A DNA stretch of 35,413 nucleotides from positions 1 to 35,413 of the IMG/VR virus record IMGVR_UViG_3300020219_000008, one strand, 5' to 3'. The position numbers were made by a program, and so were the translations under genes. The stretch comes from a virus. Below are positions 1 through 35,413 of the stretch, in pieces (the stretch's first letter is position 1; the number at the start of each line of letters is the position of its first letter). A model generated the notes under the pieces. That model made no database searches. It was not told the DNA's origin and saw only the letters and a list, made by a program, of their open reading frames with translations.

Positions 1-127
1 CGGAATAGCCAAGCAATCACAAATTGACCTCTCTAGGGTCCACGTAGACTTATCCAATTGGGGACCTGATTTTGATTTACTTCTCACTGGTATAAAAGGT
101 TTTGAATTAACTCCGCTGAATATCGAC
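1..127. repeat. 127-bp terminal direct repeat, left copy (circular overlap)
   Basis: Bases 1-127 are identical to bases 35287-35413. Exactly 127 is a common largest k-mer in de Bruijn assemblers, so this is most likely the overlap left when a circular or circularly permuted genome is written out linearly. The ParB-like gene continues in frame through the join, which supports closure. A true packaged terminal repeat of this length is possible but less likely. Confidence 0.9.
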
Positions 128-211
128 GAGCCCGAACCAAGATCTGATCCAAAAGAAAAAGACACTGAACTAATAAAATGTCCAAACTGCGGCGTGCTGG
201 TGAATGGCTAA
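1..211 (+). CDS. ParB/sulfiredoxin-like nuclease-domain protein, 3' part (gene spans the contig join)
   Basis: This is the C-terminal end of the gene that starts at 34946. Joined across the circle it encodes 183 residues with no frame break. The reading frame here begins with the second base of the window. The C-terminus carries a CPNCG zinc-knuckle-like pair of cysteines just before the stop. The last 8 bases overlap the start of the methylase gene, so the two are probably translationally coupled. In phages such ParB-like proteins often sit beside DNA methylases and terminases; their exact job is unclear. Confidence 0.75.
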   Translation, partial: GIAKQSQIDLSRVHVDLSNWGPDFDLLLTGIKGFELTPLNIDEPEPRSDPKEKDTELIKCPNCGVLVNG

Positions 212-1094
212 TTATGGCATTCCATACATGGGATCTAAATGTTCTGTAGCCCACAAAATATGCAGCGTTTTTCCAAAGGCAGATAATTTCTATGATTTAT
301 TTGGTGGTGGATTCTCAATTACTCACTTCATGCTTTTACATAGAAGAAATAACTACAAGCAGTTTCATTTTAACGAGATCCAATCTGGGAATATTGAGTT
401 AATAAAAGCCGCCATAGACGGTAAGTATAATTACAATGTTTTTAAGCCCCCGTTCATTACAAGAGAAGAGTTTTTAAGAGATAAAGATACATGCCCTTAC
501 ACAAGAATTCTTTGGAGTTTTGGGAATAATCAGAGGACATATATCTTTGGTAAAAATATAGAGTCTTATAAGGAGTCTATGCATAACGCTGTAGTTTTTA
601 ATATTTTTGACGACGTATCTGTACAAGCATTGGGAATATCTACATTCCCAAAAAACTCCTCGATAAAAGCAAGAAGATCCTTCATGAGACAAGCCGTTAT
701 GGAAAACGTCGGGGACGTTGAGCGGTTGATGCAATTGCAGCAATTGCAGCAATTGGAGAGGTTACAGAATTTACAAAATTTACAAAATTTGGAGCAGTTA
801 AATTTTTCGACTTTGAGTTACGAGAAAGTAAAAATAAAACCGAACTCGATAATTTATTGTGATCCACCATATAGAGGTGTGACAGAATATTTAAATGTTT
901 TTGATCACGATAAGTTTTGGGAGTGGGTGATGGATCATAGCGATCCTGTTTACGTTTCAGAATATGCAGCGCCTAAAAACGTACACGTAATCATGGCCGT
1001 AAATAAAAAAGCAAGGTTAGCGGCCACCGGAGATACCCATAGTGTAGAAAAAATGTTTGCGAATGATGCAGGAAGAAAGGCGATGAATGGCTGA
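204..1094 (+). CDS. D12-class N6-adenine DNA methyltransferase (Dam-like)
   Basis: The 296-residue protein has the two hallmarks of the D12/Dam family: a SAM-binding motif I, DLFGGG, at about residues 31-36, and the catalytic DPPY motif at 220-223. It should transfer a methyl group from SAM to adenine N6 in the phage genome, which may protect it from host restriction. Between the motifs, at about 176-199, lies a run of Leu-Gln triplets (LQQLQQLERLQNLQNLQNL) encoded by near-perfect 9-base DNA repeats at about 729-799. The family usually has its target-recognition domain in this interval. The ATG start overlaps the end of the ParB-like gene by 8 bases. Target sequence unknown. Confidence 0.85.
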   Translation: MANYGIPYMGSKCSVAHKICSVFPKADNFYDLFGGGFSITHFMLLHRRNNYKQFHFNEIQSGNIELIKAAIDGKYNYNVFKPPFITREEFLRDKDTCPYTRILWSFGNNQRTYIFGKNIESYKESMHNAVVFNIFDDVSVQALGISTFPKNSSIKARRSFMRQAVMENVGDVERLMQLQQLQQLERLQNLQNLQNLEQLNFSTLSYEKVKIKPNSIIYCDPPYRGVTEYLNVFDHDKFWEWVMDHSDPVYVSEYAAPKNVHVIMAVNKKARLAATGDTHSVEKMFANDAGRKAMNG

Positions 1095-1206
1095 TCCGAA
1101 AATTAGAGTGCAGCTCCCTGATGGCACGACAATTCTAATTGACGAAGAATTCGAACCACTACTTTACGAGGACAATGATGACACGCCCGAAGAAACCGTT
1201 TACTGA
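1087..1206 (+). CDS. small acidic hypothetical protein (39 aa)
   Basis: This short ORF runs from ATG 1087 to TGA 1206 and encodes MADPKIRVQLPDGTTILIDE followed by an acidic tail ending in ETVY. A GAAAGG ribosome-binding site lies six bases upstream of the start. It overlaps the end of the methylase gene by 8 bases and the start of the small terminase gene by about 29 bases, a compact arrangement typical of a coupled phage operon. I do not recognise a family. It could simply be a coupling peptide for the small terminase. No fold or function can be assigned. Confidence 0.5.
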   Translation: MADPKIRVQLPDGTTILIDEEFEPLLYEDNDDTPEETVY

Positions 1207-1555
1207 GCAAGAATTAAAATCAATTGAAGCTGCGGCAGGGATTGGCCTTACCATGAAGCAAATAGCATCGCTTCAAGGCACCACCCTTAGAACCCTGCAA
1301 AGAAAACTTAAACGGACAACGGGCGGCAAGGAAGCGGTAATGGGGGGGCGCGCCAAAGCGTTCGCACAAGTCGCAAAAACTCTATTTGAAATGGCAACAA
1401 GCGGTCGAGAGGCTGGCATGACAAAATTCTATCTGCAAACCCGTGGCGGCAATCGCTGGCAGGAAAGAAAAAGCCTAGAAGTAGGCGGTAAAGACGGAAA
1501 GCCAATCGAACAGGCAATTAAGATTATAGTTGAGGATTATCGTGAGGATGAATAA
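1178..1555 (+). CDS. terminase small subunit
   Basis: The 125-residue protein, starting MTRPKKPFTEQELKS, has an N-terminal helix-turn-helix (MKQIASLQGTTLRTLQRKLK) suited to recognising the packaging start site. A central region, about 55-95, resembles small terminases (TLFEMATSG, MTKFYLQTRGG, W-QE-K). It sits directly upstream of the large subunit with a TAATG overlap at 1555. I chose ATG 1178 because GAGGA (1168-1172) lies 5 bases before it; ATG 1175 is possible but too close to that site. The protein should form a ring that binds pac DNA and hands it to the ATPase subunit. Confidence 0.75.
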   Translation: MTRPKKPFTEQELKSIEAAAGIGLTMKQIASLQGTTLRTLQRKLKRTTGGKEAVMGGRAKAFAQVAKTLFEMATSGREAGMTKFYLQTRGGNRWQERKSLEVGGKDGKPIEQAIKIIVEDYREDE

Positions 1556-2940
1556 TGGAAATCCGAATAGTCCTTACAGAAAAGCAATCCAAATTCGATA
1601 GGGTGATAGAGAAAACCCCCGTCGTTCTGTACGGCGGAAGTCGCGGCGGTGGTAAATCATTCGGCCTTCGTTCAATCATGCTAAAGCGGCGCTTTCAATA
1701 CCCCGGAAGCATCGGCTACATATTTAGAAAGACCTTTCCTGAGCTAGAAGCAAACCATATTTCGCCTTTATTTGAGCAGTATCCCACATTAAAGAAATTC
1801 TATAACGAAGGCAAAAAGACACTACGCCTACCCAACGGGAGCCAACTTAGATTTGCCTTTTGTGAAAGTAAGAAAGACTTGGCTAAGTTTCAAGGCAGAG
1901 AAATTCATGACCTAGCCATTGAAGAGTGTGGAGATTGGCCTTACGAGCATTATGAACTTCTTCGTGCGTCAAACCGTTCAAGCCTCGCCCACATTAAGCC
2001 GCGCACTATTTTAACAGCCAATCCAGGCGGTGTCGGGCATAAGTGGCTCAAGAGATTATTCATAGAAAGACGCTTTGAACCGCCTGAAAATCCAGATGAC
2101 TACGCATTCATATCAGCACGCGTTTCTGATAACCCTGCCCTTGCGAAAGCTGACCCGCAGTATGCTTCGCGTCTTGCCTCAATAAAGAATGAAACGCTTA
2201 GGCGTGCGTGGCTCTACGGGGATTGGGATGTATCTGCCGGGCAATTTTTTGACGAGCTTTCTCGAGAAGTTCACATGGTGAAACCATTTACCATTCCTCC
2301 CCATTGGCAATGGTTTGGTTCTTATGACTATGGGTATAATCATCCCGCGTCTTGGGGGTTCTGGGTGTGCGATGAGGACGGAAATATTTACCGAGTAAAA
2401 GAAATCGTTCAGGCAAAGTTGAGAATCGATCAACAAGCAAATCTTGTGAACGAATATCTACAATCAATGATTAAAACGAATCAGAAGAAAGACAAATCAA
2501 TTGTTTTCTGGGCGGGGCACGATTGTTGGGCGAATAAAAAAGCGGGTGATCCAACGATTGCAGAAGACTTTTCGCGACACGAAATATTTATGAAGCGTGC
2601 AAATATTGATAGAAAGCAGGGCGCGTCTCAGGTTAGAATGTATTTAGCCCACGACAAATTACCCAACGGAAAACGACAAGGCCCTCGAGTGTTCTACTTC
2701 GATACTTGCGAAATCGGGTTTGATTGTTTGTCGCGGATGACTCATAATCCTGACGATACCGAAGATATTTTAAAGGTCGATTCAGTAGATGGTGACCCAT
2801 TTACCGGCGACGATTCATACGATGAAGCTCGTTATGGCATAATGAGTAGGCCCGGAATCTCATTGCCAGTTCCTAAGAAACGAGGAGCTTCATATGATGA
2901 TTACTCTAGCGATAGGAAATCAAGTTGGCAGACAGTGTAG
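1555..2940 (+). CDS. terL: terminase large subunit (packaging ATPase/nuclease)
   Basis: The 461-residue motor protein has a Walker A motif GGSRGGGKS at about 27-35, a Walker B/catalytic pair LAIEE at 120-124, and a coupling motif TANPGG near 154-159. The C-terminal RNase H-like nuclease has a first aspartate in SYDYGYNHP near 256-263 and a late acidic DDSYDEARYG. It pumps DNA into the prohead and cuts it. It is slightly shorter than P22 gp2 (499 aa). It starts in a TAATG overlap with the small subunit. The gene order terminase, portal, scaffold, capsid together with a circular contig fits headful packaging, though the packaging mode is inferred. Confidence 0.92.
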   Translation: MEIRIVLTEKQSKFDRVIEKTPVVLYGGSRGGGKSFGLRSIMLKRRFQYPGSIGYIFRKTFPELEANHISPLFEQYPTLKKFYNEGKKTLRLPNGSQLRFAFCESKKDLAKFQGREIHDLAIEECGDWPYEHYELLRASNRSSLAHIKPRTILTANPGGVGHKWLKRLFIERRFEPPENPDDYAFISARVSDNPALAKADPQYASRLASIKNETLRRAWLYGDWDVSAGQFFDELSREVHMVKPFTIPPHWQWFGSYDYGYNHPASWGFWVCDEDGNIYRVKEIVQAKLRIDQQANLVNEYLQSMIKTNQKKDKSIVFWAGHDCWANKKAGDPTIAEDFSRHEIFMKRANIDRKQGASQVRMYLAHDKLPNGKRQGPRVFYFDTCEIGFDCLSRMTHNPDDTEDILKVDSVDGDPFTGDDSYDEARYGIMSRPGISLPVPKKRGASYDDYSSDRKSSWQTV

Positions 2941-4658
2941 AAATTAAAATCGAAACTGATGAGCAAAAAAGACTTAGAAAGCTCAAAGCTGACTTTACTG
3001 CCGATTTTCGTGCTGAATCTGAGTGGCGAAAAGATAAAGAACAATACGGGAAATTCTACGACGGCGACCAACTCTCCGATGAAGAAGTAAAAGCATTAGA
3101 GGAAAGAGGACAGCCGCCAGTCGTAATTAACCGCATCAAGCCAAAACTTGATTCAATATTTGGAATTCAAGAGGCGTTACAGGTAGACACAAAAGCTTAT
3201 CCTGCCGGTGATAGGCAGGAAGAAGCGGAATTTGTTTCCGAAGAGCTGAGGCATATTGAGGATGACTCTGATTTGGATTCAGAAGAATCCTTAGTTTTTG
3301 AAGATATCTGCATTGATGGGCGTGGCTGGTATAAATGTTTTAAAGAGTTTGATGGGCTTAATGGGGTTGACCGGGTTAAACATATCTCGAATGAAAAAGT
3401 GGTCTTGGACAGATACTGTACTGAAGAAGATAGACGAACAGGAGACTTAAAAACTGCAAAGCGCGTGCATGAGACTATCTGGACAGACCTCGGAGACGCT
3501 CAGGATATGTTTCCCGGTCACAAGGAAAAATTGCAGGCAGCGGTTGAGAACCCTGACCTTTCAAGCGTTATGGCTTCTGACCCATCCAAAGAACATAACC
3601 CAGACCAATACGCACAAAAAGGCGATACGAAATATTCTGACACTGAGATGGAAGAACTCCATACGTACGTCGACAAAAAGCAAAGACGCATTCGTATTGT
3701 CACGACCCACTACAGAATTCCTAAGGTAAAAAAGTTTTTGAAGAGTGCAACAGGGACCTTCGATATTACAAATCAATCTGAAAAAACTGTTGAGAGGATG
3801 ATGAATGAACTTGAAGGTCCCACGACATGGACTGAGACCGTTTGGCAGTTAAATACCTGCACGTTTGCATGGAATGTAATTTTAGAAAAGAGAAAAGACA
3901 TTCGTCCCTACGACAGTCAGGCAAAGTTCCCACTTATCATGGCGCCCGGTTATGTCACTCGCTGCAAAAAGAAAAAACCATACGGAATTGTGAAGCAGCA
4001 CATGGATCCGCAAAAAGAAGTGAATAAGCGCAGAAGTAAGATGCTTCACCTTTTAAATACCAACCAAGTTTGGTATGAGGCCGGGGCTTTTGAGGATGAG
4101 GCAAAAGCAAAGAGAGAATCTTCTAGGCCCGATGGTTGGGTAAAGCACAAGCCGCAATTTAAGATAGAAAGAGTGACGCACGAACAATTGGCGCAATCTC
4201 AATTTCAGTTACTACAAGAATCCAAGCAAGAAATAGATACGTCAGGGATTAATAAAGAAGTTGAGGGAAGTTCCCGCGCTAATTCAGCACGTCAGGAACA
4301 GCTTAGACAGCAGCTAGCGCAGCAACCAATTAGAAAGCTATTTGTAAATTTAAGGGCAGCTAGAAAAAGAATCGGTTATTACTTTTTAGATGAAATACTG
4401 CATCGTAATCCAGAAGTAGAAATTAGAAAGTATGATCTCATAATTGACGAGGCTCCTGATACGATTAATTTACAATCGGAAACCTTTGAGATCTTGGCAT
4501 CGTTAGCAAGAGAGGGATTACCAATTCCTCCTGAAATGATAATTGAAATGAGCCCACTTAGTCCGGCAAAGAAGAAAGAATTTTTGGATAGAATGCAACA
4601 AATGCAAATGGCGCAGCAGCAAGCGGCTATGCAGGCAGGGCAAGGGGCTCCGCAGTAA
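2925..4658 (+). CDS. portal protein, P22-like
   Basis: The 577-residue protein forms the dodecameric DNA gate at one capsid vertex. It resembles P22-type podovirus portals: a charged helical N-terminus, the QPPVVINRIKPKLDSIFG segment near residues 65-82, a central body, and a Gln-rich helical C-terminus (MQQMQMAQQQAAMQ) corresponding to the barrel or crown region. P22 gp1 is longer at 725 aa, so the barrel here is short. Translation probably starts at TTG 2925, overlapping the terminase stop by 16 bases, with AGGA about 8 bases upstream. It ends just before a long hairpin-rich spacer. Confidence 0.85.
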   Translation: MADSVEIKIETDEQKRLRKLKADFTADFRAESEWRKDKEQYGKFYDGDQLSDEEVKALEERGQPPVVINRIKPKLDSIFGIQEALQVDTKAYPAGDRQEEAEFVSEELRHIEDDSDLDSEESLVFEDICIDGRGWYKCFKEFDGLNGVDRVKHISNEKVVLDRYCTEEDRRTGDLKTAKRVHETIWTDLGDAQDMFPGHKEKLQAAVENPDLSSVMASDPSKEHNPDQYAQKGDTKYSDTEMEELHTYVDKKQRRIRIVTTHYRIPKVKKFLKSATGTFDITNQSEKTVERMMNELEGPTTWTETVWQLNTCTFAWNVILEKRKDIRPYDSQAKFPLIMAPGYVTRCKKKKPYGIVKQHMDPQKEVNKRRSKMLHLLNTNQVWYEAGAFEDEAKAKRESSRPDGWVKHKPQFKIERVTHEQLAQSQFQLLQESKQEIDTSGINKEVEGSSRANSARQEQLRQQLAQQPIRKLFVNLRAARKRIGYYFLDEILHRNPEVEIRKYDLIIDEAPDTINLQSETFEILASLAREGLPIPPEMIIEMSPLSPAKKKEFLDRMQQMQMAQQQAAMQAGQGAPQ

Positions 4659-4684
4659 TTTGTTGTTTATAAAAATTTAATATT

Positions 4685-4754
4685 TTGAGATTCCGGGGTT
4701 GCTCCCGGTGAGATGGGAAGTGTTTCCTCACTCCATCAATAGTCAAAATCTCAA
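4685..4754 (+). other. possible three-way-junction RNA between portal and scaffold genes
   Basis: Within the 317-base spacer 4659-4975, an 8-bp closing helix (TTGAGATT 4685-4692 with AATCTCAA 4747-4754) encloses two local hairpins. One is CCGGG/CCCGG at 4693-4697/4704-4708 with a 6-base loop. The other is TGAG/CTCA at 4709-4712/4727-4730 with an inner GAA/TTC pair. The hairpins abut the closing helix, as in a three-way junction. It is not a tRNA. It could be a structured leader, a processed small RNA or part of a complex terminator. Pairing was found by eye; stability was not computed. Confidence 0.45.
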
Positions 4755-4767
4755 CACCTCTATGACT

Positions 4768-4811
4768 AGGGGGAATGAGCCTGAAAAGGTTTGTTCCCCC
4801 TTTGTCATTTT
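4768..4811 (+). terminator. 15-bp GAAA-capped hairpin, likely terminator
   Basis: AGGGGGAA (4768-4775) pairs with TTCCCCCT (4794-4801), and AGCCT (4778-4782) pairs with AGGTT (4787-4791). Two U-G wobbles join the helices, and a GAAA tetraloop (4783-4786) caps them. A T-rich but broken tract (TTTGTCATTTT) follows. It may stop or slow transcription after the portal gene, or protect the 3' end of the upstream message. Confidence 0.6.
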
Positions 4812-4829
4812 GGAAACGGTTTTAAGACT

Positions 4830-4875
4830 AAAGACCGGATGCGTTTAATCGACGTGTTCGGTCTTTTTGTTTTTT
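4830..4875 (+). terminator. Rho-independent terminator
   Basis: AAAGACCG (4830-4837) is complementary to CGGTCTTT (4859-4866), followed by a T-rich tail to 4875 (TTGTTTTT). The loop is long (21 bases). It lies about 100 bases before the scaffold start, so any promoter for scaffold and capsid would have to lie in 4876-4960. I see no convincing promoter there. Confidence 0.6.
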
Positions 4876-4975
4876 AAAGAGTGCCGCCGACTGTAACGGG
4901 CGTTGGTTGAAAACGGGATGCCGCCGATTCGGGCATATCGAGATGAAACTCGTAAAAACAAGGGGAAGTGTAGAA

Positions 4976-5782
4976 ATGTCAGAGACAGTAAAAACAACTG
5001 AAACAAAAGACGTAAGTGTGCCAGCAACGGAGACTAAAGCTCCGGAGCAGCAAATCGGTATGAAAGATGTTCTTTCGCCGCGCAGTGAATCCATAGAACA
5101 GTCGGTTGAAAAACCAATTGAGTCGGTTCCTGCGAAAGTTGAAGTTCCTAAGTCAATTGATGGGAGTGAATCAATCACTCCTGTTGTAGAGGCTATAGCG
5201 GACCCTAAACAAGAGGGTCTAGTTAAAGGACTTCAGGCCGAAAGAAAGAAAAGGCAAGAAGCTCAGCAACAATTGATGGATCTGCAAAAGCGAAACGAAG
5301 AGTTAGAAGCTCAAGGTTTGCAACCTGTAGATACAAGTCACATTGATGCTCAGATGAAGAATAAAATTCTTGCTATTTCTGAGAGCTCCGCCAAGCTTTC
5401 CCATCCTGATTACGCGGAAAAATACGCGGCTTTTGAAGCAGCAGTTTACGACGGTCCTGAGATAAATCGCCTCCTCTATGACTCAGTAGTAAATAGTGAT
5501 CACCCAGGTGAATCTGCCTACGAAGCGGGCAAAATGATTCTTTTTCAAAGAGAGCACGGCGTACGACTTGACGACCAAGTCAAATCCATCGAGGCGAAAG
5601 CCATTGCTCGTGAGAGAGAAAAAATCCGCAAAGAAGTAGAAGCAGAGTTGCACGGGAAGATCCAAACCAAACAAAACCAACCAACTAACCTGCTTACTTC
5701 ACGTGCCGCAGGGAGCTCGGGCGAAGTCCCTTTCGTTCAACCTTCCATGGGAGACGTGTTGGGGCATAAACGGAGACGATAA
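4976..5782 (+). CDS. scaffold protein (putative)
   Basis: The 268-residue protein lies between portal and capsid genes, where podoviruses encode the internal scaffold. It has an acidic, Glu/Thr/Val-rich disordered first 90 residues and a coiled coil at about 95-120 (ERKKRQEAQQQLMDLQKRNE). The middle is helical, a second charged helix at about 205-230 is rich in Lys and Glu, and the very basic C-terminus ends HKRRR. Acidic-coil-basic is the usual scaffold layout. P22 gp8 is 303 aa. I start it at ATG 4976 because AGGGGAAG sits 7 bases upstream; in-frame ATGs at 4907 and 4943 lack such a site. Confidence 0.75.
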   Translation: MSETVKTTETKDVSVPATETKAPEQQIGMKDVLSPRSESIEQSVEKPIESVPAKVEVPKSIDGSESITPVVEAIADPKQEGLVKGLQAERKKRQEAQQQLMDLQKRNEELEAQGLQPVDTSHIDAQMKNKILAISESSAKLSHPDYAEKYAAFEAAVYDGPEINRLLYDSVVNSDHPGESAYEAGKMILFQREHGVRLDDQVKSIEAKAIAREREKIRKEVEAELHGKIQTKQNQPTNLLTSRAAGSSGEVPFVQPSMGDVLGHKRRR

Positions 5783-5785
5783 AAA

Positions 5786-6868
5786 ATGAATACCTCTATC
5801 TCTACTTCTAATGCAATCACAAGGGAGCAATTCCTTGCGGCAGCATTTATTGAGTATGTCGATAAGCTAGTCCTTAAACCTTACATGGGAACTTCCACTG
5901 AATCAGTGATTCAAGTATCTGAAGAGCTCACGAAAGAAAAAGGCGACGCAGTTACCTTCAACCTGGCTGCTGCACTTGATGGCGATGGCGTCACAACAGG
6001 CGGAACAATGGAAGGTAATGAAGAAGCGATGCAGTTCTATGCTCATAGAATTGAACTTCAAGAATACCGAAATGCTGTGAAAGACGATGGCTCTATGAGC
6101 CGTCAGCGAACACCTTTCGATCTATACCGCCAATTCAGTCCTGCGCTTACAACTTGGATGGCCCAAAAAGCTGAACAAAAAATGTTCAACTCTTTAGCTT
6201 CCATTGGAAACGCTGATTATGCTTCCGTCTCTGAGGCGACAAAAGATGCTTGGTTACTTGCCAATGCTGACCGTATGCTTTTCGGGGCTGCTGTTTCAAA
6301 CGCTTCTACCAATGACCACAGCACAAGCTTAGGAAACATCGACGGAACTGCCGATATTCTGACGACTGCTCAAATTTCTCTCGCAAAGAGAATGGCGCAA
6401 TTGTCTGACCCTAAAATCCGTCCAATCAAGATGGATAACGGCGAAGAAGTCTACGTAATGTTCGTGCATCCTCTATGCGCTCGTGACCTGAAAAACAGCG
6501 ACGCTTGGAAAAATGCTCAGCAGCACGCAAAAGACCGCGGCGAAACCAATCCACTTTTCACAGGCGCTCTCGGCATGTGGGATGGAGTCATCATTAAGGA
6601 AACTCCAAAATGCCTGCTTTTGTCGGCTGTTGGAGCATCTACAAGTGATGTTGCTGCGAACTTCCTTTGCGGAGCTCAAGCACTTCTATACGGACAAGGC
6701 GGATACCCTGAAGAAGGTTCGGCACGCGTCGTCCTCACAGAAAAAAGCTTTGATTATGACACGCAAAAAGGCGTTCAAATCAAATCGATGTGGGCTCAAG
6801 CTAAGGCCGTTTTCAACGGGAAACAACATGGCGTTGTAACTGTTTATTCGTCGGCTATCGCGGACTAA
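5786..6868 (+). CDS. major capsid protein, N4-gp56 family
   Basis: The 360-residue protein follows the scaffold gene by three bases. It reads like the N4-gp56/DUF4043 capsid family: an N-terminal arm ending LVLKPYMG, a GDAVTFNLA segment, the E-loop-like GNEEAMQFYAHRIEL, a long DLYRQFSPALTTWMAQKAEQ spine helix, and the late VMFVHPLCARDLKN and GALGMWDGVIIKE strands. It should adopt the HK97 fold and form the icosahedral shell. Length is in the family range. A 9-bp hairpin lies directly after the stop, and codon use looks the most ordered in the window, as expected for the most abundant protein. Confidence 0.85.
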   Translation: MNTSISTSNAITREQFLAAAFIEYVDKLVLKPYMGTSTESVIQVSEELTKEKGDAVTFNLAAALDGDGVTTGGTMEGNEEAMQFYAHRIELQEYRNAVKDDGSMSRQRTPFDLYRQFSPALTTWMAQKAEQKMFNSLASIGNADYASVSEATKDAWLLANADRMLFGAAVSNASTNDHSTSLGNIDGTADILTTAQISLAKRMAQLSDPKIRPIKMDNGEEVYVMFVHPLCARDLKNSDAWKNAQQHAKDRGETNPLFTGALGMWDGVIIKETPKCLLLSAVGASTSDVAANFLCGAQALLYGQGGYPEEGSARVVLTEKSFDYDTQKGVQIKSMWAQAKAVFNGKQHGVVTVYSSAIAD

Positions 6869-6876
6869 TTTAATCG

Positions 6877-6901
6877 GGGGAGGACTTTAGTGGTTCTCCC
6901 C
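6877..6901 (+). other. intercistronic hairpin after capsid gene
   Basis: GGGGAGGAC (6877-6885) pairs with GTTCTCCCC (6893-6901) across a 7-base loop, allowing one G-U pair. No T run follows, so it is unlikely to be a full terminator. A role in stabilising the capsid message or in partial attenuation is plausible. Confidence 0.5.
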
Positions 6902-6926
6902 TCAAATATTCAACAGGAGAATTAAA

Positions 6927-7706
6927 ATGAAATATACAGATAATCAATACAATCTAAAAGTGGTTGACCATAAATCACAGGATGGATTTTCAGGCGCCGG
7001 AGACGTTACCTCTGGATGCTTGGTTTTCATCTGTGATGCCGGAACGAAAACGCTTGCAACCATCTACTCGGACGCTGCCCGCGCAGCTAAAACAAACCCG
7101 ATTTCTCGCGCTCAGTTTGCTACTGACGGTAAAATCGTGTTCTACGGCGCTTCATCTAGCTATGACATTACTGTTGCCCACAGTGACGGTTCTGTTTCTA
7201 AGCTAAGTGGTGTCACCCCTAATGACCACACCATCACAATGAATCGTGACGGCGTTGATAAATGCCTAGTCTTCCCGATGGTATTTAATGCGGGCGGAAC
7301 GGAAACTGATACTGGATTGGATCTCCCGGTAGGGGTTATCGTTCACGAAGTTAGAGTGGAAGTCGTAACGGTCGACGCAACAGAAACCGTAGACGTTGGT
7401 CTTCTGTCTTCCGAGACATCTGGCGATGCGGACGGTTTTGTTGCTGCGGTGTCTGTAGCAACAGCCGGTTTCCCTGCACTTGCAGTATTCACAACGGGAG
7501 CAAACGAAACCTATCTTTCCGCTGTTAAATACGGCGCACTTATGGGTTCTTCGGTTGTTGGAGCAGATGTGGTTGGTGACGCAGGAAACGTTGTTCGCTT
7601 AGGACACGTTGTAACTGGCTCTAACGCAGTCTCTGTGACGTACACACCAAGCACGTCCGATACCTTCGTTGGGTACGGATACGTATACTTCAGACATTTA
7701 CGTTAA
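6927..7706 (+). CDS. putative capsid decoration/head protein
   Basis: The 259-residue protein is made of short beta-strands rich in Gly, Ala, Val, Thr and Ser. It has no signal peptide, membrane segment or catalytic motif. Its two halves look distinct. Residues 1-95 resemble a small beta domain (SGAGDVTSGCLVFICDAGT). Residues 95-259 form a beta-sandwich-like domain seen in phage head proteins (VFNAGGTETDTGLDLPVGVI, ending VGYGYVYFRHLR). Its place directly after the capsid gene, with a GGAGAATT ribosome-binding site, suggests a decoration or head-fibre role. That is inference from position. Confidence 0.5.
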   Translation: MKYTDNQYNLKVVDHKSQDGFSGAGDVTSGCLVFICDAGTKTLATIYSDAARAAKTNPISRAQFATDGKIVFYGASSSYDITVAHSDGSVSKLSGVTPNDHTITMNRDGVDKCLVFPMVFNAGGTETDTGLDLPVGVIVHEVRVEVVTVDATETVDVGLLSSETSGDADGFVAAVSVATAGFPALAVFTTGANETYLSAVKYGALMGSSVVGADVVGDAGNVVRLGHVVTGSNAVSVTYTPSTSDTFVGYGYVYFRHLR

Positions 7707-7718
7707 TTAAATTTACTG

Positions 7719-7756
7719 GTTTCGGGTGGGGGTTTCGCCTCTGCCCGAAACTTTAT
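7719..7756 (+). terminator. hairpin with short T-rich tail
   Basis: GTTTCGGG (7719-7726) pairs exactly with CCCGAAAC (7744-7751), followed by TTTAT. The 17-base loop can fold further with G-U pairs. It lies in the 73-base gap before the next gene. A weak or partial terminator, or an mRNA 3'-end stabiliser, would fit a place where expression drops after the capsid genes. Confidence 0.5.
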
Positions 7757-7779
7757 TAAAGCAACAAAGGATAAGCACC

Positions 7780-8064
7780 ATGAAAGTAAAATACATTGGA
7801 CCAAAAATGAGCGGAATGTACGTGCAACTCCCAATCGGCGTTAGAAGCAGAAGCGCAATCACTGGAAACGTTCTTTTGAATAAGGAACATGAGTTTAGTG
7901 ATGGAGACGCAATGAAACTTGTAGCTCTCGACCCACGAAATTTTGAATTAGTTAAAGAAGAACCCGCAGAAGTAGTCGAGGATAAGCAGCATGATGAGAA
8001 AGTCGAAGAAGTTCATAAGGAACACCACGACAAAGTAAAAAAACACAAAAAATCAAAGGAATAA
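7780..8064 (+). CDS. hypothetical protein with charged Lys/Glu/His tail (94 aa)
   Basis: The first 55 residues look like a small beta domain (MKVKYIGPKMSGMYVQLPIG). The last 40 are a highly charged tail of alternating Glu, Lys and His, ending HKKSKE. AAAGGA 8 bases before ATG 7780 sets the start. It sits between the decoration protein and the head-tail adaptor. Short proteins here often complete the connector or plug the head, but nothing in the sequence proves this. The tail could be disordered and contact DNA or a partner. Confidence 0.6.
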   Translation: MKVKYIGPKMSGMYVQLPIGVRSRSAITGNVLLNKEHEFSDGDAMKLVALDPRNFELVKEEPAEVVEDKQHDEKVEEVHKEHHDKVKKHKKSKE

Positions 8065-8067
8065 ATT

Positions 8068-8754
8068 TTGGCAAACAGCGACGCAACAACATCGCGCCTT
8101 AAGCTTATTAAAAGGTCTTTTAGGCGTATTGGCATTAAAAATCCGTCATTGACTGACCTGTCCAATGCCGTTGAGCTTTTAAACGACAAAGTAAAAGAGA
8201 TTGATGTTGACGGTAAGTGGCTGTGGGCAATTTCAAATACTCCCACAGCCCTTACTTTAGTCGCAAACCAAAGAAGCTATGCCGTCGGTTCCACTGCAAC
8301 AACAATTAATAGCAGCATTCTGCATTTGGAAAGAGCGGAGCTTGTAGAAGGAACGTCCCTAACCCCTCTTAGAATTATTGCTAAAGAAGAAAGCATCTCG
8401 ACTTCCCTGAGAGAAAACACCGGAAAGCCGACACTTGTTTTTTTAGAGCGCCTTCCTTCTATGACAAATAACAAGATGCATTTCTTTAATACGCCAAATT
8501 CTGCTTACAGTGTGCAGTATTATTTTAGACGTCGCCTTTTTGACTTCGATTTGGCAAGTGACAATCCAGATTTTCCTCAGGATTGGTCGCAAAGACTTGT
8601 AAAAATTCTTTCTTATGAATTGGCCCCTGAATACGGAATTCCATTACAGGAAAGAGAAATTTTAAGACTAGAAATGCAAAGTTCTCTTATGCAGGGACAA
8701 GCCGCAAATAGCGAGCAAGAAGACCTTGCGATTACTCAACCAGAATATTTTTAA
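8068..8754 (+). CDS. head-tail adaptor / packaged-DNA stabilisation protein
   Basis: The 228-residue protein starts at TTG 8068, with AAAGGA seven bases upstream. The N-terminus is a helical bundle (SLTDLSNAVELLNDKVKEID). A short beta region follows, then a C-terminal helical pair containing FPQDWSQRLVKILSYELAPE. This pattern resembles the adaptor family of P22 gp4 and T7 gp11, which docks on the portal after packaging and attaches the tail. Position between head genes and tail hub supports this. Family membership is by eye and should be tested with profile searches. Confidence 0.6.
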   Translation: MANSDATTSRLKLIKRSFRRIGIKNPSLTDLSNAVELLNDKVKEIDVDGKWLWAISNTPTALTLVANQRSYAVGSTATTINSSILHLERAELVEGTSLTPLRIIAKEESISTSLRENTGKPTLVFLERLPSMTNNKMHFFNTPNSAYSVQYYFRRRLFDFDLASDNPDFPQDWSQRLVKILSYELAPEYGIPLQEREILRLEMQSSLMQGQAANSEQEDLAITQPEYF

Positions 8755-8765
8755 GAGGTGATTAG

Positions 8766-10094
8766 GTGTCAGTTAACCCGTTAGTTTCTATATCAACTAC
8801 AAATAATGTTTCAGCATTAAACACATATGCAACTGACGCGGCGTTTGTAAATGCAAAAGGGAGTTCTGCCTCAGAGGGCGATATCTATGTCAATTCTACG
8901 TGGCACGTTTTAAGGCAGTACTTAAATGGCGCGTGGGTAAGCGTTACGCTTTCTAGTAATTCTTATGAAATTTCAAATCTTACTCTTACGGGAACTGTTG
9001 TATCCAACGCGTTAACGATAGCTGTAAAACAAAGCGATGGATCTGACCCATCTACCGATGGCGGAGCCGCTAAGATAGGGTTTAGAAATTCTGCGTCGGC
9101 TACAGGCACATCTTCTCAGCAATCTATTATTTCTGCTCTTTCAATCGTAGTTCCGTCATCTACCACGATTGGAACGACAAGTGGAAATCAAGCGACTATT
9201 TACGTTTATGCATTAGATAATGGCGGCGCCGTAGAACTTGCCGCTTCTTTATCCTTATTTGACGAGGGGACCGTGCAAAGTTCCACAGCAATTTCTGGCG
9301 GAAGCACGGTAACAACACTTTATTCAACGTCTGCGAGAACCTCAAAAGCAATACGTCTTATTGGAAGAATGAAGGTTACAGAGGCAACTGCCGGAACGTG
9401 GGCAACGGCGCCAAGTGAAATATCTCTAGTTCCATTTGCAAAAACAAAATCTCCGACGATGCAAAACTTTACTTCCGGAACCGGAACCTACGCAACGCCA
9501 TCAAATGTGAGCTGGATAAAAGTTAGATTGGTCGGCGGCGGCGGCGGCGGCGGCGGCGGGGGAACCGCTGGCTCAAGTGGGAATGGTAGTGTCGGGGGTA
9601 ATACTTCTTTTGGAACTTCTTTATTAACCGCGAACGGCGGCGGCACTACAACGACCAATGGGCAGGTGAGTGGGGCAGGTGGCAGTGCTACCGTTGCGTC
9701 TCCTGCTATCGGAACTACTTTGTCAGGAGGAGGTGGTGGGGATGGAAATGGTTCTGGCGTTGCTGCAAATGTTACGGGCGGTAACGGCGGCTCTTCTGCG
9801 TTTGGCGGCGCTGGCGGCGGCGGTTCTCAACATGGAACTGGATCTGGGCGTTCTGGCGCGACAAATACAGGTGCAGGCGGCGGTGGTGGTGGAAATAACG
9901 GCTCGGCGGCGGCAAATGGCGGCGGTGGCGCCGGGAGCGGCGGGTATGTAGACGCTATTATTTTTAATCCATTAGCTACTTACAGTTATGCAGTCGGCGC
10001 TGCAGGGGGCGCGGGGGCGGCAGGAACAAGCGGGTACACGGGCGGCGCGGGCGGCTCTGGATACATTGAGGTAACAGAATTTTATAATCAATAA
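8766..10094 (+). CDS. tail fibre/adhesin with Gly-rich domain
   Basis: The 442-residue protein starts at GTG 8766 with AGAGGTG upstream. Residues 1-230 are Ser/Thr-rich beta sequence typical of fibres. From about 235 a conserved entry motif (FTSGTGTYATPSNVSWIKV) leads into a long Gly-rich tract with ten Gly in a row and repeated GGGG/GGSG blocks. It closes with the strand GSGYIEVTEFYNQ. Gly-rich domains of this kind form polyglycine-type sandwiches or loops at receptor-binding tips. Three related proteins lie on the other strand at 30696-32337. The GC-rich coding (GGC repeats) stands out from its neighbours. Confidence 0.7.
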   Translation: MSVNPLVSISTTNNVSALNTYATDAAFVNAKGSSASEGDIYVNSTWHVLRQYLNGAWVSVTLSSNSYEISNLTLTGTVVSNALTIAVKQSDGSDPSTDGGAAKIGFRNSASATGTSSQQSIISALSIVVPSSTTIGTTSGNQATIYVYALDNGGAVELAASLSLFDEGTVQSSTAISGGSTVTTLYSTSARTSKAIRLIGRMKVTEATAGTWATAPSEISLVPFAKTKSPTMQNFTSGTGTYATPSNVSWIKVRLVGGGGGGGGGGTAGSSGNGSVGGNTSFGTSLLTANGGGTTTTNGQVSGAGGSATVASPAIGTTLSGGGGGDGNGSGVAANVTGGNGGSSAFGGAGGGGSQHGTGSGRSGATNTGAGGGGGGNNGSAAANGGGGAGSGGYVDAIIFNPLATYSYAVGAAGGAGAAGTSGYTGGAGGSGYIEVTEFYNQ

Positions 10095-10129
10095 AATGAT
10101 TATTACTTTTTCTAGGAGGATACAATTTT

Positions 10130-10921
10130 ATGGCAATTATTATTGAAGGCGGTTTGGCTAGTGAGAGTAGCGGTGCTGATGAGTTTGTCTCGAGTGATTT
10201 AATCACAACGGGGAATATTCATTGGGTAGATACGGTCAATGGAAGCAATGTAAATCCTGGAACGGAAAACGAGCCGGTTCAGACATTGCAACAGGCCATA
10301 ACTAATGCCACTGCCAATAACGGCGATATTATTGTGATTAAGTCTGGCTCATCACAAACAATTACAACGACAATCACGGTAAATAAAGCAGGACTTAAGA
10401 TTTTTGGAATCGGCCAGGGCTCTGCCGCTCCTAATTATATTCTCGCTGCTGCGACAGACGCCATTAGCGTCACTGCAAATAACGTTGAAATAAACAATCT
10501 CTACTTTCCAATCGGAACGACTGCCGCAAACACTGCTCGCGTGAATGTCGATGCCGCAAACTGCAAATTAAAAGGACTTACCTTTTTATGCGGACAATAT
10601 GACATGAGCACAATCACTCTCACCGCAAACGCACTTTATGCAGAAATCGAATCTTGTTCTTTGACCATCTCGGCTAATGGCCCGGATTACGGCGTTATCG
10701 TTGAATCGGCGGCGGTTGTCGGTCTTAAGATTAAGGACTGTTCTTTTAGTGGTGGCTCATTCAATTGGGATTTAGGTGCGATCTACTCTGCATTTGCCCA
10801 TCTAAACTTTATGTACGACTCAAATACTCTTACTAGCGATGCCGCGATTGTGCATACAGCTTCGGCTAAGGGATGCTTAAGCAACACGATTGCCGCAGAT
10901 GGAAGCCCGGTGTCTGTATGA
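10130..10921 (+). CDS. right-handed beta-helix tail protein (tailspike-like)
   Basis: The 263-residue protein has the spacing of a parallel beta-helix: repeated short strands with stacked Asn, Ile and Val (GDIIVIKSGSS, VTANNVEINNLYF, VDAANCKLKGLTF, LKIKDCSFSGG). It begins with a pectate-lyase-like entry (IHWVDTVNGSNVNPGTENEP...QTLQQAI). Such domains bind or cut surface polysaccharide. No catalytic residues can be assigned. An AGGAGG-type site lies before ATG 10130. The stop overlaps the next start by ATGA, so it is coupled to the collar-domain protein. It is much shorter than P22 gp9 (667 aa), so it may be a baseplate-level fibre component. Confidence 0.6.
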   Translation: MAIIIEGGLASESSGADEFVSSDLITTGNIHWVDTVNGSNVNPGTENEPVQTLQQAITNATANNGDIIVIKSGSSQTITTTITVNKAGLKIFGIGQGSAAPNYILAAATDAISVTANNVEINNLYFPIGTTAANTARVNVDAANCKLKGLTFLCGQYDMSTITLTANALYAEIESCSLTISANGPDYGVIVESAAVVGLKIKDCSFSGGSFNWDLGAIYSAFAHLNFMYDSNTLTSDAAIVHTASAKGCLSNTIAADGSPVSV

Positions 10922-11772
10922 TTAAACTAGTTGATATTTTGGCGAGCGGAATTAAAGACGCCGTCGGTGAGCCGCTTGCTGGCGGGACCGTTACAAGCTA
11001 TTTAGCCGGGACCACGACGCTTGAAACTCTTTACGAAGATTTCGAGCTGGATGATCCGCATTCAAATCCGTTGACTCTTGACGCCGCTGGCATGGCAGTC
11101 GCCTACTCAACAGAACGTGTGAAGCTAGTCTTTCATAACAGTAGCGGAACCTTAGTCAGGACGATAAATAACGTCGGAACAAATAACAGCGATGTTCCAT
11201 CAAGCACCGAACAAGTTATTCCTGCTGGATTTATTGGGCCCTACGCCGGAAATTCTGTTCCGTTAGGATGGTTAGCTTGCGATGGAAGCGAAGTAAGTAG
11301 AACAATCTATGCGAATCTCTTTGCTAATATTGGAACTTTGTGGGGCGCTGGAAACGGTGCAACAACGTTTACCCTTCCAGATTTTCGAGGTCGCACTGCA
11401 ATTGGAGATGGAACTGGAACTGGTCTTACTGCGCGAACCCTTGGTGCTAACCTCGGGGCTGAAGAAGTAACCTTAACCGGGGCACAGTCCGGTATAGCCG
11501 CGCACAATCACACGCAAAACGCGCACAATCATTTAACTGTAAAGATTGGGACTGGAAATCAAGATCCAATTACAAACACCGTGTCCCTCGCTTACAAAGT
11601 CACCGGCGTAGGCGATGCAGATTATACACTTATCGGAAGAAATGAAACGGCTGACACTGGGCTAAGCTCATCGACAACGGCCACAAACAACGCGGTGTCG
11701 GACACAACAGCACTTTCAGCGCACACAAACATGCAACCAAGCGCAGTAGCGAAATTTATTATCAAAACATAA
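10918..11772 (+). CDS. tail collar domain protein
   Basis: The 284-residue protein has an N-terminal beta domain of about 100 residues (VDILASGIKDAVGEPLAGG). A classic phage tail collar domain follows: IPAGFIGPYAGNSVPLGWLA, CDGSEVSR, FTLPDFRGRTAIGDG. The C-terminal part carries two HNH triplets (AHNHTQNAHNH), which in short-fibre tips of T4 gp12 type coordinate metal. It starts at ATG 10918 in an ATGA overlap. It is likely a receptor-binding fibre or tip protein. Confidence 0.8.
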   Translation: MIKLVDILASGIKDAVGEPLAGGTVTSYLAGTTTLETLYEDFELDDPHSNPLTLDAAGMAVAYSTERVKLVFHNSSGTLVRTINNVGTNNSDVPSSTEQVIPAGFIGPYAGNSVPLGWLACDGSEVSRTIYANLFANIGTLWGAGNGATTFTLPDFRGRTAIGDGTGTGLTARTLGANLGAEEVTLTGAQSGIAAHNHTQNAHNHLTVKIGTGNQDPITNTVSLAYKVTGVGDADYTLIGRNETADTGLSSSTTATNNAVSDTTALSAHTNMQPSAVAKFIIKT

Positions 11773-11773
11773 A

Positions 11774-13174
11774 ATGCTTAAACCAATTCCAATTAATTTA
11801 GGTGCGTACAAAAATGTAGACGCGCTCGAGCACGGAGACGGCGGGACTGCGCACGAACTAAAAAACATGCTCATTACAGAGACGGGGGCAAACGTACACG
11901 CGCCCGGATTATCCGAGTTTGTTGACTTAGGGGATAGCTCTGTAAATGGGATGACTTTTTTTGGGAATCGTCTTGTTGTTGTGACCGAGGCAAGAAAAAT
12001 TTACTCCGTCTCTCAATCTGGCGGCGCTACCGAAATAACCGGCACAGCACTTACGGGCGGGTCACGCCCAGCATTTGCAGAAGACGGCACTTATCTTGCG
12101 ATTGTCGGCGGCGGATCAGGAAGGCGTTGGAGTGGGAGCGGGGATACAGGATTAATGCCCGGCACACCTCCCTCGTCGACATTCGTTTCATACTTAGACG
12201 GATATTTTCTTTTAAACCTGATTAACGACCAGGAATTCCGTTGGGCAGGGCCTACTTCAGCGGCAAGGGAAATTTGGAATAGCTCAAACTTTTTTCAAGC
12301 AGAAGGATTGCCCGATAGAGTTTTGGCACAGGCAGTACTGCTTAGAGAATTTTATTCTTTCGGAGAAAAATCGACTGAGATTTTTTATAACTACGGGGAT
12401 TCCTCAGTTCCATTTAAGCGCACATTCTTTATGGACATTGGGATTATAGCTCCTTATTCGCTATTGCAGGCGGACAATACCCTTTGGTGGCTAGATAATA
12501 ATCGACGTTTTGTGACTATGTCGCAAAGGACGCCCGTCGAAGTTTCCACTCCTTTTGACAAGGTGATTAAGGGGTTTAATAGCGTCTCCGACTGTTTTGG
12601 TTACAAGGTAGACATCGAGGGGTTTTATCTGATTGTATGGGTATTCCCGTCAGAAGGCCGTACTCTCGTGTTCGATTATAAGAATAGGTATTGGTCTGAG
12701 TGGGAAGGATTCGTTAGCGGCACGTCCTCAAGAATCAATTTTAATTCTTATGTTTTCTCACCTGTTTGGAACTTGCACTTTGCTGCGAGTAATACTGACG
12801 GGAAAATTTACAGGCTCTCTAGGGACTTTTTAGACCATGACGGAGAACCACGAAAGCTAGTCAGACGCACGGGGTACATTGATCATGGAACTGGAAGCAG
12901 AAAACGATCAAACTACTACCTTTTTCACGTAAAACGCGGCGTCGGAACAAACGGTGAGACAGAACCGTTAATGCAAATTCGTTGCCGCGATGACGGAGGC
13001 GATTGGAGCGAACCTGAAATAATTGGGCTTGGGTTTCCAGGGTGCGACCAAGAACCAACGCGTGTTCACTTAGGCGGAATTTACAGAAAAAGACAAATTG
13101 AGGTTCAGGTAACTGACGCTGTTGAGTTTGATTGGAATAAACTTGAAGAAGACGTGGAGCTAATGGTCAGCTAA
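11774..13174 (+). CDS. tail hub protein, P22 gp10-like
   Basis: The 466-residue protein matches the length of P22 gp10 (472 aa), the hub that closes the portal channel and anchors tail fibres. It shares that family's layout: an N-terminal statement of fixed loci (AHELKNMLITETGANVHAPG), a beta-propeller-like centre (FFGNRLVVVTEARKIYSVSQ), and the features SFGEKSTEIFYNYG, WWLDNNRRFV and VFDYKNRYWSEW, which recur in gp10-like proteins. It begins one base after the collar gene stop without a clear ribosome-binding site, so translation may depend on coupling. Confidence 0.7.
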   Translation: MLKPIPINLGAYKNVDALEHGDGGTAHELKNMLITETGANVHAPGLSEFVDLGDSSVNGMTFFGNRLVVVTEARKIYSVSQSGGATEITGTALTGGSRPAFAEDGTYLAIVGGGSGRRWSGSGDTGLMPGTPPSSTFVSYLDGYFLLNLINDQEFRWAGPTSAAREIWNSSNFFQAEGLPDRVLAQAVLLREFYSFGEKSTEIFYNYGDSSVPFKRTFFMDIGIIAPYSLLQADNTLWWLDNNRRFVTMSQRTPVEVSTPFDKVIKGFNSVSDCFGYKVDIEGFYLIVWVFPSEGRTLVFDYKNRYWSEWEGFVSGTSSRINFNSYVFSPVWNLHFAASNTDGKIYRLSRDFLDHDGEPRKLVRRTGYIDHGTGSRKRSNYYLFHVKRGVGTNGETEPLMQIRCRDDGGDWSEPEIIGLGFPGCDQEPTRVHLGGIYRKRQIEVQVTDAVEFDWNKLEEDVELMVS

Positions 13175-13557
13175 TGGCAATAAGATTACCACAACCTCCG
13201 AGGGATCTAACAAATTTAATCGAGCTAGGGCAATGGCTTGAAAATATTTGGAACCATGTTCGAGGAACTGTTGTAGTTACAGGAGATGCTGTGGCGACAA
13301 TTGGGAGTGGCGAGACTTATCACGGGATAACCGCACTTTCCGCGACTAGAACAATAACGATGGCGCCGGCGGCTTCGTATCAAGACGGCGATGAAATTAT
13401 TATCCAAGATGAGTCTGGCGCAGCGGGTACTTATACGGTCACCATTTCTAGAAGCGGGAGCGACACTATAAACGGTGGGGCATCGGTCACGATTACTTCT
13501 AATTATGGCCGCAGAAGAATAATTAAACGCGGTGCGGGGAAATTTTACTCAGCATGA
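13174..13557 (+). CDS. small tail-fibre domain protein
   Basis: The 127-residue protein has a short helical N-terminus (LIELGQWLENIWNHV) that may attach to the tail. A beta domain with DESGAAGTYTVTISRSGSDT follows and ends RRIIKRGAGKFYSA. The same module (DESGSAGTNNITVSRAGSDT) occurs in the fibre-type protein at 32338-33087 on the other strand, so both draw on one fibre-domain family. It overlaps both neighbours (TAATG upstream, ATGA downstream). It is probably a minor tail or fibre subunit. Confidence 0.6.
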   Translation: MAIRLPQPPRDLTNLIELGQWLENIWNHVRGTVVVTGDAVATIGSGETYHGITALSATRTITMAPAASYQDGDEIIIQDESGAAGTYTVTISRSGSDTINGGASVTITSNYGRRRIIKRGAGKFYSA

Positions 13558-14138
13558 AAATACTCGTTTTTGACAATTTTCTACCTGATGCAATTGAGGA
13601 GCGGGAGCGTGCGCTTAAAGCTGATTTTGGCACACACGATGTTTATGGAACAACCAATCATAGCGTTGGTTACATCCAAAACGAACAGCACACCGAATTA
13701 TTTAAACAGTCTTTAGGAGTTACAACAGGCGAAGCGACTGCTTACTATCGTCGGTATCTAGAAGGCGAACCACAAAAAGATTTTATTCATAATGATGGAA
13801 ACGTAGCGTCCTATATCGGTATTTTGTGGCTGACGGATCCAAAGCACTGCACGGGCGGTCTCGCTTTTTGGAGACACAAACTTTATGGATGGGAAATGTG
13901 GCCATCAAAAGAAGATGCCGGGCACTTTGGGTTAGATTTGGATGACACACTTAGAGCGCGTCTAAAAGAGGACGGCGAAAATGAACAAAGATGGCACATG
14001 ACCGAGTACGTGCCGATGGAATTTAACCGTCTCGTGGTTTTTTTAGGCTCTCGTTACCACTCTAGATATCCTAAAAACGTAGATGCACCGAACATGGAGC
14101 AAAGCAGACTTGTAAAAGCGTTTTGTTATACGCCGTGA
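13554..14138 (+). CDS. 2-oxoglutarate/Fe(II)-dependent dioxygenase-like protein
   Basis: The 194-residue protein carries the residues expected of the double-stranded beta-helix oxygenases: an HxD iron pair (FIHND, H79 and D81), a distal histidine in LGSRYHSRYP (H169), and an arginine (R185) in SRLVKAF to bind 2-oxoglutarate. ASYIGILWLTDP supplies the core strands. This resembles the prolyl-4-hydroxylase/DUF6445 group. It lies inside the tail module, coupled by ATGA overlaps to a fibre gene and to a GNAT-like gene. It may hydroxylate a virion or host protein; substrate unknown. Confidence 0.7.
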   Translation: MKILVFDNFLPDAIEERERALKADFGTHDVYGTTNHSVGYIQNEQHTELFKQSLGVTTGEATAYYRRYLEGEPQKDFIHNDGNVASYIGILWLTDPKHCTGGLAFWRHKLYGWEMWPSKEDAGHFGLDLDDTLRARLKEDGENEQRWHMTEYVPMEFNRLVVFLGSRYHSRYPKNVDAPNMEQSRLVKAFCYTP

Positions 14139-14542
14139 GTAAAGAGATCTTAAACGCACGGCTGTTTGAGTTTGGAAAAGATTACCCGGAAGTATGCGAA
14201 TGGTGGCGAGCTAGAAATCATCGCTATGTAGAGCAAGATTTGCTTTCGAAAGTGGGAATTATGATTGAAGGGGAAACAAATAAATATTGCGTCGGATGGC
14301 TCTATATGGGCGATTCCGCATTCGCAAAGTTTACATGGGTTGTGAGTAACCCGAATTCCCCTCTTATGCGCCGAAAAGACGCGATAGCACTTTTGGCACA
14401 GAAAGCTTTAGGTACGGCTAAAGAATTGGGCGCTAGAAGCGTGGTCGCATCATTTTCGAATGAGAACTTGTCTAAGATTTTTAATGAGAACGGTTTTGAC
14501 ACAGTTGAAAAAAATGTAACTAACTTATTTGCGAGGATATAA
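14135..14542 (+). CDS. GNAT-like acetyltransferase (putative)
   Basis: The 135-residue protein starts at GTG 14135, overlapping the oxygenase stop (GTGA). The second half resembles the acetyl-CoA-binding part of a GNAT domain: a helix starting at ALLAQKALGTAKELGARSV, a strand SVVASFS, then NENLSKIFNENGFDTVEKNV, the usual 'N-x-x-s-x-x-l-y-x-k-x-G-F' ending. The P-loop-like R/Q-x-x-G/A motif is not clear. Similar small acetyltransferases appear next to phage tail genes. It could modify a tail or host protein together with the neighbouring oxygenase. Confidence 0.5.
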   Translation: MSKEILNARLFEFGKDYPEVCEWWRARNHRYVEQDLLSKVGIMIEGETNKYCVGWLYMGDSAFAKFTWVVSNPNSPLMRRKDAIALLAQKALGTAKELGARSVVASFSNENLSKIFNENGFDTVEKNVTNLFARI

Positions 14543-14544
14543 AT

Positions 14545-15297
14545 ATGGGATCACTACCAGCGGCGATTTTTCAATCAAAAGCCACAACTAACGCGGCTAA
14601 CACTGCTGCGGACGCACAGAGAGACGCCCTACGTTCAAATGAAACACTTACTAGAGAGGGGATTGCCTCACAGAAAGAACAGTCTGAAAAAGCGTTGGCC
14701 TATCTAGAGAGGCAGAGCGCTCAATCCAGGACTGACCTAGAGCCGTTTAGAAATGCTCAGCTGGGCGCTCTGTCTCAGCTTGACGCATTATCGCAGCAAG
14801 GAAATCCATTTGAAGCCCAGCAAAGACAAGTGGCGACGCAGCAGATTCAGCAGCAGCTTGCAGCTCAGGGCCTTTTGAGATCAAAAAGCCAAGTCGATTT
14901 ACTTTCAAATTTAGAGCTTGGAATCAATGAACAAAATTACAATCGGAGAACCAATCTTTTGTCTATGCTCGCGGGTACTGGCGGGGCACAACAAAATTCT
15001 AGCCAAGCTATTGGAGTTGGACAAACGGGCGCGGGTGTTTATACGGGACTTGGCGCACAATTAGGAAGCTCATTCGGCAATCTTGCAGCACAACAAATGG
15101 CAGGAATTGGGAACGTAGGACAAATAATCGGCAATGGCCAGATGCAGTCAGCTAATCAATTAGCGGCTGGTGTAACTGGTACGATATCGAACCTCGGAAG
15201 CATGTTCATGGGTTATCAACAAAATAAAGCAGCTAAGCAGAATAATGACAGGCAATATGAGCTAATGTCTAAAGCTCTCAATAGGGAGAAATACTAA
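14545..15297 (+). CDS. internal ejection protein 1 (P22 gp7-like position)
   Basis: The 250-residue protein is rich in Gln, Ala, Ser and Gly. It is strongly helical in the first 110 residues (AADAQRDALRSNETLTREGI) and has a glycine-rich, mildly hydrophobic second half (GVYTGLGAQLGSSFGNLAAQ), a profile common in podovirus internal proteins that leave the virion and cross the envelope with the DNA. It is the first of three consecutive genes in the order of P22 gp7, gp20 and gp16, with TAATG coupling to the second. P22 gp7 is 229 aa. Assignment rests on composition and order. Confidence 0.65.
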   Translation: MGSLPAAIFQSKATTNAANTAADAQRDALRSNETLTREGIASQKEQSEKALAYLERQSAQSRTDLEPFRNAQLGALSQLDALSQQGNPFEAQQRQVATQQIQQQLAAQGLLRSKSQVDLLSNLELGINEQNYNRRTNLLSMLAGTGGAQQNSSQAIGVGQTGAGVYTGLGAQLGSSFGNLAAQQMAGIGNVGQIIGNGQMQSANQLAAGVTGTISNLGSMFMGYQQNKAAKQNNDRQYELMSKALNREKY

Positions 15298-16364
15298 TGG
15301 GCGACAATAAATACGTCATAGACTACGGCCCTGGTCCACTTGAGCAAGCACAAAAGATGCTTGGTCTTGTTGATTTGGTTAATCGCGTTAACGCTGCTCC
15401 TGTTGAGCAAGCTATTAAAGACAACGAGCTTAAGCTTAAGCAAAACGACGTTACCCAAATTGAAACTAAAAATGCTCTGGAATTTCAAAAATTAAAATCT
15501 GCTGTTTACGATGAAGAAAGAAAGTCCGCAGAATTTCAGAACAGCGCCCTTCTCAAAATAAGAGAGGGCTTTCAGCAGGATTTCCAAATGGGAAGCATCA
15601 TGCTTCAGCAGGCGATTCCTGGCGCGTTTGCAATTAAGAAAGAGAATGGCTCTGTAGCGATTTCCATGCCTGGACAATCTCCCATCAGTATTAATCCAGG
15701 CGATATTACAGATCCGAAAGAAATAGCCTCGCAAACACAGGATAGGGTTGTTAAGTGGGGTAAGGCATCTGAACGATACATAGAAATTTTTAATTCTGGA
15801 AACGGGATCAAAGCACAGCTTGGCCTTGCAACTGCCGCTGGCGATATCGCGGCAATTTATTTAAGAGCTAAGCAGCTTGATCCGGGCGGCAGAGTTACCG
15901 AGGGAGACTACAATTCCGTTATTAACTCTCCGAACGTCAGCCAGCAGCTCAAAAACATGCTGACAAGAGCTGTAAATCAAGATGGGCCTATGTTTGGCGA
16001 TTTAAGCTCTCCAAGTAGGAAAGCATTTTTAGAATCCTCAAAAGTATTGGTTGATCAAGAAAAGTCTGCTTTCTTGCCGCACGCAAAGTTCTTTTTGGAA
16101 GGACAGATTTTGGGCGACAAACTAGATCCACAAAAAATATTTTCTCCGGCCGGAGACATTACGCTTGAGTCACTCGGATACAATAAAGAAAAAAGACAGG
16201 TTGTGGCGCCCGAACCCGGGGCAGTTGTGGGGCCGAAAGACCGCGCTCCGCAAGCTGGGCAACAAGCTTCGCCAGAAGCTGCAACACCAACACCAAAAAT
16301 AAACCTTAAAGCGAGAACCGACGCTTGGTTAAAGAATACAATGGCTAGCGGAGGAACAAAATAA
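15297..16364 (+). CDS. internal ejection protein 2 (P22 gp20-like position)
   Basis: The 355-residue protein is mostly helical. It has a charged coiled coil near residues 35-85 (AIKDNELKLKQNDVTQIETK), a mixed middle, and a Pro/Ala/Gln-rich linker at about 305-335 before a basic C-terminus. No enzyme motif is visible. It lies between the other two putative ejection proteins, with TAATG overlaps at both ends, so the three are probably made in fixed ratio. P22 gp20 is 471 aa. It may form part of the periplasmic DNA conduit. Confidence 0.6.
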   Translation: MGDNKYVIDYGPGPLEQAQKMLGLVDLVNRVNAAPVEQAIKDNELKLKQNDVTQIETKNALEFQKLKSAVYDEERKSAEFQNSALLKIREGFQQDFQMGSIMLQQAIPGAFAIKKENGSVAISMPGQSPISINPGDITDPKEIASQTQDRVVKWGKASERYIEIFNSGNGIKAQLGLATAAGDIAAIYLRAKQLDPGGRVTEGDYNSVINSPNVSQQLKNMLTRAVNQDGPMFGDLSSPSRKAFLESSKVLVDQEKSAFLPHAKFFLEGQILGDKLDPQKIFSPAGDITLESLGYNKEKRQVVAPEPGAVVGPKDRAPQAGQQASPEAATPTPKINLKARTDAWLKNTMASGGTK

Positions 16365-18625
16365 TGCCCGAAGGACTAATTGATCTAACTCAAAGAGTTG
16401 CGGCTGCTTCTCCTAAGCCAGAACTAAAGGTTGCACCGCAAACAGTGCCCGCTCCAAAACGCGGCGATGATTTGATGGCATCTGCCTTAGCTCATCCCAA
16501 GGTAGACAGCCTTGATTCCTATGGTCTGAAACTTTTTCACGAAAGCCAGGACATGGTGCAAGCAAAAGCGGATGAAGATCCGGAATTTGCCAAACGCATT
16601 GACACACAATTCTCCCAATTTAAAGGCGGAGACCCTAAATACGCTGAAAAGATGATCGACGAGGCCGATGCGATAAAAATCGAAGCTTTAAAACAACAAA
16701 ACCCCGATTGGTTTGGTTATACAGGCGCCGCGAGAACAGGCTTTCTAAACTCAATTACTTTTGGTCAGCTTTCTAAAATTAAAGGAAAAGCAGGCGAGCT
16801 TATAGAGGGAACGCCCTACGAAGAATTTGTTTCAAGAGAATCCGAAAAAGTCCGCCTTCTACACAAGGCTTTTCCCGGCACAACACTGGCCGCGGAAGCT
16901 GCAACATTTTTAATCCCTGGAAGCCCCGTTAAAGCACTTTTCTCAAAGGGCGCTGCCATGGGACTAAAGGTCGCGGGTAATATTGCCCCTTCCTTAGCTC
17001 GTTTTGCTGCAAATCCAACGCTCCTTCAAAAAACTATTCGGGCCGCAGCGGAAGGTTTCGGCGGAGCTATGGCCGTAAGTGCTCCAAAGAATTTTGCTGG
17101 GACAGACTTTCAAGAGTTCTCTTTAGATAGAGGCGTTGGAAAATCATTGTCCGAGGGTGCAATGGTTGGTGCAGTAAGCGCACTGCTTCCTGTTGGCGCT
17201 TCTGGCGTTGGTGCGATTGCACGGGGTACTAAAGCAGCGGCGCAAAAAGTTAGCTCGGGCATGGGCTCTCTTACCGAGGCAATAACTGGCACGAGTAGCA
17301 AGGCGGTTAGGGCTTATAGAGCAAATCCTGAGTTAATTGAAAACGCGGCCGGATCTGAGTCTCAGGTTGGCGAAGACCTTTTAGATTTTTTGTGGAACCA
17401 GAAAAAATCAAGACTTCCAGAACATGACGCCGCTGATAAGCTTTTAGATAGCTTGCCCGAAGTAGATGTGTCGCGTGTAACGACATATTTAAGAAGCGTC
17501 AAACCTACAAAAAACCCAAGCAGCGATGCCGTAACTGCAAAACTTCATGCGTGGGCAGACCGTATCGAGGCTACTCTACCAAAAGCGGAAGAAATAATCG
17601 AAGGCACCTTGTCTAACTCCGGCGGGTTGCTTGGAGAAACGGGCGTCAAAAAAGTGCTAAAAAGTAAAATTTCCGCAAGGAACATGAGATTGCTCATCGA
17701 TGACCTGCAGGATGAGGCGGCTGACTCGTTTGGAAAGGAATCCGGCAAATATATAGGAGCAATTAAAATAGCGGCCAGGCGCGCGCGCATTGATTTACTT
17801 GAAGCGGCATCCAAAAATGGCGGTGACCCAGGCAAAAACTACATCGATTTGATGAATAAGGTCGCGGATAAGACGCGTGTTCTAAAATATATTGGTAAAC
17901 AGCTTGGCAGGTCTGAAGAAATACAAGCACAAAATGCCGAAAGATTCGTCGGCGGTATTTTCAATAAAAATAAAACCTACCAACAAAAAAGATTGGCCGA
18001 ACTCGATGGCAAGTTCGGCACTAATTTTCTAGAACTTGCTGAAAACGCAAGCTTTGCAAAACAACTCGGGCCACAAGGAAAGCCGCAATTCTTTCCATCC
18101 CAAACTACAGGGAGAACCCAATTAGGTACAACTGTCGGTGAGGCGGTGGGCGCAGTTGTTGGCGGCGTTATCGGGGCGTTTGCGGGCAATGCTCCGGGCG
18201 CGGTTGGGGGATTAGAGGTTGGCAGAAGACTCGGCAAAGCAGCAGGTACTGCGGCGAGTTCTCCTCGAATGCAGTCTATGGTTCTTGGCACGTCAGACAA
18301 AATTTCTGGATTTGCAAACTACATCTTCCAAAAACCAGAAGTGCTTTCAAGTCTAGCAGGAAAGGTTCTTAGGGTTCCGGGACAGCCGCCCGTAAGAGTG
18401 CCGGAGCAAGTAAAAGAACTTGCGAAAGAGCTTACAACCACACTTGAAAAAGACGGTCCTGTTTCGGCGGGCGGCACGCTGCGGATTATTGCCGACACTC
18501 CGTATTTTGTGGGACTAGTGCATTATTTTGAGATCGCTGACAGGCACGCATTAGGAAATGCGGCTACAAAAGCGGTCGCAGGGCAAAACTATTCTGACGA
18601 AATAGCAGTTCAACCAAAACAATAA
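16364..18625 (+). CDS. internal ejection protein 3 (P22 gp16-like position)
   Basis: The 753-residue protein is the longest in the genome. It has a charged helical N-terminal region, an amphipathic or hydrophobic segment at about 170-215, and a long helical middle. A glycine-zipper-like membrane segment lies near 590-630 (GEAVGAVVGGVIGAFAGNAP). Such zippers occur in proteins that insert into membranes, in keeping with a protein that opens the cytoplasmic membrane during DNA entry. No lytic transglycosylase motif is evident. P22 gp16 is 609 aa. It overlaps its upstream neighbour by TAATG. Confidence 0.65.
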   Translation: MPEGLIDLTQRVAAASPKPELKVAPQTVPAPKRGDDLMASALAHPKVDSLDSYGLKLFHESQDMVQAKADEDPEFAKRIDTQFSQFKGGDPKYAEKMIDEADAIKIEALKQQNPDWFGYTGAARTGFLNSITFGQLSKIKGKAGELIEGTPYEEFVSRESEKVRLLHKAFPGTTLAAEAATFLIPGSPVKALFSKGAAMGLKVAGNIAPSLARFAANPTLLQKTIRAAAEGFGGAMAVSAPKNFAGTDFQEFSLDRGVGKSLSEGAMVGAVSALLPVGASGVGAIARGTKAAAQKVSSGMGSLTEAITGTSSKAVRAYRANPELIENAAGSESQVGEDLLDFLWNQKKSRLPEHDAADKLLDSLPEVDVSRVTTYLRSVKPTKNPSSDAVTAKLHAWADRIEATLPKAEEIIEGTLSNSGGLLGETGVKKVLKSKISARNMRLLIDDLQDEAADSFGKESGKYIGAIKIAARRARIDLLEAASKNGGDPGKNYIDLMNKVADKTRVLKYIGKQLGRSEEIQAQNAERFVGGIFNKNKTYQQKRLAELDGKFGTNFLELAENASFAKQLGPQGKPQFFPSQTTGRTQLGTTVGEAVGAVVGGVIGAFAGNAPGAVGGLEVGRRLGKAAGTAASSPRMQSMVLGTSDKISGFANYIFQKPEVLSSLAGKVLRVPGQPPVRVPEQVKELAKELTTTLEKDGPVSAGGTLRIIADTPYFVGLVHYFEIADRHALGNAATKAVAGQNYSDEIAVQPKQ

Positions 18626-18637
18626 AAGGAGATCAAA

Positions 18638-18862
18638 ATGGAAGAAAACATAGTCGGTGGAAACTTAGGACAAGCGGCTAAATACAGCGTTTCTTTTAAA
18701 GAAGGAAAGCTAGTGGCCGAGTTAGACGCAAAAGTTATGGCGCTCTCTGGGCTTATGAAAATTGAGCTTGATTCTGACGCTGTCTTTGATGCTATCAAAG
18801 AAGCAATCCCAGGCAAAATCGACGATAAAATCATCGAAATGCTAAAGGCTGCGATTAAATAG
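18638..18862 (+). CDS. hypothetical protein (74 aa)
   Basis: The protein reads MEENIVGGNLGQAAKYSVSF at its start, then a short beta region and a C-terminal helix ending MLKAAIK. AAAGGAG precedes ATG 18638, and the stop overlaps the next start by TAGTG. There is no membrane segment or known motif. It lies between the ejection and lysis genes. I do not recognise it; a small structural or lysis-timing role would be only a guess. Confidence 0.65.
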   Translation: MEENIVGGNLGQAAKYSVSFKEGKLVAELDAKVMALSGLMKIELDSDAVFDAIKEAIPGKIDDKIIEMLKAAIK

Positions 18863-19215
18863 TGCAGGATGAAATAAAAAACCTGGCTCTAGAAGTGGTC
18901 GTTAAAAGTGCTATTATCGCCGCACAAACGGCAGTGCCTTTTCTAAAAGCGCCTATTGTGAGCCGGGTTTTTTCTTCGCTCGTTAGTTGGATTGCCGGAC
19001 TTTTATTTGCCGAGCTATCTAAAAACTACAGTCTCATGCTGATTGAATTTAAAGTAAAAGAGCAGCAAAAAGAATACGACACCGCAGTAACGCAACTTGA
19101 ACTGGTATTATCAAAACCTAAAGAGGAACAAAATGCGGAAGACATCGCCAAAGCCAAAGAAGAATTTAAAATGCGTCTTAAGATTCTTATTCATCTTGAC
19201 CGCTTTTCTACTTAG
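18862..19215 (+). CDS. holin-like membrane protein
   Basis: The 117-residue protein starts at GTG 18862 in a TAGTG overlap. It has one clear membrane segment at about 34-54 (VSRVFSSLVSWIAGLLFAEL), preceded by an amphipathic helix, and a long charged coiled coil from about 65 to 105. Its place directly before a lipoprotein and an endolysin suggests a holin or an inner-membrane spanin-like partner. The next gene starts inside its last 83 bases in another frame, reminiscent of nested Rz/Rz1 genes. Which of these roles it has cannot be settled from sequence. Confidence 0.5.
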   Translation: MQDEIKNLALEVVVKSAIIAAQTAVPFLKAPIVSRVFSSLVSWIAGLLFAELSKNYSLMLIEFKVKEQQKEYDTAVTQLELVLSKPKEEQNAEDIAKAKEEFKMRLKILIHLDRFST

Positions 19216-19498
19216 CTCGTGCAATAAGTACAAAATAAAAGACGCAGAATGGTGCGGAGACATGGGAGAATTAGGTGCGTCCTGTTTTCATACATTGTCC
19301 GACAAAGAAAGAGACGTCTCTAAGCCTGAATGGGAACGACAGAGGGTGGGGATGATCTGCACATCGTCTGATAGCTTTTCAAATTGGAAAGAAGTGATCT
19401 TAAAATTCTGTGCTGAGTCCAGAAAATGCACATATGAGATGGAACAAGAAGTAAAAAAGTTTAGTTCTAGAGTCGAAAAACGCATCATAAAAAAATAA
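19133..19498 (+). CDS. outer-membrane lipoprotein, spanin-like (putative)
   Basis: The 121-residue protein has a basic N-terminus, a hydrophobic stretch (VLRFLFILTAFLL) and the lipobox LSSC near residue 30, so it should be lipidated after cleavage. The mature part contains six or so cysteines (CGDMGELGASC, MIC, FC, KC) that could form disulfides in the periplasm. AGAGGAA before ATG 19133 sets the start, which lies inside the preceding membrane-protein gene. Nested placement beside a holin-like gene and an endolysin suggests an outer-membrane spanin, though it lacks the proline-rich body of Rz1. Confidence 0.6.
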   Translation: MRKTSPKPKKNLKCVLRFLFILTAFLLSSCNKYKIKDAEWCGDMGELGASCFHTLSDKERDVSKPEWERQRVGMICTSSDSFSNWKEVILKFCAESRKCTYEMEQEVKKFSSRVEKRIIKK

Positions 19499-19511
19499 AG
19501 GAAAGTAAAGA

Positions 19512-19859
19512 ATGAACCTTTTTGAAAAGCAAAGGGTTTTTTCCGTGAAGGTAGCTGAGCTTATTTTGCAGGCTACCAAGATGGGCTATTACGTGACGCT
19601 AGGTGAAGCGTGGCGTCCCGATGCGATGGCTAAAATTAATGCAGACAAAGGAATTGGAATTGATAATAGCCTACACAAAATAAGACTTGCGATAGACATA
19701 AATCTTTTTCTCGATGGTAAGTTTCTCGTTTTCTCTAAAGACTACAAAAAACTTGGCGATTGGTGGGAAGCTCAGTCAACAACTCAACACCAATGTTGTT
19801 GGGGTGGTCGTTTCAATGACGGGAATCACTTTTCCATTTCTCACAATGGGGTTAAATAG
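19512..19859 (+). CDS. endolysin, M15 peptidase (VanY/L-Ala-D-Glu peptidase type)
   Basis: The 115-residue protein has the zinc-binding pattern of M15 peptidases: H55 and D62 in SLHKIRLAIDI, and H106 in GNHFSI, after the typical entry GEAWRPDAMA. It should cut peptide cross-links or stems in peptidoglycan and so release progeny. There is no signal peptide, so it needs the upstream holin-like protein to reach the wall. It is short for the family but keeps the key residues. It ends the late block; a repressor-like gene lies 34 bases away on the opposite strand. Confidence 0.8.
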   Translation: MNLFEKQRVFSVKVAELILQATKMGYYVTLGEAWRPDAMAKINADKGIGIDNSLHKIRLAIDINLFLDGKFLVFSKDYKKLGDWWEAQSTTQHQCCWGGRFNDGNHFSISHNGVK

Positions 19860-19893
19860 TCTTATTTCCGGTTGTAATCGACAAATTGGGCCA

Positions 19894-20178
19894 CTACTTT
19901 CGCTTACGATTGTGAAGAGCTTGTTGTATCGACTCCAAGCAATCGCCTAATGTATGCACGCTATTCGGCTTATCGCTTATAAACTCAGCAAGTGTGTAGC
20001 CAAGTGCTTTGGCAATGGACTCACATGTCCTAAACTTGGGATCGTTATCACCGCTAGCAATACGGTAAATAGCCGGATTCGTTAACCCTGTTATCTCGGC
20101 CAACCTAAGCACCGTAATATTTTTATTGTCTAATTGTGCTTTAAGTCGCTTAGCAAAAATTGTCATCTTTTTAGTCAT
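19894..20178 (-). CDS. Cro/CI-family helix-turn-helix regulator
   Basis: The 94-residue protein is a single XRE-type helix-turn-helix domain. The helices read TVLRLAEITGLTNPAIYRIA, then SIAKALGYTLAEFI, in the usual five-helix order, with a short Cys-containing tail and no cleavable CI-type C-terminal domain. It is the only leftward gene between the late and early blocks and faces away from the early promoter at 20208-20236, the classic place for a repressor. The start may be ATG 20178 or ATG 20166; neither has a strong ribosome-binding site, so a leaderless message is possible. Confidence 0.8.
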   Translation of the reverse strand: MTKKMTIFAKRLKAQLDNKNITVLRLAEITGLTNPAIYRIASGDNDPKFRTCESIAKALGYTLAEFISDKPNSVHTLGDCLESIQQALHNRKRK

Positions 20179-20191
20179 ATGTATAGTATGA
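20175..20191. promoter_or_regulatory. candidate operator, inverted repeat TCATA-N7-TATGA
   Basis: TCATA (20175-20179) and TATGA (20187-20191) form a short dyad overlapping the regulator's start codon and lying about 17 bases from the early promoter -35. It could bind the adjacent HTH protein. The arms are only 5 bp, so chance is a real alternative. Confidence 0.25.
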
Positions 20192-20207
20192 ATACCTCAA
20201 ATTGTAG

Positions 20208-20236
20208 TTTACATTCAAGTCACGCCGTGTTATACT
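20208..20236 (+). promoter_or_regulatory. sigma70-type early promoter
   Basis: TTTACA (20208-20213) and TATACT (20231-20236) are separated by exactly 17 bases. Each differs from the consensus hexamer by one base. Transcription would begin near 20243, ahead of the Cys-rich peptide gene, whose GGAAGGA ribosome-binding site is at about 20261-20267. This is the best promoter I can see in the window, and it faces the recombination genes. Confidence 0.75.
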
Positions 20237-20275
20237 AGCGTTATAGGTTGATTACTTATCGGAAGGAACTGCCAC

Positions 20276-20437
20276 ATGATTAAGAAATTTAATTGCGAAG
20301 AGTGTCAAGACCAGGATGACGAATGTCAGACTTGTTGCCCTCATGATGATAGGGATCATGGAATATGTTTCCAATGCGAACACGATAATAACGACTCGCT
20401 AATTGATGCGGCTGAATACGCAATAGGTGACAGGTGA
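20276..20437 (+). CDS. Cys-rich small protein (53 aa), first early gene
   Basis: The ORF from ATG 20276 to TGA 20437 encodes a 53-residue acidic protein with seven cysteines, grouped as CEEC, CQTCC and CFQC, plus several His residues. This is a likely zinc-binding mini-domain or two. GGAAGGA lies about 8 bases upstream, and the stop overlaps the exonuclease start (GTGA). It is the first gene after the early promoter, a position where phages often keep host-takeover or anti-defence proteins. No family recognised. Confidence 0.65.
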   Translation: MIKKFNCEECQDQDDECQTCCPHDDRDHGICFQCEHDNNDSLIDAAEYAIGDR

Positions 20438-21300
20438 AAATAATTAAACTCGAACAAGGCACCCCCGAATGGCTCAACTACCGACTAGATAGAATTGGCG
20501 GCAGTGACGCAGCTACCGTCATGGAAGCAAACGCCTACTCTACGCCATTAAAGCTATTCAATGAAAAGGTAAGTCGCAAAATCTCTACATATAAAAACGC
20601 AGCAATGCAACACGGTCATGACACAGAACCCATCGCACGTCTTGTATATGAAAAAGAGCGCGGGATTGAAATGCCTAGCATTGTGGCCGAACACGATAAG
20701 TACAATTTTTTATCGGCCTCCCTAGACGGGATTAACGGCAAAATAGGGCTCGAGATTAAGTGTCCTGTAACGCCCAAGACGCATAATATTGCAATGCAAG
20801 GTCAAATCCCTGAGCAATATTTCTGGCAGCTTGTGCATAACATGCATGTGGCTGACCTAGATGCCATGGACTATATGTCTTATTTTCAAGGACAGCACGT
20901 AATTATTAGACTTGAACGAACGTCCTTAATGGAGAAAAAACTAGTACAAAAGGAAATCGAGTTCTGGGATATGGTGCAAAATAAAATTGCACCCGAGGCA
21001 TCTGGTAACGATTACCGAATTGAGACGAGCCCGGCTATTGTAGCAGTTGCGGAACTATTTAAGGCGAACAAGGCAATGTTAGATAAGCTAGAGGCCGAAC
21101 AGGTTCTACTTAAAAAACAACTTGGGTTACACACAAGCGGGGAGCCGGTATTATGTGCCGGGGTTTCGATTCAAGTAATTACCAGCAAGGGCACCGTCGA
21201 CTATAAATCAATTCCTGAATTGCATGGGTTAGATCTGGAAAAGTATAGAGGGAAGCCGAGAACTTCAGTGAGAATAAGTTTAAAAAGGGGAAACGAATGA
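20434..21300 (+). CDS. YqaJ/lambda-type exonuclease
   Basis: The 288-residue protein has the PD-(D/E)xK nuclease core of viral YqaJ recombinases: an entry motif GTPEWLNYRLDRIGGSDAAT, H60 and E65, then D98 followed by E107 and K109 in LDGINGKIGLEIKC, and a QL pair near 131-132. It should chew 5' ends to expose 3' strands for annealing. A C-terminal region of about 90 residues (LEAEQVLLKKQLG...) is a frequent extension. It starts at GTG 20434, and its stop overlaps the annealing-protein gene by ATGA. Confidence 0.85.
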   Translation: MKIIKLEQGTPEWLNYRLDRIGGSDAATVMEANAYSTPLKLFNEKVSRKISTYKNAAMQHGHDTEPIARLVYEKERGIEMPSIVAEHDKYNFLSASLDGINGKIGLEIKCPVTPKTHNIAMQGQIPEQYFWQLVHNMHVADLDAMDYMSYFQGQHVIIRLERTSLMEKKLVQKEIEFWDMVQNKIAPEASGNDYRIETSPAIVAVAELFKANKAMLDKLEAEQVLLKKQLGLHTSGEPVLCAGVSIQVITSKGTVDYKSIPELHGLDLEKYRGKPRTSVRISLKRGNE

Positions 21301-22064
21301 ACCAATTAACAGCCACAAACGCACAAGCGAAAAAACTAGACCTAGTATTAATGAAGGGAGACTTAAGTCAGTTAACCCCCGAGGAGATGGTCAGCTACAA
21401 TAATTCAGTATGCGCATCGGTGGGACTAAATCCTCTCACGCGTCCATTTGAGTTTATTAAACTAAACGGCAAACTTGTTCTGTACGCGAAAAGGGATGCC
21501 ACTGACCAATTAAGAAAAGTCCACAGCGTCTCTATTAAAATCACAGGACGCGAGATACTAGAGGGTATTTACGTGGTCACTGCACTTGCAAAGGATGCTA
21601 CTGGCAGAGAAGACGAATCAACGGGAGCGGTTTCCATTGATGGATTAAAGGGAGAAAACAGAGCGAACGCAATGCTTAAGGCAGAGACAAAAGCAAAGCG
21701 AAGGGTGACACTTTCAATTTGTGGGTTGGGACTACTTGATGAAACTGAAATTGATTCAATCCCAAATGAGGCCAAGCAAGTTGTCGTGCAACCTAAAATT
21801 GCTGAAGCAGTTAAACAAATCGCTCAAGCTGAAGAAGCGGATATGGTTAGCGAGGATATCTTAGAAGAAAGTGATCCGGCTGATTACGTCATTATATTTG
21901 GTAAAAAGCTTAAAGGGAAAAAACTCAAGGAAGTAAAAAAAGATGAGCTAGAAAGTTTTTGTAACTGGCTCAGGGAACAATCTAATTCTGAAAAAGGATT
22001 AAGCCAAAACGCATCTGAAATGCTAACGGCATCGGATGCATACTTAAGCATGTTAAACGGGTAA
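21297..22064 (+). CDS. phage recombination (single-strand annealing) protein
   Basis: The 255-residue protein has a pattern common in phage recombinases: an N-terminal helical part (MVSYNNSVCASVGLNP), the segment FIKLNGKLVLYAKRDATDQL, the strand pair YVVTALAKDATGR, and GENRANAMLKAETKAKRRVTL. I assign it as an annealing protein partly because it is translationally coupled to the YqaJ exonuclease. The last 70 residues form a small separate domain (DYVIIFGKKLKGKKLKEVKK) seen attached to diverse phage proteins. It could belong to the RecT/Redbeta or Rad52 superfamily; profile comparison would decide. Confidence 0.65.
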   Translation: MNQLTATNAQAKKLDLVLMKGDLSQLTPEEMVSYNNSVCASVGLNPLTRPFEFIKLNGKLVLYAKRDATDQLRKVHSVSIKITGREILEGIYVVTALAKDATGREDESTGAVSIDGLKGENRANAMLKAETKAKRRVTLSICGLGLLDETEIDSIPNEAKQVVVQPKIAEAVKQIAQAEEADMVSEDILEESDPADYVIIFGKKLKGKKLKEVKKDELESFCNWLREQSNSEKGLSQNASEMLTASDAYLSMLNG

Positions 22065-22211
22065 GAATATTTGTAGGCTTCGGTATTGTTTGTCAGTAAA
22101 TTAAGCTGCTTTTTTGGCACTTTCGACGCTCAGCGCTTTGGCTACTGGTTCAAGAACTTATCCCCCGACTTGTTTCTTTCAGCCCTATTAGACTCACCGC
22201 AAAATCGAGAA

Positions 22212-22226
22212 ATGTGTTTGACACAT
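22212..22226. promoter_or_regulatory. inverted repeat ATGTG-N5-CACAT overlapping TTGACA
   Basis: ATGTG (22212-22216) and CACAT (22222-22226) flank TTTGA, and the dyad covers a TTGACA hexamer (22218-22223). An operator placed over a -35 element would make sense for repression, but the matching -10 is weak. Confidence 0.35.
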
Positions 22227-22263
22227 ATTAAAACAGCGGTCAATCATGCTTGAACTGAAACAA

Positions 22264-22296
22264 TCTTAATTATGAAGTAATAAGTCATAATTAAGA
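22264..22296. promoter_or_regulatory. perfect 12-bp inverted repeat with 9-base spacer
   Basis: TCTTAATTATGA (22264-22275) is the exact reverse complement of TCATAATTAAGA (22285-22296). The AT-rich arms and short spacer suit a dimeric DNA-binding protein, perhaps the excisionase-like protein at 22505 or the regulator at 19894. In RNA it would form a weak hairpin without a T run, so a terminator is unlikely. Confidence 0.55.
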
Positions 22297-22320
22297 GTAA
22301 ACAAATCGAGGAATAAATTC

Positions 22321-22512
22321 TTGAATGAAATCAAAAACCTTTTGCTTCCCAATTACTTTTCAAAGACCTACGCGCCCGTGGGGGCTAACGAATGGACCGA
22401 AGGGGGATCGAAGTCCTTCCCTACTTATTACCTGCACGCCTTGTTCCTGTCATTTCATTCAGAGCATTTTTTTACTCGATATTTATCAATAAGGAGCATG
22501 CATAATGCGTGA
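22321..22512 (+). CDS. doubtful small ORF (63 aa)
   Basis: A TTG-started frame follows GAGGAA by 7 bases and encodes 63 residues, beginning NEIKNLLLPNYFSK and rich in Phe, Tyr, Ser and His. It overlaps the next gene by 8 bases. An alternative ATG in another frame at 22325 gives 54 residues with several cysteines. Neither looks like a known protein. The well-placed ribosome-binding site is the main argument for a gene; the composition argues against it. The stretch may equally be untranslated leader. Confidence 0.3.
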   Translation: MNEIKNLLLPNYFSKTYAPVGANEWTEGGSKSFPTYYLHALFLSFHSEHFFTRYLSIRSMHNA

Positions 22513-22720
22513 AGAAGACTACTTCTCAGAAGAAGAAATGGCCGCAATTTTGAGAATTAAAAAAGCGACACTTAAGCAAAATAGATGTCTTAAAAAGAAT
22601 CACCCTCCGTTTGTAAAAGTAGGAAACAGCATCCTGTATCCAAAAAGTGAATTTAGTTCGTGGAAAGATAGCCGCATTGTCAGGGAGAGGCCCTCGGTTG
22701 TTAAAGATAGTAATGAGTAA
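22505..22720 (+). CDS. excisionase/AlpA-like winged HTH protein
   Basis: The 71-residue protein matches the MerR-type HTH_17 (excisionase/AlpA) pattern: YFSEEEMAAILRIKKATLKQ as the helix-turn-helix, then PPFVKVGNSILYPKSEFSSW as wing and final helix. In phages such proteins act as excisionases or transcription regulators. No integrase gene is visible here, so a regulatory role is likelier. An AAGGAG site precedes ATG 22505. It is followed closely by the replication initiator gene. The upstream 12-bp inverted repeat at 22264-22296 could be its target. Confidence 0.7.
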   Translation: MREEDYFSEEEMAAILRIKKATLKQNRCLKKNHPPFVKVGNSILYPKSEFSSWKDSRIVRERPSVVKDSNE

Positions 22721-22746
22721 AGAATCGTTCGGAGTTTGGAGGTATT

Positions 22747-23601
22747 ATGGCAAAAAGATTTACTGATACGTTGAAGTGGAAAAAAGTAGAGTTTCAAGAA
22801 TTAGACTCAAAATTTAAAGTGGCGTGGTTTTATCTTTTGGACAATTGCGATCATAGCGGTATTTGGCCCTTAAACATGCCGCTGTTAAATTTCCAGGCCG
22901 GGATAAGCATTTCTGAAGAAGACCTCTTTAAAGCCTTTCCAGGCAGGTTTTTAAAGCTAAAGAATAGCCTGTTCATCCCTTCTTTCATCATTTTTCAATA
23001 CGGTGAACTTAATCCGGGCTGTAAACCACATCTTTCGGTAATTCGTGATTTAGATAAATTCGGACTTACTAAATATTACAAGAAGGAATTGAAGTCTCTA
23101 TCGAAGAGTATAAGTACTGTATCGAAAGGGTACCGATTGAAGTCTCTATCGAAGAATATAAGTACTATATCGAAAGGGTACCGAAAGAGTACCGTTAGAG
23201 ATAAAGATAAAGATAAAGATCAAGATCAAGATAAAGATCAAGATCAAGATAAATATCAAGATCAAGAAGTTGCACTTGTTGTGCCAAAACTGCCTCGGTT
23301 GGACTTTGAAGCTCTTTACACTCTTTACCCACGATCGGAGGGCAAGACCAAGGGCATAGCCGCAGCTAAAAAGCAGATTAAAAGCTTTGAGGACTACGAT
23401 TTATTACGATCCGCAATTATAAACTACGCGGCTAGAACCGCTAGCGAAGATAAGAAGTTCAAGAAACACTTCTGTACTTTTATAAACTGTTGGCGAGATT
23501 ATCTTGAGCCAGAAAAAGCCATAATCACCGGAAAATCAAATCCAAATCAAGTGCTTGAGGACGATGAACTAGAACAACTTAAAGCAGGCGGGTACGCATG
23601 A
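22747..23601 (+). CDS. replication initiator / helicase-loader-like protein
   Basis: The 284-residue protein has an N-terminal winged-helix-like domain (FTDTLKWKKVEFQELDSKFK, then WFYLLDNCDHSGIW) seen in phage replication initiators. Its C-terminal helical domain (FEALYTLYPRSEGKTKGIAA) resembles the DnaD/DnaB-interacting ends of such proteins. Between them, at about 114-175, two near-identical 16-residue units (KSLSKSISTVSKGYR type) are followed by a Lys-Asp-Gln tract. The DNA beneath carries iteron-like repeats and an AT-rich hexamer array, as lambda O carries ori. GGAGG precedes ATG 22747. It overlaps the ATPase gene by ATGA. Confidence 0.7.
   Translation: MAKRFTDTLKWKKVEFQELDSKFKVAWFYLLDNCDHSGIWPLNMPLLNFQAGISISEEDLFKAFPGRFLKLKNSLFIPSFIIFQYGELNPGCKPHLSVIRDLDKFGLTKYYKKELKSLSKSISTVSKGYRLKSLSKNISTISKGYRKSTVRDKDKDKDQDQDKDQDQDKYQDQEVALVVPKLPRLDFEALYTLYPRSEGKTKGIAAAKKQIKSFEDYDLLRSAIINYAARTASEDKKFKKHFCTFINCWRDYLEPEKAIITGKSNPNQVLEDDELEQLKAGGYA
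23088..23194 (+). repeat. iteron-like tandem 48-bp repeats (candidate origin, binding part)
   Basis: Two 48-base units (23088-23135 and 23136-23183) differ at only a few positions, and an 11-base partial third follows (23184-23194). Each unit holds two TATCGAA boxes, giving four at 23099, 23120, 23147 and 23168 with spacings of 21, 27 and 21 bases, so each unit's pair is two helical turns apart. Each unit also contains AGTACT and GGTACC palindromes. This looks like an initiator-binding array. Confidence 0.6.
23201..23266 (+). repeat. AT-rich hexamer array (candidate duplex-unwinding element)
   Basis: Eleven consecutive hexamers of ATAAAG or ATCAAG type (one is ATAAAT) follow the 48-base repeats. 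One strand is almost free of C. They encode the Asp-Lys/Asp-Gln tract of the initiator. An AT-rich, strand-biased stretch beside iterons is the usual layout of a theta origin. Confidence 0.6.
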
Positions 23602-24623
23602 ACGCAGCACAACCACTTCAAGGTTTTCATGAATTAATACAGTATGCAAAAGAATTGGCGGCTGATTTATTCCGTTGTGATTTTGGAATTCAATTTTTAG
23701 ATGACGCACTTTTAGGACTGCGTGCCGGAGAGGTCACGTTGATTGGCGCTAGAAGCGGGTCCGGAAAGACAGAACTTGCGACAAAAATTTTGCAAACGCA
23801 GGAGGAAGGCAAGGCGCGCGCGGTTCTTTATTTTGCGCTTGATCATGAAAGGGGAGAAATCGAAAACCGAATACTTTGGAAAAAAATAGCCCTAGAAATT
23901 AAGCGTCAGCCTCATCACCCGCTGCATGGGAAATATCTTAGATACTCCGAATGGCTCACCGGCAAGTACACTGAAGCACTTGGCGACATGAAAAATAATT
24001 TCCGACTTAGATACAGCTATTTAAGCTCCACTAGCGAGAGCAAAATTGTTTATTCTAAAAACAACTACACAGCCGGGGGAATTGCAAAAATCATCGAGGA
24101 CTGCGCGCATGAGTACGGACTAATAATTATCGATCATTTTCACGCCCTTGTATTCAACGGCGATAGGATGCAGGCACAAAGGGACGCGATGAAAATTCTT
24201 TGTGCGGCGGCAGAAAAAACAAACAAAGCGATTTTAGTGATGGGACAGTTTAGAAAGCGATCATCCCACAGCAAATCCCCAATTCCTGACTTCGAGGAGT
24301 TCTCGGGACCCGCTGAGTTGTATTACATACCTCAAAATATAATCGTACTGGCCGCCAACACAGAAGACGGATCGGCAACGGGAGAGACGTTTTTCCATGT
24401 CACTAAATCTAGGATCTCATCGGACGCCAAGCCCTTTGTGGGTGTTCACCACTTTGACTCAGAAACTAAAAGCTACTCAAAAGATTATTCGGTTAGGCGC
24501 TTCTCAGTGCACGGGGCCCCTATAAAAATAGAGAGGCCCCTTGATTTACCAAAATGGGCACACGGCGCGACAAAACCAAAAATATATCAGCTCGAAGAAA
24601 GGAACGGGCGTCGTGTGGAATGA
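23598..24623 (+). CDS. DnaB/RecA-fold replicative ATPase (helicase-like)
   Basis: The 341-residue protein is a RecA-type ATPase. The Walker A motif is GARSGSGKT at 50-58, a DHERGE segment near 82-87 may hold the catalytic glutamate, and Walker B is LIIID at 175-179. A later MGQFRKR stretch resembles the DnaB motif with a sensing Gln. The opening GIQFLDDALLGLRAGEVTLI is typical of DnaB C-terminal domains and KaiC/RadA relatives. It lacks the N-terminal primase-binding domain of DnaB. Placed after the initiator, it probably acts as the phage replication helicase. Confidence 0.7.
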   Translation: MNAAQPLQGFHELIQYAKELAADLFRCDFGIQFLDDALLGLRAGEVTLIGARSGSGKTELATKILQTQEEGKARAVLYFALDHERGEIENRILWKKIALEIKRQPHHPLHGKYLRYSEWLTGKYTEALGDMKNNFRLRYSYLSSTSESKIVYSKNNYTAGGIAKIIEDCAHEYGLIIIDHFHALVFNGDRMQAQRDAMKILCAAAEKTNKAILVMGQFRKRSSHSKSPIPDFEEFSGPAELYYIPQNIIVLAANTEDGSATGETFFHVTKSRISSDAKPFVGVHHFDSETKSYSKDYSVRRFSVHGAPIKIERPLDLPKWAHGATKPKIYQLEERNGRRVE

Positions 24624-24684
24624 ATTAATCCCACTAATTATCGTAATCATGGCACTACTTTTTGTGAGGGTAAGATGCGGGTGA
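24613..24684 (+). CDS. tiny membrane peptide (23 aa) upstream of rusA
   Basis: GTG 24613 to TGA 24684 encodes MWNELIPLIIVIMALLFVRV plus CG: one hydrophobic helix with a basic C-terminal end. The start lies inside the ATPase gene's last bases and the stop overlaps the RusA start, so it would fit exactly into the gap between them. A second peptide of the same type follows RusA at 25046. Membrane-targeted phage miniproteins are known for other phages, but no function is assignable here. Confidence 0.45.
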   Translation: MWNELIPLIIVIMALLFVRVRCG

Positions 24685-25049
24685 GTAAATATAAACTACG
24701 CTTTGAGGTTAACCAATTACCACCAACGCAGAACGCACAGCTTCGTGGTGGATGGAGAACTAAACATGGAAACGCCAAGAAATGGAAAAAGCTCGTGTGG
24801 GACGCAACGATTGATAAACAAAAACCTAGAGATCCCATCAAAAAAGCACGGCTTGTACTTACTCGCTTTAGCAGTGTTCGGGGAGACTATGACGGACGCG
24901 TGGCATCGTTCAAGCCAGTCGTTGACGGTATTGTCGAGTGTAAAATCCTGGCAGGAGACACGGAAGACATTATTGGGATTCCAGAATATCTCTGGGAGAA
25001 AACTAAACCAGGAATGGGAAAGATAAGTGTCGAGGTTTTTGAATTGTGA
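24675..25049 (+). CDS. rusA: RusA-family Holliday junction resolvase
   Basis: The 124-residue protein is the right size for RusA (120 aa) and has its signature layout: QLPPTQNAQ near the start, the catalytic acidic cluster in GDYDGRVASFKPVVDGIV, and the closing GDTEDIIGIPEYLWEK with a further pair of aspartates. It should cut four-way junctions made during recombination-dependent replication, clearing DNA for packaging. ATG 24675 overlaps the upstream micro-ORF. Context with exonuclease, annealing protein and helicase supports the role. Confidence 0.85.
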   Translation: MRVSKYKLRFEVNQLPPTQNAQLRGGWRTKHGNAKKWKKLVWDATIDKQKPRDPIKKARLVLTRFSSVRGDYDGRVASFKPVVDGIVECKILAGDTEDIIGIPEYLWEKTKPGMGKISVEVFEL

Positions 25050-25114
25050 ACGAGGTAATCGCAATAGCAGTCTTTGCAATTGTACTGATGATCATAATTA
25101 AGAGAAGGGAATAA
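25046..25114 (+). CDS. tiny membrane peptide (22 aa) downstream of rusA
   Basis: GTG 25046 to TAA 25114 encodes MNEVIAIAVFAIVLMIIIKR followed by RE: a single transmembrane helix ending in basic residues, so the C-terminus should stay in the cytoplasm. It overlaps the RusA stop by GTGA and ends immediately before the next ATG. Its size and topology match the peptide at 24613-24684. No function known; it may be a membrane regulator. Confidence 0.45.
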   Translation: MNEVIAIAVFAIVLMIIIKRRE

Positions 25115-25330
25115 ATGGGTTTAGTCGGTAAAAAACTATTTAGTGAAAAGGTAAAAGAGAAGCTTCTTAAGTGCCATGTGTGTGGGGAAAAAGGCACGGT
25201 ACCTGCTTATTACGTGGATTCAAAGCTTGGGGCTTGCGATGGGCAGCTTCTTGTGGCATGTCCCAAGTGCGTTCAACACACCGTGGAAATTTTAAAGAAC
25301 CAGAGGGAAAGTAATGAAACACTTAATTAG
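25115..25330 (+). CDS. zinc-ribbon small protein (71 aa)
   Basis: The protein has two Cys pairs, CHVCGEKG near residue 20 and CPKC near residue 49, plus one other Cys, a layout typical of a zinc ribbon of about 35 residues. The rest is a basic N-terminal helix (KKLFSEKVKEKLLK) and a charged tail. It starts at ATG 25115 directly after the micro-ORF stop, so it is probably co-translated with the RusA block. It could bind nucleic acid or a host protein. No specific family recognised. Confidence 0.6.
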   Translation: MGLVGKKLFSEKVKEKLLKCHVCGEKGTVPAYYVDSKLGACDGQLLVACPKCVQHTVEILKNQRESNETLN

Positions 25331-25511
25331 GTTAATCGCCAAAGAGGTTGAAAGAGCGAACGGCAAAAAGAAACTTACTCTATCTGACATAGTACAAGAC
25401 ACAGTGAACGTTGTGTCGGATCTACTGAAAGAAGATTTTTACAGCGAAAAACCAGCAACACTTTACGCGGCCTTTTTAAGGCATGGAAAAACTAAAGACA
25501 AACACAACTAA
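25314..25511 (+). CDS. hypothetical helical protein (65 aa)
   Basis: This small protein starts at ATG 25314, inside the end of the zinc-ribbon gene, after a GAGGGAAAG site. It is mostly helical and charged (MKHLIRLIAKEVERANGKKK, then LSDIVQDTVNVVSDLLKEDF). There is no signal peptide or membrane segment. It is the last gene before two exported proteins, so it may end the early block. I do not recognise it. Confidence 0.55.
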   Translation: MKHLIRLIAKEVERANGKKKLTLSDIVQDTVNVVSDLLKEDFYSEKPATLYAAFLRHGKTKDKHN

Positions 25512-25518
25512 GGAAACT

Positions 25519-25881
25519 ATGAAAAAACTAATAGCAATATTACCACTAATGTTCTTCGCAGCGTGTACGACACTGTGCCCGCTCGGCAAGAGTACTGCGG
25601 CTAGTGTTTCTGTCGCCATGGGAGGCATGCTGCAATGTAAAAGAATTGACCTCATTCAAAGTGACCTAGAGGCAAAGCTAAAATCAACTGGCGTGTGCAA
25701 AGAAGCGGACGGCAAGATGCGAGGACCTGTAGGAGATATCGCATGCCCAATTGTTGTGCCTATTGCAATTGGTATGGCGAGTAAGCTTGTGCCTACAAAG
25801 TATGGATGCGAACTGACAGAGCTTAAAGATAATGCGGCGAGTATTTTGACCAAAGCTTGTCAGGGTGTAGTGCCGCTTTAA
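25519..25881 (+). CDS. lipoprotein (120 aa)
   Basis: The protein opens with a lipoprotein signal: MKKLIAILPLMFFAAC, in which FAAC is the lipobox and C16 would be lipidated. The mature part has five or six further cysteines (LCPLGKS, LQCK, VCKE, IACP, GCEL, ACQG) and a mildly hydrophobic segment VVPIAIGMASKLV. It should sit in the periplasm or outer membrane. AAGGAA precedes ATG 25519. Phage lipoproteins outside the lysis block are often superinfection-exclusion factors or adhesins, but nothing here identifies which. Confidence 0.65.
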   Translation: MKKLIAILPLMFFAACTTLCPLGKSTAASVSVAMGGMLQCKRIDLIQSDLEAKLKSTGVCKEADGKMRGPVGDIACPIVVPIAIGMASKLVPTKYGCELTELKDNAASILTKACQGVVPL

Positions 25882-25910
25882 TTTAAACAAACAACAAAAA
25901 AGGACCAACT

Positions 25911-26582
25911 ATGAAACATTTACTAATTATTATCGCGCTAATGTCAGCGCACTTAATAGCAGACGAAGAACCAGTCATGATGCATGGCGAGCCCGAAATA
26001 TCTCAGCGCACTCACCGCATCGCCAATGACTTCGAAGTTGACTTAGCGTCAGGCAAGCTAAAACAAAAAACGCACAAAGCAACTGCTGCGATTATCCGCT
26101 TGGCGGCCTATAAGTTGAAACGTGTGGGCAAGAAAGCGGAGGCCAATCAACTTTTAAAAGAGTGGAAGGCACAAGAAGTATATTTTCTTGGTCGAGGCAT
26201 TGGTGATCATAAGGCGCTAAGCAAGTGGCTCTCTGATAAATACGACATGCTTGAATTTACGTTAGGCAAAGAGATTTGCTATTCCTTAAGGCTGTCTGAT
26301 TTAAAAACAATTAACTACGGCATTCCTGTAGTTCTTTCGTGTGTCGATAACGTGGATTTGGAGGAGTATGGGAACCATTTTATTTATGACGATGAATATC
26401 GCTTGCGTGGGTTAGGTCCTGTCGCGGGTTATTGGACATCGTTCTTTGCTTGTGTTGGTGGCACTTGGGGATCGGGCTTCCTTTTTTGCGCGCCCATTGC
26501 ATCGGGAGTCGAGTACTTAGCTAAGAACTACGTATGCCCGAAGCTAAACGAACCACTTTGGAATAGGGCTTGTAAAAACTAA
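25911..26582 (+). CDS. exported protein of unknown function (223 aa)
   Basis: A signal peptide (MKHLLIIIALMSAHLIA) precedes a charged helical domain and then a Cys-containing, Gly/aromatic-rich C-terminal part. Its hydrophobic stretch VAGYWTSFFACVGGTWGSGF may be a membrane segment or a pore-like hairpin. AAAGGA precedes ATG 25911. The reading frame continues past the TAA stop for 14 codons in the Ser-Arg-Gly-Trp repeat style of the next genes. Together with the lipoprotein before it, it forms a two-gene exported set. Function unknown. Confidence 0.6.
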   Translation: MKHLLIIIALMSAHLIADEEPVMMHGEPEISQRTHRIANDFEVDLASGKLKQKTHKATAAIIRLAAYKLKRVGKKAEANQLLKEWKAQEVYFLGRGIGDHKALSKWLSDKYDMLEFTLGKEICYSLRLSDLKTINYGIPVVLSCVDNVDLEEYGNHFIYDDEYRLRGLGPVAGYWTSFFACVGGTWGSGFLFCAPIASGVEYLAKNYVCPKLNEPLWNRACKN

Positions 26583-26627
26583 AAGTTTAGCCGTAGCGGG
26601 AGCGGGATTTGGAGTCGGAGCAAATGA
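26583..26627 (+). pseudogene. orphan tail of a Ser-X repeat ORF
   Basis: Directly after the 223-residue gene stop, and in the same frame, 14 codons read KFSRSGSGIWSRSK and end in TGA. This is the same ending as the repeat ORF at 26624-26821. It has no start codon of its own, so it is a truncated relic or a readthrough extension. Its TGA overlaps the ATG of the next ORF (ATGA), and its GGAG serves as ribosome-binding site. Confidence 0.5.
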
Positions 26628-26821
26628 AAATAATTCAATATCGAAAACCGAAATGGGGCAGGGGCGGGATTAGGAGCCGAAGCGTGAGCAGTAGCGGAAG
26701 AAGAAGTTGGAGTTTGAGCGGTAGCGGGATTTGGAGCGTGAGTTGGAGCAGGAGCAGGAGCGGGAGCGGGAGCGGGAGCTGGATTTGGAGCGTGAGTTGG
26801 AGCAGGAGCAGGAGCAAATGA
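26624..26821 (+). CDS. Ser-X repeat protein 1 (MKIIQYRKPK family, 65 aa)
   Basis: The ORF encodes the leader MKIIQYRKPKWGRGG, followed by about 45 residues in which every second residue is Ser and the others are Arg, Gly, Trp, Val or Leu, ending SRSRSK. The DNA is a degenerate hexamer, AGY followed by an NGG or NTG codon. The protein is very basic and presumably disordered; it could bind nucleic acid, as Arg-Ser domains do. GGAG of the upstream repeat is 4 bases before the ATG. Two sister leaders follow at 26829 and 26933. Coding on this strand is supported by the shared leader and the ATGA chaining, but not proven. Confidence 0.55.
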   Translation: MKIIQYRKPKWGRGGIRSRSVSSSGRRSWSLSGSGIWSVSWSRSRSGSGSGSWIWSVSWSRSRSK

Positions 26822-26828
26822 AAATAAA

Positions 26829-26936
26829 ATGAAAATAATTCAATATCGAAAGCCGAAGCGGAGCGGGGGCTGGTGTTGGAGTTTGGGCCGTAGCGGGAGC
26901 AGGAGTTGGAGTTTGAGCGGGAGCGTGAGCAAATGA
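26829..26936 (+). CDS. Ser-X repeat protein 2 (35 aa)
   Basis: This is a shorter member of the same family, with leader MKIIQYRKPKR and then about 24 residues of Gly, Trp, Ser, Arg and Leu, ending SGSVSK. It begins 7 bases after the stop of the first ORF and ends in ATGA overlap with the third. A 43-base stretch of it (26869-26911) is identical to 28009-28051 in the last family member, so the copies exchanged sequence or duplicated recently. No function can be assigned. Confidence 0.5.
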   Translation: MKIIQYRKPKRSGGWCWSLGRSGSRSWSLSGSVSK

Positions 26937-27034
26937 AAATAACACAAAATCGAAAACCGAAGCGGGAAAAAAAACGCAGTAGCAAGTGTTTTTGGTGCAG
27001 GTATCAGGCGAAGGAGGGGGATGTCGGATCATGA
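26933..27034 (+). CDS. leader-bearing ORF 3 with CxxC, repeat nearly lost (33 aa)
   Basis: The frame opens MKITQNRKPKREKK, a diverged copy of the family leader, but the Ser-X array is reduced to RSSK. It is followed by CFWC and a short tail. The stop lies 14 bases inside the sigma-like gene, so translating ribosomes would pass over that gene's start. It may work as a coupling leader for the sigma-like protein. A CxxC in so short a peptide could bind metal, or may be accidental. Confidence 0.4.
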   Translation: MKITQNRKPKREKKRSSKCFWCRYQAKEGDVGS

Positions 27035-27569
27035 AAAATTGCTCAGCCGATATCGATACATTGCTCGAGGGCTTGGATTTCAGGGAGACTGTGAAGACAT
27101 CGCTCAAGAGGCTTATTTGGGAGGCCTCAAAAACCCACACTGGAAACAAACCGCAAGGCAAAGAGTTATCGAGGCTATTCGAGGTATTTATGGACGAACT
27201 GTTGGAGGCATCTGCCGTGATCCATTGCTCAATCGATTGGTCGACGAATATGAGGAAGAAATACAACTTTCTTCTACGGGATCAAGCGAGGAGGCTAGAA
27301 TCAATGGGTATGATTTTAAACGAGCTGTTGAAGTCTTACAGGGAGAAGAAAGAGTAATTTTCTTTTTAATATATGTATGGGGTTTCAAAGAAAAAGAGGT
27401 TGGCGATTGCTTCGGAGTTAGCGAGTCGCGGATTAGCCAAAGGCTCAAAAAAATACAAAAGAATATACAAAACAAAATACGCGGCGGCGCAGAGACAAGA
27501 GAACCAGGCGTACAGGGAATCGAGGAGGCGACAGTGGAGCGGGAGCTGGAGCCGGTTGTGGATCAATAG
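27021..27569 (+). CDS. sigma-70-like factor 1
   Basis: The 182-residue protein has the two parts of a minimal sigma factor: a region-2-like helix with CEDIAQEAYLGGLK near residue 24, and a region-4 helix-turn-helix at about 107-145 (FKEKEVGDCFGVSESRISQR). The linker between them is short, as in ECF factors. It probably redirects host RNA polymerase to phage late promoters. The start is ATG 27021, after AAGGAGG. Its last 30 residues run into Ser-X-type hexamer DNA read in another frame (TVERELEPVVDQ). A paralogue follows at 28259. Confidence 0.75.
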   Translation: MSDHEKLLSRYRYIARGLGFQGDCEDIAQEAYLGGLKNPHWKQTARQRVIEAIRGIYGRTVGGICRDPLLNRLVDEYEEEIQLSSTGSSEEARINGYDFKRAVEVLQGEERVIFFLIYVWGFKEKEVGDCFGVSESRISQRLKKIQKNIQNKIRGGAETREPGVQGIEEATVERELEPVVDQ

Positions 27570-27657
27570 CGGGTGCAGTAGCGGAAGAAGAAGTTGGAGC
27601 GTGAGTTGGAGCGGTGGCGGAATGCGAAGTTGGAGTCGTAGCGTGAGCGAATGAAAT
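27529..27657 (+). repeat. hexamer repeat tract at the 3' end of sigma-like gene 1
   Basis: AGY-NGG hexamers run from inside the sigma-like gene to a TGA at about 27654. In the +1 frame relative to that gene, they read WSGSWSRLW, then SWSVSWSGGG and SWSRSVSE. That frame is open back to ATG 27373 (93 residues, basic, with no ribosome-binding site). It could be reached by +1 frameshifting or be a leftover repeat ORF whose leader was replaced by the sigma gene. No MKIIQYRKPK leader is present in this copy. Confidence 0.5.
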
Positions 27658-27684
27658 TTTAAATAACAAAAAGGAAAAGAACAA

Positions 27685-27942
27685 ATGCAAATGATAGTAA
27701 CGAGCGAAGAAAAACAAGGTTTAACAAGTTTATTAGGGCAACAGGTGACGCTGATGTGCGCTAATTATTTTTATACAGGAAAATTAATTGGCGTCGATAA
27801 AACATGTGTGAAGCTTGAAGATCCGGCGATTGTCTACGAAACCGGAGAATGGAATCTGAAGTCATACAAAGATGAACAAAAATTAAATTGCAAATTTTGG
27901 TATGTGAGACTTTCAGCGATTGAGAGTTTCGGATGCAAATAA
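27685..27942 (+). CDS. small beta-barrel protein, Sm/Hfq-like appearance (85 aa)
   Basis: The protein reads as a short N-terminal helix (SEEKQGLTSLLGQQ) and then five strands in Sm-like order: VTLMCANYFYTGKLIGVD, TCVKLEDPAIVYETG, FWYVRLSAIESFG. An Sm or SH3-like barrel would fit; the canonical Hfq YKH motif is absent. AAAAGGAAAAG precedes ATG 27685. Its end overlaps the leader of the next Ser-X ORF by 10 bases. If it is an RNA-binding barrel, the basic repeat protein coupled to it may be its partner. That is inference. Confidence 0.55.
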   Translation: MQMIVTSEEKQGLTSLLGQQVTLMCANYFYTGKLIGVDKTCVKLEDPAIVYETGEWNLKSYKDEQKLNCKFWYVRLSAIESFGCK

Positions 27943-28142
27943 TTCAATATCGAAAACCGAAGCGGGCCGGTAGGAAGAGCATGAGCGGTGTCGGTGGCAT
28001 GATCTGTAGCTGGTGTTGGAGTTTGGGCCGTAGCGGGAGCAGGAGTTGGAGCCGGAGCCGTAGTCGGAGTTTGAGCGGGAGTTGGAGCGGGAGCAGGAGC
28101 GGGAGCAGGAGCAGGAGCTGGAGCAGGAGCTGGAGTAAATAG
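27933..28142 (+). CDS. Ser-X repeat protein 4 (69 aa)
   Basis: This is the longest intact member. The leader MQIIQYRKPKRAGRKSMSG is followed by about 45 residues of alternating Ser with Gly, Arg, Trp or Leu, ending SWSRSWSK. It starts inside the Sm-like gene. Part of it (28009-28051) is identical to the second repeat ORF. The strict hexamer phase keeps the frame when units are gained or lost, so length can change without inactivating it. Highly basic, probably disordered. Confidence 0.55.
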   Translation: MQIIQYRKPKRAGRKSMSGVGGMICSWCWSLGRSGSRSWSRSRSRSLSGSWSGSRSGSRSRSWSRSWSK

Positions 28143-28258
28143 TTTATAGGCGCTTCTTGGTACTTGGTGCGCAGGTACGGGGCTAATTGTTCGGCCCAAA
28201 AGCACGGAGGGAAAGCCTAAAAATCCCTCAAGCGTTATTAATTAAAAAGGAGACGACC

Positions 28259-28735
28259 ATTGAACGTATCAAAAAGTATAAAGCCATTGCTAAAAAACTT
28301 GGATTTAAGCGTGACGCAGAGGACATTGCTAGTGAAGCGTATGCGGATTTTCTTAAACACCCAGATAGGAAACAAACGGACGGCCAACGCGTTATCGATG
28401 CAGTTCGGGTCCTTTTTGGTCGGGGAGATAAGACGAATAGAAAAATCCCGAGTAGGTCTTTCTCGATCGAAGAAGAAGGCTATATCGAGAAGGGGAAAAG
28501 CAACCCCTTCGGTCAGGGCGAAGCACTCGATATCGACAAAAAGCTTGCATCACTAGACGCTGACGAGCGGGTGATGTTCTTGCTGCGTCACCTTTGGGGA
28601 TTTAACATTCATGAGGTTGGCTATTGTTTTGGAATGAGCGGTTCTAGAATATCTCAAAGAATGACAGAGATAGAGAAAAAGGTTGTTATCGATCATCCTA
28701 CGGCGGGTCGACGTGTGATAAAAACGACACATTAG
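28259..28735 (+). CDS. sigma-70-like factor 2 (probable ATT start)
   Basis: The 158-residue protein is a paralogue of the one at 27021. AIAKKLGFKRDAEDIASEAY matches IARGLGFQGDCEDIAQEAY, and the region-4 helix-turn-helix FNIHEVGYCFGMSGSRISQR matches its counterpart. The linker differs (KIPSRSFSIEEEG). No ATG, GTG or TTG lies near the ribosome-binding site AGGAG (28248-28252). The only in-frame codon at correct spacing is ATT 28259, and the homology begins just there. A TTG at 28187 would add 24 unrelated residues. Two sigma-like proteins may serve two late promoter classes. Confidence 0.7.
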   Translation: MERIKKYKAIAKKLGFKRDAEDIASEAYADFLKHPDRKQTDGQRVIDAVRVLFGRGDKTNRKIPSRSFSIEEEGYIEKGKSNPFGQGEALDIDKKLASLDADERVMFLLRHLWGFNIHEVGYCFGMSGSRISQRMTEIEKKVVIDHPTAGRRVIKTTH

Positions 28736-28970
28736 TTATGTCTGCTTTTATTTGCGAGAGCCTATACTGGTCGTTTTTAGATATTGGCCACGCGTTATAC
28801 ACAAAGCCACAACACGAACCTACTAGGAAATTGTTATTGTAATTTCTCCGCCATGGAAGGTGTGAGCCGCAAGTGCCACAGATTGCAAAAAGAAGTTCGT
28901 GGGCATTCCATATGCGAATATCAGCAGCGTTGGAGTGTGTGATTGTTTTCAAAAATGTTTTGCACCACAA
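28698..28970 (-). CDS. zinc-finger-like hypothetical protein (90 aa)
   Basis: The frame contains CLWCKTF at its beginning, CGTCGSHLPWRRN in the middle and SCCGF after it, so Cys pairs spaced like a zinc finger surround a helix (NAADIRIWNAHELLF). The start is uncertain: TTG 28970 is the only usual codon and has no ribosome-binding site, yet upstream codons after a stop at about 29008 add two more cysteines. It overlaps the end of sigma-like gene 2 by 38 bases. It probably ends the leftward cassette. Moderate chance of being real. Confidence 0.4.
   Translation of the reverse strand: MWCKTFLKTITHSNAADIRIWNAHELLFAICGTCGSHLPWRRNYNNNFLVGSCCGFVYNAWPISKNDQYRLSQIKADITNVSFLSHVDPP
28726..28757. terminator. 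weak bidirectional terminator candidate
   Basis: GACA-C-AT (28726-28732) can pair with ATGTC (28738-28742) with one bulged base. T-rich sequence follows on both strands (CTTTTATTTG rightward, GTTTTTATC leftward). It lies where the rightward and leftward transcripts meet. The stem is short. Confidence 0.3.
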
Positions 28971-28993
28971 ACAGGAATCACGGCAATAACCAC

Positions 28994-29803
28994 CTAGTAA
29001 ACAGAATATTTAGCTCTTAGATACTCTTCAATAAGAAGCGTGTCCGCATCGGAATTAAGAACATTATAAAAAATGATTTCTGCAATATCTGCCTGAACAA
29101 ACTTATTACTATAGTTATTTGCACCGATTATAACGGGTGTAGTTGCTGTAGTAGTATTCCCTGATGCCGTCGATGATACGGCAGCGCCGTTAAGTCTTCC
29201 ATACAGAGTGCCGCCGCCATGCTTCTGAGTTGCAAGGTATTTGGTAGTTAAAGAAACGCCAGTAGTAAAATTGTCCACCGTGCCACCGTCATAATTTCCA
29301 TACCAAAGCGTATTAGTTCCCGCAGTAGAACCTAAGCCCAATCCCGTATTAACGTCGGTTGCTTGAATCCAAATAGCGCCGGTTGAGTAATAAGTTCCCT
29401 CTTCAGAGGGCCCGTCTGCTCTTAATAAAAAAACAGAGTAACTGGAATAGGCAGAAGCCGAGATGATATTAGTATCGAAATCAGTATCCCCTGCCTTGCC
29501 CATATACTGGTCGGTACCGTTAAATCTTAAAACAGGTTTTCCGTTTAAAATATTTGTTTTATAAGTCGGCCCCGTACTTGAAGTGGATGTGTATCCATTC
29601 CCGCTACTATCTGTCCATGAGGTTATCGTGTCATTGTCGGAGGCAACCAGTGAATCTGCTTTGTACCAAGCCGTTAGTCCAGTTACATCGGCTGGGGAAA
29701 AGGCGGCACCGGACTTTATCGGAGTTAAACGCCTAAGCCCGCTTGAAAAACAAAAAGAGCTAAGAACAGAAAAGAATATAAAAAAAGCACAAACTATTTT
29801 CAT
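28994..29803 (-). CDS. exported LamG/concanavalin-like domain protein
   Basis: The 269-residue protein has a Sec signal (MKIVCAFFIFFSVLSSFCFS) followed by a jelly-roll of the LamG/ConA type: GLTAWYKADSL, SWTDSSGNGYTSTSS, GKPVLRFNGTDQYMG, and near the end FVQADIAEIIFYN and IEEYLRAKYSVY. Such domains bind carbohydrate and are common in phage fibres, but there they do not carry signal peptides. This product should be exported to the periplasm or cell surface. It is the last large gene of the leftward cassette. Confidence 0.7.
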   Translation of the reverse strand: MKIVCAFFIFFSVLSSFCFSSGLRRLTPIKSGAAFSPADVTGLTAWYKADSLVASDNDTITSWTDSSGNGYTSTSSTGPTYKTNILNGKPVLRFNGTDQYMGKAGDTDFDTNIISASAYSSYSVFLLRADGPSEEGTYYSTGAIWIQATDVNTGLGLGSTAGTNTLWYGNYDGGTVDNFTTGVSLTTKYLATQKHGGGTLYGRLNGAAVSSTASGNTTTATTPVIIGANNYSNKFVQADIAEIIFYNVLNSDADTLLIEEYLRAKYSVY

Positions 29804-29818
29804 ACATCTCCAAAGGAT

Positions 29819-30625
29819 TTACGGGGTATAGGCTTGCGTGAAAGAGCCATAATAATTAGTGCCATCCCAATACAAGTTTATTAAGTCCATTTTACTTGCC
29901 GTTGCTGTAATGGTGGGAGCAGTGCCGCCGGCCCACTTAACAGTCGCGGGCCAGGTAACTGTAAAGCTGCCAGCTCCTGTTAAAATTCTAATTAGGTATG
30001 ATCCACCCGTAACAGGATTAGTCAAAGTGTAGGTGACATTACCAGTGAGCGTACTTTTTCTAACTGCGCACGAACTTAAATCTAAAGTGTCGGCAGTTGA
30101 GCTATTACCGTCGTCGGTTTCACAAGGTTCTAAATGATAATTTCCGAAAGTGACTTGGGTTGTAAACGCAGGGGAAGCGCTCGGTGCTTTTGTATTTATT
30201 TGAGTTTGAATGGCAGAGGTGACGCCTGTCACATAGCCAAGCTCGGTTGGGGTTACAGCACTTGAAGCAAGTTGTTTAGATCCGTCTAGATAAGGAATGG
30301 TCGTTGCTGTAAGTGAGCTCAGAATCGGTGCAGTAGAAAGAGTTTTTGCTCCTGCAATCGTTTGCGATCCAGTAGTAACAAGCCCGCGTGCTGTACCTGA
30401 TGCCGATGGTAAATTGAATTTATGATCACCCGCCGCATCGTCAACCACCACAAAGTCAGTGCCGGTTGTTCCTACCGTAAGAGTTTGAGCGGCCGTAGCA
30501 TCAGAGTTTATTTGGGTTACGTTGCCGGACCCGCCCCCGGACGCACCGCCGCTAGAAGTGGAGCTTGCGAAAGATGAAACCTGAAGAGCAAAACACAAAA
30601 GATAAACAAGAGAGAACTTTGTCAT
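29819..30625 (-). CDS. exported fibre-like protein
   Basis: A signal peptide (MTKFSLVYLLCFALQVSSFA) leads into a Gly/Ser linker. Tail-fibre-style repeats follow: GSQTIAGAKTLSTAPILSS, TPTELGYVTGVTSAIQTQIN, APSASPAFTTQVTF. The C-terminal beta domain is of the kind seen at fibre tips (TVTWPATVKWAGG, NLYWDGTNYYGSF). I start it at ATG 30625 (268 aa) because AAGGAA lies just upstream. ATG 30685, preceded by GGGAGAAAG, would add 20 residues before the signal peptide. Export of a fibre-like chain is odd. Confidence 0.65.
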   Translation of the reverse strand: MTKFSLVYLLCFALQVSSFASSTSSGGASGGGSGNVTQINSDATAAQTLTVGTTGTDFVVVDDAAGDHKFNLPSASGTARGLVTTGSQTIAGAKTLSTAPILSSLTATTIPYLDGSKQLASSAVTPTELGYVTGVTSAIQTQINTKAPSASPAFTTQVTFGNYHLEPCETDDGNSSTADTLDLSSCAVRKSTLTGNVTYTLTNPVTGGSYLIRILTGAGSFTVTWPATVKWAGGTAPTITATASKMDLINLYWDGTNYYGSFTQAYTP

Positions 30626-30695
30626 ATTTTTCCTTACCAGTATACCGTCTTTGACAGCGCCGTCTTTAATTAAAACTATTTTCATACTTTCTCCC

Positions 30696-30803
30696 TTATT
30701 CTTCGAACCAAAAAACTGCAAATCCATTATGCTTAATTCCCGCTGGAACCACAAAAGTACCGCTTGAAAAAAATCTTTTATATGTACGTCTTGGATGACT
30801 CAT
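30696..30803 (-). CDS. miniature relative of Gly-rich proteins (35 aa)
   Basis: The ORF MSHPRRTYKRFFSSGTFVVP is followed by AGIKHNGFAVFWFEE. Its first half matches the starts of the two larger Gly-rich proteins (MSYPRRTYKIFAASGTFTAP and MGYARHTRKVFAASGTFTAP). Its ending matches theirs in style (WWWE, WWYE), but the whole Gly-rich middle is gone. ATG 30803 overlaps the upstream stop (ATGA), as in its relatives. It is either a deletion remnant or a deliberate short form with only the flanking strands. Confidence 0.5.
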   Translation of the reverse strand: MSHPRRTYKRFFSSGTFVVPAGIKHNGFAVFWFEE

Positions 30804-31276
30804 TCCCACCACCAAATTAAAACTAACCCTGGCCCGCCAGAGCCGCCGTTACCGCCTGCGCCGCCGTCGCCGCCACGCCTTCCATTTGCGGCAATTCTAG
30901 CGCCGCCGCCGCCGCCGCCGCCGCCAGGCGCGCCGCCTACACCGCCGATACCAAATCCTACGGCGTTACTACCTGCCGCTCCAGATGTTGCGGTAACCGC
31001 ATCTATGGCAACATCACCCGCGCCGCCAACACCGCCTGCGGCCCCAGCTTTTCCATTTTGTAAATCAAACGCGGTCGCCGTTTGAAGATCCTGCGCGACA
31101 TCAGAAACTATTGCTGAGGAATTAGTACCGCTGCTACTTCCCCCGCCACCACCACCACCGCCAGAGGCGCCTGCGCCTGCGCCAACGAGAATCAAATTTA
31201 TAAAAGTTACTCCGGCAGGCGCCGTGAATGTGCCGCTAGCTGCAAAGATTTTGTATGTGCGTCTTGGATAGCTCAT
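30800..31276 (-). CDS. Gly-rich fibre-tip-like protein, short form (158 aa)
   Basis: After the entry motif FAASGTFTAPAGVTFINLIL comes a tract of Gly and Ala, with eight Gly in a row, ending GPGLVLIWWWE. There is no signal peptide. ATG 31276 overlaps the upstream stop (ATGA). Bases 31207-31248, coding the entry motif, are identical to 32268-32309 in the longer relative, so one arose from the other recently. The fold is probably the Gly-rich loop domain of receptor-binding fibre tips. Confidence 0.6.
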   Translation of the reverse strand: MSYPRRTYKIFAASGTFTAPAGVTFINLILVGAGAGASGGGGGGGGSSSGTNSSAIVSDVAQDLQTATAFDLQNGKAGAAGGVGGAGDVAIDAVTATSGAAGSNAVGFGIGGVGGAPGGGGGGGGARIAANGRRGGDGGAGGNGGSGGPGLVLIWWWE

Positions 31277-32337
31277 TCGTACCACCAAAGTATTAAGGCA
31301 CCGGATGCACCGGCACTGCCTGCACCACCCGCGCCGCCGTTAGCACCGTCTGTGCCAGCGCCGCCCGTATTTCCATAACCCCCACCGCCGCCAGCGCCGC
31401 CAGCGCCGCCGCCACCAGGTGATCCATAACCGCCAGCGCCAGGACCGCCGGAAGCGCCGCCGTCTGCTCCAACAGTCGGTATTGTTGGCGCGCTCGGATC
31501 ACCGCCGTTACCGCCCTCACCTGAATCTACGCCTGGGGTTGATGAAATTAAAACGCCTGTATCGAGCGTGAGAATAACCGTGGTTACACTTGCAGAGGAG
31601 GCACCGCCGGAAGCGCCGCCGCCGCCGCCGCCGCCTGTACCAGAGGAAGAAAAAACTGTACCGGGTCCAAGCGCGCCACCCGCGCTAGCGCCAAAAATTA
31701 AACCCACCGTCGAAGAATCTAGTCCTGCCTCCCCCGTACCGCCCGTACCTGCGCCATAACCGGCTACGTTTCCGCCTTGTCCGCCAGTCGCACCGGCAGG
31801 AGCGGTATTACTACCGCCTGCCCCACCCCCGCCGCCAGCGCCGCCTTCCGTTAGATCACCTATTAGACCGCCGCTCCCGCTAGCGCCGCCCACGCCATCA
31901 ATAATATCGCCGCCGTCTCCTCCGTCGACATCGAAATAAATATCACCGGAAATTGAAGTAGTCTCGCCGTTATCTCCGGACGCGCCTTGCGTGCCCGCAT
32001 CGCCCTGATTGGCAACACCGCCTGCGCCGCCTACGCTACCCGCGCCGCCCGCGCCGCCAGCGCCGACTGTGATGGAGTACGCATACCCCGGAGATAAAAT
32101 TACATCTGTTAAAAAAAGAATTCTCATTCCCCCTGGATTACCAGCGCCGCCAGAGCCGCCGCCGCCGCCCCCGCCTTCGCCATTATCGCTACCAGCGCCG
32201 CCGCCAGCGCCAGGACCGCCGGAAGCGCCGCCGCCACCGCCGCCGATTAATAGAATGTCATATTTTTTTACTCCGGCAGGCGCCGTGAATGTGCCGCTAG
32301 CTGCAAAGACTTTTCTTGTGTGTCTTGCATATCCCAT
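31273..32337 (-). CDS. Gly-rich fibre-tip-like protein, long form (354 aa)
   Basis: The protein has the same entry motif (FAASGTFTAPAGVKKYDILL), then about 310 residues that are nearly half glycine in repeated GGAGG/GGSGG blocks interrupted by short strands (ILSPGYAYSITVGAGG). It ends SGALILWWYE. No signal peptide is present. The coding DNA is very GC-rich (GCCGCC on the plus strand), unlike its surroundings. It follows the fibre-like gene 32338-33087 without a gap. With its 158- and 35-residue relatives it forms a size series. Confidence 0.6.
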   Translation of the reverse strand: MGYARHTRKVFAASGTFTAPAGVKKYDILLIGGGGGGASGGPGAGGGAGSDNGEGGGGGGGSGGAGNPGGMRILFLTDVILSPGYAYSITVGAGGAGGAGSVGGAGGVANQGDAGTQGASGDNGETTSISGDIYFDVDGGDGGDIIDGVGGASGSGGLIGDLTEGGAGGGGGAGGSNTAPAGATGGQGGNVAGYGAGTGGTGEAGLDSSTVGLIFGASAGGALGPGTVFSSSGTGGGGGGGASGGASSASVTTVILTLDTGVLISSTPGVDSGEGGNGGDPSAPTIPTVGADGGASGGPGAGGYGSPGGGGAGGAGGGGGYGNTGGAGTDGANGGAGGAGSAGASGALILWWYE

Positions 32338-33087
32338 TTAAATGAGAAACCAATTTGTGCCGTTCGCCCAGAATACCCACGCGCCCCAATCGGTTTGGAA
32401 TATTTTAGCTGCAGCAACGCCCTCGATTTGTTCAGAAGCAAATCTATTTACTGTAATATTATTCGTGTTGCATAATCCGGTTGCATCTTTAATTGTTAAT
32501 GTGGTTCCAGATACGGGGGACGGGAGAGTAAGAGTTCTAGCCACCGATGTGTTTACTAGAAAAACATTATTTGCGAATAAGTTTATATTAGAAGAAACAC
32601 TAGTACTTGTTTGCAAGCTTTGATTTGGATAATAGCTTATTACGAAAAATTTAGAAGTTCCATCACAGGTCAAAAGAATCGAGCCATAATTTTGATTAAT
32701 TACAAAAGTCGTAGCACCATTAATTGTGTCAGAGCCCGCGCGCGAAACGGTAATATTATTCGTCCCAGCTGATCCCGATTCGTCTTCAATCCAAAATCTT
32801 TGCCCGGGCCCGCAAGTACTGGCCGCTGGGAGAGTCACCGTTCGCGCCGCAGCGGTGCTAGTAATCCCCATGTATCCGCTAGCGTTAGTGAGGGTAACGT
32901 TTCCAGCTGAAGTGACTCGTAAAATTGAAAAACCTGCTAATGTTGAAACGCCTGTAAACGTAGGGGAGGCTTTAGGAGCTTTTAAATTTAATTCGTCCTG
33001 AAGATCGGTTTGAGCAGAAAGCGTACCAGTAATACTTCCCCAAGTTCCGCCGCCGCCGCCGCCGCCGCTTTGACTAACACTACTCAT
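32338..33087 (-). CDS. fibre-like beta protein with two repeated modules
   Basis: The 249-residue protein begins with a Gly linker and a common fibre element (GTLSAQTDLQDELNLKAPKA). It then carries two related beta modules: AARTVTLPAAST with FWIEDESGSAGTNNITVSRA, and VARTLTLPSPVS with LTIKDATGLCNTNNITVNRF. The first module also resembles the small tail protein at 13174-13557. ATG 33087 overlaps the stop of a 34-residue ORF (ATGA). No signal peptide belongs to this frame. It may be a fibre or part of an exported complex. Confidence 0.6.
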   Translation of the reverse strand: MSSVSQSGGGGGGGTWGSITGTLSAQTDLQDELNLKAPKASPTFTGVSTLAGFSILRVTSAGNVTLTNASGYMGITSTAAARTVTLPAASTCGPGQRFWIEDESGSAGTNNITVSRAGSDTINGATTFVINQNYGSILLTCDGTSKFFVISYYPNQSLQTSTSVSSNINLFANNVFLVNTSVARTLTLPSPVSGTTLTIKDATGLCNTNNITVNRFASEQIEGVAAAKIFQTDWGAWVFWANGTNWFLI

Positions 33088-33188
33088 CGGTGTGCCCAAG
33101 TGGTTAGAGTAATTTCACCGCTTGTAGCTGTACTTCCTGAGTCGGATCTAACGTAACACCGAAGATAAACAACAGAGAACTTTCTCAT
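33084..33188 (-). CDS. short ORF, degraded signal-peptide copy (34 aa)
   Basis: The ORF starts MRKFSVVYLRCYVRSDSG, and its DNA (33164-33202) matches the signal-peptide start of the exported fibre-like gene (30601-30639) with only 2 differences in 39 bases. Changed residues (R, C, R in the core) break the hydrophobic stretch, so it would not export well. It ends ATGA-coupled to the next gene and may now serve only as a translated leader. It is a product of segment duplication. Confidence 0.45.
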   Translation of the reverse strand: MRKFSVVYLRCYVRSDSGSTATSGEITLTTWAHR

Positions 33189-33196
33189 ATTTTTCC

Positions 33197-33586
33197 TTAC
33201 CACACAGAGACGGTTACGATGCCCGAACTAATCGCACTACCATCGGATTTGATATAAATCCGAGAAGAAACTTTTATACCGTCTCTGACAGCGCCAGTAA
33301 AACCGGAGCCCCCATTTGGCGGGACATACATTTCAACTAAAGTTGGGTTGTTTGACGAATCACCACTAGAAAAATTAACTGCAATTCTTGTATTCGAATG
33401 ATTTACGATCTCAAGGTGTGTAGCTCCCGTGACACCCGTTGAGATTAGGCTTGATGCGTTCGTTTTATCAAACGATGTGGGGATATTAGTTGCAGATGAA
33501 TCGATTTTCTTTGCATAAAAGTCGACAGCGAAAAGTGGAAACTGAAACAAACCAAGGAGCAGGAAGAAAATATTTGTCTTTTTCAT
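33197..33586 (-). CDS. exported small beta protein (129 aa)
   Basis: The signal peptide MKKTNIFFLLLGLFQFPLFA is followed by a 109-residue beta domain (GATHLEIVNHSNTRIAVNFS, LVEMYVPPNGGSGF, IYIKSDGSAISSGIVTVSVW). It reads like a minor fibre or decoration fold. It is the first gene of the leftward cassette, with AAGG before its ATG. A fragment coding GAVRDGI recurs, as GAVKDGI, upstream of the exported fibre-like gene at about 30641-30670, another sign of duplication. Confidence 0.6.
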   Translation of the reverse strand: MKKTNIFFLLLGLFQFPLFAVDFYAKKIDSSATNIPTSFDKTNASSLISTGVTGATHLEIVNHSNTRIAVNFSSGDSSNNPTLVEMYVPPNGGSGFTGAVRDGIKVSSRIYIKSDGSAISSGIVTVSVW

Positions 33587-33631
33587 GGGTTACCTTTTTA
33601 AGTTTTTACTTTAGGAAGTTTATTAAAACTC

Positions 33632-33925
33632 ATGCTACCATTTTATTCTACCCAAAAAACTATGGATGAAAACTTAAAGGAACTCGGCGTCGGAGCCATA
33701 CTTATCACTATGGTCATGAAAGAAATGTTTGGCTTTTTAAAAAACAGAAAAGAATCTAGCGATGATTCGTCTAGTATAGAAGCGTATAAAAAAGTAGCGA
33801 GCGATAGTAGGCTAGAAGCCGCGATTACGTCTTTAAAAGAGAATATGGTAAAGCAAACGACAATTTTAGAGCGTATGCAGCAAGATCACTCTGAGCTTTT
33901 AAGCCTCACCCGTCGTTCAAAGTAG
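33632..33925 (+). CDS. single-membrane-segment coiled-coil protein (holin-like?)
   Basis: The 97-residue frame has one membrane helix, LGVGAILITMVMKEMFGFL, near residue 18-36 and a charged coiled coil after it (EAYKKVASDSRLEAAITSLK). The start is unclear: ATG 33632 is 13 bases from AGGAAG, and ATG 33662 (MDENLKELG) has no site but gives a more usual N-terminus. Proteins of this build are often annotated as phage holins. A second holin-like gene lies at 18862, so this one may be an antiholin or a membrane anchor. Confidence 0.55.
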   Translation: MLPFYSTQKTMDENLKELGVGAILITMVMKEMFGFLKNRKESSDDSSSIEAYKKVASDSRLEAAITSLKENMVKQTTILERMQQDHSELLSLTRRSK

Positions 33926-33961
33926 ATTGATTAATTCTTCTAGTTCAATACTATTCAAAAT

Positions 33962-34630
33962 ATGCCAATAGCAATGATTAGTGTCCCTACATATGACGGG
34001 AAACTCCATTTCGGTGCGGTAAATGGGATTTTAAGGGCCTCTATAGATCCAAGCCACGCCGTTCAGTTCGTAGCGTCCTCGCTTCTTACAAAGTGCTTCA
34101 ATCAGCTTTGGACCAACGCACTTAATGCTAGAAAATTAGGCATCACACACTTTGCAATGCTTCACGCCGACATCGCACCGGAAGATTATTGGCTAGATAA
34201 AATGCTTTCTATTATGGGAAAATACAATGCGGATATCCTGTCAGTTGTTTCACCGCTTAAGAATTCCGACGGGCTTACCTCAACCGCAATAGGGGGGATA
34301 GATGCAAGGGCCAGAAGATTCACTTTAAAAGAAATCCATTCGATGGAAAAGACTTTCACGAGAGAGCACCTTTTAATCAATACGGGATTGATGCTTGTAG
34401 ACATTACAAAACCATGGGCGCAGCAGGCTATCTTCAGCATTAAGGACTTCATCTACAAAGAGAATGGTGAGTATCGGGCTGAGTGCATTTCAGAAGACTG
34501 GAATTTTTCAAAGCAGGCCGAGCTTTTAGGCGCCCAAATCTATGCGACAAGTGAAGTTTCCTTAACTCATTTTGGACAAACTGCCTTTCCTAATGATCAT
34601 GTGTGGGGAACAAAGGAAACGGATGAGTAA
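33962..34630 (+). CDS. glycosyltransferase (GT-A type, putative)
   Basis: The 222-residue protein resembles small phage GT-A glycosyltransferases: a first strand MPIAMISVPTYDGKLH, helix 2 with CFNQLWTNALNARKLG, the strand and metal-binding region FAMLHADIAPEDYWLDKMLS with HADI in place of DxD, and a late SEDWNFSKQAELLG acceptor-side motif. It could add sugar to a virion protein, DNA base or host surface molecule. It lies shortly before the DNA-methylase and terminase genes, with an 8-base overlap to the SEC-C gene. Confidence 0.65.
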   Translation: MPIAMISVPTYDGKLHFGAVNGILRASIDPSHAVQFVASSLLTKCFNQLWTNALNARKLGITHFAMLHADIAPEDYWLDKMLSIMGKYNADILSVVSPLKNSDGLTSTAIGGIDARARRFTLKEIHSMEKTFTREHLLINTGLMLVDITKPWAQQAIFSIKDFIYKENGEYRAECISEDWNFSKQAELLGAQIYATSEVSLTHFGQTAFPNDHVWGTKETDE

Positions 34631-34949
34631 AATAGTCAGTGAAATGGTTCACGGCATGCCTTTTTTTGACGTCGTAAAAGACGAAACAAAAGAAGGCGTA
34701 GAGCCTAATAAAAAAGCAATTCGTCCGTATTATGTGCCCACACAAGGCAATGTATGGAGTCCCCTTTTACGATATCCCGTAAATGCCAAGTGCTTTTGCG
34801 GAAGCAAGTTAAAGGCAAAAAAGTGCTGCATGCCAAAATTATCTAGAGCAATGGACGTAAAAGACGCAATGCAAGTGCTTAAAGACTGGGATAAGATAAT
34901 TTTAGGTAAAATACTTATCTCAGAAGCGGAGAAGCCAAAAGAAACGTGA
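34623..34949 (+). CDS. SEC-C motif protein (108 aa)
   Basis: The protein has an N-terminal beta part and a zinc-binding SEC-C motif, CFCGSKLKAKKCC (CxC then CC), near residues 59-71, followed by a charged helix. SEC-C domains, as at the SecA C-terminus, bind zinc and often act as docking sites. ATG 34623 overlaps the glycosyltransferase end, and the stop overlaps the ParB-like start (GTGA). It is probably an accessory in the pre-terminase block. Function unknown. Confidence 0.65.
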   Translation: MSKIVSEMVHGMPFFDVVKDETKEGVEPNKKAIRPYYVPTQGNVWSPLLRYPVNAKCFCGSKLKAKKCCMPKLSRAMDVKDAMQVLKDWDKIILGKILISEAEKPKET

Positions 34950-35413
34950 AAAAAGTTAAACGAAATACAGAAAAGCCGGAAGCATTAGAGGCAAAATCTG
35001 AAGTCATTATTCACGCTACCGAAATCGTTTTAATTGACCCTAAGTCGATTGAGCTAAACGAACGGAACTATAACACCCACCCGGATGATCAAATAGAGAC
35101 GTTAGCAAAGGGGATTGAGTACTATGGCTTTCGTGATCCTATTGTTATTTCTAAACTCAACGGTGTGTGCCCTGAAGGCGAGGGGAGAATCCTTGCTGCC
35201 ATAAAATTGGGAATGGCTAAAATCCCCGTCATGTTTCAAGAATTCTCTAGCAAGGATTTACAAGAGCAATACGGATTGTTTCACAACGGAATAGCCAAGC
35301 AATCACAAATTGACCTCTCTAGGGTCCACGTAGACTTATCCAATTGGGGACCTGATTTTGATTTACTTCTCACTGGTATAAAAGGTTTTGAATTAACTCC
35401 GCTGAATATCGAC
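34946..35413 (+). CDS. ParB/sulfiredoxin-like nuclease-domain protein, 5' part (continues at base 1)
   Basis: The gene starts at GTG 34946, overlapping the SEC-C stop, and continues through the contig end to 211 for 183 residues in total. The ParB N-terminal pattern is clear: EIVLIDPKSIELNERNYNTH, then TLAKGIEYYGFRDPIVISK and the GEGRILAAIKLGMAKIPV motif. The next segment (EQYGLFHNGIAKQSQIDLSR) may be helical. Such proteins bind or nick DNA and often accompany phage methylases. The lack of a ParA homologue argues against plasmid-type partition. Confidence 0.8.
   Translation, partial: MKKVKRNTEKPEALEAKSEVIIHATEIVLIDPKSIELNERNYNTHPDDQIETLAKGIEYYGFRDPIVISKLNGVCPEGEGRILAAIKLGMAKIPVMFQEFSSKDLQEQYGLFHNGIAKQSQIDLSRVHVDLSNWGPDFDLLLTGIKGFELTPLNID
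35287..35413. repeat. 127-bp terminal direct repeat, right copy
   Basis: These bases are identical to bases 1-127. See the left copy: the overlap most likely shows that the contig is circular, for a unique length of 35,286 bp. Confidence 0.9.

Follow-up and report, generated by a model that had tools for sequence, protein, structure and literature searches.

Low-complexity tails occur in Sm/LSm proteins such as SmB, SmD1, SmD3 and LSm4, where they are of the Arg-Gly type, and among P-body scaffolds. The viral locus analyzed here resembles these proteins in linking an Sm fold to an Arg-rich low-complexity chain; it differs in that the chain is encoded by a separate gene, has a Ser-X period and contains Trp besides Arg and Gly, and in lacking conservation of the RNA-binding residues of Sm1 and Sm2. 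Sm-like folds also occur in the bacterial and phage setting, in Hfq and in phage-encoded Sm-like proteins (PDB 3BY7, a solved Sm-like structure, presumably comes from a cyanophage). We know of no array partner of Hfq, and no homology to Hfq was detected: the profile of the phage family (alignment A1) has no PDB sequence match at E≤1 and no Pfam match. The alternating Ser-Arg stretches recall those of SR/RS-domain splicing proteins, which combine an RRM with long RS repeats, but in the phage arrays Arg, Gly and Trp have roughly equal shares (X is Arg in 33% of cases) and their ORFs consist of leader and array only, with no folded RNA-binding domain.

Literature searches returned no description of an Sm-like/array module, and no model describing the pair was found in Pfam, PHROG or NCBIfam; the first-pass annotation, which knew of no named system of this make-up, is in agreement with both. 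What we describe is a two-gene phage module: an Sm/LSm-fold protein and a short basic low-complexity protein, the gene for which usually starts at or near the Sm stop codon.

Organization of the cassette

The window – the whole 35,413-nucleotide stretch of viral DNA analyzed – contains a cassette in which repeat ORFs alternate with two sigma-70-like genes and an Sm-like gene (Table 1). All four frames that the first-pass annotation had read as a shared leader followed by an array with Ser at alternate residues are present, including the one whose array is nearly lost (repeat ORF 3), as are the orphan tail and a further array, then placed at 27529-27657 and seen here as leaderless. The arrays are in frame and far above chance: in the window up to 18 (Ser-X) units follow one another without a break, compared with no more than 6 in 100 Markov-1 simulations of it. 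The frames had been listed correctly, with the minor correction that leader ATGs overlap the stop of the preceding frame. This is the case at three sites (ATGA at 26624 and 26933, ATGCAAATAA at 27933), the last of which places the start of repeat ORF 4 within the final codons of the Sm-like gene, 10 nt ahead of the end of its stop codon. The orphan tail likewise terminates on the ATGA of the next unit. The last residues of array ORFs in the window are ...SK or ...SE, ahead of the stop codon. Scans of the window for Rfam families, tRNAs, promoters and terminators were empty or at chance level, and the leader DNA pattern ATHCARTAYCG... gave only four chance matches, in the frame of another gene.

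Table 1. Features of the cassette, in window coordinates.
Feature	Position	Strand	Remarks
ORF, 223 aa, 5' neighbor of the cassette	25911..26582	+	no family match
Orphan array tail	26583..26627	+	reads KFSRSGSGIWSRSK, then stop; in frame after the TAA of ORF 25911-26582
Repeat ORF 1	26624..26821	+	leader MKIIQYRKPK, then (Ser-X) array; net charge +14
Repeat ORF 2	26829..26936	+	leader MKIIQYRKPK, then short array
Repeat ORF 3	26933..27034	+	leader MKITQNRKPK; array nearly gone
Sigma-70-like gene 1	27021..27569	+	regions 2 and 4; 95% identity, L006 and L007 only
Leaderless array	~27535..27657	+	overlaps 3' end of sigma-70-like gene 1 in a different frame
Sm-like (LSm-fold) protein, 85 aa	27685..27942	+	conserved partner; AF2 pLDDT 83; best Foldseek match Lsm/Sm
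Repeat ORF 4	27933..28142	+	leader MQIIQYRKPK, array terminating SK and stop
Sigma-70-like gene 2	28187..28735	+	paralogous to gene 1; uncertain start, possibly at TTG 28260

Repeats of other kinds occur elsewhere in the window. A replication-type ORF (22747-23601) has two in-frame tandem repeats at 23088-23267 (a 48-bp duplication and a DKDQDQD run), and a DNA methylase-like gene (ORF 204-1094) has at 731-790 a Leu/Gln-rich run, QLQQLERLQNLQNLQNLEQL, of other length and sequence in contig L007 (1560-1690): another fast repeat in this phage group. Glycine-rich tail-type proteins occupy the minus strand at 28994-33099, and the Pro-rich ORFs opposing them on the plus strand look like mirror readings.

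The small barrel gene is predicted to have an Sm/LSm fold

The gene first noted as a small beta-barrel is predicted to adopt the Sm/LSm fold, with an N-terminal helix and a strongly bent five-stranded barrel. A second AF2 model has a pLDDT of 90; Foldseek comparison with Lsm/Sm chains gave a probability of 1.00 and TM scores of up to 0.68 (query) and 0.84 (target), the best matches of the Sm-like models being Lsm1-7/Lsm2-8 and Sm chains. Pfam, PHROG and NCBIfam gave no match to the family.

Relatives of the 85-aa protein (family 1) occur in many viral contigs, and arrays detected by DNA pattern led to a second family (A2, A3). Comparison by hhalign shows the two to be homologous (probability 97.7, E 1.5e-12), and both have the predicted Sm/LSm fold. 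In alignment A1, as judged by eye, the canonical LSm RNA-binding signature (the Sm1 Asn of loop 3 and the Sm2 RG-N/D of loop 5) is not conserved: loop 3 reads D/N-x-x-C-V-x-L and the final strand AIES(F/Y), while G32, the glycine of Sm1 type, does not vary. The sequence consequently gives no backing to RNA binding by the ring, and the apparent absence of the canonical Sm RNA-contact residues is the main caution attached to the mechanism proposed below.

The Sm-like gene is the partner of the array

An array gene lies beside 110 of 118 distinct Sm-like genes in viral contigs, the two families taken together: downstream in 105, and upstream only in 5. Six of the eight Sm-like genes with no array are at contig ends, and the other two (L220, L304) look decayed. 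The reverse search, in which arrays were located by DNA pattern alone (AGY or TCG) and their neighbors then checked, gave the same picture. For arrays of the AGY pattern with Arg, Gly and Trp, an Sm-like gene is present 8-130 nt upstream in 18 of 23; the remaining five start less than 500 nt from the contig start, so that away from contig ends the figure is 18 of 18. For the TCG pattern an Sm-like gene adjoins 81 of 90 non-edge arrays; to this set L401 was added by inspection, its Sm-like gene being directly 3' of the array. As a control, the 3' ends of the remaining genes at these loci were scored; 6 of 291 are positive, some of which are extra copies of the same arrays. Contigs often break within or just after an array (for example L062, L066, L077, L200, L209 and L245); because the repeat breaks assemblies, the module is under-counted.

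Viruses very remote from one another have kept the pair together, and we regard it as nearly certain that the array is translated and is a partner of the Sm-like gene. The repeat ORFs that the first-pass annotation took to be basic proteins are real, basic and tied to an Sm-like gene in 110 of 118 distinct loci. Of the co-occurrence in relatives that it proposed to test, that of the arrays with the Sm-like family is strong; that with the sigma-like family is confined to L006 and L007.

Modules are also multiplied. About five tandem leader-array units follow one Sm gene in L074 and four arrays precede one Sm gene in L204, while L147, L155, L169 and L244 have duplicated arrays or duplicated Sm-array pairs.

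Sigma-like genes belong to this lineage

Both sigma-70-like genes withstand scrutiny. The first matches Pfam Sigma70_r4 and TIGR02937 above cut-off, as well as PHROG 1740; the second matches the same families, but below the curated cut-offs; sigma-70 regions 2 and 4 are recognizable. They are paralogues, with 42% identity between sigma 2 and the sigma 1 orthologues of relatives. L006 and L007, which carry the close relatives of sigma 1, share its leaders and arrays, with differences in their number and placement: in L006 a YqaJ-like nuclease gene is separated from sigma 1 by three units, and another three follow the Sm-like gene. The window array at 27535-27657 is 89% identical to the L006 array preceding sigma 1 (L006 5861-6001), which indicates that arrays recombine and move modules; the leaderless array, joined to the end of a sigma gene, is probably a product of such recombination.

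Beyond L006 and L007 no sigma-like homologue flanks an Sm-like/array locus among the loci tested, and a search of a phage collection with sigma 1 gave no match. The duplication of a unit of repeat ORF plus sigma-like gene, suggested initially, is therefore not upheld: sigma is absent from the other loci tested, and arrays multiply in its absence (L204, L074). The key partner of the array is the Sm-like gene; the sigma-like genes are neighbors specific to this lineage.

Composition is conserved, order is not

The array protein has a leader of about 8-15 residues and about 11-45 Ser-X units, each unit being (Ser codon)(NGG). Arg accounts for 33%, Gly for 30% and Trp for 28% of X over 107 distinct arrays, and Ser is encoded by AGY only in 30 arrays, by TCN only in 73 and by both in 4. 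Within arrays, bases 1-2 of the Ser codon differ from the majority in 0.2% of units, compared with 54% for the first base of X. The R:G:W ratio does not change with GC content (rho about 0.05), while the Arg codon shifts from AGG to CGG (CGN) as GC rises (rho 0.50, p 6e-7). The share of Trp among NGG units stays at 0.30-0.34; from base composition one would expect 0.29, declining to 0.19. Net charge is positive in all 97 arrays tested, and median length is 71 aa. Since Ser is kept via either AGY or TCN, and R:G:W remains constant over GC while the Arg codon switches, the protein is the level at which selection acts; for the same reasons we rejected, as the main reading, arrays as a DNA repeat only. 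The order of neighboring X residues is near-random (0.92-1.14 relative to shuffled), as expected of a disordered, composition-constrained chain.

At X, roughly 95% of the Arg and Gly codons have G as their third base, and this extends to low-GC phages, whose preference elsewhere is for AGA and GGA: protein selection alone does not require this, nor does it fully explain it. Given hexamer turnover, a putative explanation is that NGG is the sole codon box for X in which one base switches between Arg, Gly and Trp with neither a stop (TGA) nor Cys. L240 and L257 are identical in Sm DNA; their arrays are distinguished by two 6-nt indels and four substitutions. The first-pass annotation had held that free frameshifts and stops in relatives would speak against its reading: in this cleanest pair the indels are hexamers only, but the arrays at window positions 26933-27034 and in L220 and L304 are decayed.

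Other frames are open in some arrays. (Gly-Arg)n and (Gly-Ala)n readings, available in TCG or GGAGCN arrays, were rejected, as a different Ser codon alters them: with TCA they become Gly-His/Gln, and with TCT Gly-Leu or a TAG-containing frame, whereas the Ser-X frame is constant and carries the leader. In L401 (minus strand, reverse-complement ~3166-3640) the other-frame reading of the TCG array is (Gly-Arg)n and stays open into the Sm-like gene; that gene has its own ATG, and the frame is a possible natural fusion frame.

Leader type tracks the Sm family

The start codon of the array ORF is ATG in 84 cases and GTG in 7, and the commonest arrangement (31 of 91) is an ATGA overlap with the Sm stop codon. 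Leaders in family 1 are mostly basic (MRGxKQK(Y/W)R, MKITQHRKPKW, MRSAKQKW); those in family 2 are of the MNxAxLRxGxD(W) type, or short and hydrophobic. This co-variation, judged by eye, suggests that the leader may dock on the cognate Sm-like protein, for which a conserved Sm segment – IVYETGEW in family 1, WIADTGRF in family 2 – is a candidate site.

Distribution and neighborhood

The pair is present in two annotated phage records, both from Manatee Spring. In MW202573 the protein UOF78858.1 (hypothetical, Caudoviricetes sp.) reads MNAAIIRAGLDASWSWSWSWSRSRSWSWSGSRSGSRSRSGSGS and is encoded directly 3' of a family 2 Sm-like gene: it is the same module. In MW202825 neither gene of the pair is annotated. 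A MAG contig (L200) terminates at the start of its array. A search of plasmids gave no match, a terminase search aimed at the host gave distant matches only, and a search with MAG contig JAGWFS010000009.1 yielded no host assignment. The surroundings of the module are a variable accessory zone: neighbors at other loci include a DNA methylase, an HNH endonuclease, a resolvase and, in L136 within about 1-2 kb of the pair, the type I Thoeris inhibitor Tad4 (10986-11636; Pfam E 8e-30).

Discussion

We propose that a phage nucleic-acid body is scaffolded by an Sm-like ring and its disordered tail, which is rich in Arg and Trp and encoded by a gene of its own; we hold this tentatively, at somewhat less than an even chance. 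The Sm-like protein would assemble as a ring, on which the leader would dock – an arrangement that would account for leader type tracking the Sm family. The array, from a gene probably translationally coupled to the Sm-like gene, would form a disordered multivalent tail in which Arg and Trp are stickers and Ser and Gly spacers; during infection it would bind nucleic acid and bring this together with the ring in an assembly or condensate. Its action would parallel that of the Arg-Gly tails in eukaryotic SmB/SmD1/SmD3 and LSm4, yet with the tail encoded as a separate gene. The fuller version, a split ring-plus-tail ribonucleoprotein scaffold in which the ring recruits the hexamer-repeat protein via its cognate leader to form a phage-specific condensate, and in which the (Ser codon)(NGG) hexamer permits quick change in length and in Arg/Gly/Trp content with no break of frame and no stop, is possible but more doubtful.

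Other readings have to be weighed against this scaffold. The basic Ser/Arg/Trp peptide could be the active component, an inhibitor or decoy directed at the host (for instance at nucleic-acid-sensing defence or host RNA machinery), with the Sm-like protein as carrier or antidote. The small, variable neighborhoods of accessory type (methylase, HNH, resolvase), rapid array turnover and the proximity of Tad4 in L136 fit; but near-universal pairing over two deep Sm families exceeds the constancy to be expected of an arms-race gene, and Tad4 is a single anti-defence neighbor in a small sample, so that we consider this reading unlikely. The array might instead act as nucleic acid, its RNA (or DNA) with GG every six bases being an Sm-like binding site (autoregulation) or a recombination hot spot, and its frame secondary. 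The preference for G at the third base of X, the shuffling of array-joined modules between window and L006, and the five loci with arrays only upstream of the Sm gene speak for it. Retention of Ser through unrelated codons, R:G:W ratios steady against base composition, retained start codons and length changes by hexamers in the cleanest pair speak against it, and we hold it to be quite unlikely.

A reading at the level of translation is very unlikely, although Arg, Gly and Trp are exactly the set that NGG encodes: runs of NGG 3' of the Sm-like gene would slow or stop ribosomes, tuning its expression or titrating host tRNAs or ribosomes. A suppressive effect of NGG codons located at the 5' end of genes, via peptidyl-tRNA drop-off, is reported in PMC12204400. 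The known effect is confined to the first codons, ahead of the array, and X1 does not track base composition; Ser, needless for NGG alone, is also fixed. Arg plus Trp content and net positive charge would suit a cationic peptide acting on membranes (lysis or superinfection exclusion), but with about half of array residues Ser, no hydrophobic segment, no visible signal peptide in the leaders and the constant pairing with an Sm fold left with no reason, we regard this as highly improbable. Least credible of all is that the repeat proteins regulate, or were co-duplicated with, the sigma-like proteins, as first suggested: adjacency in the window, L006 and L007 is set against the lack of a flanking sigma-like gene at every other Sm-like/array locus tested.

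Both genes of the module are overlooked by family libraries and by most annotations. The pair is widespread among uncultured viruses, and what it conserves along with the Sm-like partner is a low-complexity protein, beyond a fold. It provides a natural series of more than 100 distinct disordered-looking proteins of fixed composition and near-random order, on which questions of composition versus order in phase-separating proteins can be tested directly. It also suggests that phages may have Sm-plus-tail assemblies.

Follow-up and report, generated by a model that had tools for sequence, protein, structure and literature searches.

Gene content of the leftward run

The DNA analysed here (the window, 35,413 nucleotides at full length) is the record of a P22-like podovirus from an environmental sample. 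From position 33586 to 28994, its minus strand carries a closely packed run of eight ORFs, which is oriented against the virion genes and set apart from the virion block (1139–18625). The run opens with a 129-aa protein (33197..33586; 33197 below) in which the signal peptide MKKTNIFFLLLGLFQFPLFA is followed by a domain of ~109 aa. Next lies a 34-aa remnant ORF without a signal peptide (33084..33188), in which the beginning of a signal peptide like that of 29819 is joined to a copied 33197 C-terminus; its signal-peptide part is repeat D6 (48 nt, 92%). A 249-aa fibre/baseplate-like protein (32338..33087), a 354-aa glycine-rich protein (31273..32337) and a 158-aa glycine-rich paralogue (30800..31276), the last joined to the preceding gene by an ATGA overlap, all begin without a signal peptide. 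The 35-aa ORF at 30696..30803 has the start of the glycine-rich genes minus the glycine-rich part, and repeat D5 (71 nt) is found at the starts of 31273, 30800 and 30696. The run ends with a 268-aa tail-fibre-like protein (29819..30625) and a 269-aa LamG/lectin-like protein (28994..29803), with the signal peptides MTKFSLVYLLCFALQVSSFA and MKIVCAFFIFFSVLSSFCFS..., respectively. For 29819, the preferred start is the ATG at 30625, behind TAAGGAAAAAT and giving MTKFSLVYLLCFALQVSSFA, rather than 30754.

The numbers of promoters (10, shuffle mean 7.3) and terminators (4, shuffle mean 6.8) are not clearly above those in shuffles, and we therefore claim no transcription signal. Adjoining the cassette on the plus strand are accessory genes (27021..28735): 27021 and 28187 are sigma70 region 4-like and 27685 encodes 85 aa. 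Both 27021 and 27685 share 95–99% identity with counterparts in a myovirus (G006) and in L005, a relative of the window phage.

Sec signal peptides were called with our own rule-based predictor, not with SignalP; it is positive for 83 of 8400 shuffled sequences (~1%) and at least one of its positive calls (L167) is evidently false. Five of the 44 listed ORFs in the window are positive (33197, 29819, 28994, 25483 and 25911), which bears out the original prediction of three signal-peptide ORFs in this run. The other five cassette ORFs are negative by the same rules, as are all 18 rightward genes of the virion block from 1139 to 18625. This block includes a stretch of fibre, collar and head-closure-like genes (8766..14138, plus strand) that serves as a within-genome control, and the virion fibre-like genes 8766, 10130, 10873 and 13174 all lack a signal peptide. 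The sole lipobox call fell on the lipoprotein-like 25483, outside the cassette, and none was made among the cassette proteins. For the exported products, no membrane anchor and no outer-membrane translocation signal or export device was found.

The fibre-like character also expected of these products is supported. The PHROG hits are phrog_9017 (tail fiber, 2.2e-10) for 29819 and phrog_10356 (virion structural protein, 3.7e-22) for 28994; the Pfam match of 28994 to Laminin_G_3 is sub-threshold (E 0.04, missing the cut-off), and for 33197 neither Pfam nor PHROG gives a family match. Among the proteins without signal peptides, 32338 matches T4_gp9_10_N over the cut-off (8.9e-7, Pfam) and phrog_20556 (9.4e-15, PHROG) and is 42% identical over 91 aa to the virion-block protein 13174-13557, and 31273 matches Gly_rich_2 below the cut-off (0.0011, Pfam). 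The S74 family is absent from the Pfam matches of six cassette proteins, a test that does not reach the NS74 type. AlphaFold models of mature 33197 and mature 28994 had pLDDT values of 36.5 and 33.3, too low for structure searching. PDB sequence searches with 28994 and with a fibre alignment (A2) yielded nothing useful and no chain of a Bdellovibrio mosaic adhesive trimer (MAT).

Signal-peptide fibres in relatives and in unrelated phages

The cassette of the window is not conserved among its close relatives. Three of these (L004, L005 and L006), whose core is 65–69% identical to that of the window phage, each have one leftward signal-peptide fibre in the equivalent place. In this fibre, which has a dN/dS of 0.31–0.71, the signal peptide is read from a GTG start codon that has a good Shine-Dalgarno sequence. 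The L004 protein at 8599-9018 is 29% identical to 33197 over its length, and both have a signal peptide; their similarity stands at 2/1000 in a shuffle test. A myovirus protein (L180:209-631) was considered as a third member of the 33197 family, which it resembles, and was set aside: at 83/1000 shuffles the resemblance is not significant, so homology is not claimed.

An unrelated podovirus, L083, has a fibre-then-LamG pair in which both proteins carry signal peptides. Its fibre (8422-9906) is 50% identical to 29819 over 285 aa. Its LamG protein (9922-10689) matches Laminin_G_3 over the cut-off (1.8e-9) and is a homologue of 28994, with identity of only about 27–32% and a signal peptide on both. 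For its virion, the same phage encodes a separate tail fibre, which lacks a signal peptide (phrog_4492, 2.5e-21). The myovirus G006 (sheath, baseplate J) likewise has a signal-peptide fibre adjoining a virion fibre that lacks one, and the last 243 residues of the former are 95% identical to the fibre of L004–L006. The fibres of L004 and L091 are mosaic in their N- and C-halves.

In several relatives the equivalent genes run co-directional with virion genes, so the opposed orientation, correctly noted for the window, does not define the module. The separation from virion genes is likewise a feature of the window that some relatives do not share, since they carry signal-peptide fibres inside the virion block. 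In L160 such a fibre separates the major head protein from head closure Hc3, in L162 it comes immediately after Hc3 and in L185 it adjoins the terminase; these positions, within or next to groups of virion and packaging genes, would also fit a virion role.

In a wider IMG/VR sample, strict signal peptides were found on 15 of 71 fibre homologues vs 36 of 974 other ORFs (p 3e-7), and several of the positive homologues sit inside virion gene blocks. The trait is not general: of the 28 ORFs with a fibre-like composition in terminase-based relatives (L003–L082), only 2 had a signal peptide, both being one small protein, with a composition filter that overlooked the GTG-started fibre of L004–L006. 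Among public phage records, 16 of 17 opened fibre homologues lack a signal peptide. These 17 are a subset of the listed records, leaving out MW202701 (the matching strand has no annotated gene) and S-8S56 (the gene start falls outside the stretch). The exception is MW202444, an independent, complete, circular record of an uncultured phage, in which a 29819 homologue with a signal peptide lies between tail and lysis genes. At 1/17 against 15/71 (Fisher p 0.18), a difference between cultured and uncultured phages is not established. In the literature covered (published, largely open-access papers), we recognised no account of such fibres, whether in work on signal peptides of phage fibres or other phage proteins or in work linking fibres to exclusion or conversion.

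Two scans bear on the suggestion that these may be acquired host surface genes. Run over 84,980 species genomes with a terminase alignment (A1) and the fibre alignment A2, each relying on two short patterns only, they returned 45 and 118 pattern matches, none of which was confirmed as a relative, and a plasmid scan found none. A Bdellovibrio-like predator was considered as host because of a resemblance and dropped, as the analysis gave it no support.

A proposed exported accessory module, exchanged between phages, and its alternatives

Given the signal-peptide homologues in relatives, in L083 and in G006, together with the enrichment in IMG/VR, the three cassette products are very likely exported, and the module, judged from the sequences, is exchanged between phages. 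That three fibre- or lectin-like products are exported, as originally predicted, is thus supported by signal peptides on diverged homologues and by their enrichment on fibre homologues; the suggested display of these products on infected cells, with masking of receptors or exclusion of superinfecting phages, is an inference. Our preferred reading, held tentatively, is that the leftward run is an exchanged, recombining accessory operon with Sec-exported products, the favoured benefit being ligand occupation. At least three cassette products would leave the cytoplasm by the host Sec pathway, would reach the outer surface or be released in bulk at lysis, and would there bind host surface glycans or proteins. 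With adsorption ligands occupied, the infected cell would be spared superinfection and released progeny would not be lost on debris. The non-exported 32338 and the glycine-rich proteins may be fibre tips retained on the virion. Against this reading, the exported fibre and LamG proteins have no sequence similarity to the phage's own virion fibres, and no receptor-binding domain shared with them was found, so this comparison gives no support for a common receptor.

The exported fibres might instead be virion parts, secreted to the periplasm or medium to join particles during or after lysis, or exported for folding or disulphides. We consider this rather unlikely, since the window phage, L083 and G006 all encode virion fibres in separate genes that lack signal peptides, and the cassette of the window runs in a direction of its own and lacks conservation among close relatives, although signal-peptide fibres do occur inside the virion gene blocks of L160 and L162 and beside the terminase in L185, and 28994 matches a PHROG named virion structural protein. 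To our knowledge, extracytoplasmic assembly of tailed-phage fibres is not established. It is also unlikely that the run is a host-type adhesin operon, MAT-like phage cargo whose proteins help the host attach to prey, particles or other cells. The MAT family consists of phage-fibre-like proteins that carry a signal peptide and that the predator displays on itself (PMC10769870), and the mosaic halves of the L004 and L091 fibres recall MAT tip swapping; however, no integrase or repressor was found among the window genes tested, which makes a lasting benefit to the host doubtful, the 84,980 species genomes gave no relative, though with two short patterns per scan, and the cassette proteins have no S74 match.

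Decaying junk at a recombination hot spot, i.e., duplicated fibre fragments without selected function, could account for the remnant ORFs 33084-33188 and 30696-30803 and for repeats D5 and D6; we regard it as improbable, because the main ORFs are all intact and tightly coupled and the relatives' fibre has a dN/dS below 1. Over-calling of signal peptides, whether from hydrophobic N-termini that do not direct export or from wrong start codons, seems very improbable: the predictor is rule-based, with its ~1% rate on shuffles and the false positive L167, but many diverged homologues have the classic n-h-c pattern and AxA-like sites, Shine-Dalgarno sites are good, and signal peptides are enriched on fibre homologues relative to other ORFs.

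Beyond the exchanged operon proposed for the window, it is possible, though more speculative, that a second set of fibres, exported by Sec, accompanies the virion fibres in many uncultivated tailed phages, spread over several virion types. Such a fast-recombining shared pool of secreted receptor binders would work from the surface or lysate (in exclusion, decoy, adhesion or late particle attachment), and export would thus shape fibre evolution. If this recurring class is real, phages also put receptor-binding proteins into the envelope of the infected cell or into the medium, which would bear on superinfection exclusion and on how phage-like adhesins of bacteria, MAT fibres among them, arose; it would also affect annotation, where such genes are currently labelled plain tail fibres.

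Comparison with known systems

The usual assumption is that tailed-phage fibres are both produced and put to use inside the cytoplasm. The cassette proteins resemble them in sequence domains (phrog_9017, phrog_16122 and T4 gp9/gp10 N). Unlike typical virion tail fibres, the window cassette lies outside the virion operon, though in some relatives the genes lie inside it, and 16 of the 17 opened public homologues lack the signal peptide.

MAT fibres are chromosomal proteins of about 600–1150 aa with a conserved ~130-aa beta-rich domain directly after the signal peptide and, in 13 of 21, a C-terminal S74 chaperone/protease (PMC10769870). The common ground appears to be a signal peptide (rule-based here) on a phage-fibre-like protein, mosaic tips and a presumed surface role; set against the chromosomal MATs of a predator, the cassette proteins are phage-borne, 129–269 aa long and without an S74 match. 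Phage T5 Llp is described as a small outer-membrane superinfection-exclusion lipoprotein acting on FhuA (PMC9586334). The cassette products would likewise be phage-encoded exported proteins that keep phages from adsorbing to debris and the infected cell; they differ in lacking a lipobox and in their fibre- or lectin-like character. Porphyromonas gingivalis phages have signal-peptide genes, given as of unknown function and not described as fibres in the available part of the report (PMC10367356). In both cases phage genes would be suited to export through the Sec pathway of the host, with the difference that the exported cassette proteins are tail-fibre-like and belong to a recombining module.

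Gene layout and the leftward cassette

PHROG matches mark the virus record (35,413 bases) as a P22-like podovirus, with rightward genes for terminase large subunit (phrog_979), portal (phrog_156, 5.5e-74), major head protein (phrog_334, 2.6e-74) and head closure Hc3 (phrog_578, 1.9e-44) within about 1.1–18.6 kb. Replication-type genes (YqaJ, DnaB-like) and two sigma-70 region 4 proteins follow this virion block. No integrase was found among ten window proteins tested; the N-terminal SAM-like match of 21297 (ORFs are named by lower coordinate) was sub-threshold and was not accepted. A near-identical contig, L003, covers the window end and start. The D12 methyltransferase at 204–1094 is intact in the window and appears as two short frames at L003:1818–2199.

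Eight ORFs run leftward from 33586, spaced by short gaps or ATGA-type overlaps. Our rule-based Sec signal peptide predictor, which was positive for 83 of 8400 whole-protein shuffles, called 5 of the 44 listed window ORFs. Three belong to the cassette: 33197 (MKKTNIFFLLLGLFQFPLFA), 29819 with its start at 30625 (MTKFSLVYLLCFALQVSSFA), and 28994 (MKIVCAFFIFFSVLSSFCFS, cleavage point uncertain). None of the 18 genes between 1139 and 18625 was called. These calls bear out the original prediction that three leftward fibre-type ORFs carry signal peptides. By the same predictor, signal peptides are absent from the other five cassette ORFs: a T4 gp9/gp10-like protein (42% over 91 aa to virion-block protein 13174), two glycine-rich proteins and two short remnants. 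Two more predicted exported products, one lipoprotein-like, lie outside the cassette at 25483–25881 and 25911–26582; 25911 matched no PHROG family, and no Pfam family above its cut-off.

The ribosome site of 29819 and the beginning of its signal peptide lie on a 48-nt stretch that is repeated at 33155–33202 (92% identity). This second copy forms the head of a 34-aa remnant that continues with a duplicate of the 33197 C-terminus. The glycine-rich ORFs are headed by one 71-nt start that recurs three times. Based on these start repeats, the cassette probably grew through duplication and recombination at gene starts. Short repeated ORFs are also present at 26609–26821, 27373–27654 and 27933–28142, with long XS dipeptide runs (WS, GS, RS) from tandem 6/12/18-nt repeats; 26609 and 27933 begin IIQYRKPK. 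Similar ORFs occur in a myovirus contig, G006 (L091).

Homologues in related and unrelated phages

Core proteins of three relatives, L004, L005 and L006, are 65–69% identical to those of the window. In each relative a single leftward fibre occupies the corresponding position, on the upstream side of the packaging genes; it has a GTG start behind GGAGG and encodes VNKLILILSLCSMAVFA. Among the three, dN/dS is 0.31 to 0.71. The virion blocks of L004 and L006 encode a 139-aa protein that has a signal peptide and shares 29% identity with 33197 (shuffle test, 2/1000).

In a different phage, L083, the 29819 and 28994 pair recurs in unchanged order: a fibre with a signal peptide, sharing 50% identity with 29819 over 285 aa, directly precedes a LamG protein that also has a signal peptide and is related to 28994. 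Both lie after genes that we read from sequence as holin and M15-type endolysin-like. This phage's own virion tail fibre (L088:3043–5421, phrog_4492) has no signal peptide, its N-terminus being judged by eye. Near the pair, a leftward papain-family cysteine protease (L083:12120–12893, Peptidase_C1 1.7e-50) has a signal-peptide-like N-terminus. Sheath (phrog_205) and baseplate (phrog_6) genes identify G006 as a myovirus. It has a virion fibre without a signal peptide (phrog_20878), followed by a small signal-peptide protein; at the opposite contig end, a signal-peptide fibre is 95% identical to the L004 fibre over its C-terminal 243 aa, and the N-terminal halves differ. Two neighbours of the cassette, the sigma-like gene and the 85-aa gene, are common to the window, G006 and L005 at 95–99%. 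The module is thus exchanged among phages whose virions differ, and we infer that they share a host.

Occurrence of signal-peptide fibres

Eighty IMG/VR loci were fetched using the L004 fibre as query; L004 kin aside, the matches listed mostly covered the middle part of that fibre, excluding its signal peptide. In a first count, which includes one evident false positive (L167), signal peptides were found on 18 of 77 fibre homologues and, among the remaining ORFs with a length of 100 aa or more, on 59 of 1046. A strict deduplicated count leaving out the query's own kin (L090 and L091) gave 15/71 versus 36/974 (odds ratio 7.0, p 3e-7), or 15 of 78 loci. Several of these fibres adjoin virion genes in the gene maps, e.g., between major head protein (phrog_283) and Hc3 (phrog_578) in L160 and directly after Hc3 in L162. 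Among 20 new loci selected via the 85-aa neighbour gene rather than via fibres, four encoded a protein that is fibre-like in composition by rule and has a signal peptide, one of them doubtful (L186, 115 aa). In this set L185, from another phage, holds at 1–5686 four consecutive fibre-like genes, all with signal peptides, directly adjoining its terminase genes. The terminase-chosen loci (L003–L082) count against generality: of their 28 ORFs with a fibre-like composition, only 2 had a signal peptide. Of 17 fibre homologues inspected in public phage records, one was positive: it lies at 36356–40117, between tail and lysis genes, in MW202444, a complete circular record of an uncultured phage that has genes for integrase, tail and capsid. 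In our literature searches we recognised no paper that describes tail fibres with signal peptides as a class, and the wider pattern merits a systematic count.

Possible roles and known systems

Sec export of the 33197, 29819 and 28994 products is the best-supported step, predicted from their N-termini and strengthened by recurrence of the signal peptide on diverged homologues. Given their lectin-like and fibre-like domains, the natural guess is that the exported proteins would bind surface glycans or proteins. Because the phage has no evident integrase, its largest gain would come from superinfection exclusion or sparing of progeny, and we tentatively regard such a role as quite possible. Alternatively, the cassette could encode adhesins like the mosaic adhesive trimer fibres of Bdellovibrio (PMC10769870), which we think unlikely, or the fibres could attach to virions after export, an equally doubtful proposition. 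The sequence evidence does not separate these three readings, since no receptor-binding domain common to the cassette proteins and the phage's own virion fibres was found. The original prediction of exported, surface-acting fibres is supported in part, as regards export; the proteins may then act at the surface.

The cassette is a variation on known kinds, namely phage-encoded exported proteins and signal-peptide fibres. P. gingivalis phages carry signal-peptide genes (PMC10367356), and phage DGR proteins are without signal peptides whereas surface-displayed bacterial DGR proteins have them (PMC6199706). The progeny-sparing benefit proposed for the cassette would resemble that of the phage T5 lipoprotein Llp, the known case of this kind (PMC9586334).
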